Assembly: GCA_946699065.1 (NCBI GenBank)
Contig: CAMPDV010000271.1
Location: 310,001-374,000, forward strand
DNA length: 64,000 nt
Direction of reading: 5' to 3'
Origin: Loxodes magnus
Lineage: Eukaryota > Ciliophora > Karyorelictea > Loxodida > Loxodidae
Under the pieces are notes generated by a model. That model ran no database searches. It was not told the origin of the DNA and was given only the letters and a program-made list of their open reading frames with translations. This document shows, in pieces, positions 1-64,000 of this stretch. A program made the translations under genes and the position numbers. How positions within the stretch are numbered: the first letter of the stretch is position 1; every line of letters starts with the position of its first letter.

Positions 1-533
1 TCCTAATATTAGTACTATTATTTTTCTTATTATTTTCTATTCCAGTACTATTATTTAATTAATTTCAATTTCTAACATTGTCTATATTTATGTCCAGTTT
101 GTTTGCATACAAAGCATCTTGGTTTATTCCTAATTCATTTATTGTCTGGACTCCTCGGTAACGTAGTAGTTCCTTCTATATCCATTGGATCTTGAATTAT
201 CCTAACTTTGAATTCCTACTACTATTGTTACTTGCTGTTCTCTTCAAGCACAGTTGTTCTTTGCTGCAGCAATCCCATTTCCCTGAAGAAAGTGTTTTGC
301 TCTCGATCGTAGACTTCCCAGAAGCTTTCTTTCCATTCCTTGAGCTCAGTAACTTGATTTTTTAGAGCTCTATTCTCTAATCGTAGCCTCTTTACTTCTT
401 CCTTCAGGTCAGCGAATGCGACTAAAATTTATGCCTGTTCTTCCTGGAACTATGGCATCGCAAATTCTCGCACGGCTGCTGCTTCTTGCGTCTCCAGCAC
501 CTTTCTAGGTCCTTCCTCTTCAGTTGGTGTCAT
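1..533 (-). CDS. CCHC zinc-knuckle Gag-like protein, copy 1 (partial)
   Basis: Read on the minus strand with TAA/TAG as Gln, the frame starts at ATG 533-531 (MTPTEEEGPRKVLETQ...) and runs off the window start. An acidic N-terminus is followed by a long charged coiled coil (FADLKEEVKRLRLENRAL, then VTELKEWKESF), a poly-Gln patch, and a CCHC knuckle CFVCKQTGHKYRQC at 116-75 with the spacing CX2CX4HX4C. Coiled coil plus knuckle is the layout of nucleic-acid-binding Gag or ORF1 proteins of retroelements; no polymerase is seen. It is less AT-rich than its surroundings, suggesting a recent arrival or selection. The family (LINE or LTR kin) cannot be told. It is duplicated at 37.8-38.5 kb. Confidence 0.6.
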
Positions 534-670
534 CAAGGTAGCCTTTTGGCTCTTTTGTCCCGTCTTTTAGGTTGGTCTGGAAGTTCCTAGTTGAGTCTAT
601 TATTCTTGAAGGTTTTGAGAAGAAGATTATTTCTAGGAAGAAGATGTGTGAGTTAAAGATGAGGGTTCTT

Positions 671-727
671 ACTTTCTCTGCCCTTTTAGGAGGTGGTATA
701 AAAGGGTTTCTTGAACCGTTCTATTTT
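671..727 (-). promoter_or_regulatory. Conserved 5' block upstream of the Gag-like gene
   Basis: On the minus strand this block reads GGTTCAAGAAACCCTTTTAT followed by ACCACCTCCT, then AAAG and AGAGAAAG. A recognisably similar block lies at 14538-14481, upstream of another coiled-coil gene on the minus strand. It sits about 140 nt before ATG 533, so it may be a promoter or a shared 5' untranslated part of related elements. Only pattern similarity supports it. Confidence 0.35.
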
Positions 728-734
728 GAATTAA

Positions 735-2105
735 ATGTGTTAATTATAATTATTGATGTATTATATTCCTTTATATTAATTTACTTCTAGATAGAGTTAA
801 AATAATAGTAGTTATTTTATTTAAATACTTCTTTTATTTTATGCTTTTATAGTTTGGTTTTTTAATGTTTTCTATTTTTTTTGATGGACTTTAATCTGAT
901 AGCTGAAAGGAACTCTAGTTGTCTAAATAAACTAATAAATGTATATATGTATATTATTACTTTTAGGTTAAAGCTAATTGGTTATAGCTGTTTTTATGGA
1001 TACTAATACATAAAACTTTATCCTTTATTTTATCTTAATTTAAAAAGGTATAAACTAAACCCTTAATCTATTTTGTGCTATTAATTATTAGGTATGTGTT
1101 TAATTCTGTATTTATGTATATTAAGCAAGGATATATTATAAGCAAATGTATGATTATGAGAAGTATAAATATATAATTTGAACTAAAAGAAGAAAAAGGG
1201 AAATAGATATGAAATTATAGTAATAAGCCTAACCAATAGAATTTGAGATAAGCTATTTTTTATGATTAATAGTTTAACTAAAGAGAGTCAACTTTATTAT
1301 TCTGAATCATTTTATTTGTCAACAGGTATTTTATTTATAAAATTATACCAATCAAATTGAAAGAAGCTATTGATAACCTTTATATAAAGATTTCTTATCT
1401 AATGTTCTCGTAAATAATTTGGAACAATGTCACTATTTAATCAGTTGATTTATGTAAATGAGAGAAAAAGAACTGTATTGGTTATTAAACTTGTTTCAAA
1501 TTGAATATTTTAGAAATAATATGCTGCAATATATGAAAGTCTGTAAAGGCATAGATTAGATTATATTTATATGTATATAATAAAGTGTCAATGAAGTGTG
1601 ATTAAACATAATAATAGTTAATTTTATCTATAAATACTTTAGAACATAATATATGAGTATGAAAACTTAATAATTTATAAATATAGCAATAAGCTTTATT
1701 CATATTCTTATTATATTCAAATATTATTAACACTTTTATTTAAAAGGATTTGTAGATTATATATGCTTAAATAATCTTACTTAGTAAACCTTTATTATAA
1801 ATCACTACTATAACTTACCAAAAGAAATAGACTTTTATATTTATAGTAGTCATATAACTAGCTTCATTTTATATTTAGATCCAAAATTATTTATATTAAT
1901 CAATCAATTATTTAAAGTCTTTCCCTTATATTTATAAGTAATTTAAGTCTCAAATTTACATTTAGCTTATATCATAATTTGGCATATAAGTTAATTCAAG
2001 AGTTATATAATTCTGAGATACCATTTTATATATTGTATTACAGCTGCTCAATAGTAATTTAGCTATATCTTTCATTTTATTACAAATATTATATCAAACT
2101 ATGCA
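735..2105. other. AT-rich stretch without a recognised gene
   Basis: No coding frame or RNA was recognised between the Gag-like gene and the first SINE-like element. It is duplicated almost unchanged at about 38690-40065. Confidence 0.5.
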
Positions 2106-2109
2106 TTTA

Positions 2110-2512
2110 GGCCGCGCTCAGCAAAACTAGTAGGCTATTGCTCCATTCTATACTCTATTGCAAGTAATCTACCACTATATGCCACCACGGGGAAGGGTGG
2201 ACAAGCTCGGAAGAGACAAGCCTAACTTGACTAAGGGTTCTCGCTAGCAGAATGATATTTGACTGACGGGCTGCTAATGACTTAATTATTAGTTCCTATT
2301 TGGATCTTATTCAAGAAGACTAAATAATTTAGTTCAAGATACAAGAATAATTTTTAATAAGCAGATTCCCCATTTGAAGAAGCTGACGTGACTCATTGAA
2401 AGAATAGAATAATAACGAGAAGTATGAGAAGACTTTTTTATATTAAATATTAGTATTGAAAGAGTTGTACAGGAAGAAGGCGCTACACGTTCTATAATAA
2501 TATTTATTTATG
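2110..2512 (+). mobile_element. SINE-like element S1, copy 1
   Basis: An island of about 400 bp, richer in GC than its flanks, with homologues at 12.35, 50.64 and 57.98 kb. The head holds GGACAAGCTCGGAAGAGACA, in which CTC-GGAA-GAG can form a hairpin closed by a GNRA-type loop, followed by AAGGGTTCTC, which resembles the core of a pol III B box (GGTTC). A shared middle block reads AAGCAGATTCCCCATTTGAA. The 3' end has the tail motif GGCGCTACACGTTCTATAAT followed by ATTTATTTAT, which other element types in this window also carry. It encodes no protein. The SINE assignment is inference from size, structure, dispersal and tail. Confidence 0.6.
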
Positions 2513-3239
2513 TATTATCTAAATTCTAATTTTCTAATTATTTTTTAATTAAGCTAAATATATAGAAATAAATAGTTAAGTTCTTCAGTTCCTTCATTAG
2601 CCTAATAATAATTTCTATCTTTCTCAAGGTAACTAAAATTTAATATTCCTTTAAGCTAAATACCCTAAACACTTAAATATACTCCATATAGCAGTAAAAA
2701 TAAAAGTGACTACTAAAGCCTTCCTATTAAACAAGGAGATTACCTATAATGTTAAATATAAAGCTAGAAAATTATATTAAATTAGTATTAAATTTGAGCT
2801 TAAACCTTAAATTATAATTATAGGATTTAATATTTCACTATCTTATGCTTTTAGTTGATACTTTTATAATACTTATCCCTTATAAACTTTACTGTTTCTT
2901 TTGATTACATAACCTAACTATTTAAATTAAATGGATTATTATATAGGAATTTTAAAATTACACTCTTCTATTTATAATTATTGGCTAATATAAAGCTAGG
3001 CTAGTTTAAATAAGCATAAAGTACTAAATAGCTTGATTTATTAAGAAATTAATATTTACAATATAATAACTAGAATGAAGCTATCTTTAGTAGTAAATCC
3101 TAATAAAAGAATTACTAAAAAATAAAAAATCCTAGAACCTTTCAAAAAGCGCTTCTATACCATTTAGCCAAAAAAGAAGAGAGCAACCAGGAAACCATTT
3201 CTTACCAGTCTTCTTTTTCATAACCCTAACTTTTTCTTA

Positions 3240-4020
3240 CTTAATAACCTGGAAATTAATAAGAGTAACGAAAGCAAGACCTAAAGACAATCCATATAGA
3301 AACTCCAACCTCAAATGAAAAACCAAGGAAGCAGATGAAGTCTGCTTTACACCAGGAGGTATCGGGGTTCAACCCTTCTGGCCAGATGAACATGGAATAG
3401 CTCATAAAAGTGGTACTAAACCTCCAGGAAGAGGTTAAAAGCTTCGTAAGGAGAACACGAAGTTGACAGAGCAGATCTCTCATGAATTTAAGATACACTT
3501 GATCTTAGAATGGCCAATTAGGAAAGAGAGATTGATGCTTTATGATAGTACCAGCAAGAATAAAAAAGTTAGACAAAACTTTAGATACAATAAATTCAGA
3601 GCTAAAATACACAATTGGAATTTAAAATTTCAAGTCAACAACAAGTGGAAAAAATTGAAAAGGAACCTAACTAAAACTGCAAAATGGAGATTGAGAAAAC
3701 AGGAGGAAGCAAGTCAAACGGAAGAACAGCAAGGAAGATTAGATTTTTAAAGAAATGCTACCTTTGTTGCTAGCAAGGTCACTTATACAAGTAGTGCAAG
3801 AAATTTTATCAATTCAAGAAAAAATACTGAATCAAGGAAAATAGGAAAGAAAAATGCTGTTTTGCAATTGGGAAGGAGGAATCTATAAGAGAAAATTGAA
3901 TCAAGATACACTGAGACTGATTTTAACAAGACCTATTGGAAGAAGACGACAAGGAATAAAAAAATGGAGGAGAGATAAAACTTATAAACTTATTTTAAGC
4001 GGCAGATGTGAAATCTACTG
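3240..4020 (+). CDS. CCHC zinc-knuckle Gag-like protein, second family, copy 1
   Basis: With ciliate codons this region reads as a Gag-like protein: a polar N-terminal part (TPTSNEKPRKQMKSALHQEV), a long Gln-rich coiled coil, a basic stretch (RTARKIRFLKK) and the knuckle CYLCCQQGHLYKQC at 3756-3797, spacing CX2CX4HX4C. A Lys/Trp/Glu-rich tail follows. It differs in sequence from the knuckle gene at 1-533 and from those in the R units, so it is a separate family. The copy looks partly broken. It lies about 700 bp upstream of an LRR gene in the same orientation. A duplicate lies at 41.2-42.0 kb. Whether it belongs to a LINE, to LTR kin or to the host is not visible. Confidence 0.5.
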
Positions 4021-4499
4021 CTAAACAACATTAAATAAATTAAATATTAAATAAAAGAATGACTATATATAATAAAATAGTTAGTTTAAAATAATAAATA
4101 AAGGATTATAAAATAGTTCTCATAGATGAGGTTTATTTATTAGAATACTTTTATTTTAAGATATTATGAAGCTTTAAATTGGATTTTTAGTTTTAAGTTA
4201 TAATAAAAATGGAAGGAGATTAAAAGTAAAAGAGATGCTATTAAATTTAACTTGAAGGATAAGAAAAACTTTACAGTTCTGAGATGAAAACTTAAGTTAC
4301 AAGCAATAGTATGAAAACTCCTTATAATTAAGTTTCTTAAATTAAAGATTAAGAATAGCAATCTTCTATTTAAGATTCATCAACTTAATTAAATTAACTT
4401 TCTCTAAACTAAGAAAATTAAAATATCTAACCTAAAACAGTTAATAAAGAACAAAGCTAAAAGCAAGACTTAATTGAGTACTAAAACTAAATAGCTTAA

Positions 4500-4740
4500 T
4501 AATAAAATAAAGATACTTGCTAGAACCCCAATCCTTGCCATTAAGTATGAAGATATTCTTATATTCTCTAAGTAGTTTTTGGATTCCTTAGAAAAAGAGA
4601 AATTAGTAGCTTGCAATAAATAAATAAATATCTAAATCTCTTTAGATATAGATTTTAGATATTAAAACTAAAATAGTACAATGGAGATGATTGATATATC
4701 AAGAATAAAATGGAATGAACATTCAAATAAATAATTTATT
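4500..4740 (+). other. Coding-like segment just upstream of the LRR gene
   Basis: A frame with ciliate codons reads ARTPILAIKYEDILIFSKQF and then LDSLEKEKLVACNKQINI, protein-like in composition, and runs into the start of the LRR gene in another frame. It could be a 5' exon of the LRR gene or the end of a lost gene; no convincing splice sites were seen. Duplicated at about 42459-42699. Confidence 0.3.
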
Positions 4741-6104
4741 CTGAAGCTGAAAGAATAGACATTATTCCTAGTTCTTAATTCTCTGCTAGCTTAAATAATT
4801 AGATTTAGGAAATCTTCAGCAAAGTAATTTAGCAGAAATAAAACCTAAGAAAATAAAGTAATTTATTTGCAAACTTATCAGTTTTATATATATCTGAATT
4901 TGAATCTCTTAGTATCCAGGTTTTATCTAGATTTCCACTCTTCACTAGTTTACAAAAACTAATTTTACGAAATATTTGCTTAGAAGATTAAAATCTTAGT
5001 TTTCTACAAAATTTAGTTAATTTACAGGTAATTTAATTCTAAGACTTCAAAAACAAAAGCAAAATAAGAGGAAAGTTTCTAAGTTCCTTTTGCTTAAATC
5101 TAAATCTAAAAGTACTTAATTTAAGAAGCTAGTCTGTTTAATATGAGTTTATATAGGAATATTTACTTTAAAAAGGATAATTTATTGAAGATATTTAAAT
5201 AAACGGGAACTAATGAGCAGATAAATTTATTCATCTATGTCCCTCCTTAAATAAAATAGAACTGTAAAAATAGCTACCTTCTTTTGAATAAATAGATTAA
5301 ATAAATAGGAAAAGCTGGAAAAATTTATCTTTATCTTTCATAGATAAACAAAACAATACTGTCTTTTCTCAATTTTTTTCAAAGACTTTTACATAATTAG
5401 TTGAGATAGAAATAGCATTCTGTGAAAATTTTGATGGGGATAATTTAAAATAGTTACTATAGAGCACTCCTAATCTTAAGAAGTTAATATTAGAGTATTT
5501 AAGCAAACTATAAGAAAAAGATTTTTTATAAATAGGAGATTATGGGTAAAACTTTGAGTCTCTAGATATTGGATTTTCAAATGATATTTCCAATGAAACA
5601 TTGCAATATATTATTAGAAACTGCGTTAAGCTAAAGGAAGTTTCATTTACGGATTTAAAATAAATTAATAATAAAACACTATAAGATATAATTCAATAAT
5701 GTGAGGAAATAGAATCCCTAAGCTTAGCTTACTGCTAGTTCTCTGAATAAAACTAAATGTAAGAAATCATTAAAAAATAGAATTTTTAGAAATTATATTT
5801 TTAGGAGTGTAATTTGAATAATGAAGATGTAAAACTATTAGTAACTAGATGCAAAACTTTAAAATGCTTAAAATTGTATGGAAATAAGAGTGTTACACAA
5901 GAAGCTTTCCCTTTGCAAGATGAAAGAGGAGAAAATTATCCAATTTATAGAACTTTAAATTATTTAGGAATTCAAAATACTTAGATAAGTGAAGAGTGAG
6001 TAAAGTTAATAAAAAGACAGTTTAGAAATATAAAAATATAATAGAGCTATCAGGATAAAAATAGAATAATAGACTTTGAACTAAGAAGATTAGAGGTTGA
6101 TTGA
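4710..6104 (+). CDS. Leucine-rich-repeat protein, copy 1 (464 aa, ciliate code)
   Basis: ATG 4710 opens a frame of 464 codons ending at TGA 6102-6104 when TAA/TAG are read as Gln. The C-terminal two thirds is a series of 25-30-residue LRRs of the AMN1/F-box-LRR type, for example LKEVSFTDLKQINNKTLQDI, IESLSLAYCQFSEQNQMQEI and LKCLKLYGNKSVTQEAF. Internal TGA codons lie at 4716, 5214 and 5997, where Trp would give MEWTFKQ, NQWADKF and SEEWVKL. The first and third are also TGA in the paralogue on the minus strand at 15.9-17.3 kb. TGG occurs once (KSWKNL). LRR arrays bind proteins; the partner is unknown. No signal peptide or membrane segment is evident, so it is likely intracellular. No intron is needed. 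Confidence 0.72.
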
Positions 6105-6600
6105 ACTCTTTATAACTAAAATTAAATGATTAATGCTATAAATACATTAAATAAATATAAAATAAAGCTAATAATCAAATAAAACTATTTGAAAGTAAAA
6201 GTTTTAATTATTTACCAATATTTTAAATACCAATTCACCAAAATGAAAATAGATACCTATTTATTTTAACTTTAAGTTTGTCTTTGTATTTTAATCTATC
6301 AAAATTAAGTTTAAGGTTGAGATTTTATAGCTAAAATAAAAATGTAGTTATTTAAATTTAACAAATGGTATAGATGGTTTTTATATGTTTTAATCTAAAT
6401 AATATATTTAATAAATAAAGATTTTGGTTATTAAATAATTAAAGATAAAAGTAGCTAGAAAGCTTTATTAATTAATATCTTAAAAGATTAAATAATTAGA
6501 ACATATATTAAATTTAAAACATATATAAATAGACTATTAATTAAATTTAAATAATTCCTTATCATTATTTAACTTATAAACTACTATTTTATATATATTC
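6105..6600. other. AT-rich spacer
   Basis: No gene was recognised between the LRR stop and the next coding-like region. Duplicated at 44064-44559. Confidence 0.5.
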
Positions 6601-6609
6601 TTAATAACT

Positions 6610-7140
6610 ATGCCTACTTTGGACGAACAACTATCTCCTACTTAATCATTATTATCATTTGGCTAGAAAGTAACTAGATGTTGGACAATTGTATGGAGAA
6701 TCTAGTTTCGAGTTGTCATAATCCTAACTTGAGTTGAAATCATCTGTTCAAGTATTTGCTCTAGTGAATGAACTCCTACTTTGGTAAAAGTAATTTAAGT
6801 AATGTGAGAATAAAAATCTTAGAGAAGCCTCATTTGCCATCCTATATGAAAGATTGATAAGAATTGAAAAGGGGAAAATCCTTGCACAATTAAACTTCTA
6901 ATATGGAAAAAAAGAGTGATGATTTGAATTGAAAGATAAGAATTGAGTGAATGACAATATATAGAGGTCAAAGGATAAATTTATTTTTAGAAGCCTATTA
7001 AGCAGAAAATTAAAAAAAGTGAGCAAATTGAATAAATGACATTAATAGATCTTATGAAATATACCAGAAGTAAATCAAGAGTTCTAACTAAAAACTGTCA
7101 GAATTTAATCGAATTATGACTTTTTTTTAACTTTTATTAG
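6610..7140 (+). CDS. Unrecognised Trp-rich small protein, copy 1, probably frameshifted
   Basis: An opening ATG 6610 gives MPTLDEQLSPTQSLLSFG; the protein-like reading then continues one base out of frame from about 6665 as QLDVGQLYGESSFELSQSQ, ELKSSVQVFALVNELLLW and so on. The second part is mostly helical and charged and contains several TGA codons in Trp-like contexts, including two in a row (KKE-W-W-FELKDKN-W-VND). The 3' end was not fixed because TGA is ambiguous. No family was recognised. The duplicate at 44569-45099 looks identical, so the frame change is older than the duplication or reflects an unseen intron. Confidence 0.4.
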
Positions 7141-7144
7141 TAGG

Positions 7145-7790
7145 TTAATTGTGATGATCCTATTAAGGAGGATTAACGTAAATTTGACATTATTATATAT
7201 TTTATCTATTTTTAACATAAAACTTTTATATAAACAAAATAAATAAAATTAAAACTTGCTACTTAAAATTCTACATTGATCTACCTTTTTTAATTTAAAT
7301 TAAAGTCTTTAATACTATTTTTCGCTTAATCATAAATTTAATTTTTCTTTCTCGTTTGTTATCAAATTATAAATCTTTTATTTAAAGTTATGATGATTAA
7401 ACTTAAAATATCAGCTTACGAGGAATCAATTGTGTAACTAAGCATTGTAAACCTTAAGTTAATTTATTAAAGCACTAGATTCACTAAATTTATATTATTG
7501 CAAATTTATAAAAAAATATTACTTCTAAACAATTAAAAAGAGCTTAAGAAATTAATTCTTTAAATATGAGATTAAGATGTAAAATATATAATACTTATAA
7601 TACAAATCTAATTTATCTTACTATATATAAAATAAAAATATTACACAAAATACGTTTCCTTTATACGATGAAAGAGTAGAAATATTTTAATCTATAAATC
7701 TTTGCAGTATTTATTTATAAAAAATTAAATAAGTAAGCAGTATGTGTAAGAAATGAGAAGATAGTTTATTATTATTATTTTTAAAAGATC
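7145..7790. other. AT-rich spacer
   Basis: No gene was recognised. The stretch 7640-7700 weakly recalls the LRR gene (TACACAAAATACGTTTCC, then GATGAAAGAGTAGAAA, compare 5893-5940), so it may hold a trace of an LRR copy. Confidence 0.3.
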
Positions 7791-8078
7791 CTGTGTTCTA
7801 GTCAGTTGAGTAGGTAATCCGGTGCAGTCATATCTGCATTGCAAATACTCTTACAATAGGTGCCACCATAACAAGGAAAGACGTGCTCATTATGTAATAA
7901 GCCTTACTTGTTTGAGGGTTCACCCTATCGGTACGAGAGTTTGATTAGTAGCACCAATGTCCAGGTTTCAGAGTTATCCTGATCCACCTGTTACTAATTA
8001 TAGTAAATTTAGGTTTCTATATTAATCTTGATGATCCAAATAATGGTGCCACGCTAATTTAATTATTATTTATTTATA
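7791..8078 (+). mobile_element. SINE-like element S1, diverged copy
   Basis: Shares the order of motifs of S1: TAGTCAGTTGAGTAGG near the left end, GGTGCCACC, AAGGAAAGACGTGCTC, then TTTGAGGGTTCACCC, and a short 3' tail ATGGTGCCACGCTAATTTAA followed by TTATTTATTTAT. It is shorter than the S1 copies at 2.1 and 12.3 kb. The GNRA-type hairpin is not preserved. Duplicated at 45750-46037. Confidence 0.45.
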
Positions 8079-8479
8079 TAAAAATAGAATTTTAAATGAA
8101 ACAGATAATAATTGAATAAACCTTAGATTAAAGAATTTAGAGGGTTGAGGATATAAAAATCTTGAAACAAATAAATTATTTTATTTAATAATTAGTTTAA
8201 AATTAACTTCTTAAAAAAGTAATAAACAAGAATATAAAATAACTTAAAAGTTAAATAAACTATTAACAAATTTTAAACTTTTAAAAAGCAATTATTTTGT
8301 TAAGATTCTACTAATGAAAAATATAAATATATCTAAGATGTTTTCACTTTAAAATATGATTTATGCAACTAACTAAAATTAAATATCTAATAATCTGAAT
8401 AAACAATTAGCATCTTTTTAGTAAAAAAATAATTGAGAGATTAGATTAGATTAAATTAAAATATTGAGATTATTTGATT

Positions 8480-9000
8480 TAGATTGATTTCATAACTATT
8501 GGATTAGTTCCTAGATTTGTTATTAAAATTATTATCTTAAGACTTAACTCTTAGCTTCATCTTAAGGTTATCTTTATACGTATTATTGAATTTAAATGCC
8601 TATATTTTATTGATTGATGTACTTATTTATTATAATAGCAAAATCTTAAAGATACGATCTTTACTCTGCACTCGTACTTATGATCTCCTAAAATACTTGA
8701 AATGAAACTTCCTATATGATCATATAATTAAAGTTGCTGTCATAATAATTCAACGTTCTTACTCTCTTAGGCTCATTCTACAATTAGTCAAGCTCTTTTA
8801 CCAAGTCTTTTAAACATTTATATTTCTATTACACTCCTAACTATTTACTACTTTAAGAGTCTTTATTTACTAATATTTCAAACTAATTGTATTAATCTTC
8901 TTTAAGAAATCCTTAAATTAGAATGTGATCTTCTAATAATAATTAACTTCTTTCTGAGATAGCATCCAAGTAACTTATTTCAATATTTCATTAAAAGGTT
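8480..9000 (-). pseudogene. Decayed LRR-like remnant, copy 1
   Basis: On the minus strand short patches resemble the LRR genes nearby (for example LKVVNSQECNRNINV against LYFQECNLNNEDV, and SLTNCRMSLRE), but they fall in different frames and no long frame joins them. A Gln-rich open frame over 8480-8840 (CLKDLVKELDQLQNEPKRVR) may be chance. The duplicate at about 46430-46950 differs by substitutions and a 13-base deletion, which fits relaxed constraint. The assignment is tentative. Confidence 0.3.
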
Positions 9001-9049
9001 TTTAGTAATCTATACATGCTTTAATGATCCTTACTATTTTGGACTTATA

Positions 9050-10392
9050 AAACTTAATTTTATAAGTCTTAAAGCAAATAGGCTAGTTATTCGAATATAT
9101 TTATTACATAAAATATTCTTTATATTAAAATCTTTCTAATTATATTCCTCTACACTAGCTAACTAATTGTGAATCCTCCATTTATATATCTGTTTCTTTT
9201 AGAAATATTTTAAAACATTTTACACATTTAATACAGCCACAACTTGATACTTTGGGACTTCGATAATTTTAATAAAATTAATACTAGCAACTTTAAGGGA
9301 TGGTAAATCCATTACTTATATATAGTTAAAATTTTAATTAAATAAATACTATAAATTACAATGAAAATTAAATTAAAAAAAATAAATATTAATTAAAAAT
9401 ATAAATTAATCTAAATTATGGGATTATGTTGATAAAGAAACTTATTTAAAATAATTAAAATTAATTTAAAAATCTATAAAAAAGACAATAATATAACACA
9501 ACAAATATTAACAATAATTAAAATGTTTTGAAATAAAAAATACTTTTATAAAGTACTATATAGATCTCTTTATAATAAAAACATTTTCTTAAAATTAAAT
9601 ATTAAAAAATATATTTCCTTATCATGATAAAATAACTTCAATAAAATAGATTTTAATAATTTAAAAAATTAACTTAAACGAGGTAATTTATTATAAAAAT
9701 AAAACATTATTAAAAACTTAAATTACAACTAATAAACACAAGCACAGTTTAACAAATCTTAAAAAAATTTTAAATTTTCATTAACTTAAAATTTTTTTAA
9801 TTTACACATAAAAAAACTTTTAAAATTTAAATGAACTATCAATTTTAACAAAATAACCCATAAAATATCCAAAATAAAAAAACTATTTGATCTTTAAATG
9901 TCTGCAAACACTTTCCTTCTTTACTAAATAAAAGTAAATATAAATTGAAATTTGTAAAGTTCATCAGACTAAATTTTAAATATATCTGCTTGCAAATAAT
10001 CTATTATTTTTAAATCCAGAAATAAACCTTAAAAAATGTAACAAAAGCCATCACTTATAAAACAAAAATTAAAATTATTTTTAGAAAAATATTTATTAAG
10101 CATAAAACTATTAAACGTTTTCTTACCTTTGACAGAAATTATGTTATAGTAAGAAAAAAATACTTTTTGTATATGTAAAACCTTCATATCTCCTTTAAAA
10201 AGATTAAGAATCTTTAATGAAACAAAGATGCATGAAAGGAGAAAAGCTGCTTTCACTAAATTTTTTTGAAAGTCATAAAGTAATAAAAGGCTTTTATACA
10301 AGTAAAACAGAAAATTTCGGTCAAATTATTTATAAAAAATCGTAAAAAAATCGAGAAAAAAAACTTTGAAGTAAATAATAATCGAATGAAGT
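9050..10392. other. Extremely AT-rich stretch before the R-unit array
   Basis: Mostly A and T homopolymer-rich sequence. A 90-codon frame at 10029-10301 on the minus strand (MYKSLLLLYDFQKNLVKAAF...) is open in both copies of X but differs at several residues and is not convincing as a gene. The right end carries TTGAAAAAAAAGAT, the boundary sequence of the R units. Confidence 0.4.
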
Positions 10393-11314
10393 TGAAAAAA
10401 AAGATAAAATAAAAAAGGCAATTCAAATAAAAAAAGAAAAAAATCAAAAAGATTGAAATAAATAGAAAATAAATTAGACATAATCAAATTAGGTATAACA
10501 ATTTACTAAACTTGACGTAAAAATAGAAAAAATATTAAAAAAACAAAAGAATAAATAAATTAAAAATAAAAATTATAGATAAAAAAAACTTTAAAAGTAA
10601 CTCTTAAAAAGATTTAAATGTAAAAAAACAATAAAAAGAACGAAAAGAAAACCAGAAAAAAAATCCTTATGAAAATCTACAAAAAGAAAGAAAAGCTTTT
10701 AATTAAATTATTTCATAAATAATTAAATTAAATCCTATTTCCTTTAAAATACAAGAATATTACTACGTAAATAAATATTTTATCCCTTTTCATTATTGAT
10801 CATTAATTTTTTTCTATTTTCTATTTATTATTTATTTTTTTATATATATTTTTTAAATTTGTTATTTTTTTTCTTCTTTTCGTCGTATTTTTCTTATTTA
10901 AAAATTAAATATTTATTTTTTTATTTTAAAATGCTTTTTCAATACTTTTTTGAATTTTTTGAATTTTACTTTTCTATATTATTATGATTTTTTTATATAT
11001 TTTTTTTAATCAGCAGATGTACATCCAATTTTTATGGTACATGATTTTATACTTTTTTTCAATAAAGATGATTAAATTATTAAAGAGATTTTTAATCTTA
11101 TTTTATTTATTTTTTTTATTTTTTTTCTGATTTATTTACTTAAGCACGTTTTTAAAATTTTCTCTATTTTTGGTTATTTTCTTGTCTCTTTTTTTATTAT
11201 TTTAAAAAACTAGAATATTTTAATTGCTTTAATTCTAATAATAAATAGCTATTTATCCATTTTTTCATTATTTTTCATATTAAATATAAATTTTTTTATT
11301 CTTTTTTTAAATTT

Positions 11315-11357
11315 ATAACTAAAATTTATAACTAAAATTTATAACTAAAATTTATAA
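11315..11357 (+). repeat. 13-bp minisatellite, 3 copies
   Basis: Three copies of TAACTAAAATTTA, ending in TAATTA. The same site has two copies in unit B and eight in unit D, and is deleted in unit C. Confidence 0.9.
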
Positions 11358-11519
11358 TTATTTTTAGTAAAAGTATTCCAAATGTTTCTCTCCTTTTTTC
11401 TTAGTTAAAAATCACTAAAGAAATATTTAAAAATAAAAATAGAAAATTACTTGTTAAAAATCTCTTCACAAACGGTATAATCTTAGTCAAGCTACAATTA
11501 ATAAAAAATACTTTAAGAA

Positions 11520-12130
11520 CTCAAATTCATGCAATTAGAAAATTTTAAACTTTTAAGAACTGTATTAGAACTAGATGAAAATTGAACACCTTATGACTAA
11601 TTAATAAGAAAAAAAAATTAGTGAATTATCAGGATACAATAATTTTAAACAAAATTTAATCAATTCGCAGAGTTTACTGAAAGCGTATTACTGTAAAAAT
11701 GGAGATGAATGATTCGATGGATGTAGAGCAACAGCCTGCTACAAATTATATTCCTTATTGGTAAATAATGAGATGTTGAAACTGCAAACTAGCAGGGCAC
11801 AAAGATAGAAGCTGTTTAAATTATAATAGAAATAAAAGAAAATAGTAGAAAAATAATTTGAAAATATTTTCAGAATCTTTTGCAATCAAGAAGGTAAACT
11901 CTACAGGAAAAAATACTACAGATAAACAAAGAAGCTCAAAAAATATAGAATAAATTAACGAATTTAATAAGAAATGAATGGGAATCGATTTATCAGAAAC
12001 TCTCAGAAAAATAGATTAAAAATCCTTAGAACGTATGATAAACAAGACCCAAGTAAATATGAAGTCTCTTTTATTTAACATTAAACTTTTGATTTTATTA
12101 ACCAAATAAAGGTAACATTACGTAAATAAA
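11520..12130 (+). CDS. CCHC Gag-like gene of R unit A (broken)
   Basis: A coiled-coil N-terminal part (MQLENFKLLRTVLELDEN) precedes MEMNDSMDVEQQPATNYIP (ATG 11699) and a knuckle at 11774-11815 with spacing CX2CX4HX4C (C..NCKLAGHKDRSC). A basic tail follows. The family matches the minus-strand gene at 22.9-23.4 kb in order and motif. Copies lie in units B, C and D; D is the least broken, A looks interrupted. Presumed role: RNA-binding Gag or ORF1 protein of a retroelement of unknown class. Confidence 0.5.
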
Positions 12131-12345
12131 TTAAATAAATAAAATTTAAATTACTTTAGATTTAAATTAGAAAATTTAGATTAATAAAATTATTTTTTGT
12201 GATATTTCTCATTAAAATTAATATAAAAATTATTTATTTATATATTTTAAAAAAATATTTCAAAAATATTTTTTGTTTATTTATGTTTTTTTATTGATTT
12301 TATTATACTCTTTTTTCATTCTGCATTATTATTGGATTAAAAAAT

Positions 12346-12731
12346 ATGGATGTAGTCAGGAAAGCTTGTAGATATTCTGGTGTAACTACGTTGAAAGTAA
12401 TCTCACTTAGGAAAGTGTGGACAAGCTCGAAAGAGACAAGTCTAGCTTGCTCGAGGGTTCTGTGTATGAATGCTTTACTATCTGGCCTATTAATTTAATT
12501 ACTAATTTTTATTTGTATCTTATTAAAGGAGACTGAACATTTGATTCGAGGTTTTAAGGAACATTTTTAACAAGCAGATTCTCCATTTAAAGAAACTAAT
12601 GTCCCTCATTGAACGATTAGAATAATAACAACGAATATGAGAACATTTTTTTAATATACAATATTAATAATGAAATTTCTTTGTGCCAATAAGTTGCTAC
12701 GCGCTTTATAATCATATTTTTATTATTTATT
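12346..12731 (+). mobile_element. SINE-like element S1 in unit A
   Basis: Contains TGTAGTCAGGAAAGCTTGTA near the left end, GTGGACAAGCTCGAAAGAGA (hairpin CTC-GAAA-GAG, a GNRA loop), CTCGAGGGTTCT, AACAAGCAGATTCTCCATTT, and the 3' tail AAGTTGCTACGCGCTTTATA followed by an ATTT-rich run. It aligns along its length with the 2.1-kb copy but is clearly diverged, the loop changing from GGAA to GAAA while staying GNRA. Confidence 0.6.
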
Positions 12732-12865
12732 TTTTATTTAATATATTAAAAAATCAATTCTTTATAGTTTCTAGACGATAATTTTGAGTATTAATTTGAT
12801 AAAGAAGAGTATCAATCTTAAATTATTTTTAATTATATTTAAATTTATTATATAAATAAATAGAG

Positions 12866-13172
12866 AGGAGCAATCCTCCAACTGAAACTGACTTAAACTC
12901 TGGTATCAGGAAGTACCTCATAGGCGATGAACAGCCAAGAGAAGAGAAGACAAGATCGAAGAGGCATCAAGTAACATTAATGATGAAAGATGCTAGATGC
13001 TCAGGTCTCTTAAGGTAGAACTCCGATCACGATCCTATAGAAGAAAAACTCACAAGGAAATGCTAGCACTGTGGAAGACTTCATCAAAGAATTTTTTTAA
13101 CTTTAAAAATCTTTAATAAAGAACTTCGCATCATTGAGGTGCTACACATTCTATAATCTAATTTATTTATAT
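12866..13172 (+). mobile_element. SINE-like element S2 in unit A
   Basis: A GC-richer island of about 300 bp (CAATCCTCCAACTGAAACTG ... GGTATCAGGAAGTACCTCAT ... GATCACGATCCTATAG) with no protein frame. It ends in TCATTGAGGTGCTACACATT followed by CTATAAT and an ATTT-rich tail, the same 3' motif as S1 and S3, although its body is unrelated. Copies at 51.17 and 58.50 kb. Confidence 0.5.
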
Positions 13173-13633
13173 GATATTTAATTAATTTTTATTTCTTTAT
13201 TAGAAATAAATTTAAAGTTAAAGTTTCTTTACTTTCTCTTAATTTTTCTTTTATTACTATTTTTATAGGTTGGTATTCTTATGTTAAAAATTCTCTTTAG
13301 TTTTCATTTTAAAATATGCTCTAATTTATTTAAAATGTAATATTCAGTTATAATCAACCTTATAAAAAATATAATATTATATAATTAAAATAATTAAAAA
13401 AATTAAGAATTTAGTAAAAATGTAAATTATTTAATTATTTAGATTTTTTTAATTGCTAAACTTTCATTAAAAAATAAGCTTCTGATCATTTAAATTTTAC
13501 TAAATTGTAAAGAATATTTGCTGCAAAATATTAATTATCTATAAATTATTTTATGAAAAATAGCATATGATAAATGTTATTTTCATTACTTATTATATTT
13601 TTAAATTAGATTCGATTCAAATAATAAATTTTC

Positions 13634-14291
13634 CTTAAAAAGCAGCAGGTCTTTTGCAAAAGTCTACCCAGTAATTGAGCCCACTATTCTTGTAAAATTC
13701 CTTTATCACATGCCAAAGTTTGAATATCCTCAGTCAGCATCTTATAAATTTCTCCAAAAGTAAATTGTCTTCTATTCTTTTATTTTTTTTGAATCTTTAA
13801 TAATGTCTTATTGGGTATATTTCAGAATTAAAAAACAAAATTTCTTCTTCATTTTATTTTCATTTATCTAATTTGTGAATTCCTTAGATATTATTTCTAT
13901 TGGAATTGCTTTTTTAGACAATTTATTGCTATTGATGTACTTATAATTATGAAATCATCTTCTTTTTTTTAGCCTTTTTTCTTAATCTTTATTCTTTAGT
14001 ATCATTTAACTGCTTCTTTTTCACTATATTGAGCCATTGTTATAAATCTTTATCTAACTCTTTTATCTTTTGTTTTATACTTTTCTTTAGACTTAAAACA
14101 TAGTATGAGCATATTTCCATTCATAAATTAATAGATATTATGCTAGAATTTTTTCAACTGCAAATATAAAAAACGACATAGCTTATTAATCGGAAAATTA
14201 TTTATTATTGTTATTTCTATTCTATTTCAAGGATTTGGTCTTACTTAATTTTACTTAGGGAATTTTATTTTATTTTATGAAATCCTGTCAT
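13634..14291 (-). pseudogene. Decayed coiled-coil gene in unit A
   Basis: ATG 14291-14289 opens MTGFHKIKQNSLSKIKQDQ and runs about 125 codons through a charged helical part (KIKELDKDLQQWLNIVKKKQ). Further protein-like patches (EDDFIIISTSIAINCLKKQF; NSEIYPIRHYQRFKKN; FGEIYKMLTEDIQTLACDKG) lie in different frames, so the gene is broken several times or spliced. A 5' block like that of the gene at 533 lies upstream at 14538-14481. No family recognised. Copies in units C and D. Confidence 0.4.
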
Positions 14292-14480
14292 TTTTTGTTT
14301 TTTAAAGCTGTTTCAGCTTTTGATTATAAAGATATGTTTTTTTACCTGCTTTGAAGAAATTTAGTAATTAATTATGCAAAAAACTTTTCCTAATTTTTTA
14401 TTTATTTTCTTTGCTAATTAATTGAAGATCTTACGAAGGTAAAATAGTGACTTATAAAATATGTGCTAAGGAAGAGATGC

Positions 14481-14538
14481 TTTTTTTCTCTCCTGCTTTG
14501 AGGAAATGGTGTAAAAAGCCTACTTGAAGCTTTATAAT
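14481..14538 (-). promoter_or_regulatory. Conserved 5' block, unit A
   Basis: On the minus strand TTCAAGTAGGCTTTTTACAC, CATTTCCT, CAAAG and AGAGAAA match the order of the block at 727-671. It lies about 190 nt upstream of ATG 14291. Confidence 0.35.
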
Positions 14539-14989
14539 ATTTGTATTAATTTTAAAAAAGATTAGAAATTTGATTAAAAAGTATATAATTTTGTATTATA
14601 ATTTGATATATCTTACAATATATTTAGGTATATTTATTATTTTACTTAGCTTGTGATTTAAAAAATTAGATTATTATAATTATAATTCTAACTTGTTCGT
14701 AAATAGTTATTAAATATCTTTAAACTATACAATTAAAAGTAATTAACTTAAAGCTAAGACTAATAAATGATTTAATAGTTTACTTTAATATAATAATTAT
14801 TGTATGAAGCTCTAATTTAATTAAGATACTTCATTTAATATAAGTTTAAGTGCTAATAAATTAATAACCTAATTTAATTTATATAATCCTTATAATTCTC
14901 TAAAATCAATGTATTATTTATTATGCTTTTAAAAAATCTACATTTCTTCCAAAATGTCTCTTCTAAGCAGGATTCAAACGATTCAATTA

Positions 14990-15660
14990 TTATTACCAAA
15001 ATTTGCTTTAAAACTCAAAATTATGTAATAGGAGAATTTTAAATTTTTAAGAAACCTTTAATAGCTCGAAGGAAAAATAGCATTACTAATGTCCAACATA
15101 TAAAAATTAAAAACAGAAAATAATTTCTCAGCAAAGATAAGAATTGAATAACTAGAAACTAAAGAACTCAATCAATTTGCAGAGCTTACCGAAATCATAT
15201 TTCTTTAAAAATGTCAATGAATGGTCTGATTGAAGTAGAACCTAAAGATATCTTAAAAAATTTTTCTTATATAAAAAAAATGCTAATATTGCAGAAGATT
15301 TGGATTTATTCTATGATACTGCTTATATTTCAAACGAAAGCAAGAACAAGAAAATTTAAAATTAAGATAATCTTTTAGTAATTTAAATTGTATTCCAAAA
15401 GGGCTATTATACATGAAAGAAATGTACAAAGGGTGTGAAATCTCGATGGTCATTGCTCATGCTTAGCAAAGAAGAATCTAAAATATGATTGGAATTGAAC
15501 TCAACTTAAGCAAGATATCTTTAATAAAAAAGAGTTAAAGTAGTACAGCATATATGTATTAAAAGAAAATAATCCTGAAGAAGACTGGAAATAGGATATT
15601 TAACAAAATTAATAAAATTTACAGTGATGAACCTGGTTGAAAGATGAAATCACTATAATT
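14990..15660 (+). pseudogene. Second Gag-like remnant in unit A
   Basis: Begins with a coiled-coil stretch matching the other R-unit Gag (MQQENFKFLRNLQQLEGKI against MQLENFKLLRTVLELDEN) and then MSMNGLIEVEPKDI at ATG 15211, which parallels MEMNDSMDVEQQP. The knuckle region is degenerate. Broken; it looks like an older, diverged paralogue of the gene at 11.5-12.1 kb. Copies at about 53305-53975 and 60635-61305. Confidence 0.4.
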
Positions 15661-15871
15661 AATTATTATTATTATAAAATTATAATTATTGCAATTTTTT
15701 ATTTTTTATAGTTTAAATTATAAAAGTAATTTTTTTTTTGAAGATACTAAATATTAAAAAATAAAGTTACGCATATTTAAAATGATTTATATAATAAATT
15801 TTTATATTTATACATTAATTAATTTAATTTTTAAATTCAAATACTTTTTAGATTTAATTCTAACTATTTCT

Positions 15872-17251
15872 TCAAAAATCAAAATCATTCAAGATGAAGT
15901 CTATTTCTTCGTTCTATTCAACTTTATTTGTAAATATTCTTATATTTTTAAGTTATTTTTTCATTTCTTTTGCTCATTATAGACTTATTTATGTTTAACT
16001 GATACCTAAGTACTTTAATGATTTATAAATTTGATATATTTCACCTTATTCATTTGAAATTATAAAAGCTTCTTGTGTTATCTTATCATTTCCATTCAGC
16101 TCCAATTCATTCAAATATTCACAGTTCATTATTATTTTTTAAATATCTTCATTATTCTAATTGCATCCTTAAAGATTTAAACTTTTAAGACCTTAAAGGG
16201 AAACTAATTAGTTTATGAAACTTTATTCTTAGAAACTACAATAAGCTAAATTTAATTCTTTCAATTAGGTATTGTTCTAATTTATAGTTTTCAACGTTTT
16301 AATACTTAGCTCCTTTATACTTATCAAAGTAATACTTCATAGTTTTTAGCAACTTTAAAAAATTTGCTATAGAGTTTCGTTTGAAATGGCTTTTATGAAC
16401 TTTATTGAGATTTTTTCGTAATTCTAGCCAAAACTAGCTACTTGTAAAAAATCTTCATCCTTTAACTGTCTTAATGACATTAAAGTTAAATCTCTTAAGT
16501 TAGGTGTATTCTATAACATTAGAAGTAAGCTTTAGCCATTGAAACTGCTACAGCATTTTATTTATATAACTTCTAGCTATACAAATTACATAGGAAAAAT
16601 TTAACTAAAAATTTAACTATTTAAATGTAATAAAGACAGAGTTTTCAAATTTAATCTATTAAATCTTTCAAAATCTTGCTTAGAAAAATTAATTTTTCCT
16701 TATAAACAAATATTACTTAAAGAAGGACACAAATCAATAAACTTTTCTATGTTTTTGTTTTCATTAATGTCTATTTATTCAACTAAGGCTCCTTTTACCC
16801 TCAAATAATCTCTTAATAAGTCATAATTAATTTATTAACTATTGATGAATATCAGTTTTAGATTTAAGTTTAAGCAATAATCTATTAGAAAATTTCCTTT
16901 TAATTAGTTGCTCTTCTCATTATAAAATTCAATAAGCTGTAATCTAGTGAGATTCTATAGAAAGCTTAAGTTTTAGTCATCTAATTTATCGTTAATAATT
17001 AACTCTTTTAAACTTTTAAACAGAGAAAGATTAAGTAAAGTGAAGTTGTTTAACTCTAAAAATCCTTCTATATAAATTTCGCTTAAATGAATAAAATTAT
17101 TTTCTTACTTTCTTAGTTTTTGTCTTATTTAAATAGCCTTAGTGAATGCTTCTTAAATTTGCTTATTTAAACTAACCGAAAAATGTTAGCTTAAAGTTAA
17201 ATCTAAAAACTATACTTCACAAAGAATCATTTACTTGAATATTCATTCTAT
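15872..17251 (-). CDS. LRR protein, R-unit family, unit A
   Basis: On the minus strand a frame with TAA/TAG as Gln runs from about 17251 to TGA 15874-15872 and aligns end to end with the LRR gene at 4710-6104 (for example DLCPSLSNI against HLCPSLNKI; LNLAYCSFQEQSF against LSLAYCQFSEQNQ; KYLGISQTQISL against NYLGIQNTQISE). In-frame TGA lies at 17245-17243 (E-W-IFKQ) and 15976-15974 (SLQ-W-AKEM), both matching TGA in the other paralogue, and at 16339-16337 (QKL-W-SIT), where the paralogue has Lys. The codon aligned with the other gene's ATG is ATA, so its start is uncertain. Probably an intracellular LRR protein-binding protein. Confidence 0.65.
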
Positions 17252-18598
17252 TTTATTTTTTATTTATTATAAGTTTCCTTTATATTATGGTATTACTAGC
17301 AAAGCAAATTTATAATTAAAGCGATATAAATATCTATTTACTTATTACAAGTGACAAATATCTTTATTTCTAAGAAATTCAAATATATGAGTGAGAATGT
17401 AAATTTTCTTTCATATTGCGTGTTAAATAAATGCTTAAGTGTTTGGCTTTTCTTCTTCTTTATTTTTTTGTAATAAGCTTTAATTTATAATACCTTAATG
17501 AGTTTATTAATTTTCTACGTTTTTATCATATTCAAGCAAAATAGAAGAATTAATAACCTAATTATTTTATTTTTCCTTTATATTTTCTTACTACTGATTT
17601 TAAATGCTTTAGAATTATTGATTTTCTTAAGTTGAAAATTCTAAGTTTGAAAGATTGTTGCTTAACTATTCCATATAAGTTATTATAATATTTTAAATTA
17701 TAAATTTATAACAAAAATATATTGAAAAAAGATAAAATAAAAAAGGCAATTCAAATAAAAAAATAAAAAAGATTGAAATAAATAGAAAATAAATTAGACA
17801 TAATCAAATTAGGTATAACAATTTACTAAACTTGACGTAAAAATAGAAAAAATATATAAAAAACAAAAGAATAAAAAAAATTAAAAAGTAAATCTTAAAA
17901 AGATTTAAATGTAAAAAAAAAGCAATAAAAAGAACGAAAAGAAAAGATGAAAAAAAATCCTTATGAAAATCTACAAAAAGAAAGAAAAGCTTTTAATTAA
18001 ATTATTTCATAAATAATTAAATTAAATCCTATTTCCTTTAAAATACAAGAATTTTACTACGTAAATAAATATTTTATCCTTTTTCATTATTGATCATAAG
18101 TTTTTTACTATTTTCTATTTATTAATTATTTATTTTTTTTATATTTTTTTTTTTAATTTGTAATTTTTTTTTTTCTTTTCGTCGTATTTTTTTTTTTTTA
18201 AATTAAATATTTATTTTTTTATTTTAAAATGTTTTTTCAATACTTTTTTGAATTTTACTTTTCTATATTATTATGATTTTTTTATATATTTTTTTTAATC
18301 AGCAGATGTACATCCAATTTTTATGGTACATGATTTTATACTTTTTTTCAATAAAGATGATTAAATTATTAAAGAGATTTTTAATCTTATTTTATTTTAT
18401 TTTTTTATTTTTTTTCTGATTTATTTACTTAAGCACGTCTTTAAAATTTTCTCTATTTTTGGTTATTTTCTTGTCTCTTTTTTATTATTTTAAAAAACTA
18501 GAATATTTTAATTGCTTTAATTCTAATAATAAATAGCTATTTATCCATTTTTTCATTATTTTTTATATTAAATATAAATTTTTTTATTCTTTTTTTAA

Positions 18599-18631
18599 AT
18601 TTATAACTAAAATTTATAACTAAAATTTATA
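18599..18631 (+). repeat. 13-bp minisatellite, 2 copies
   Basis: Two copies of TAACTAAAATTTA at the same place as the three-copy array of unit A. Confidence 0.85.
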
Positions 18632-18799
18632 ATTATTTTTAGTAAAAGTATTTCAAATGTTTCTCTCCTTTTTTCTTAGTTAAAAATCACTAAAGAAATA
18701 TTTAAAAATAAAAATAGAAAATTACTTGTTAAAAATCTCTTCACAAACGGTATCATCTTAGTCAAGCTACGATTAATAAAAAATACTTTAAGAACTCAA

Positions 18800-19410
18800 A
18801 TTCATGCAATTAGAAAATTTTAAACTTTTAAGAACTGTATTAGAACTAGATGAAAATTGAACACCTTATGACTAATTAATAAGAAAAAAAAATTAGTGAA
18901 TTATCAGGATACAATAATTTTAAACAAAATTTAATCAATTCGCAGAGTTTACTGAAAGCGTACTGTAAAAAATGGAGATGAATGATTCGATGGATGTAGA
19001 GCAACAGCCTCCTACAAATTATATTCCTTATTGGTAAATAGTGAGATGTTGAAACTGCAAACTAACAGAGCACAAAGTTAGAAGCTGCTCCAATTATAAT
19101 AGAAATAAAAGAAAATAGTAGAAAAATAATTTGAAAATATTTTCAGAATCTTTTGCAATCAAGAAGGTAAACTCTACAGGAAAAAATACTCCAGATAAGC
19201 AAAGAAGCTCAAAAAATATAAAATAAATTAACGAATTTAACAATAAATGAATGGGAAGAGATCTATCAGAAACTCTCAGAAAAATAGATTAAAAATCCTT
19301 AGAACGTATGATAAACAAGATCCAAGTAAATATGAAGTCTCTTTTATTTAACATTAAACTTTTGATTTGTGATTAACCAAATAAAGGTGAAATTACGTAA
19401 ATAAATTAAA
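18800..19410 (+). pseudogene. CCHC Gag-like gene of R unit B (broken)
   Basis: Counterpart of the unit A gene, with the knuckle at 19047-19088 (NCKLTEHKVRSC). It looks interrupted. Confidence 0.45.
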
Positions 19411-19594
19411 TAAATAAAATTTAAATTACTTTAATTTTAAATTAGAAAATTTAGATTAATAAAATTATTTTTTGTGATATTTCTCATTAAAATTAATATA
19501 AAAATTATTTATTTATATATTTTAAGAAAATATTTAAAAAATACTTTTTTATTTATTTCTGTTTTTTTATTTATTTTATTATATATTATTTTTT

Positions 19595-20109
19595 AAAACC
19601 GCCATAATTGTTAGAAGGTGAACAACAAAGTCATCTTCATCAGAGGTTGGGGAAGTTAAGTACCTATAATCGACTTTATGCCTTCCTCTGCTTTGTTTTG
19701 GCCTCGAGACATAAGATTCTTAGACCTTCGACACTGGCTTGGTTTAGTTTAGCTTCGTTTATTTTTAATTCTGGAACGAAAAAGAAATAATATTGCGAGC
19801 TTCATCAGAGGTGGGGAATTTAAGTACCCATAATTGACACATGTCGTCCTCTGCTTTGGTGATGCAATGAGACACAATCCTGCCATGTCCTTGGACCTCC
19901 AACAAGTAGAAAAGATTACGAGTATTCTTAAATTATATCAGTATTGAACATTTTTATCAGTACTGAATAAATATACCATATTGAGCAAGGTCTACCAGTA
20001 TCTGATAATTTTACAGTAGCAAACATTCTTGTCAGTATGAAACATTTTTTTAAAGAGTTGCGCACCAATGAGAGTGCTACGCGCTCTATAATAAAATTTA
20101 TTTATTTAT
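19595..20109 (+). mobile_element. SINE-like element S3 with a 5S-rRNA-like dimeric head
   Basis: GCCATAATTGTTAGAAGGTG, AACAACA, CTTCATCAGAGGTTGGGGAA, GTTAAGTACC occur in the order and spacing of the 5' half of 5S rRNA (GGCCAUA, AAGGUGAAAACA, CAUCAGA, GAAGUUAAGC). A second, diverged copy of the same head follows at about 19798 (CTTCATCAGAGGTGGGGAAT). In it CAGAGG...CCTCTG, GGG...CCC and GACACATGTC could make a three-way junction. Downstream are degenerate TCAGTATTGAA repeats, and the 3' end is the shared hairpin AGAGTGCTACGCGCTCT (20071-20087) with an ATTT tail. The similarity to 5S is by eye and weakens after the A-box region. This would be a SINE3-type element with a duplicated head. Confidence 0.42.
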
Positions 20110-22118
20110 CAGGTTTTGCTTATTGATAAAATATCTATACTATTATCTCTAATAAATTTTTCAATATTCAAGCACTTGCTAGATATTCCATTAATATTTA
20201 TATGTTCCATTTTTATTTTTTAAATTTATTAGTCTTTTCTAATTTTTTTTATCCTGCAGATAGTCCACTTTCGTAAATGCAGATAATCTTTTATTCTTAA
20301 TTGTTAATTTAAATGTGTACTAATCTTTTTCATGTTCAGGATGCTAATGAAAGTACTGTATCAAAATATATATTACTTAAATCGTATATTTTTAGGTAAC
20401 TTTCTTTCTCTATCAATTTTACTTTTCACACTATTAGATGTACCTTATTCTAAATCTTAATTAATTGTGACACATCTACCTTATATATTGAATATTTCAT
20501 ACTATGGACGTCTTCAAGATTCTGATTTTATAAAATTTTAAAATTATAGATCAGTTAGATTGAAGTAACATATTATTTAATCACACTCTTTTTATAATTA
20601 TTTTTATTATTATGTTTTGCTGGTGGAATTATTTTATCTTCTTCATGTTTCCTTTTAAGAATATTAAGATTACTATTGGAAGGTAAGGTTTAATTATGAT
20701 AAAAAACATAAATAAATCTGTATAGTTTTAATATTCCTTTTTCAGCTTATAGTAGAATAATTAAATATATCTTTTTTCAAATTTGAATTAAGTTTTTAAA
20801 ACTCCTCTATTTTTATCTCAGGTGTCTACATATTTTGGGTAATTTAAATGAAATTTAAGTTGATTTATTGATATTAATGCTATAGTATAACAGAATCTTC
20901 ATTTGGTAATTTAACTTGATATATTAGTTATTATATTATGTTATAATAGTATTAGTTGATATTTCCTACTAATTATGTTAAGTTTAAGATAACTTATCTT
21001 GCTTGATTATATTTGCTTGAAAATTTTTGAAACAGAGAATTCATTATTATTTATTCAAATTATCTATTTAGATAATACTATCCTTTGTTTAAATATTACA
21101 TATCATGTTTAAGTTTATGCGTTTACAAATTACTTCTTCTAAACTACTGTTATTAATTACTAATTTCTTTTGTATGATTGATTAAATTTTAAAATAATTC
21201 TTTAATCATTTGAATTTCCTTATTTTTAATAGAATTTAATTTTGAAAAGTTATATTTATTTCATAATTTTATTATTCTTATTTATCTAATTCAATATACT
21301 AAGTTAAAATTTCCATTTATGCTTTCTATTCTTAATATCAAAATTACTTGTTTTAGTTTTATTATTAACTAAATGTTAAGAGCTTTTGAGCTTGCTGGGT
21401 TTCAACCAGTATCACTCTGCCAATTTTTTATATAGATGTATACTATGACCTTTTTTAATAAATGGCAAGTTTCCACTAAATTTCAGTTGGTCTTGCAAAG
21501 AGTTTTTATCAATATATTCCTGTTTTCGTTATTCATAATTTATTAAGTCGACTTCATGTTTTTTATTATCCTTTTTCATTTGATTTTTTTCCATTATCGG
21601 CAGTTTTTTAGTAGATGATAATTTGATTGGTAGTACTTGCAGTGTTTTTTTATTTATTGCTAATTTGTACTTATGTTAAAAATATTTTCTATTTCTCAAG
21701 TCTTTTAATTATGCTACTTTCATTATTTTCAGATTCTTTTTAAGGGTTAAATTTTTCACAAGATAGTGGCTTTGCTTGACTTACATTCTTTAAGAATGTT
21801 TAATCTTTATTAGAATTATTTTCAGAGTTGCTCTTCCGTTACTAATTTGTTTTCGATAAGTTAATTTTTTAATATTGTTTGTTAATTGTTTTATTCTTCT
21901 ATAAAGTTTGTTAAATCTATTATTTATAAATTTTAATTGTAAATTGTTTCTTCTTATTTTAGTATTTGCACTTTCATTGTCTCAATCTTGACTTCCAGAT
22001 CTTCCTGGATCTGTATTTTATGTTTATTAGGTTCGATCGTACTTGTCATAATTTTGCCTTGAGAAGATGAGCTTGACTCTTATTCCTACCTTTCTTATCT
22101 GCGTGACTCTGATGCCAT
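20110..22118 (-). CDS. Unrecognised large coiled-coil protein, probably broken or spliced
   Basis: ATG 22118-22116 opens MASESRRQERQEQESSSSSQ, then MTSTIEPNKHKIQIQEDLE and a long coiled coil (TMKVQILKQEETIYNQ; LVTEEQLWKQFQQRLNIL). Protein-like sequence continues in changing frames to about 20110: DKNSLQDQLKFSGNLPFIKK, LYK-KLAEWYWLKPSKL, LKFHLNYPKYVDTWDKNRG, and near the end HPEHEKDQYTFKLTIKNK and NGTYKYQWNIQQVLEYWK. TGA again falls where Trp fits. The frame changes could be short introns or decay. The 3' end abuts the S3 tail, which may have replaced the true end. No zinc knuckle or enzyme motif was found. Confidence 0.42.
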
Positions 22119-22129
22119 CTTTTTTTGTA

Positions 22130-22840
22130 GCTTTTCTTATTTAATTTTTAGAAAGGCAGATGTTTTGCTCCATCTTTATTAATTTGTTTCCTGGGAAATA
22201 AATATTTATTTTAGTTTTATAATTTTAATTAAATTTAATTATTATTCGTCATTAATCAAAATATTTTAATTTAAACCTTTATTTTTTAAACTTATTTTAT
22301 TTAAATTTGAAATATTATATCTAAATGGAAAAATTTTAATATTTTACTTGTTTTTACTAATAAAACTTCTATAATTAGCAAAGTTTAATTATATTTTTAT
22401 TTTCTTTTTTTACATAATTTAAGAAAAATTGTTTACTCTTCGATAAATAATTAAATTTCTTTTATTATTAATAATAAAATTAAAACTTTTATTAGCAATT
22501 TATGCATTTTTAAATTCTTAAATTGTAACATTTAGCTATTGAAACTGAATTATTTATTAATAATTGTTCAACATTTTATCTTTAATAATTTGTATTTCTC
22601 TTTTTAAATAAAAATGAGGAAATTATTTTATTTTGATAATTACTTTAGAAGCTTTTTATTTATAAAGATTATGTGAGATTAACAATTTTTTTAAGATAAA
22701 GATTTAGTTATTTTTGAGATATTCTTGATTTGTAAAAATTTAATTTAAACTAAAAAATATTTTAGGCAAACTTTTCTAAAAGAATTAAGATAATTAAACT
22801 TTTATTTAGCTTAAGAATAATATAATTATAATAATAATTG
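22130..22840. other. AT-rich spacer between two minus-strand genes
   Basis: No gene recognised. Confidence 0.45.
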
Positions 22841-23430
22841 ATTAATTTGAAGTCACCTTTATTTATTTTTCCACGGATTAATAGTTTATTGTTAAGTAAT
22901 AGAAACTTCAAATTCGTCTGAATCAAGTCTATCATAAATCTTCAAGATTTTTAATTTATTTTTACTAATAGTTTCTTATAGATCAATTCCTATTCATTTC
23001 TTATTGAATTCATTGACTGCTCGCTAAATATGTGGAGCTTCTTTGTTTAGCTGAAATATTTTTTCCTTTAAATTTTTCCTTCTTGAGTACAATAAATTCT
23101 AAACATATTTTCCCATTGTTTTTCTATAATTCTTTTTTCTTTAAGTTTAAATTGGGAGCAATTCCGTACTTTATGTCCAGGTCTCTTGCAATATAAGCAT
23201 GTCATAATTTTTTTAGAGGAATATATTTTCAGTAACTCTGCTAATAGGTTGATTTTAGTTTCTAGCTCTTCCATTGTGATATTTCTTCCTATTTATTTTC
23301 AATTTTTTTGTTCTTATTAATTAATCATCAGGTATTCGATTTTCCTTTGGAGTTCTTATATTGTTCTTAGGAGTTTAAAATTTTCTAATTACATAGGTTG
23401 GATTTCTTAAAGTGTTTTTTACTGATCTTA
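22840..23430 (-). CDS. CCHC Gag-like gene, single diverged copy
   Basis: On the minus strand a coiled-coil lead (QLENFKLLRTIQELQRKIEY, then MEELETKINLLAELLK from ATG 23274) runs in one frame into the knuckle CLYCKRPGHKVRNC at 23199-23158, spacing CX2CX4HX4C, and a basic tail KEKRIIEKQWENMFRIYC. It matches the R-unit Gag family along its length but is well diverged from it and stands alone outside the R array. The 3' part looks decayed. Probable RNA-binding Gag or ORF1 product of a retroelement of unknown class. Confidence 0.5.
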
Positions 23431-24190
23431 ACTTGATTGAGATGCAATCTTTTAAGAAGATACTTTTGTAAAGAAATGTTCCATTTTTTATATATATAAT
23501 GATTATAATAAAATATAGATCTCTAGTGAATTAAAGATTTACTTTACTCTAGTTAATAAAAACAGTTTTTAGATAAAAACGAAAGAATTTTTTACTATAA
23601 ATAGCCTTTTTATAAATATCTATATCCTTAACTTTTCAAATAACTTTTAATTTTTAATATAAAATATAAGTAATTTTATATAGCTTTTATATTCATAAAT
23701 AAAAATAGAATATTTAAGCAAAGTATATACTAAAATGTATTATGAACTTATACTCTTTATAGTTAAATAATATCTAATTTTTCATATTTATTTAAAATGC
23801 TTTTGTTAGCTTATTAAATAACACTTCATAATTATCTTTATTTAGTATAAATAGCCCTAAGTAATATAAATTAATTTGCTTTATATAACTTTTAATCTAT
23901 TCTTTTTGAGAATTATATGAAGATCTTATCACATAAACTTTTTACAATTACTAAAAATTGCTATCTTTCACATCATTGGATTTAAGGCTAAGGTAAATTT
24001 TTAGGTTTATTCCCTCAAAATTTATTAAATACATAATAATTGCAAAGATTCTTGCTTAATTTAATCTTATATTATTTTAATGCTGCTAATGACAGTTAAA
24101 ATTATTGCTATAGATGGATTATTCTTATTCTTATTGATTTAAATTAACAATCTTGATAAACATTTCAAATTAAGTTCTAAGTTAGTTTTT
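23430..24190. other. AT-rich spacer
   Basis: No gene recognised. Confidence 0.4.
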
Positions 24191-24195
24191 ATCTA

Positions 24196-24480
24196 TGAAG
24201 ATGTAAACACCTCAAGATATAAAAATCTATATTATCGATATAACTAAAGAAAAGCTAATTTTTAAAGTAGTTTAAGCAAATGATTAATAAGCTTAAATTA
24301 GGTATTCTATCCATAAAAATCAGAAATAAAATTATATCTAGAGAAGGAATAATAATAAATATTTCTAATAATTTAATGCTAAAATTATTTAATAAGATAC
24401 TAATATCTACAAATTATCTAATCAATTATTAAGTTATTATATCCTTTATTTTTATTTAACTAAAGAAAATTATTTCATTA
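24196..24480 (+). CDS. Possible small unknown protein
   Basis: ATG 24196 opens MKMQTPQDIKIYIIDITKEK and stays open for about 90 codons with TAA/TAG as Gln, without TGA (LIFKVVQANDQQAQIRYSIH). Composition is protein-like, but in DNA this AT-rich such a frame can occur by chance. No family recognised. Confidence 0.22.
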
Positions 24481-24939
24481 AGCTTAAGTTTTTAATAAAT
24501 CAAGAGAGATATTAATATAATACTATAAAATTAAAATTAAGTCTTTTTATAAAAAATCTATGAATCTTAAAATAGTTTTGTGTGTTCTTTATTTTATCAT
24601 GTCAATTTAACTAAATTTATTTTTTTATGCATTAATTTTACTATTTTAAGCAAAATAAAGACTAACCTAAAAGTATTTATGTATAAAGATTTAAATAATA
24701 TCATATTTTTTAAATCAGAATTAATTATTTTTTATTTTATTTATATCTCTTAATTTAAAATTTTTATCTAAATATTCTATGCTTCTCAATTTTAATAAAA
24801 TCTATATTATTTAAATATTCGCTTTATTTATTAGATAAAATTAAAAATTTATTTCTATTTAAAACTAAAAGATAAAAATAAATAAGATTTTAGGGTTTAG
24901 TATATGCTTATAATTAAATAGATCATTTAAATTTATTTT

Positions 24940-25735
24940 TAATTTCTTTATTATTTAAATAATGCTTCTTTTGAACTATATTTCTTATATTATGATATTC
25001 TTTTCTGTTTTATGTATTTTTAACTTACTTATTTTCGTATTTTTCTACTCTTAATTTTAAGTCTATCAAATTTTCTATAATACAGATGCCTTTTTTTCCA
25101 TTCATAAACTTTTCATTAAGACTTTTTTTCTTCTATATGCCAACTACTAAATTTTTAAAACTAGTTTCTTTAATCCTAAATCCTTTAATTTTTATTTATG
25201 TAAAATCTTGCTAAAGCAAAAGAAAACATTTTTTGGCTCTTATTAATTTTATAGTGTTGGTTTGCTTTACTTTATTTTATTTTTTTATTTAAGTTTATTT
25301 TTCATTTTCGTATTTTTCCCTTCTCCAAACTAAAGTTTTTGGATTTGTTTATTATATTGCTTTTATATTATATCTCCATGTCTAATAATTTACCATCTCT
25401 TATCATTTTAAAATAAACAATTGTTTTCCTTGTCTACAAAGAAAATATCAATGAAATTTCCCTAGCATTATGATAGAAAGTCACTGCACTTTTTAGGATT
25501 ATTTTTAAATTTTTTAATTTTAGCCTAAAGAGTTTATTTTCATCATCATTTCTGCTTAGTATTAAATAAACTTCCAAAAGTAAAATTTTATTTTTAATTA
25601 TGCATAAAGATTTAGTCATTTTCAAGTGCTTCTTAACGTTATTTTTTGAACTAGGGCTTACATTTTCAAAGCCTTATTAATGCTGTACCAAAACTACTCA
25701 ACTTTTTCTACGATTTAATTGAATTTTTTTAAACA
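24940..25735 (-). CDS. Unknown basic protein, head to head with the 25.7-kb gene
   Basis: One minus-strand frame stays open for about 260 codons with TAA/TAG as Gln and TGA as Trp: KNNVKKHLKMTKSLCIIKN, RDGKLLDMEIQYKSNIINK, SQKMFSFALARFYINKN, SSWHIEEKKSQWKVYEWKKR. It is strongly basic and Lys/Asn/Gln-rich. A possible start is ATG 25625. Both TGG and TGA fall in Trp-like contexts (FSSWHIEE by TGG; KIRKWKIN by TGA). Its 5' end overlaps or abuts the divergent gene starting near 25744, so they may share a promoter. No family recognised. Confidence 0.35.
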
Positions 25736-25743
25736 AAAGGAAG

Positions 25744-28700
25744 ATGCTTAATAATTTCCAAGAGAGGTATATTAAAATGAATAATGCTTTTAAAAAGGAT
25801 ATAATAACAAAGATGCTAACTAGGATTATTAAAAGAATCTAGTAAAAGATTTAATTAAATTAAGGTAAAATCCTAGATTTCACTTCTAGATATAACTAAT
25901 TATAGGTAAATTATTTTTCTCTAAGTACTAAATTAACTATTTTAGATAAAATATATGAAGCACATTATATGAATAGCAATATTTTAGTCTATTTTTAATA
26001 GTCATTTATGAAATTGGTATATTGAGCAAGAATGGCTATATTTTAGTTATTAAACTATATTACATTGATAATTATCGTTAACTGAAAATTTTAACATTTG
26101 TAAATAATATGAATGTCTAAAATTAAAGTTAGAAGAAGAGAAAGTTGGATTTAAATCGATTGAACTAAATAGAATAAGAAGAGAGAGAAGAATTGTAGAT
26201 TATATTTTAAGGAAATAAGATGCTAAATATGAATTAGCTGCTAAAAAGTTAAGAGCGGAATTTACTATTAAAGAGAAAAATAAGGGATATAGCAATTTGA
26301 AAGAAGGCTAATAATAGAAACTTTAATTGACTCACAGTATTATATAAATACCAAATATAGAAAATGATAGGAACAGTTAATAAAACAAAAGTTAGAACGG
26401 AGTTTAACCGGAAATTATTCCCTTAAGTTTGAAAACGTAAAGTTTAAGTCAAGGATGTTAGCAAAAAAATCAGAATGAATCTTAGCATTAAGATAAGCAA
26501 TCTGACTTAAATTTACAATTTTAAGGACATAAAGAATAATAACAAAAAGGAAAATAAGAAAAATAAAAATATTAGCAAACATAATTAAAAATTAAGAATC
26601 TAAATAGGGGCAATAATCATCAAACATATCTAAACTAAAATTTATCAAAAGTTTTTGAAGAATAGATAAAGAGAAAAGACTATAGAAAATGCAAAAATTA
26701 AAGTACATTTAATAATTTAAATAAAATAGATTCCTTTAGAGAAGACAATTCCTTTTAAAATTTTAAATTATTATCTAAATCTTTTGATAATAAAAGTTTC
26801 TAAACTGATTTTTAAACTAGCAAAGAAGAAGGGAAAAAAAATATTAAAAAGTTTAAAGTAATAGTTATAACTAAGTAATGAAGATTATAAGCAGGAATAA
26901 ATAAATTAAAAATAAAAAAATCCAATAAACTTAAATGGTTTTTTACCAGAGAAGTGAAAAAAAGGAATGAAATAATAAATTTAACAATATTTAGAACAAT
27001 AAAATTAGAACTTTATTAGCCAAATAAAAATAAATGCCAATTTTAATGAAGACAAAATCAAATAATAAAAGAAAAATAAATTATACTAAAAGTAAGATTA
27101 AGAACAAATTTTATAAAATCCAAATTCAAATATCTTGAGAATTTCTATTTGCGATGAATATTAGAAAAATGAAAATAAAATCTAAGAAATAATTTCTGAG
27201 AAATTTAAGAAAGTTCAAATCTACAAGAACTTAGCTCCTTTAAATGATCTAAAAAGTGGTAAGCAAAGTTATAAAAAAGTAAAATGCTACTCCCTCAGTA
27301 ATAAAAACTCATAATATTAAAAAGATGATAAAGAAAATTAGATTCATAATATTTAAAATGAGCCAAGATAATTCTAAAAGATGTAATTGAACTTTTTTAA
27401 TGATAAAAGCATAAATGAAATTTAAGGTGATAATAGAAATTTTAGCATATTCAATGAGGAGTCGAGTAAAGGGATTGACATATAGTAAATAAAACTTCCT
27501 TAGATTTAAATAAACTCTAAAGATCAAGAAAAATAAGAAAAACCTTAATTAAAAAAAGAATTCCTAAACGGTTCTTTGGAAAATTGAAACGAAACTAATA
27601 AAAATGAGTTGAATAATAATTTAATTTAAGATAATCCTAATAAAGTAAGTTGGTAGGAATTAAATCATTTTAAAAAGTAATTCAGATAAATTGACCTTAG
27701 TAATCTTAAAAAATAATGGAAAAAAGAAATAAAAACTCCTTTACTATATTAGATTAAATAATCTAGTAGTCTAAGTAGTTCAAGTAGCTAAGAAATAAAT
27801 GATAGCACGGAAAATACTTTAGCTAGTTAAATTATTAGAGATCTATAAGATTTAATAAATTAAAATTAAAAAGTTTTGCTTCAAATGAAATTAAATAATC
27901 TATTAATAAACTAAACTGCACAACGAAAATTTTAAAAGTCATATTTAGACAAATAGTGTAAATTTATACTATTAAGCTTATTTAAGAAAATATTTAAAAT
28001 TAAATATCAACCTTTCCTTAATATCAACTTTGAAGAGAGAAAGAATATTAGTAAACTTTAAAATTCTCTAGAAAATTTAAATACTCATAAATCAATGAAG
28101 AAAAAAGAGCAAAATGAAAGGCTAGAAAAAATTGATATATTTTAAATAAAGTTTTAGAGTCATTAAAATTCACCGAAGAAGAAGGAAAGAGTTGAAAATT
28201 CAAAAAAAGTTCTCAAAGAGGCTATCATTTCTGAACATATTTAAAAAAATGAGTAGCTTTTCAAGCAATTTTTAGAGAACTAAGGAGTCGAAATTTCGAT
28301 ATGGATTAAATAGATTTTTTAAGAAACCTGCTTATAAAGACTTGAATAGGAAGGCAACAAATTTTATCTATTATTACCAAGAAAAATCCTATTTATAAGC
28401 AAAAAAATAAAGAAAATTAAAATAAAAAATTAACTTAAGAAACCACCTAAAGTGATTCCAACTTGCAGGATTTACTATTTTCTATAGTTGAAGATTTTGT
28501 AATTTAAATGAATGAATAAATTGGCCTGATACCAAAGCATGCTTTATAATAAATAAATTAAATCTTCTAAAATGAAAATATTCAAAAGTACTGGGATTTG
28601 ATTAGTCCTTTCGAGCAAAAAAGAATTTCTTTCGAAGCTTCTTAGTAGATGTAAGGATTTAATACAGATAAAATATAAAGATGCTTATTTCTTTCTTTAT

Positions 28701-29280
28701 TATTTCAAAATAGTTAATTCAAAAAGTTTGCCTCAAGTCCTAAAGAGTATTTCAAAAGGTTTACAATAAAAATTAGATAATTAACATCAAAATATTTTCT
28801 TCTGTTCTGCAAGTTACTTTACTATAGATATTTTTACTCAAGGAAGTGAGCTACAGGGATTTTCTTTAAGTTCAAAGTCAATTCTTCAAAGGAAATTATT
28901 AAAAATAAGAGGATGTAAGTTTTTAAATATTTAGCCTAATTATGATGGGATATCTAATAAATTATACTCTATTCATTTACTCAAAGATTTAGTTAACTTC
29001 AGAAATTCAAAGGTTTGGATAATACAAAATTACATATAAAACTTTAGTGATTAAATAGTAGAAAAAGCCAAATCATTATGGAGAAAGGAAAAGCTAATCA
29101 AGCAATAAAGAGAATTTATTCCTTTATGAATGAGAATAAATAACCTTAAATATAGTTATATCCTTTATTTAAATTAAGTTGCTTTAAGTTAAAATAAATT
29201 GATTTATCAAAGTCTTAAATTCAAATATTTATTTTTTAGTTATGAATAAAGTAAATATAGCAATCATAAATTTATATGGG
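25744..29280 (+). CDS. Large unknown protein, copy 1 (coiled coil, Q/N-rich middle)
   Basis: A probable start is ATG 25744 (MLNNFQERYIKMNNAF). The clearest part begins near 26010 (NWYIEQEWLYFSYQTILHW, then RRERRIVDYILRKQDAKYEL), a coiled coil, followed by a long Gln/Asn/Lys-rich linker and an ordered C-terminal part: FKQFLENQGVEISIWIKQIF, DLLFSIVEDFVIQMNEQ, KYWDLISPFEQKRISFEAS, TIDIFTQGSELQGFSLSS, CKFLNIQPNYDGISNKLY. Frame changes occur near 26000, near 26860 (an A run) and at 28452, the last explained by a candidate 17-nt intron. A diverged paralogue faces it at 37660-34490. About 1100 residues in all; no enzyme motif recognised. Confidence 0.5.
28452..28468 (+). other. Candidate 17-nt intron
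   Basis: GTGATTCCAACTTGCAG has GT and AG ends with a pyrimidine-rich CTTGCAG, and its removal joins AAA to GAT so that the upstream frame (LLLPRK...KPPK) continues as DLLFSIVEDF. The neighbouring parts of both frames are conserved in the paralogue. Very short introns are known in several ciliates. The paralogue has no clean AG at this point. Confidence 0.4.
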
Positions 29281-29299
29281 ATATATTTAAAAATATAAT

Positions 29300-31050
29300 T
29301 ATAATAACAATAATTTTAAATTGGTTTAAAACTCTATTAGTTAACTTTTCATCTAGTTGTTTTTAATTATTTATTAAACTTTAAAAGCTTGATATTAATA
29401 CTTAGATAAAATATCTACCAAGCTTAGAAATATTATTCTCAATTACTCTACACTCTTAATGCTTCTAGATTAAATTAGCTTTCATATGTCATTTACTAAG
29501 ATGTTTACTTATGTTATTACTTGCTCTGATAATTTTTCTCCAATATGTTCTATTTCCAGATATGCTTTAGATTATATTTTTAGTCTTGTTAAAATTTAGA
29601 AAAAAATGAACTTAAGAATCAAAGTCCAAAACTTGTTTTAAATCTTCTTTAATCTGCTTTATTTTTTCTCAAATATATAATTTAATTATTTATTATTATC
29701 TCTTTCATATAATTAAATTTATAGAGAAAGAAGAATAAATTATATTAAGGATCTGCATTTTTAATCCAAAAACTTTTATTTTTTATAAGTAAATATTTTC
29801 TACTTTTCGTTTGATGAATTACACTAGTAGAGTCTAATCATAGAATATTTATTAAATATAAATACAAAATAGATTTTCCTTCCATTCATATATATTTAAA
29901 GCATTTTTATACTTATTTTAGTGATATCTGAAGAAGTTGTTGCCATAAGTCTTATAATAATTGATTTAAAAAAATGTGATTGAGCTTATATTTAAATAAA
30001 ACGTTATTTTTGAAATTTATTTTTGAGTAAAATGAAATCTCCTCATTGTTTGAATACTTTCAGTCAATGATATATTTTTTATCATTTTTAGTATTTTAAT
30101 TCAAGTATAAGTTATTTCTATCTATAATCTTTAAATTATTGATTTTAATTTAGTTTTAACTTAATATATTTCGATTAGGGAAATTTGATTTATTCATAAA
30201 GTTTTTAAAATGATATTAAATAAATGTTTGATCTAAATGATTGAATTTATTTACATTTTATAAGATATTAAAATCTTAATAACAACTACTAAATTTACTC
30301 TAAGCTTGGTAAGTTTATTCAAAAGTTAATTAGAACTTTTCTTTGGAACATTTTAATTACTAGTTTTGCTTTATTTTTTAAATTAATTTTGATTATTTTA
30401 ACTTTAATACATTTCTTAGAACTAAGAGAAATCAAATATCCTGCGGATTTATTATTTAAAAGTCTGATCGAGCAAAAAGATTATCTAATTATTTATGAAA
30501 AATTATTATATTTAGGCATAAAATGCTAAATATTATGATTTCTAATTTTTTACTATAAAGCTTTAATTATTAAATTTTAATTAATGTCATTATATGGTAG
30601 TTATATCATAGTCTCCTTCATAATAATTGAAGATAATCTTTGAAGTAATTTTAAGTATAGTTATACTTTGATCTAATAAATTAATAGATTCTATTCTTAT
30701 TTAATTAAATAATTATAGTAGTACTTAGTACTTCAAATCAGTGCTTTTAGTTATGTATGCTTATGAAATTTTTTTAATTTATAGCGAAAATAATAAAATC
30801 TTTAATATGGCTCCTAGATAATTATCTTTGGCTAAATGCACAAAAAATTGTATAAATTAAATAAGAAATTTAAATATTCACACAAAAAGAAATCTACAAT
30901 GAAAATTATAAAAAGAAAGAATCAATCAAGAGAGATGGGAGTAAGGCTTTATATTTTAGATTATAACTTTAAATATTAGAAAATACTTTTAGCAATACTC
31001 TACATAAAAAGCTATTTAAAAGTGAAATATCTTAGTCTAATTTAACTCAA
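29300..31050. other. AT-rich stretch without a recognised gene
   Basis: Read on both strands by eye; no long protein-like frame or structured RNA was recognised. Confidence 0.35.
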
Positions 31051-31062
31051 TATTGTTAAATG

Positions 31063-31355
31063 GAAAAAAGAAAACCTTTAAAAAGTTAGTTCCTAAGCTT
31101 CTTTAAATCAAATAACGTTCTGAATTTCCATAAATTATGAATCATAGAAGCATTTAATTAGCAATAAATTAAAAATAATTGTTTAAATTATAAAAGAAAA
31201 TATCTAAGATAGTAATTCCAAAGAGTTACTTATATGAATCTAAAATAAAGAGAAATAATCATTTTGGAAATTAACTATTTAAGTGATGTAAAGCAATTCT
31301 AAATAATTTCATTTAAAGTATATATATTTCCGTTGGTTTTTTGTTTATAAATTTT
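31063..31355 (+). CDS. Possible small unknown protein
   Basis: ATG near 31063 opens MEKRKPLKSQFLSFFKSNN and continues for about 95 codons (NYKRKYLRQQFQRVTYMNLK; EIIILEINYLSDVKQF), with one TGA in a Trp-like context (HKL-W-IIEAF). Basic N-terminus and hydrophobic C-terminus (YIFPLVFCL). No family recognised; could be chance in AT-rich DNA. Confidence 0.25.
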
Positions 31356-31720
31356 TCTTAAATTTTAATATCGCCAGATTTGCAAGATCTGAGCAATAAA
31401 TTAAAAAAAATTAATCTCAATTAAAGAATATTAAAAAGTATAATAAAACATTATGGCAGGACTTAGAATAAAAATGTTGATGAAATTTTCAAAGTTAGAT
31501 TTAGAATATGTATTTAAAATGATTAAGTAACTCTATATCAGCTAATGATTATATTTTAATTTATTATTTAAATTATTTCTAAAATATAAAACTAGCATTT
31601 ATCATTATAAAGGAGTTCATATATAATTAGATTAAAAAAAGTAAAGAAGGCTTAAGAACGATAAAATTTAAACTTAAATAAATAAATTAAAGTTAAATTA
31701 TTTTAAATTATTAATTAAAA

Positions 31721-31775
31721 AAGCTGTGCACCATTGAGGAGCTACACGCTCTTTAATCTAAGTTATTTTAATAAG
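31721..31775 (+). mobile_element. Solo 3' tail of a SINE-like element
   Basis: CTGTGCACCATTGAGGAGCT followed by ACACGCTCTTTAATC and TTATTTTA matches the shared 3' tail of S1, S2 and S3, with no recognisable body upstream. It looks like a strongly 5'-truncated insertion. Confidence 0.5.
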
Positions 31776-31779
31776 CTAA

Positions 31780-32240
31780 TTAGAAAATAAAATTGAAATC
31801 AAAATAATTATCTTAATAATTTGATGATTATAGAAAATAAAATAGTAAGGCTAAAATAAATAGCAATCTATTTTATAATAAAATTGAAAATTGAAAATTA
31901 ATAAGGCTTTATATAAGCATTTTAAGATAAATTATTTAATCTTAGTGATTGCTATTAATTATGAAAAGAAAATCTTTTATTAATAAACAATATAAAATTT
32001 ATATCTAAAATAGCTAAAGGAGCTACTTGCAGTAAGAATGAAAAATTTCCTTTTTATTCGATATTTAAAGAAATATTAAGATGTAATGTGGCAGATTTTG
32101 TTTAATTATAATAGAATTATCCAATTGGCGATAACAAACTCGTTTCTCTTTAGCTCAACTAAATTAACTTAGATCTAATTACTTAAATAATTTCTAAAAA
32201 TATATTCTTTTAATAATTCTATTATTTATTATTATTAACT
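31780..32240. other. AT-rich spacer
   Basis: No gene recognised. Confidence 0.4.
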
Positions 32241-32249
32241 AAAAGTTTA

Positions 32250-32785
32250 AGAAATTTTTGCTTTCCTTGAATTTTTAACCAATTACAACTGTCTATTTTT
32301 ATCAAAGTTGCTTCCTCATTAATATTTTTATGCCATACCACTACATCTCTATCTTTATTTTCTCCATTTTATAATAATAAATTCTCAAGCTTTTACAATT
32401 TTCTTTTTATCTCAGTTCTTTCAAATTGCATTTTATTATTTTATTGATAGTCACTATATATTTCTTATTTTTTAGTAATAATTAGAAATTCTATTATTTA
32501 GTTGGTTTAAATTAGCACTACAACTGTTTCTGTTAATACTTTATTTTGAACGTGTTACTTCCTTGTAATATATAATTCTAAGGACAGTTGCTCAAATGTA
32601 TGTCAGCATTTTCTATCTGAAAGAACTTATATTATATCATCCTGCTGTTGAGAGTTTTATTCATTTTTTCATATTATTCATATACAGATTCATTTTCCTG
32701 CTCTATTTTTGAATAGTTTTCTAATTCATTAATAGTCTTTTACCTTAATTCGACGACAAAAACTAAGGTCATTTTTGTTTTTCTT
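32250..32785 (-). CDS. Unknown coiled-coil protein
   Basis: On the minus strand a frame with TAA/TAG as Gln starts at MTLVFVVELRQKTINELE and continues EQENESVYEQYEKMNKTLN, FFQIENADIHLSNCPQNY, TINKIIKCNLKELRQKEN, KMEKIKIEMQWYGIKILMRK. The N-terminal half is a coiled coil; later parts are basic. Layout recalls the Gag-like genes, but no zinc knuckle was found. Start and end are approximate. Confidence 0.35.
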
Positions 32786-32869
32786 CTAGCCTGACTTATC
32801 TAAGCCTTACTTTACTTTGTTTTTATGGTTTGTTTTTCTCCATATTCCCTGATTTTAAGAACTAATTCT

Positions 32870-34480
32870 ATTTGATTTTATTAAAATTAAAAGTTTCAAT
32901 AAAATATCAGAAAGTAAAGAGATATTTAAAAAGCATTTCTTTAACTTTTTGTTATGCTAAAAGTGAATTATTTTAAACAAAAATAATATTATAATTATTC
33001 ATAAATTGCTCACTAATGAATTTTGTCTTGCTGATAGAATTATCTTCTTAAATATTTGGTGGTTATTTAAAACACTGTTGTTGAAATCACATTATACAGT
33101 ATATTATAATAATAAACTATAAAAAGCAGACTTAATAGGTAAAATATATATCATAGCTATAGATGCCCTTTAATGCTTATTTTTATAAATTGCTAAATGC
33201 TCTTAGTGGTTCTATATAATATTTAGTATATTTAGCTTAGTCCTTTAGCTAATTTATTTGATGTTATGCAATTTTAAAGTATTAATGATGCTTAATATCT
33301 ATCTAGTTTCCTTTTTAATTTAGCTTAATTAATAATATCTTAGCATCAAAATTGATATCAGTGTTTTTATATCTCTTTTAGCAAATGAAAAATCTAAAAT
33401 AAATTAAAATTAGAATATAAAAAATAAAATAAGATGAAACAGCAAAAGATAACCCTTACCTAGCTCAGACTAAAATTAGTTTAACTATTAAAAGTAAATC
33501 TTAATATGTCTTTATGGTATAAGTATTAAACTTAATATATCTTCTGAAATAAAATACAATTAATTAATATTAAGTTCAAATACCTAAAATACTATTTTTA
33601 TTATATAAACCTATATTAAGCATTATTAACTTAATCAAAACTATTTATCTTAGTTATCTTAATTCTGTAAATCTCTATCTTAAAGAAACTTAGTATAAGT
33701 AAAATCTAATTAGTCTTGCTATTATTTAGTTTTATATTATATTTAAATTGCTATTAGAATGGTTTAGTTTACTCTCTAATTAAGCTATTGAGATATATTA
33801 GAAGTTTAGTTAATTATATACTTTATATATAAGATACTTATCTTCTTTAGTTTTTAAATAGCTAATTATTTTGCTATTGTATTTATATACTTTAAAAATA
33901 CCACACTCTTTTAACATTTAGTATGTTACTTTAATGAAATTTTATAGAGAACTGTTCTAAAATTGCAATGCCAATATAAACATGAAAGTCTCTTATTTTA
34001 ATAATAAGTTAATTATTCAAATTTGTAATATGTTATAGAGAAACCTATTATAATTATAGAATACCTGAGAGACTCTATCTATTCAAGGCTTTAATAAAAG
34101 TATTACTGTTTAGATAAAATTTGGTTTTTCTTAGTCTATAAACCTAAAATATTTCCCTAATATAGTATAATACTAGATATCCTATTAGTTTATTTCCAGG
34201 TATAAAAATGTGATTGTGATTTATAAAAATGTATTAACTTATTAAAAGCTATTTATTTATTAAGAAGAAAGATTCTAAAATAAAATTATAAGGTATTATT
34301 TCCCTCTTAAGCATTAATAGCACTATTATTTAATATATGAATATGACTCATTTTCATCTAAATTTAGTTGAAATTGATATTATGAGCATTTTGAAAGCTT
34401 TTTTATTAGTTAGAAAAAGATTAAATAAGCAAATGTAATTAAACTAAAATATTTTAAAATAATATCTAAATCATTTTTAA
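32870..34480. other. AT-rich stretch without a recognised gene
   Basis: No coding frame or RNA recognised. Confidence 0.35.
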
Positions 34481-34489
34481 CAGAATTGA

Positions 34490-37400
34490 TTCATTACACT
34501 GTTGTTTGCTTGAACTTAGATATATAATTTTCTTTTATATTTTATAGAAAAATTAAATATTTGCTTGGCTTCGATTTAGATGTGTTTTGATATTTTAAAG
34601 TTAGATAAATAAAAATTATGTAAAAGGACTTTCTTCATGTTATCTAATTACTCACTAAAAAGCCCTTGAAGATCTTAAATTAATTGATTAGCTTTATTTA
34701 TCTCTACAGCAATATATTATTTTCCATTATTTTATTGCTAAAACTTCAAATATAGCTCTATATTCTGTAAATCTTTGGGTCTTTAAAATCAATAAAGCCA
34801 TAGAGCTAGTAAATGGGATATAATTTATTAGAAACACCATCATAATCAGACTGTATATTTAAATACTTACATCTTCTTCATTTTAATAATTCCCATTAAA
34901 AAAAATTAGTCTGCACTTAAATTTATTCTTAGCAGTTTAATCTTTTTAAGTAAAAACATCTATAGCAATATTACTTGCAGGACTGATGCAAAAATTTTGA
35001 TATTATTCATTTAAGCTTTACTAAAACTGAACTAAAACACTCTCTTTGATTTGAGACAAATTCTTTAGATCAACTATTTTGAAATGGTAAAGAACAAAAT
35101 CAACATCTGAATATTTTATCTATATTCAAATTCTTACTTTTGCTATGATGCTTCGAAGAAAATTCTTTTTTGCTCGAAAGGAGTAATAAAATCTCAGTAA
35201 TTATAAATATGCTCATATTTGAAGAGTCAGTTAACTTATTGTATAATATGTTCTGGAATCTAGTCAGATTATTAATTTAATTACTTTAGGCAAATCTTCA
35301 ATTATAGTAAACAGCAAATTTTATAATTTAACTTTGTAAAATGAAGTTTCTTTTTTCTTCCTTTTATCTAAGTATTTCTATTGATTAATGCTTATTTTAA
35401 AGAATTTATTTTGGTAATAAAAGATTGAAATTGTTGCTTTCTTTTGCCAAGCTTTATAGACAAGTCTATTAGAATATTTGTTTAATACATATCAAAAAGT
35501 CTATTCCTATATTTTCTAGCTATTACTTGAATATTTATTCATTTTTCGATAAGCTTTTAGTGGTATAAATATCTATATGCTCTTTTTTTTAACTACTAGA
35601 TTTTACTTCCTTCTACCGCGGTGAATTTTGAAAACTTTTATAAAGGTGTTAAAACTTATTTTTTTAGCCTAACCTTTCGTTTTCTTCTTATTTTTGCATA
35701 CTTTTTTTCTGGTTTTTTAACTTAAATTTTATTTCATAAAGAAATTATTTATTAGCCATCTTTATTGCTCTCTTCAATGTCTTTATATAGAAATGATTTA
35801 TATCTAATTTTAAATATTTTCTTGAATAAGCTTAATAATTTCTATTCGCACTAATTATCTGATAAGCTTTTTATTAATTTCTCCTTTTAACTGCTTTCTT
35901 TTGATTAAATAAATTCTTCCTTTTGCTGATTAAATATTCCATTTCAATTCTATCTTATGTTCTTTGTGAGTTCCTAAATAATTATTTTAACTAAAATGCT
36001 TTCTATATGATTAAAATCCTCTTGACTTTAAGAAGTAATAAACTGTCTATCTTTGAAGAGTAATGGAGTTGAAATTTCTTGTTTCCATTATTTTTTAAGA
36101 TTACTAAGATCAACTTATCTGAATTTCCTTCTAGAAAGATTTTAATCAGATTCTTAGACTTAATTAGGACTAATTAAAGTTAAAGCACTCTTTAATTTCG
36201 TTATTATTTGTATCATTTTAATCTTCCATTTTTTGGTTCTAATCTTAATTTATCATCTTAGGTTTTAATTAATTTTCTTTTTCTTTAGGATTTATGTTGA
36301 TTTTAGGAAGTGTGCTTTGATAAAGCTTCATCTATCGAATATTTTTACCTGCAGTTTACATACTTTAATTTTATCGCTTTTCCTAAATTACATTTATGGA
36401 GATTTTGCTATCATATTATGGGAAGTTCTATTCCTAATAGCTTCGGTCTTTTTTTAAATCAAAGATCTAATTTTCTTCAAAATCTTTTTTCACATTTTGA
36501 GTTTTTCTTACTAAGGGAAAATCTGTTTGCTTTTTTTATAGTTCTATTTATCATTTCTTTCCGGATCATTTAAAGAAGTTAGACTCTTCTAATTTTTATT
36601 TTTTTGAATATACTCTGGAATCATTTAAAAGCTTTTGTTTACGTTAATCAAAGCTGCTTTACTAATTAAATTTTCCTAACTATTTTTTTAATTTTAGTTC
36701 TATTTTTGCTTTTCCTGTGATTAGATGTTCCTTTACTATTTGATTTTATCTTTATTAAAGGTGGCATTTATTTTTATTTGGCCAATAACATTCTAGTTTT
36801 TTCCTAAGAGTTATTTATTTTATTAGATCTCTTTCCATTTATTTATTTTCCTAGAGTTTAGATATCCAACATTATTTAAGAGTTTTAGTTCCCATATTTT
36901 TAATCTTCATTAGTTAGATTCAGATTTTATTTTAAGTTTTAAAATTCCTGTATCTATTCTCTTTTTTTACTCTAAATTTAATTTTTTTTGGTCTATTTAC
37001 TGAAAGATTAGGATAATGAATTACGATTTTTCAAGATATCTTCTGCATCAAAGGATTATAATTTTCTAAGATTGATTTGCATACCTTATTAGCTTAGAAG
37101 TTTTAAATCTTGCTTTTTAAATTCTTATTCTATAATTTTTGAGTAAGATTTGTTTAGGATTTATTACTGTTTTTCACAATGTAACTAGTTTCTTAATACC
37201 TAGTTTTTTAATTGTTTTTATGTATTATCACTTCCTTTTTTTTCGTTAAGGTACATTCCTCTTAAAAATTGAAAATTTTGATAAGCTTATCCTTATTTAC
37301 TTTATGCATCATCTTTCTCTTTGTTTTAAAAAACTTAACTTTATTGTTTCAATTCGAAACTAGGTTTGCTTTTTAATATTTTTTATTTCTGATTTTCTTT

Positions 37401-37660
37401 TTATAAATAGTCTGGATAAAGTCTTGCATTATGAATTTAAAGAAAGCTTTGGCTCAATGAAAATACTTACTGTTACTCTTCATTAATAAAATTTTGCTTC
37501 ATATATTACTTTCATTACCTATCTTTTTCTCTTAATCCTTAAGCTGCTAATTCATATTTTAAATCTATCTCCTTTTTATAAATTTTGCTAGCTGCTTTCT
37601 CCTCAACTTTTAATTTTAATTTTATGAAATTTAATACGATCCTATGAGTGTTCCTTGGAC
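34490..37660 (-). CDS. Large unknown protein, copy 2 (diverged paralogue)
   Basis: Minus-strand paralogue of the gene at 25744-29280, in the same order: VEEKAASKIYKKEIDLKYEL near 37600, a Gln/Asn/Lys-rich linker, FLICIKQIFQQTCLQSLAKE, NYWDFITPFEQKRIFFEAS, CKYLNIQSDYDGVSNKLY. At the Trp of KYWDLISPFEQKR this copy has TGA where copy 1 has TGG. Elsewhere TGA faces TAA (SYIWSFSNKIM against NYIQNFSDQIV). Several frame changes suggest decay or unseen introns. The two genes converge, their 3' ends about 5.2 kb apart. Confidence 0.45.
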
Positions 37661-37789
37661 TTAGATTTTTAAATGCTCATATTTAAGTATTAATAAAATT
37701 ATTTAGTTAGTAAATAAAATTAAAATTTAGAAGGTTAATTAAATGTGTTAATACTAAATTAAATTAAAAAGTTTAAATTGGAGTTTAGT

Positions 37790-38493
37790 GAACTTGGAGG
37801 ACTTTCAACCTCGTGTTCACAGGACCAGTTTGATAACCTGGCTGGAGACCAGCTACCTTCAGAACTCTTTCTTCAGTTGCCTTGGATTGTGTACCACTTC
37901 GGTTTGTAGATTTGACCTCCTGACGGATAAAATTAGTTACAGAATTCTCGTCTAATCTTATCTTAATATTGAGTACTATTATTTTTCTTATTATTTTCTA
38001 TTCCAGTACTATTATTTAATTAATTTCAATTTCTAACATTGTCTATATTTATGTCCAGTTTGTTTGCATACAAAGCATCTTGGTTTATTCCTAATTAATT
38101 TATTGTCTGGACTCCTCGGTAACGTAGTAGTTCCTTCTATGTCCATTGGATCTTGAATTGTCCTAACTTTGAATTCTACTACTGTTGCTACTTGCTGTTC
38201 TCTTCAAGCACAGTTGTTCTTTGCTGCAGCAATCCCATTTCCCTGAAGAAAGTGTTTTGCTCTCGATCGTAGACTTCCCAGAAGCTTTCTTTCCATTCCT
38301 TGAGCTCAGTAACTTGATTTTTTAGAGCTCTATTCTCTAATCGTAGCCTCTTTACTTCTTCCTTCAGGTCAGCGAATGCGACTAAAATTTATGCCTGTTC
38401 TTCCTGGAACTATGGCATCGCAAATTCTCGCACGGTTGCTGCTTCTTGCGTCTCCAGCACCTTTCTAGGTCCTTCCTCTTCAGTTGGTGTCAT
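37790..38493 (-). CDS. CCHC zinc-knuckle Gag-like protein, copy 2
   Basis: Second copy of the gene at 1-533, starting at ATG 38493-38491, with the knuckle at 38077-38036. Because this copy is not cut by the window edge it shows that protein-like sequence continues to about 37790 (EVKSTNRSGTQSKATEERV; LKVAGLQPGYQTGPVNTR). Nearly identical to copy 1. The element looks close to whole over the Gag-like part; no polymerase follows. Confidence 0.55.
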
Positions 38494-40068
38494 CAAGGTA
38501 GCCTTTTGGCGCTTTTGTCCCGTCTTTTAGGTTGGTCTGGAAGTTCCTAGTTGAGTCTATTATTCTTGAAGGTTTTGAGAAGAAGATTATTTCTAGGAAG
38601 AAGATGTGTGAGTTAAAGATGAGGGTTCTTACTTTCTCTCCCCTTTTAGGAGGTGGTATAAAAGGGTTTCTTGAACCGTTCTATTTTGAATTAAATGTGT
38701 AATTATAATTATTGATGTATTATATTCCTTTATATTAATTTACTTCTAGATAGAGTTAAAATAATAGTAGTTATTTTATTTAAATACTTCTTTTATTTTA
38801 TGCTTTTATAGTTTGGTTTTTTAATGTTTTCTATTTTTTTTGATGGACTTTAATCTGATAGCTGAAAGGAACTCTAGTTGTCTAAATAAACTAATAAATG
38901 TATATATGTATATTATTACTTTTAGGTTAAAGCTAATTGGTTATAGCTGTTTTTATGGATACTAATACATAAAACTTTATCCTTTATTTTATCTTAATTT
39001 AAAAAGGTATAAACTAAACCCTTAATCTATTTTGTGCTATTAATTATTAGGTATGTGTTTAATTCTGTATTTATGTATATTAAGCAAGGATATATTATAA
39101 GCAAATGTATGATTATGAGAAGTATAAATATATAATTTGAACTAAAAGAAGAAAAAGGGAAATAGATATGAAATTATAGTAATAAGCCTAACCAATAGAA
39201 TTTGAGATAAGCTATTTTTTATGATTAATAGTTTAACTAAAGAGAGTCAACTTTATTATTCTGAATCATTTTATTTGTCAACAGGTATTTTATTTATAAA
39301 ATTATACCAATCAAATTGAAAGAAGCTATTGATAACCTTTATATAAAGATTTCTTATCTAATGTTCTCGTAAATAATTTGGAACAATGTCACTATTTAAT
39401 CAGTTGATTTATGTAAATGAGAGAAAAAGAACTGTATTGGTTATTAAACTTGTTTCAAATTGAATATTTTAGAAATAATATGCTGCAATATATGAAAGTC
39501 TGTAAAGGCATAGATTAGATTATATTTATATGTATATAATAAAGTGTCAATGAAGTGTGATTAAACATAATAATAGTTAATTTTATCTATAAATACTTTA
39601 GAACATAATATATGAGTATGAAAACTTAATAATTTATAAATATAGCAATAAGCTTTATTCATATTCTTATTATATTCAAATATTATTAACACTTTTATTT
39701 AAAAGGATTTGTAGATTATATATGCTTAAATAATCTTACTTAGTAAACCTTTATTATAAATCACTACTATAACTTACCAAAAGAAATAGACTTTTATATT
39801 TATAGTAGTCATATAACTAGCTTCATTTTATATTTAGATCCAAAATTATTTATATTAATCAATCAATTATTTAAAGTCTTTCCCTTATATTTATAAGTAA
39901 TTTAAGTCTCAAATTTACATTTAGCTTATATCATAATTTGGCATATAAGTTAATTCAAGAGTTATATAATTCTGAGATACCATTTTATATATTGTATTAC
40001 AGCTGCTCAATAGTAATTTAGCTATATCTTTCATTTTATTACAAATATTATATCAAACTATGCATTTA

Positions 40069-40471
40069 GGCCGCGCTCAGCAAAACTAGTAGGCTATTGC
40101 TCCATTCTATACTCTATTGCAAGTAATCTACCACTATATGCCACCACGGGGAAGGGTGGACAAGCTCGGAAGAGACAAGCCTAACTTGACTAAGGGTTCT
40201 CGCTAGCAGAATGATATTTGACTGACGGGCTGCTAATGACTTAATTATTAGTTCCTATTTGGATCTTATTCAAGAAGACTAAATAATTTAGTTCAAGATA
40301 CAAGAATAATTTTTAATAAGCAGATTCCCCATTTGAAGAAGCTGACGTGACTCATTGAAAGAATAGAATAATAACGAGAAGTATGAGAAGACTTTTTTAT
40401 ATTAAATATTAGTATTGAAAGAGTTGTACAGGAAGAAGGCGCTACACGTTCTATAATAATATTTATTTATG
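40069..40471 (+). mobile_element. SINE-like element S1, duplicate of copy 1
   Basis: Apparently identical to 2110-2512; it was carried along with segment X rather than inserted independently. Confidence 0.6.
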
Positions 40472-41198
40472 TATTATCTAAATTCTAATTTTCTAATTAT
40501 TTTTTAATTAAGCTAAATATATAGAAATAAATAGTTAAGTTCTTCAGTTCCTTCATTAGCCTAATAATAATTTCTATCTTTCTCAAGGTAACTAAAATTT
40601 AATATTCCTTTAAGCTAAATACCCTAAACACTTAAATATACTCCATATAGCAGTAAAAATAAAAGTGACTACTAAAGCCTTCCTATTAAACAAGGAGATT
40701 ACCTATAATGTTAAATATAAAGCTAGAAAATTATATTAAATTAGTATTAAATTTGAGCTTAAACCTTAAATTATAATTATAGGATTTAATATTTCACTAT
40801 CTTATGCTTTTAGTTGATACTTTTATAATACTTATCCCTTATAAACTTTACTGTTTCTTTTGATTACATAACCTAACTATTTAAATTAAATGGATTATTA
40901 TATAGGAATTTTAAAATTACACTCTTCTATTTATAATTATTGGCTAATATAAAGCTAGGCTAGTTTAAATAAGCATAAAGTACTAAATAGCTTGATTTAT
41001 TAAGAAATTAATATTTACAATATAATAACTAGAATGAAGCTATCTTTAGTAGTAAATCCTAATAAAAGAATTACTAAAAAATAAAAAATCCTAGAACCTT
41101 TCAAAAAGCGCTTCTATACCATTTAGCCAAAAAAGAAGAGAGCAACCAGGAAACCATTTCTTACCAGTCTTCTTTTTCATAACCCTAACTTTTTCTTA

Positions 41199-41979
41199 CT
41201 TAATAACCTGGAAATTAATAAGAGTAACGAAAGCAAGACCTAAAGACAATCCATATAGAAACTCCAACCTCAAATGAAAAACCAAGGAAGCAGATGAAGT
41301 CTGCTTTACACCAGGAGGTATCGGGGTTCAACCCTTCTGGCCAGATGAACATGGAATAGCTCATAAAAGTGGTACTAAACCTCCAGGAAGAGGTTAAAAG
41401 CTTCGTAAGGAGAACACGAAGTTGACAGAGCAGATCTCTCATGAATTTAAGATACACTTGATCTTAGAATGGCCAATTAGGAAAGAGAGATTGATGCTTT
41501 ATGATAGTACCAGCAAGAATAAAAAAGTTAGACAAAACTTTAGATACAATAAATTCAGAGCTAAAATACACAATTGGAATTTAAAATTTCAAGTCAACAA
41601 CAAGTGGAAAAAATTGAAAAGGAACCTAACTAAAACTGCAAAATGGAGATTGAGAAAACAGGAGGAAGCAAGTCAAACGGAAGAACAGCAAGGAAGATTA
41701 GATTTTTAAAGAAATGCTACCTTTGTTGCTAGCAAGGTCACTTATACAAGTAGTGCAAGAAATTTTATCAATTCAAGAAAAAATACTGAATCAAGGAAAA
41801 TAGGAAAGAAAAATGCTGTTTTGCAATTGGGAAGGAGGAATCTATAAGAGAAAATTGAATCAAGATACACTGAGACTGATTTTAACAAGACCTATTGGAA
41901 GAAGACGACAAGGAATAAAAAAATGGAGGAGAGATAAAACTTATAAACTTATTTTAAGCGGCAGATGTGAAATCTACTG
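41199..41979 (+). CDS. CCHC Gag-like protein, second family, copy 2
   Basis: Duplicate of the gene at 3240-4020, with the knuckle at 41715-41756. It looks identical to copy 1 and equally partly broken. Confidence 0.48.
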
Positions 41980-42668
41980 CTAAACAACATTAAATAAATT
42001 AAATATTAAATAAAAGAATGACTATATATAATAAAATAGTTAGTTTAAAATAATAAATAAAGGATTATAAAATAGTTCTCATAGATGAGGTTTATTTATT
42101 AGAATACTTTTATTTTAAGATATTATGAAGCTTTAAATTGGATTTTTAGTTTTAAGTTATAATAAAAATGGAAGGAGATTAAAAGTAAAAGAGATGCTAT
42201 TAAATTTAACTTGAAGGATAAGAAAAACTTTACAGTTCTGAGATGAAAACTTAAGTTACAAGCAATAGTATGAAAACTCCTTATAATTAAGTTTCTTAAA
42301 TTAAAGATTAAGAATAGCAATCTTCTATTTAAGATTCATCAACTTAATTAAATTAACTTTCTCTAAACTAAGAAAATTAAAATATCTAACCTAAAACAGT
42401 TAATAAAGAACAAAGCTAAAAGCAAGACTTAATTGAGTACTAAAACTAAATAGCTTAATAATAAAATAAAGATACTTGCTAGAACCCCAATCCTTGCCAT
42501 TAAGTATGAAGATATTCTTATATTCTCTAAGTAGTTTTTGGATTCCTTAGAAAAAGAGAAATTAGTAGCTTGCAATAAATAAATAAATATCTAAATCTCT
42601 TTAGATATAGATTTTAGATATTAAAACTAAAATAGTACAATGGAGATGATTGATATATCAAGAATAAA

Positions 42669-44063
42669 ATGGAATGAACATTCAAATAAATAATTTATTC
42701 TGAAGCTGAAAGAATAGACATTATTCCTAGTTCTTAATTCTCTGCTAGCTTAAATAATTAGATTTAGGAAATCTTCAGCAAAGTAATTTAGCAGAAATAA
42801 AACCTAAGAAAATAAAGTAATTTATTTGCAAACTTATCAGTTTTATATATATCTGAATTTGAATCTCTTAGTATCCAGGTTTTATCTAGATTTCCACTCT
42901 TCACTAGTTTACAAAAACTAATTTTACGAAATATTTGCTTAGAAGATTAAAATCTTAGTTTTCTACAAAATTTAGTTAATTTACAGGTAATTTAATTCTA
43001 AGACTTCAAAAACAAAAGCAAAATAAGAGGAAAGTTTCTAAGTTCCTTTTGCTTAAATCTAAATCTAAAAGTACTTAATTTAAGAAGCTAGTCTGTTTAA
43101 TATGAGTTTATATAGGAATATTTACTTTAAAAAGGATAATTTATTGAAGATATTTAAATAAACGGGAACTAATGAGCAGATAAATTTATTCATCTATGTC
43201 CCTCCTTAAATAAAATAGAACTGTAAAAATAGCTACCTTCTTTTGAATAAATAGATTAAATAAATAGGAAAAGCTGGAAAAATTTATCTTTATCTTTCAT
43301 AGATAAACAAAACAATACTGTCTTTTCTCAATTTTTTTCAAAGACTTTTACATAATTAGTTGAGATAGAAATAGCATTCTGTGAAAATTTTGATGGGGAT
43401 AATTTAAAATAGTTACTATAGAGCACTCCTAATCTTAAGAAGTTAATATTAGAGTATTTAAGCAAACTATAAGAAAAAGATTTTTTATAAATAGGAGATT
43501 ATGGGTAAAACTTTGAGTCTCTAGATATTGGATTTTCAAATGATATTTCCAATGAAACATTGCAATATATTATTAGAAACTGCGTTAAGCTAAAGGAAGT
43601 TTCATTTACGGATTTAAAATAAATTAATAATAAAACACTATAAGATATAATTCAATAATGTGAGGAAATAGAATCCCTAAGCTTAGCTTACTGCTAGTTC
43701 TCTGAATAAAACTAAATGTAAGAAATCATTAAAAAATAGAATTTTTAGAAATTATATTTTTAGGAGTGTAATTTGAATAATGAAGATGTAAAACTATTAG
43801 TAACTAGATGCAAAACTTTAAAATGCTTAAAATTGTATGGAAATAAGAGTGTTACACAAGAAGCTTTCCCTTTGCAAGATGAAAGAGGAGAAAATTATCC
43901 AATTTATAGAACTTTAAATTATTTAGGAATTCAAAATACTTAGATAAGTGAAGAGTGAGTAAAGTTAATAAAAAGACAGTTTAGAAATATAAAAATATAA
44001 TAGAGCTATCAGGATAAAAATAGAATAATAGACTTTGAACTAAGAAGATTAGAGGTTGATTGA
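42669..44063 (+). CDS. LRR protein, copy 2 (464 aa)
   Basis: Duplicate of 4710-6104, with the same ATG, the same three internal TGA codons and the same final TGA at 44061-44063. No difference from copy 1 was noticed, so the duplication is recent or the copies are kept alike by conversion. Role as for copy 1: an LRR protein-binding protein of unknown partner. Confidence 0.7.
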
Positions 44064-44568
44064 ACTCTTTATAACTAAAATTAAATGATTAATGCTATAA
44101 ATACATTAAATAAATATAAAATAAAGCTAATAATCAAATAAAACTATTTGAAAGTAAAAGTTTTAATTATTTACCAATATTTTAAATACCAATTCACCAA
44201 AATGAAAATAGATACCTATTTATTTTAACTTTAAGTTTGTCTTTGTATTTTAATCTATCAAAATTAAGTTTAAGGTTGAGATTTTATAGCTAAAATAAAA
44301 ATGTAGTTATTTAAATTTAACAAATGGTATAGATGGTTTTTATATGTTTTAATCTAAATAATATATTTAATAAATAAAGATTTTGGTTATTAAATAATTA
44401 AAGATAAAAGTAGCTAGAAAGCTTTATTAATTAATATCTTAAAAGATTAAATAATTAGAACATATATTAAATTTAAAACATATATAAATAGACTATTAAT
44501 TAAATTTAAATAATTCCTTATCATTATTTAACTTATAAACTACTATTTTATATATATTCTTAATAACT

Positions 44569-45099
44569 ATGCCTACTTTGGACGAACAACTATCTCCTAC
44601 TTAATCATTATTATCATTTGGCTAGAAAGTAACTAGATGTTGGACAATTGTATGGAGAATCTAGTTTCGAGTTGTCATAATCCTAACTTGAGTTGAAATC
44701 ATCTGTTCAAGTATTTGCTCTAGTGAATGAACTCCTACTTTGGTAAAAGTAATTTAAGTAATGTGAGAATAAAAATCTTAGAGAAGCCTCATTTGCCATC
44801 CTATATGAAAGATTGATAAGAATTGAAAAGGGGAAAATCCTTGCACAATTAAACTTCTAATATGGAAAAAAAGAGTGATGATTTGAATTGAAAGATAAGA
44901 ATTGAGTGAATGACAATATATAGAGGTCAAAGGATAAATTTATTTTTAGAAGCCTATTAAGCAGAAAATTAAAAAAAGTGAGCAAATTGAATAAATGACA
45001 TTAATAGATCTTATGAAATATACCAGAAGTAAATCAAGAGTTCTAACTAAAAACTGTCAGAATTTAATCGAATTATGACTTTTTTTTAACTTTTATTAG
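44569..45099 (+). CDS. Unrecognised Trp-rich small protein, copy 2
   Basis: Duplicate of 6610-7140, including the same frame change and the double TGA in the KKE-W-W-FELKDK context. Confidence 0.38.
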
Positions 45100-45749
45100 T
45101 AGGTTAATTGTGATGATCCTATTAAGGAGGATTAACGTAAATTTGACATTATTATATATTTTATCTATTTTTAACATAAAACTTTTATATAAACAAAATA
45201 AATAAAATTAAAACTTGCTACTTAAAATTCTACATTGATCTACCTTTTTTAATTTAAATTAAAGTCTTTAATACTATTTTTCGCTTAATCATAAATTTAA
45301 TTTTTCTTTCTCGTTTGTTATCAAATTATAAATCTTTTATTTAAAGTTATGATGATTAAACTTAAAATATCAGCTTACGAGGAATCAATTGTGTAACTAA
45401 GCATTGTAAACCTTAAGTTAATTTATTAAAGCACTAGATTCACTAAATTTATATTATTGCAAATTTATAAAAAAATATTACTTCTAAACAATTAAAAAGA
45501 GCTTAAGAAATTAATTCTTTAAATATGAGATTAAGATGTAAAATATATAATACTTATAATACAAATCTAATTTATCTTACTATATATAAAATAAAAATAT
45601 TACACAAAATACGTTTCCTTTATACGATGAAAGAGTAGAAATATTTTAATCTATAAATCTTTGCAGTATTTATTTATAAAAAATTAAATAAGTAAGCAGT
45701 ATGTGTAAGAAATGAGAAGATAGTTTATTATTATTATTTTTAAAAGATC

Positions 45750-46037
45750 CTGTGTTCTAGTCAGTTGAGTAGGTAATCCGGTGCAGTCATATCTGCATTG
45801 CAAATACTCTTACAATAGGTGCCACCATAACAAGGAAAGACGTGCTCATTATGTAATAAGCCTTACTTGTTTGAGGGTTCACCCTATCGGTACGAGAGTT
45901 TGATTAGTAGCACCAATGTCCAGGTTTCAGAGTTATCCTGATCCACCTGTTACTAATTATAGTAAATTTAGGTTTCTATATTAATCTTGATGATCCAAAT
46001 AATGGTGCCACGCTAATTTAATTATTATTTATTTATA
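45750..46037 (+). mobile_element. SINE-like S1, diverged copy, duplicate
   Basis: Duplicate of 7791-8078. Confidence 0.42.
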
Positions 46038-46429
46038 TAAAAATAGAATTTTAAATGAAACAGATAATAATTGAATAAACCTTAGATTAAAGAATTTAGA
46101 GGGTTGAGGATATAAAAATCTTGAAACAAATAAATTATTTTATTTAATAATTAGTTTAAAATTAACTTCTTAAAAAAGTAATAAACAAGAATATAGAATA
46201 ACTTAAAAGTTAAATAAACTATTAATAAATTTTACACTTTTAAAAAGCAATTATTTTGTTAAGATTCTACTAATGAAAAATATAAATATATCTAAGATGT
46301 TTTCACTTTAAAATATGATTTATGCAACTAACTAAAATTAAATATCTAATAATCTGAATAAACAATTAGCATCTTTTTAGTAAAAAAATAATTGAGAGAT
46401 TAGATTAGATTAAATTAAAATATTGAGAT

Positions 46430-46950
46430 TATTTGATTTAGATCGATTTCATAACTATTGGATTAGTTCCTAGATTTGTTATTAAAATTATTATCTTAAG
46501 ACTTAACTCTTAGCTTCATCTTAAGGTTATCTTTATACGTATTATTGAATTTAAATGCCTAGATTTTATTGATTGATGTATTTATTTATTATAATAGCAA
46601 AATCTTAAAGATATGATCTTTACTCTGCACTCGTACTTATGATCTCCTAAAATACTTGAAATGAAACTTCTTATATGATCATATAATTAAAGTTGCTGTC
46701 ATAATAATTCAACGCTCTTACTCTCTTAGGCTCATTCTACAATTAGTCAAGCTCTTTTACCAAGTCTTTTAAACATTTATATTTCTATTACACTCCTAAC
46801 TAGTTGTTACTTTAAGAGTCTTTATTTACTAATTGCATTGATTTTCTTCAAGAAATCCTCAAATTAGAATGTGATCTTCTAATAATAATTAACTTCTTTC
46901 TGAGATAGCATCCAAGTAACTTATTTCAATATTTCATTAAAAGGTTTTTA
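46430..46950 (-). pseudogene. Decayed LRR-like remnant, copy 2
   Basis: Duplicate of 8480-9000 with a 13-base deletion and scattered substitutions relative to it. It lies in the part of X where the two copies diverge most. Confidence 0.28.
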
Positions 46951-48339
46951 GTAATCTATACATGCTTTAATGATCCTTACTATTTTGGACTTATAAAACT
47001 TAATTTTATAAGTCTTAAAGCAAATAGGCTAGTTATTCGAATATATTTATTACATAAAATATTCTTTATATTAAAATCTTTCTAATTATATTCCTCTACA
47101 CTAGCTAACTAATTGTGAATCCTCCATTTATATATCTGTTTCTTTTAGAAATATTTTAAAACATTTTACACATTTAATACAGCCACAACTTGATACTTTG
47201 GGACTTCGATAATTTTAATAAAATTAATACTAGCAACTTTAAGGGATGGTAAATCCATTACTTATATATAGTTAAAATTTTAATTAAATAAATACTATAA
47301 ATTACAATGAAAATTAAATTAAAAAAAATAAATATTAATTAAAAATATAAATTAATCTAAATTATGGGATTATGTTGATAAAGAAACTTATTTAAAATAA
47401 TTAAAATTAATTTAAAAATCTATAAAAAAGACAATAATATAACACAACAAATATTAACAATAATTAAAATGTTTTGAAATAAAAAATACTTTTATAAAGT
47501 ACTATATAGATCTCTTTATAATAAAAACATTTTCTTAAAATTAAATATTAAAAAATATATTTCCTTATCATGATAAAAATACTTCAATAAAATAGATTTT
47601 AAATAATTTAAAAAATTAACTTAAACGAGGTAATTTATTATAAAAATAAAACATTATTAAAAACTTAAACTACAACTAATAAACGCAAGCACAGTTTAAC
47701 AAATCTTTAAAAAAATTTTAAATTTTTATTAACTTAAAATTTTTTTTAATTTACACATAAAAAAACTTTTAAAATTTAAATGAACTATCAATTTTAACAA
47801 AATAACCCATAAAATATCCAAAATAAAAAAACTATTTGATCTTTAAATATCTGCAAACACTTTCCTTCTTTACTAAATAAAAGTAAATATAAATTGAAAT
47901 TTGTAAAGTTCATCAGATTAAATTTTAAATATATCTGCTTGCAAATAATTTATTATTTTTAAATCCAGAAATAAACCTTAGAAAATGTAACAAAAACCAT
48001 CACTTATAAAACAAAAATTATAATTATTTTTAGAAAAATATTTATTAAGCATAAAACTATTAAACGTTTTCTTACCTTTGACAGAAATTATGTTATAGTA
48101 AGAAAAAAATACTTTTTGTATATGTAAAGCCTTCATATCTCCTCTAAAAAGATTAAGAATCTTTAATGAAACAAAGATGCATGAAAGGAGAAAAGTTGCT
48201 TTAACTAAATTTTTTTGAAAGTCATAAAGTAATAAAAGGCTTTTATACAAGTAAAACTGAAAATTTCGGTCAAATTATTTATAAAAAATTGTAAAAAATC
48301 GAGAAAAAAAACTTTGAAGTAAATAATAATTGAATGAAG

Positions 48340-48353
48340 TTGAAAAAAAAGAT
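48340..48353 (+). repeat. 14-bp direct repeat, left side of an 830-bp insertion
   Basis: TTGAAAAAAAAGAT, repeated exactly at 49184-49197. The matching empty site is 10392-10405. Confidence 0.85.
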
Positions 48354-49183
48354 TTAAATTAAATTAAAAATTTTATGGATAATGGAATGTTTCCTTAATA
48401 GGTCCATAACCCCCTGCATTACCTTTTACAGGGTCCCGGACTCACCGGTGTCTCCACCCAAGTTCACTTCCGAGCTTTCCGAATGGTCTTGAAAGTTATC
48501 TTTTTTCTTCAAAGCTAACCATCCGAGAAAGGATAAAAATTTGTAAGTTCTTTCCAAATATTTTTTCTTATTTACCAATTCCTCCTACACTTTTTTCATA
48601 AGTGGAATAAACTGCCGCAAATAACATTTTTTCTTGAAAAATTTTTCTGTCGTCATAGGTTATTTTTCTATTACCATTGGATCATTATTTCTTTTTAAGT
48701 CTTATTCCTCTAATTTTCCTAGTCTCTTTTTTATGTCCGTTATTTATTAAAATGCGTTTTCATACTTTAAGAAATCTGTTCCCATTTATTCATCAATTCT
48801 TACTATATCTCATTCTATTTCTTAATATCTGTTGTTAATTTCCTCTTTGGTCACAAATTCATTATGCGGTCTCTCGTCCTCGACATGATCTTATAAGTCT
48901 TATTGTAAACTCATGACGTAATGTTCGAGGTTCTTTACCTTATCAATGTAATCAAAAATGATTTAAACAAGAGACTTTTTATCTTAGTTAATAAGTTGTT
49001 AGAAGGTGTAACATTTTTTTTTAAATCTTGGAAGGAAATTATTTTTCTTCTGAGATTTTACAAAATTATTTCTTTTTTGTCTTTGTTGGAGTTTGTTAGA
49101 GCTGGAAAGATTGATCTAAGGAGCTACGAGAAGCCTATTAGTTGAGAAAGCCTTTGTTCCATTCCACCATCTTTTTATTTATA
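48354..49183 (-). mobile_element. 830-bp insertion carrying an unknown gene
   Basis: Absent from the same junction of the first X/R copy and flanked by the 14-bp repeat TTGAAAAAAAAGAT, as expected of a target-site duplication. On the minus strand one frame is open over most of it with ciliate codons: NKLQQRQKRNNFVKSQKK, IIFDYIDKVKNLEHYVMSLQ, EFVTKEEINNRYQEIE-W-DI, CYLRQFIPLMKKVQEELVNK, FLSFLGWLALKKKDNFQ, VNLGGDTGESGTLQKVMQGV. The minus-strand 3' end is AT-rich (TTTTTAATTTAATTTAA). It is less AT-rich than its flanks. It may be a retroposed gene fragment or a short non-autonomous element. Because R units begin with the same sequence, a recombination origin is also possible. Confidence 0.55.
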
Positions 49184-49197
49184 TTGAAAAAAAAGAT
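49184..49197 (+). repeat. 14-bp direct repeat, right side of the insertion
   Basis: TTGAAAAAAAAGAT; also the first bases of R unit C. Confidence 0.85.
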
Positions 49198-49814
49198 AAA
49201 ATAAAAAAGGCAATTCAAATAAAAAAAGAAAAAAATCAAAAAGATTGAAATAAATAGAAAATAATTTAGACATAATCAAATTAGGTATAACAATTTACTA
49301 AACTTGACGTAAAAATAGAAAAAATATATAAAAAAACAAAAGAATAAAAAAATTTTAAAATTAAAATTTATAGATAAAAAAATTTAAAAGTAAATCTTAA
49401 AAAGATTTAAATGTAAAAAAAACACAATAAAAAGAACGAAAAGAAAAGCAGAAGAAAAAATCCTTATGAAAATCTACAAAAAGAAAGAAAAGCTTTTAAA
49501 TTAAATTATTTCATAAATAATTAAATTAAATAATATTTCCTTTAAAATACAAGAATATTACTACGTAAATAAGTATTTTGTCCTTTTTCATTATTGATCA
49601 TTAATTTTTTACTATTTTCTATTAATTTTTATTTATTTTTTTAAATACTTTTTTTAAATATAAAGTTTTAAAATGTTTCTCTGTTTTTTTCTTAGTTAAA
49701 AATCACTAAAGAAATATTTAAAAATAAAAATAGAAAATTATTTGCTAAAAATCTCTTCACAAACGGTATAATCTTAGTCAAGCTACGATTAATAAAAAAT
49801 AATTTAAGAACTCA

Positions 49815-50425
49815 AATTTATGCAATTAGAAAATTTTAAACTTTTAAGAACTGTATTAGAACTAGCTGAAAATTGAACACCTTATGACTAATTAATAAGA
49901 AAAAAATTAATAGTGAATTATCAGGATACAATAATTTTAAACAAAATTTAATCAATTCGCAGAGTTTACTGAAAGCATATTACTGTAAAAATGGAGATGA
50001 ATGATTCGATGGATGTAGAGCAACAGCCTGCTACAAATTATATTCATTATTGATAAATAATGAGATGTTGAAACTGCAAACTAACAGGGCACAAAGTTAG
50101 AAGCTGCTTCCAATTATAATAAAAATAAAAGAAAATAGTAGAAAAATAATTTGAAAATATTTTTCAGGATCTTTTGCAATCAAGAAGGTAAACTCTACAG
50201 GAAAAAAATACTCCAGATAAACAAAGAAGCTCAAAAAATATAGAATCAATTAACGAATTTAATAAGAAATGAATGGGAATCGATCTATCAGAAACTCTCA
50301 AAAAAATAGATTAAAAATCCTTAGAACGTATGATAAATAAGATCCAAGTAAATATGAAATCTCTTTTATTTAACATTAAACTTTTGATTTGTGATTAACC
50401 AAATAAAGGTGAAATTACGTAAATA
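49815..50425 (+). pseudogene. CCHC Gag-like gene of R unit C (broken)
   Basis: Counterpart of the unit A gene, knuckle at 50066-50107 (NCKLTGHKVRSC). It looks interrupted. Confidence 0.45.
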
Positions 50426-50640
50426 AATTCAAATAAATAAAATTTAAATTACTTTAGATTTAAATTAGAAAATTTAGATTAATAAAATATTTTTTTGTGA
50501 TATTTCTCATTAAAATTAATAATAATTATTTATTTATATATTTTAAGAAAATATTTAAAAAATATTTTTTATTTATTTATGTTTTTTTATTGATTTTATT
50601 ATAATCTTTTTTCATTCTGCATTATTATTGGATTAAAAAT

Positions 50641-51022
50641 TATGGATGTAGTCAGGAAAGCTTGTAGATATTCTGGTGTAACTACGTTGAAAGTAATCTC
50701 ACTTAGGAAAGTGTGGACAAGCTCGAAAGAGACAAGTCTAGCTTGCTCGAGGGTTCTTTGTATGAATGCTTTACTATCTGGCCTATTAATTTAATTACTA
50801 ATTTTTATTTGTATCTTATTAAAGGAGACTGAACATTTGATTCGAGGTTTTAAGGAACATTTTTAACAAGCAGATTCCCCATTTAAAGAAATTAATGTCC
50901 CTCATTGAACGAATAGAATAATAACAACGAATATGAGAACATTTTTTTAATATACAATATTAATAATGAAATTTCTTTGTGCCAATAAGTTGCTACGCGC
51001 TTTATAATCATATTTATTTATT
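50641..51022 (+). mobile_element. SINE-like element S1 in unit C
   Basis: Counterpart of 12346-12731, including the GAAA-loop hairpin and the tail TTGCTACGCGCTTTATAATC. Confidence 0.6.
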
Positions 51023-51169
51023 TAATTATTTATTTTTTATTTAATATATTAAAAAATCAATTCTTTATAGTTTCTAGACGATAATTTTGAGTATTAATTT
51101 GATAAAGAAGAGTATCAATCTTAAATTATTTTTAAGTATATTTAAATTTATTATATAAATAAATAGAAA

Positions 51170-51475
51170 GAAGCAATCCTCCAACTGAAACTGACTTAAA
51201 CTCTGGTATCAGGAAGTACCTCATAGGCAATGAACAGCCAAGAGAAGAGAAGACAAGATCGAAGAGGCATCAAGTAACATTAATGATGAAAGATGCTAGA
51301 TGCTCAGGTCTCTTAAGGTAGAACTCCGATCACGACCCTATAGAAGACAAAACTCACAAGGAAATGCTAGCACTGTGGAAGACTTCATCAAAGAATTTTT
51401 TTAACTTTAAAAATCTTTAATAAAGAACTTCGCATCATTGAGGTGCTACACATTCTATAATCTAATTTATTTATA
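51170..51475 (+). mobile_element. SINE-like element S2 in unit C
   Basis: Counterpart of 12866-13172 with the same 3' tail (GAGGTGCTACACATTCTATA). Confidence 0.5.
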
Positions 51476-51936
51476 TGATATTTAATTAATTTTTATTTCT
51501 TTATTAGAAATAAATTTAAAGTTAAAGTTTCTTTACTTTCTCTTAATTTTTCTTTTATTACTATTTTTATAGGTTGGTATTCTTATGTTAAAAATTCTCT
51601 TTAGTTTTCATTTTAAAATATGCTCTAATTTATTTAAAATGTAATATTCAGTTATAATCAACCTTATAAAAAATATAATATTATATAATTAAAAAAATTT
51701 AAAAAATTAAGAATTTAGTAAAAATGTAAATTATTTAATTATTTAGATTTTTTTAATTGCTAAACTTTCATTAAAAAATAAGCTTCTGATCATTTAAATT
51801 TTACTAAATTGTAAAGAATATTTGCTGCAAAATATTAATTATCTATAAATTATTTTATGAAAAATAGCATATGATAAATGTTATTTTCATTACTTATTAT
51901 ATTTTTAAATTAGATTCGATTCAAATAATAAATTTT

Positions 51937-52596
51937 CCTTAAAAAGCAGCAGGTCTTTTGCAAAAGTCTACCCAGTAATTGAACCCACTATTCTTGTAAA
52001 ATTCCTTTATCACATGCCAAAGTTTGAATATCCTCAGTCAGCATCTTATAAATTTCTCCAAAAGTAAATTGTCTTCTATTCTTTTATTTTTTTTGAATCT
52101 TTAATAATGTCTTATTGGGTATATTTCAGAATTCAAAAACAAAATTTCTTCTTCATTTTATTTTCATTTATCTAATTTGTGAATTCCTTAGATATTATTT
52201 CTATTGGAATTGCTTTTTTAGACAATTTATTGCTATTGATGTACTTATAATTATGAAATCATCTTCTTTTTTTTAGCCTTTTTTCTTAATCTTTATTCTT
52301 TAGTATCATTTAACTGCTTCTTTTTCACTATATTGAGCCATTGTTATAAATCTTTATCTAACTCTTTTATCTTTTGTTTTATACTTTTCTTTAGACTTAA
52401 AACATAGTATAAGCATATTTTCATTCATAAATTAATAGATATTATGCTAGAATTTTTTCAACTGCAAATATAAAAAATGACATAGCTTATTAATCGGAAA
52501 ATTATTTATTATTGTTATTTCTATTCTATTTCAAGGATTTGGTCTTACTTCATTTTACTTACGGAAATTTTTTTTTATTTTATGAAATCCTGTCAT
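51937..52596 (-). pseudogene. Decayed coiled-coil gene in unit C
   Basis: Counterpart of 13634-14291, starting at ATG 52596-52594, with the same changes of frame. Confidence 0.4.
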
Positions 52597-53304
52597 TTTT
52601 TGCTTTTTAAAGCTATTTCAGCTTTTGATTATAGAGATATGTTTTTTACCTGCTTTGAAGAAATTTAGTAATTAATTATGCAAAAAACTTTTCCTAATTT
52701 TTTATTTATTTTCTTTGCTAATTAATTGAAGATCTTACGAAGGTAAAATAGTTACTTATAAAATATGTGCTAAGGAAGAGATGCTTTTTTTCTCTCCTGC
52801 TTTGAGGAAATGGTGTAAAAAGCCTACTTGAAGCTTTATAATATTTGTATTAATTTTAAAAAAGATTAGAAATTTGATTAAAAAGTATATAATTTTGTAT
52901 TATAATTTGATATATCTTACAATATATTTAGGTATATTTATTATTTTACTTAGCTTGTGATTTAAAAAATTAGATTATTATAATTATAATTCTAACTTGT
53001 TCGTAAATAGTTATTAAATATCTTTAAACTATACAATTAAAAGTAATTAACTTAAAGCTAAGACTAATAAATGATTTAATAGTTTACTTTAATATAATAA
53101 TTATTGTATGAAGCTCTAATTTAATTAAGATACTTCATTTAATATAAGTTTAAGTGCTAATAAATTAATAACCTAATTTAATTTATATAATCCTTATAAT
53201 TCTCTAAAATCAATGTATTATTTATTATGCTTTTAAAAAATCTACATTTCTTCCAAAATGTCTCTTCTAAGCAGGATTCAAACGATTCAATTATTATTAC
53301 CAAA

Positions 53305-53975
53305 ATTTGCTTTAAAACTCAAAATTATGTAATAGGAGAATTTTAAATTTTTAAGAAACCTTTAATAGCTCGAAGGAAAAATAGCATTACTAATGTCCAA
53401 CATATAAAAATTAAAAACGGAAAATAATTTCTCAGCAAAGATCAGAATTGAATAACTAGAAACTAAAGAACTCAATCAATTTGCAGAGCTTACCGAAATC
53501 ATATTTCTTTAAAAATGTCAATGAATGGTCTGATTGAAGTAGAACCTAAAGATATCTTGAAAAAATTTTCTTTATATAAGAAAAAAAAATGCTAATATTG
53601 CAGAAGATTTTGATTTATTCTATGATACTGCTGATATTTCAAACGAAAGCAAGAACAAGAAAATTTAAAATTAAGATAATCTTTTAGTAATTTAAATTAT
53701 ATTCCAAAAGGACTATTATACATTAAAGAAATGTGCAAAGGGTGTGAAATCTCGATGGTCATTGCTCATGCTTAGCAAAGAAGAATCTAAAATATGATTG
53801 GAATTGAACTCAACTTAAGCAAGATGCCTTTAATAAAAAAGGGTTAACGTAGTACAGCATATATATATTAAAAGAAAATGATCCTGAAGAAGACTGGAAA
53901 TAGGATATTTAACAAAATTAATAAAATTTACAGTGATGAACCTGGTTGAAAGATGAAATCACTATAATTAATAAT
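53305..53975 (+). pseudogene. Second Gag-like remnant in unit C
   Basis: Counterpart of 14990-15660. A protein-like patch NLNYIPKGLLYIKEMCKGCE is visible in this copy. Broken. Confidence 0.38.
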
Positions 53976-54178
53976 AATAAATAAAATTATAATAATTGCA
54001 ATTTTTAATTTTTTATAGTTTAAATTATAAAAGTAATTTATTTTTTGAAGATACTAAATATTAAAAAATAAAGTTACGTATATTTAAAATGATTTATATA
54101 ATAAGTTTTTATATTTATACATTAATTAATTTAATTTTTTAATTCAAATACTTTTTAGATTTAATTCTAACTATTTCT

Positions 54179-55567
54179 TCAAAAATCAAAATCATTCAAG
54201 ATGAAATCTATTTCTTCGTTCTATTCAACTTAAGTTGTTATTATTCTTATATTTTTAAGTTGCTTTTTCATTTCTTTTGCTCATTATAGACTTATTTATG
54301 TTTAACTGATATCTAAATACTGTAATGATTTATAAATTTGATATATTTCACCTTATTCATTTGAAATTATAAAAGCTTCTTGTGTTATCTTATCATTTTC
54401 ATTCAGCTCCAATTCATTCAAAATTTCACAGTTCATTATTATTTTTTAAATATCTTCATTATTCAAATTGCATCCTTAAAGATTTAAACTTTTAAGACCT
54501 TAAAGGGAAACTAATTAGTTTATGAAACTTTATTCTTAGAAACTACAATAAGCTAAATTTAATTCTTTCAATTAGGTATTGTTCTAATTTATAGTTTTCA
54601 ACGTTTTAATACTTAGTTCCTTTATACTTATCAAAGTAATACTTCATAGTTTTTAGCAACTTTAAAAAATTTGCTATAGAGTTTCGTTTGAAATGGTTTT
54701 TATGAAATTTATTGAGATTTTTTTGTAATTTTAGCCAAAACTAGCTACTTGTAAAAAATCTTCATCCTTTAACTGTTTTAATGACATTAAAGTTAAATCT
54801 CTTAAGTTAGGTGTATTCTATAACATTAGAAGTAAGCTTTAGCCATTGAAACCGTTACAGTATTTTATTTATATAACTTCTAGCTATACAAATTACATAG
54901 GAAAAATTTAACTAAAAATTTAACCATTTCAATGTAATAAAGACCCTAAAATTAGAGTTTTCAAATTTAATCTATTAAATCTTTCAAAATCTTGCTAAGA
55001 AAAATTAATTTTTCCTTATAAACAAATATTACTTAAAGAAGGACACAAATCAATAAACTTTTCAACGTTTTTGTTTCCATTAATGTCTATTTATTCAACT
55101 AAGACTCCTTTTACCCTCAAATAATCTCTTAATAAGTCATAATTAATTTATTAACTATTGATGAATATCAGTTTTAGATTTAAGTTTAAGCAATAATCTA
55201 TTAGAAAATTTCCTTTTAATTAGTTGCTCTTCTCATTATAAAATTAAATAAGCTGTAAACTAGTGAGATTCTATAGAAAGCTTAAGTTTTAGTCATCTAA
55301 TTTATCGTTAATAATTAACTCTTTTAAACTTTTAAACAGAGAAAGATTAAGTAAAGTGAAGTTGTTTAACTCTAAAAATCCTTCTATATAAATTTCGCTT
55401 AAATGAATAAAATTATTTTCTTACTTTTTTAGTTTTTGTCTTATTTAAATGGCCTTAGTGAATGCTTCTTAAATTTGCTTATTTAAACTAACCGAAAAAT
55501 GTTAACTTAAAGTTAAATCTAATAACTATACTTCACAAAGAATCATTTACTTGAATATTCATTCTAT
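54179..55567 (-). CDS. LRR protein, R-unit family, unit C
   Basis: Counterpart of 15872-17251, final TGA at 54181-54179 and the conserved E-TGA-IFKQ codon at 55561-55559. It is nine bases longer than the unit A gene (an in-frame length change near 54945), and most differences from A are substitutions, so the frame has been kept. No ATG stands at the position used by the 4710 gene, so the start is open. Confidence 0.62.
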
Positions 55568-56880
55568 TTTATTTTTTATTTATTATAAGTTTCCTTTATA
55601 TTATGGTATTGCTAGCAAAGCAAATTTATAATTAAAGCGATATAAATATCTATTTACTTATTACAAGTGACAAATATCTTTATTTCTAAGAAATTCAAAT
55701 ATATGAGTGAGAATGTAAGTTTTCTTTCATATTGCGTGTTAAATAAATGCTTAAGTGTTTGGCTTTTCTTCTTCTTTATTTTTTTGTAATAAGCTTTAAT
55801 TTATAATATCTTAATGAGTTTATTACTTTTCTACGTTTTTATCATATTCAAGCAAAATAGAAGAATTAATAACCTAATTATTTTATTTTTCCTTTATATT
55901 TTCTTACTACTGATTTTAAATGCTTTAGAATTATTGATTTTCTTAAGTTGAAAATTCTAAGTTTGAAAGATTGTTGCTTAACTATTCCATATAAGTTATT
56001 ATAATATTTTAAATTATAAATTTATAACAAAAATATATTGAAAAAAAGATAAAATAAAAAAGGCAATTCAAATTAAAAAATAAAAAAATAAAAAAGATTG
56101 AAATAAATAGAAAATAAATTAGACATAATCAAATTAGGTATAACAATTTACTAAACTTGACTTAAAAATAGAAAAAATATATAAAAAACAAAAGAATAAA
56201 AAAAATTAAAAAGTAAATCTTAAAAAGATTTAAATGTAAAAAAAAAAACAATAAAAAGAACGAAAAGAAAAGATGAAAAAAAATCCTTATGAAAATCTAC
56301 AAAAAGAAAGAAAAGTTTTTAAATTAAATTATTTCATAAATAATTAAATTAAATAATATTTCCTTTAAAATACAAGAATATTACTACGTAAATAAGTATT
56401 TTGTCCTTTTTCATTATTGATCATTAATTTTTTACTATTTTCTATTTATTATTTATTTTTTTAAATACTTTTTTTAATTTGTAATTTTTTTTCTTCTTTT
56501 CGTCGTATTTTTCTTATTTAAAAATTAAATATTTATTTTTTTATTTTAAAATGTTTTTTCAATACTTTTTTGAATTTTTTGAATTTTACTTTTCTATATT
56601 ATTATGATTTTTTTATATATTTTTTTTAATCAGCAGATGTTGAGATACCACCCAATTTTTATGTTACATTATATTATATTTTTTTATTTTTTCTGATTTA
56701 TTTACTTAAGCAAATCTTTAAAATTTTCTCTATTTTTGGTTATTTTCTTGTCTCATTTTTTATTATTTTAAAAAACTAGAATATTTTAATTGCTTTAATT
56801 CTAATAATAAATAGTTATTTATCCATTTAACATTAATTTTTATATTAAATATAAATTTTTTTATTCTTTTTTTAAATTTA

Positions 56881-56984
56881 TAACTAAAATTTATAACTAA
56901 AATTTATAACTAAAATTTATAACTAAAATTTATAACTAAAATTTATAACTAAAATTTATAACTAAAATTTATAACTAAAATTTA
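56881..56984 (+). repeat. 13-bp minisatellite, 8 copies
   Basis: Eight tandem copies of TAACTAAAATTTA, followed by TAATTA. Units A and B have three and two copies at this site. Confidence 0.93.
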
Positions 56985-57149
56985 TAATTATTTTTAGTAA
57001 AAGTATTCCAAATGTTTCTCTCCTTTTTTCTTAGTTAAAAATCACTAAAGAAATATTTAAAAATAAAAATAGAAAATTACTTGTTAAAAATCTCTTCACA
57101 AACGGTATAATCTTAGTCAAGCTACGATTAATAAAAAATACTTTAAGAA

Positions 57150-57790
57150 CTCAAATTTATGCAATTAGAAAATTTTAAACTTTTAAGAACTGTATTAGAA
57201 CTAGCTGAAAATTGAACACCTTATGACTAATTAATAAGAAATAAATAAATAGTGAATTATCAGGATACAATAATTTTAAACAAAATTTAATCAATTCGCA
57301 GAGTTTACTGAAAGCGTATTACTGTAAAAATGGAGATGAATGATTCGATGGATGTAGAGCAACAGCCTGCTACAAATTATATTCCTTATTGGTAAATAAT
57401 GAGATGTTGAAACTGCAAACTAACAGGGCACAAAGTTAGAAGCTGCTTCCAATTATAATAGAAATAAAAGAAAATAGTAAAAAAATAATTTGAAAATATT
57501 TTCAGAATCTTTTGCAATCAAGAAGGTAAACTCTACAGGAAAAAAATACTCCAGATAAACAAAGAAGCTCAAAACATATAGAATCAATTAACGAATTTAA
57601 TAATAAATGAATGGGAAGCGATCTATCAGAAACTCTCAAAAAAATAGATTAAAAATCCTTAGAACGTATGATAAACAAGATCCAAGTAAATATGAAATCT
57701 CTTTTATTTAACATTAAACTTTTGATTTGTGATTAACCAAATAAAGGTGAAATCACGTAAATAAATAAAATAAATAAAATTTAAATTACT
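57150..57790 (+). CDS. CCHC Gag-like gene of R unit D (least broken copy)
   Basis: ATG 57330 opens MEMNDSMDVEQQPATNYIPY, then the knuckle at 57405-57446 (NCKLTGHKVRSC, spacing CX2CX4HX4C), a Gln/Lys-rich tail with FENIFRIFCNQEGKLYRKK and LIINEWEAIYQKLSKKID. A coiled-coil stretch (MQLENFKLLRTVLELAEN) lies upstream. The longest uninterrupted copy of this family in the window. Presumed RNA-binding Gag or ORF1 product; no polymerase gene is near. Confidence 0.52.
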
Positions 57791-57978
57791 TTAGATTTAA
57801 ATTAGAAATTTTAGATTAATAAAATATTTTTTTGTGATATTTCTCATTAAAATTAATAATAATTATTTATTTATATATTTTAAGAAAATATTTAAAAAAT
57901 ATTTTTTATTTATTTATGTTTTTTTATTGATTTTATTATAATCTTTTTTCATTCTGCATTATTATTGGATTAAAAATT

Positions 57979-58363
57979 ATGGATGTAGTCAGGAAAGCTT
58001 GTAGATATTCTGGTGTAACTACGTTGAAAGTAATCTCACTTAGGAAAGTATGGACAAGCTCGAAAGAGACAAGTCTAGCTTGCTCGAGGGTTCTTTGTAT
58101 GAATGCTTTACTATCTGGCCTATTAATTTAATTACTAATTTTTATTTATATCTTATTAAAGGAGACTGAGCATTTGATTCGAGGTTTTAAGGAAAATTTT
58201 TAACAAGCAGATTCCCCATTTAAAGAAACTAACGTCCCTCATTGGACGAATAGAATAATAACAACGAATATGAGAACATTTTTTTAATATACAATATTAA
58301 TATTGAAATTTCTTTGTGCCAATAAGTTGCTACGCGCTTTATAATCATATTTTTATTATTTAT
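57979..58363 (+). mobile_element. SINE-like element S1 in unit D
   Basis: Counterpart of 12346-12731, with the tail AAGTTGCTACGCGCTTTATA. Confidence 0.6.
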
Positions 58364-58499
58364 TTTTTATTTAATATATTAAAAAATCAATTCTTTATAG
58401 TTTCTAGACGATAATTTTGAGTATTAATTTGATAAAGAAGAGTATCAATCTTAAATTATTTTTAAGTATATTTAAATTTATTATATAAATAAATAGAAA

Positions 58500-58805
58500 G
58501 AAGCAATCCTCCAACTGAAACTGACTTAAACTCTGGTATCAGGAAGTACCTCATAGGCGATGAACAGCCAAGAGAAGAGAAGACAAGATCGAAGAGGCAT
58601 CAAGTAACATTAATGATGAAAGATGCTAGATGCTCAGGTCTCTTAAGGTAGAACTCCGATCACGACCCTATAGAAGACAAAACTCACAAGGAAATGCTAG
58701 CACTGTGGAAGACTTCATCAAAGAATTTTTTTAACTTTAAAAATCTTTAATAAAGAACTTCGCATCATTGAGGTGCTACACATTCTATAATCTAATTTAT
58801 TTATA
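58500..58805 (+). mobile_element. SINE-like element S2 in unit D
   Basis: Counterpart of 12866-13172. Confidence 0.5.
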
Positions 58806-59266
58806 TGATATTTAATTAATTTTTATTTCTTTATTAGAAATAAATTTAAAGTTAAAGTTTCTTTACTTTCTCTTAATTTTTCTTTTATTACTATTTTTAT
58901 AGGTTGGTATTCTTATGTTAAAAATTCTCTTTAGTTTTCATTTTAAAATATGCTCTAATTTATTTAAAATGTAATATTCAGTTATAATCAACCTTATAAA
59001 AAATATAATATTATATAATTAAAAAAATTTAAAAAATTAAGAATTTAGTAAAAATGTAAATTATTTAATTATTTAGATTTTTTTAATTGCTAAACTTTCA
59101 TTAAAAAATAAGCTTCTGATCATTTAAATTTTACTAAATTGTAAAGAATATTTGCTGCAAAATATTAATTATCTATAAATTATTTTATGAAAAATAGCAT
59201 ATGATAAATGTTATTTTCATTACTTATTATATTTTTAAATTAGATTCGATTCAAATAATAAATTTT

Positions 59267-59926
59267 CCTTAAAAAGCAGCAGGTCTTTTGCAAAAGTCTA
59301 CCCAGTAATTGAACCCACTATTCTTGTAAAATTCCTTTATCACATGCCAAAGTTTGAATATCCTCAGTCAGCATCTTATAAATTTCTCCAAAAGTAAATT
59401 GTCTTCTATTCTTTTATTTTTTTTGAATCTTTAATAATGTCTTATTGGGTATATTTCAGAATTCAAAAACAAAATTTCTTCTTCATTTTATTTTCATTTA
59501 TCTAATTTGTGAATTCCTTAGATATTATTTCTATTGGAATTGCTTTTTTAGACAATTTATTGCTATTGATGTACTTATAATTATGAAATCATCTTCTTTT
59601 TTTTAGCCTTTTTTCTTAATCTTTATTCTTTAGTATCATTTAACTGCTTCTTTTTCACTATATTGAGCCATTGTTATAAATCTTTATCTAACTCTTTTAT
59701 CTTTTGTTTTATACTTTTCTTTAGACTTAAAACATAGTATAAGCATATTTTCATTCATAAATTAATAGATATTATGCTAGAATTTTTTCAACTGCAAATA
59801 TAAAAAATGACATAGCTTATTAATCGGAAAATTATTTATTATTGTTATTTCTATTCTATTTCAAGGATTTGGTCTTACTTCATTTTACTTACGGAAATTT
59901 TTTTTTATTTTATGAAATCCTGTCAT
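59267..59926 (-). pseudogene. Decayed coiled-coil gene in unit D
   Basis: Counterpart of 13634-14291, starting at ATG 59926-59924. Confidence 0.4.
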
Positions 59927-60634
59927 TTTTTGCTTTTTAAAGCTATTTCAGCTTTTGATTATAGAGATATGTTTTTTACCTGCTTTGAAGAAATTTAGTA
60001 ATTAATTATGCAAAAAACTTTTCCTAATTTTTTATTTATTTTCTTTGCTAATTAATTGAAGATCTTACGAAGGTAAAATAGTTACTTATAAAATATGTGC
60101 TAAGGAAGAGATGCTTTTTTTCTCTCCTGCTTTGAGGAAATGGTGTAAAAAGCCTACTTGAAGCTTTATAATATTTGTATTAATTTTAAAAAAGATTAGA
60201 AATTTGATTAAAAAGTATATAATTTTGTATTATAATTTGATATATCTTACAATATATTTAGGTATATTTATTATTTTACTTAGCTTGTGATTTAAAAAAT
60301 TAGATTATTATAATTATAATTCTAACTTGTTCGTAAATAGTTATTAAATATCTTTAAACTATACAATTAAAAGTAATTAACTTAAAGCTAAGACTAATAA
60401 ATGATTTAATAGTTTACTTTAATATAATAATTATTGTATGAAGCTCTAATTTAATTAAGATACTTCATTTAATATAAGTTTAAGTGCTAATAAATTAATA
60501 ACCTAATTTAATTTATATAATCCTTATAATTCTCTAAAATCAATGTATTATTTATTATGCTTTTAAAAAATCTACATTTCTTCCAAAATGTCTCTTCTAA
60601 GCAGGATTCAAACGATTCAATTATTATTACCAAA

Positions 60635-61305
60635 ATTTGCTTTAAAACTCAAAATTATGTAATAGGAGAATTTTAAATTTTTAAGAAACCTTTAATAGCT
60701 CGAAGGAAAAATAGCATTACTAATGTCCAACATATAAAAATTAAAAACGGAAAATAATTTCTCAGCAAAGATCAGAATTGAATAACTAGAAACTAAAGAA
60801 CTCAATCAATTTGCAGAGCTTACCGAAATCATATTTCTTTAAAAATGTCAATGAATGGTCTGATTGAAGTAGAACCTAAAGATATCTTGAAAAAATTTTC
60901 TTTATATAAGAAAAAAAAATGCTAATATTGCAGAAGATTTTGATTTATTCTATGATACTGCTGATATTTCAAACGAAAGCAAGAACAAGAAAATTTAAAA
61001 TTAAGATAATCTTTTAGTAATTTAAATTATATTCCAAAAGGACTATTATACATTAAAGAAATGTGCAAAGGGTGTGAAATCTCGATGGTCATTGCTCATG
61101 CTTAGCAAAGAAGAATCTAAAATATGATTGGAATTGAACTCAACTTAAGCAAGATGCCTTTAATAAAAAAGGGTTAACGTAGTACAGCATATATATATTA
61201 AAAGAAAATGATCCTGAAGAAGACTGGAAATAGGATATTTAACAAAATTAATAAAATTTACAGTGATGAACCTGGTTGAAAGATGAAATCACTATAATTA
61301 ATAAT
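60635..61305 (+). pseudogene. Second Gag-like remnant in unit D
   Basis: Counterpart of 53305-53975 and apparently identical to it. Broken. Confidence 0.38.
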
Positions 61306-61508
61306 AATAAATAAAATTATAATAATTGCAATTTTTAATTTTTTATAGTTTAAATTATAAAAGTAATTTATTTTTTGAAGATACTAAATATTAAAAAATA
61401 AAGTTACGTATATTTAAAATGATTTATATAATAAGTTTTTATATTTATACATTAATTAATTTAATTTTTTAATTCAAATACTTTTTAGATTTAATTCTAA
61501 CTATTTCT

Positions 61509-62897
61509 TCAAAAATCAAAATCATTCAAGATGAAATCTATTTCTTCGTTCTATTCAACTTAAGTTGTTATTATTCTTATATTTTTAAGTTGCTTTTTCA
61601 TTTCTTTTGCTCATTATAGACTTATTTATGTTTAACTGATATCTAAATACTGTAATGATTTATAAATTTGATATATTTCACCTTATTCATTTGAAATTAT
61701 AAAAGCTTCTTGTGTTATCTTATCATTTTCATTCAGCTCCAATTCATTCAAAATTTCACAGTTCATTATTATTTTTTAAATATCTTCATTATTCAAATTG
61801 CATCCTTAAAGATTTAAACTTTTAAGACCTTAAAGGGAAACTAATTAGTTTATGAAACTTTATTCTTAGAAACTACAATAAGCTAAATTTAATTCTTTCA
61901 ATTAGGTATTGTTCTAATTTATAGTTTTCAACGTTTTAATACTTAGTTCCTTTATACTTATCAAAGTAATACTTCATAGTTTTTAGCAACTTTAAAAAAT
62001 TTGCTATAGAGTTTCGTTTGAAATGGTTTTTATGAAATTTATTGAGATTTTTTTGTAATTTTAGCCAAAACTAGCTACTTGTAAAAAATCTTCATCCTTT
62101 AACTGTTTTAATGACATTAAAGTTAAATCTCTTAAGTTAGGTGTATTCTATAACATTAGAAGTAAGCTTTAGCCATTGAAACCGTTACAGTATTTTATTT
62201 ATATAACTTCTAGCTATACAAATTACATAGGAAAAATTTAACTAAAAATTTAACCATTTCAATGTAATAAAGACCCTAAAATTAGAGTTTTCAAATTTAA
62301 TCTATTAAATCTTTCAAAATCTTGCTAAGAAAAATTAATTTTTCCTTATAAACAAATATTACTTAAAGAAGGACACAAATCAATAAACTTTTCAACGTTT
62401 TTGTTTCCATTAATGTCTATTTATTCAACTAAGACTCCTTTTACCCTCAAATAATCTCTTAATAAGTCATAATTAATTTATTAACTATTGATGAATATCA
62501 GTTTTAGATTTAAGTTTAAGCAATAATCTATTAGAAAATTTCCTTTTAATTAGTTGCTCTTCTCATTATAAAATTAAATAAGCTGTAAACTAGTGAGATT
62601 CTATAGAAAGCTTAAGTTTTAGTCATCTAATTTATCGTTAATAATTAACTCTTTTAAACTTTTAAACAGAGAAAGATTAAGTAAAGTGAAGTTGTTTAAC
62701 TCTAAAAATCCTTCTATATAAATTTCGCTTAAATGAATAAAATTATTTTCTTACTTTTTTAGTTTTTGTCTTATTTAAATGGCCTTAGTGAATGCTTCTT
62801 AAATTTGCTTATTTAAACTAACCGAAAAATGTTAACTTAAAGTTAAATCTAATAACTATACTTCACAAAGAATCATTTACTTGAATATTCATTCTAT
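61509..62897 (-). CDS. LRR protein, R-unit family, unit D
   Basis: Counterpart of 54179-55567, apparently identical, final TGA at 61511-61509 and conserved in-frame TGA at 62891-62889. With the copies in A and C and the two copies at 4.7 and 42.7 kb, this makes five full-length LRR genes in the window. Confidence 0.62.
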
Positions 62898-63367
62898 TTT
62901 ATTTTTTATTTATTATAAGTTTCCTTTATATTATGGTATTGCTAGCAAAGCAAATTTATAATTAAAGCGATATAAATATCTATTTACTTATTACAAGTGA
63001 CAAATATCTTTATTTCTAAGAAATTCAAATATATGAGTGAGAATGTAAGTTTTCTTTCATATTGCGTGTTAAATAAATGCTTAAGTGTTTGGCTTTTCTA
63101 CTTCTTTATTTTTTTGTAATAAGCTTTAATTTATAATATCTTAATGAGTTTATTACTTTTCTACGTTTTTATCATATTCAAGCAAAATAGAAGAATTAAT
63201 AACCTAATTATTTTATTTTTCCTTTATATTTTCTTACTACTGATTTTAAATGCTTTAGAATTATTGATTTTCTTAAGTTGAAAATTCTAAGTTTGAAAGA
63301 TTGTTGCTTAACTATTCCATATAAGTTATTATAATATTTTAAATTATAAATTTATAACAAAAATATA

Positions 63368-64000
63368 TTGAAAAAAAGATAAAATAAAAAAGGCAATTCA
63401 AATTAAAAAATAAAAAAATAAAAAAGATTGAAATAAATAGAAAATAAATTAGACATAATCAAATTAGGTATAACAATTTACTAAACTTGACTTAAAAATA
63501 GAAAAAATATATAAAAAACAAAAGAATAAAAAAAATTAAAAAGTAAATCTTAAAAAGATTTAAATGTAAAAAAAAAAACAATAAAAAGAACGAAAAGAAA
63601 AGATGAAAAAAAATCCTTATGAAAATCTACAAAAAGAAAGAAAAGTTTTTAAATTAAATTATTTCATAAATAATTAAATTAAATAATATTTCCTTTAAAA
63701 TACAAGAATATTACTACGTAAATAAGTATTTTGTCCTTTTTCATTATTGATCATTAATTTTTTACTATTTTCTATTTATTATTTATTTTTTTAAATACTT
63801 TTTTTAATTTGTAATTTTTTTTCTTCTTTTCGTCGTATTTTTCTTATTTAAAAATTAAATATTTATTTTTTTATTTTAAAATGCTTTTTCAATACTTTTT
63901 TGAATTTTTTGAATTTTACTTTTCTATATTATTATGATTTTTTTATATATTTTTTTTAATCAGCAGATGTTGAGATACCACCCAATTTTTATGTTACATT
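63368..64000. repeat. R unit E, start only
   Basis: Begins with ATTGAAAAAAAGATAAAATA and follows unit D's leader up to the window end; the array therefore continues outside. Confidence 0.9.

Follow-up and report, generated by a model that had tools for sequence, protein, structure and literature searches.

Two leucine-rich repeat (LRR) genes on opposite strands of a stretch of Loxodes magnus DNA contain in-frame TGA codons, yet both also end at TGA. The question raised by this locus is whether these internal codons are marks of decay, or whether TGA is read as an amino acid inside genes and as a stop at their ends. We examined it in the window, by which we mean the whole 64,000-nucleotide stretch analysed, and in the assembly to which the window belongs. 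L. magnus is a karyorelict ciliate in which UAR specifies Gln and UGA specifies Trp or stop (PMC11441545); this karyorelict nuclear code is NCBI translation table 27, known from Loxodes and Parduczia (Swart et al. 2016, PMC4967479; PMC11441545). An initial annotation had proposed from the sequence that TGA encodes Trp and TAA/TAG encode Gln here, and had named the karyorelict code as a precedent; that precedent fits, and probably concerns the same organism. We put at about 96% the probability that the window uses the karyorelict code, with TAA and TAG read as Gln, internal TGA as Trp and a 3'-terminal TGA as stop, displayed here by a large F-box/LRR family. Because this code has already been described for karyorelict ciliates, the dual use of TGA reported here confirms what was known rather than revealing something new.

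Results

The four TGA triplets that first drew attention to the LRR genes (4716, 5997, 17245-17243 and 15976-15974) are all present, and both genes do end at TGA (Table 1). The 3' bounds first given for them, 6104 and 15872, stand, but the proposed starts at 4710 and 17251 lie too far downstream, with in-frame ATG codons at 4209 and 17674 representing candidate starts. The homologous TGA codons common to the two genes are likewise real but number three rather than two, the addition being the pair 4548/17413. TGG occurs once in gene 1 and is absent from gene 2, and so accounts for only one of their 1231 codons. Three coincident TGAs among five and four in 556 aligned codons would be expected by chance with a hypergeometric probability of 1.4e-6. 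The private TGAs of gene 1 face TAA (4692) and AAC (5214) of gene 2, and that of gene 2 (16339) is opposite AAG of gene 1.

Table 1. Positions in the window of the F-box/LRR genes, their TGA codons and their further copies.
Feature	Position	Strand	Remarks
F-box/LRR gene 1	4209..6104	+	631 codons and TGA stop; internal TGA at 4548, 4692, 4716, 5214, 5997
F-box/LRR gene 2	15872..17674	-	600 codons and TGA stop; internal TGA at 17413, 17245, 16339, 15976
Shared TGA 1	4548..4550 (+), facing 17413-17411		Directly 5' of F-box-like segment
Shared TGA 2	4716..4718 (+), facing 17245-17243		
Shared TGA 3	5997..5999 (+), facing 15976-15974		
Gene 1 terminal TGA	6102..6104	+	Stop; frame conservation with gene 2 gone just 3' of it
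Gene 2 terminal TGA	15872..15874	-	Stop
Second copy of gene 1	42168..44063	+	Offset +37,959; coding stretch without differences
Gene 2 tandem copy B	54179..55990	-	Five internal TGA
Gene 2 tandem copy C	61509..63320	-	Coding region one substitution from copy B

In a nucleotide alignment built blind to the reading frame, genes 1 and 2 keep a single phase from 4532 to 6129, straight across the TGA codons and at about 60% nucleotide identity. The phase varies 5' of 4532 and shifts after the stop, and the in-frame homology reaches upstream to about 4539/17422. Across the 556 aligned codons dN was 0.47 and dS 1.73, the differences at codon positions 1, 2 and 3 numbered 227, 175 and 284, and nonsynonymous change fell short of synonymous change in each of the six segments that the TGAs delimit. 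We take these patterns to indicate that both genes have been shaped by selection at the protein level. Their coding GC contents (24% for gene 1, 22% for gene 2) are lower than the mean of 33.5% reported for L. magnus coding sequences (PMC11441545). Introns placed around the TGA codons were considered and rejected, as the shared TGAs sit in stretches of the two genes that can be aligned in one frame.

The LRR domain is clear. An F-box-like segment was found in gene 2 at E 4.6e-4, below the curated cut-off, and the same domain search reported none for gene 1; a profile of the two genes matched PDB chains of FBXL2 and FBXL17 at E 9.9e-19 and 9.1e-17, respectively. The AlphaFold model has a mean pLDDT of 53 and is confident in the LRR part only, and all three shared Trp residues fall in parts with pLDDT below 50, so that the model is no help on the code question.

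A search of the window's own assembly (705,730,643 bases in 7,843 contigs; the L. magnus macronuclear assembly is described as 706 Mbp, PMC11441545) gave 73 scored family matches, every one of which has between one and ten in-frame TGA codons, with a possible small bias given that the query had Trp at the TGA positions. Fifteen near-identical or partial matches, recognised by eye from scores and coordinates, were excluded, and the remaining 58 loci were fetched by position (50) or taken from the search output (eight). A single frame suffices to match 58 of the 59 aligned rows to gene 2 (the exception is L057), and L012 has an apparent frameshift near its end. After near copies of gene 2 (L002-L008) and rows sharing 85% or more of their codons with a retained row (win_g1, L057 and L033) had been dropped, 49 non-redundant rows remained, including gene 2 itself (L001), in an alignment in which TGA was masked.

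In-frame TGA is present in all 49 rows. The column of the first shared TGA (4548) holds TGA in 31 and TGG in six of 46 rows, and that of the third (5997) TGA in 30 and TGG in five of 47, while at the second (4716; column 144) TGA (37) and TGG (11) between them fill all 48 rows. Together, 120 of the 141 cells in these columns are TGA or TGG. With a TGA:TGG ratio of 219:70 over the 49 rows, TGA appears to be the commoner Trp codon in this large family. Whether homologues have Trp at the TGA positions had been suggested as a check in the initial annotation, and within the family in this genome they do.

Leave-one-codon-out inference on the family alignment makes Trp the clear best residue for TGA (log-likelihood ratio +429), about 478 log units ahead of the runner-up, Phe (-49), and assigns Gln to both TAA (+902) and TAG (+420), bearing out the initial assignments; the same procedure was correct for 56 of 61 codons, the errors being AGA, AGG, ATG, CAT and GCT. 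Two aminoacyl-tRNA synthetase genes point the same way. In a tyrosyl-tRNA synthetase gene, TGA stands on a Trp position in all three best-domain alignments listed, two of which apparently represent one protein, and Leu is opposite the TGA in the third chain's second, weaker domain. In a mitochondrial-type tryptophanyl-tRNA synthetase gene, TGA is on a Trp position in two of the three listed and on Phe in the third, giving Trp in five of six best-domain alignments listed when both genes are pooled. In both genes the open frame runs on to a TGA shortly past the matched domain. Judged from these alignments, TGA is a sense codon that means Trp, yet it also ends genes.

Of 47 family rows, 37 have a TGA past column 580, and in 33 of those 37 the first such codon lies at the homologous end (columns 590-612). 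The other ten rows lack an in-frame TGA over the 58-94 codons beyond the usual end; in two of them (L017 and L050) TAA takes, as judged by eye, the place of the terminal TGA of a related member. Three of four synthetase genes reach a TGA soon after the domain, and the fourth, L061, has an ambiguous end. Counting upstream from the stop in steps of ten codons, TAA occurs 7, 13, 16 and 31 times and TAG 2, 8, 18 and 15 times, of 370 codons each, whilst counts of TGA in this region are partly set by how the gene end was chosen. The published karyorelict pattern is a depletion of UGA and UAA, but not UAG, about 20 codons before the stop, whereas here TAG also becomes rarer toward the stop. We consider it rather unlikely that UAA is a position-dependent stop for a sizeable minority of genes, and hence Gln or stop by context; were this so, it would shift the code toward the Condylostoma type. 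The abstract of Seah et al. from 2022 reportedly notes already that a small minority of transcripts stop at UAA, so at most the extent of such usage would be new.

Further copies of both genes occur in the window. In the approximately 7 kb around the two copies of gene 1 the sole difference is one 1-base indel, and this near-identity makes their comparison uninformative. In both tandem copies of gene 2, B and C, there is an extra TGA at a codon where gene 2 has TTA. The dN/dS ratio of gene 2 and copy B, 0.68, is not significantly below 1 (P = 0.22), and recent constraint on the tandem copies is unproven on this measure. A single indel, in frame, separates gene 2 from copy B over 1,800 coding bases, compared with 33 over 6,363 bases elsewhere (P = 0.002), but with homopolymer surroundings set aside the contrast has P = 0.07, and so we do not rely on apparent indel avoidance.

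Two further observations in the initial annotation proved less informative. The peptide KYWDLISPFEQ in one of a pair of large genes does face NY[TGA]DFITPFEQ in the other, but this is weak evidence because the pair is frameshifted, with many changes of phase at an identity comparable to that of genes 1 and 2. The double TGA in the gene at 6.6 kb exists (6917-6922) but could equally be a tandem stop, and its frame has no Pfam match at E 0.05. Pfam searches (E 0.01 or 0.05) gave no useful result in six frames of 1-4.9, 6.0-10.4, 10.4-15.3, 20.0-24.9 and 29.8-34.7 kb, in the plus frames of 25.0-29.9 kb or in the minus frames of 34.0-37.8 kb; an Rfam search gave nothing useful, and ARAGORN found no tRNAs within the window. 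Recognisable genes are few in the scanned stretches, which fits the repeat-rich genome described for L. magnus. A word-based protein search with gene 2 returned no relative from a collection that may hold few eukaryotes. Two patterns searched against viral contigs found no kin, although both contain Trp and Gln and had presumably been back-translated with the standard code, so that kin could be missed. An origin in Tetrahymena germline DNA was rejected, its chromosome breakage motif being no commoner than chance and the exon structure of its LRR genes differing from that seen here.

Discussion

If TGA were only ever a stop, the LRR genes would be decayed pseudogenes whose TGAs were inherited or independently gained. 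Decayed material does exist in the window, in the form of the frameshifted large genes and of two gag-like copies, of which one is frameshifted and the other has a TGA opposite TTA, and the private TGAs of the LRR genes sit opposite unrelated codons, for Gln, Asn, Lys and Leu. Against this, genes 1 and 2 have kept one frame over 1.6 kb despite their divergence, with nonsynonymous change below synonymous change throughout; the family has Trp at the shared TGA columns, with TGG as the main alternative in many members, and the synthetase genes likewise carry TGA on Trp positions. We therefore regard decay as highly improbable, in agreement with the initial argument that random decay explains the shared codons poorly. 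A sense codon need not mean Trp, and two genes alone cannot fix the residue: the private TGAs face mostly polar residues, and Cys (as in Euplotes), Sec or Arg, or else readthrough specific to these genes, might be considered. This too we judge to have very little chance of being correct, given that no codon other than TGG is a common alternative at the shared columns, that Cys and Arg score -202 and -75 in the masked alignment, and that in-frame TGA occurs throughout the family and in two other genes.

The dual use of TGA as Trp and stop would, going by the literature, involve UGA being read by a near-cognate tRNA-Trp(CCA) whose anticodon stem has 4 bp, with termination chosen by proximity to the poly(A) end. 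A tRNA feature linked to UGA reading is reported for Loxodes (PMC13092985). What the present data offer is confirmation of an ambiguous code, with a single codon serving for both Trp and termination, from genomic DNA alone and in a fast-evolving gene family whose members resemble pseudogenes under table 6. With its mixture of TGA and TGG and its differing ends, the family represents a natural series for questions of stop recognition and UAA termination.

Comparison with known systems

The LRR domains of FBXL-type F-box/LRR proteins (FBXL2, FBXL17 and SKP2) are matched by the two-gene profile, but unlike those proteins the genes described here have a Q/N-rich N-terminus and form a large multi-copy family. 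They also look intronless, whereas 80% of LRR genes in T. thermophila have at least one 90-bp exon (PMC6564038).

With regard to the code, the window and table 27 are alike in reading TAA and TAG as Gln, TGA within genes as Trp and TGA at gene ends as stop, and no certain difference between them was found, the ten family rows without a terminal TGA and the two with TAA there notwithstanding. In the published karyorelict model, termination depends on how near the poly(A) end lies, and the 3' UTR is short. UAR as Gln together with UGA as Trp or stop is reported in karyorelicts, Condylostoma and Plagiopyla. The Condylostoma magnum code (table 28) is alike in that UGA is Trp or stop by position and UAR is Gln, but UAA and UAG also terminate there; here most family rows have a TGA past column 580, although termination at TAA or TAG may occur as well. 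Plagiopyla frontata (PMC10553269) is alike as well, with UAR as Gln and UGA predicted to be both Trp and stop; there, however, internal UGA is given for three of 240 query proteins, in contrast to the predominance of TGA over TGG in the F-box/LRR family of L. magnus.

Results

A self-comparison of the window, in which all codons were treated as sense, delimits two F-box/LRR genes on opposite strands, and the homology between them extends in the same frame upstream of the starts proposed in the initial annotation. The ends proposed there stand, both genes terminating in TGA, and the internal TGA codons that it had named are present, three in-frame TGA codons being common to the two genes. Further copies (one more of gene 1 and two in tandem of gene 2) occur in the window because of the large duplications there.

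Features of the window, with positions in nucleotides
Feature	Position	Strand	Details
F-box/LRR gene 1	about 4209-6104	+	631 codons, putative start; internal TGA at 4548, 4692, 4716, 5214, 5997
F-box/LRR gene 2	17674-15872	-	600 codons, putative start; internal TGA at 17413, 17245, 16339, 15976
Diverged large gene pair	26000-29100; 34700-37600	+; -	~66% identity over 2.2 kb; mutually frameshifted
Gag-like coiled-coil ORFs, zinc-knuckle motif	about 3-720; 37963-38680; 21500-22300	all -	
13-bp tandem repeat AAATTTATAACTA	11309-11357; 18597-18632; 56874-56987		2.8 to 8.8 copies
Segmental duplication	1-10413; 37961-48363		99.4% identity
Segmental duplication	10396-19593; 49645-57949; 56041-63999		~95% identity; last two 99.3% to each other

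Over 556 aligned codons the two genes show a dN of 0.47 and a dS of 1.73, with 227, 175 and 284 differences at codon positions 1, 2 and 3, and nonsynonymous change is lower than synonymous change in every segment between TGA codons, including the last 33 codons. A frame-blind nucleotide alignment stays in one phase between 4532 and 6129, through the TGA codons and with gap lengths in multiples of three. Beyond the terminal TGA the phase changes, and before 4532, where the N-terminus is rich in Q, it varies. The paired large genes (26-29 and 35-38 kb) served as an internal control and, at comparable identity, show repeated phase shifts. Selection has therefore preserved the LRR frame for a protein that continues across the internal TGA codons and ends at the last. 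The large genes, which gave no Pfam match at E 0.01 when searched on their own strand, look decayed, so the TGG/TGA pair cited from them in the initial annotation, whilst present, is weak support for TGA as a sense codon.

Since TGA codons that are not shared stand opposite codons for Gln, Asn, Lys and Leu, the residue cannot be fixed from these two genes alone. A search of the species' own assembly (705,730,643 bases in 7,843 contigs) returned 2,937 first-look candidates, among which 73 matches were scored, each with 1-10 in-frame TGA codons; the F-box/LRR family thus appears very large. Of the 73 loci, 58 were aligned to gene 2, with every TGA in either sequence replaced by X to keep Trp residues from being drawn into register with one another. 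Redundancy filtering then left 49 rows, gene 2 among them, with less than 85% similarity to each other. At the three shared positions TGA and TGG predominate: 31 TGA, 6 TGG and 9 other codons at column 88 (46 rows), 37, 11 and 0 at column 144 (48 rows), and 30, 5 and 12 at column 567 (47 rows). Across the 49 rows TGA outnumbers TGG by 219 to 70; for those 219 cells only Trp has a positive log-likelihood ratio (+429), and Phe comes second at -49. When each codon in turn was withheld, the same procedure correctly assigned 56 of the 61 codons represented by 20 or more cells, the errors being AGA, AGG, ATG, CAT and GCT; TAA and TAG were both recovered as Gln. The proposal that TGA encodes Trp, and TAA and TAG Gln, is therefore borne out.

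Comparison of Pfam PF00579 with the assembly gave four synthetase matches, two with a single internal TGA each. In the tyrosyl-tRNA synthetase ('YLIEI[TGA]KAAGMD') Trp occupies this position in the best domain of all three printed chains, two of which look like one protein, and a second, weaker domain in the third chain carries Leu; in the mitochondrial-type tryptophanyl-tRNA synthetase ('GAIQQ[TGA]INLQ') it is Trp in two of three printed chains and Phe in one. Both frames, and that of a third match (L062), reach a TGA soon after the domain, which we took as the end; the fourth (L061) is unclear. With an internal TGA at a Trp position and another soon after the domain, TGA most likely serves as both Trp and stop inside a single gene.

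Of the 49 family rows, 47 are aligned as far as the C-terminus and two fall short. Among the 47, 37 have a TGA past column 580, the first lying at columns 590-612 in 33 of them; the gene 2 stop is at 601. The other ten loci (L017, L050, L012, L025, L032, L035, L036, L038, L043 and L051) lack an in-frame TGA over the available 58-94 codons beyond the usual end, and L012 looks frameshifted close to its end. L017 and L050 have, judged by eye, a TAA where another member has its terminal TGA, and only these positions are telling because TAA is frequent in AT-rich DNA. Such rows may reflect loss of the stop or use of UAA as a stop.

Among PDB chains, the two-gene profile matches those of FBXL2, FBXL17 and other F-box/LRR proteins. 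Pfam finds LRRs, with an F-box-like match for gene 2 only and sub-threshold, and AlphaFold, run from only two sequences, is confident for the LRR part alone. A putative substrate-adaptor role is plausible from family membership.

Over about 7 kb the duplicated sequence shows almost no differences, which points to a very recent duplication, to gene conversion or to a repeat in the assembly; the copy number of the 13-bp repeat varies among the duplicated segments. The gag-like ORFs carry TGA codons or frameshifts and are probably degraded retroelement remains, their zinc knuckle being a sub-threshold zf-CCHC match in those at 3-720 and 37963-38680 and recognised by eye in the 21.5-kb ORF.

Discussion

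The reading of TGA as Trp and stop is correct here, and the code is already known. A repeat-rich macronuclear assembly of 706 Mbp has been described for L. magnus, which is stated to use NCBI table 27; under this table, how far a UGA lies from the poly(A) tail decides between Trp and stop (PMC11441545). Our finding is thus a correct reading of a known code from raw sequence. A tRNA-Trp(CCA) with a 4-bp anticodon stem has been found in Loxodes (PMC13092985), and related codes are known in Condylostoma and Parduczia (PMC4967479) and in Plagiopyla (PMC10553269, PMC11687900). Towards the end of the LRR family alignment TAA thins (31, 16, 13 and 7 of 370 cells, far to near), as UAA does near gene ends in the L. 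magnus paper; TAG thins too (15, 18, 8 and 2 of 370), a trend that this paper does not report for UAG (PMC11441545).
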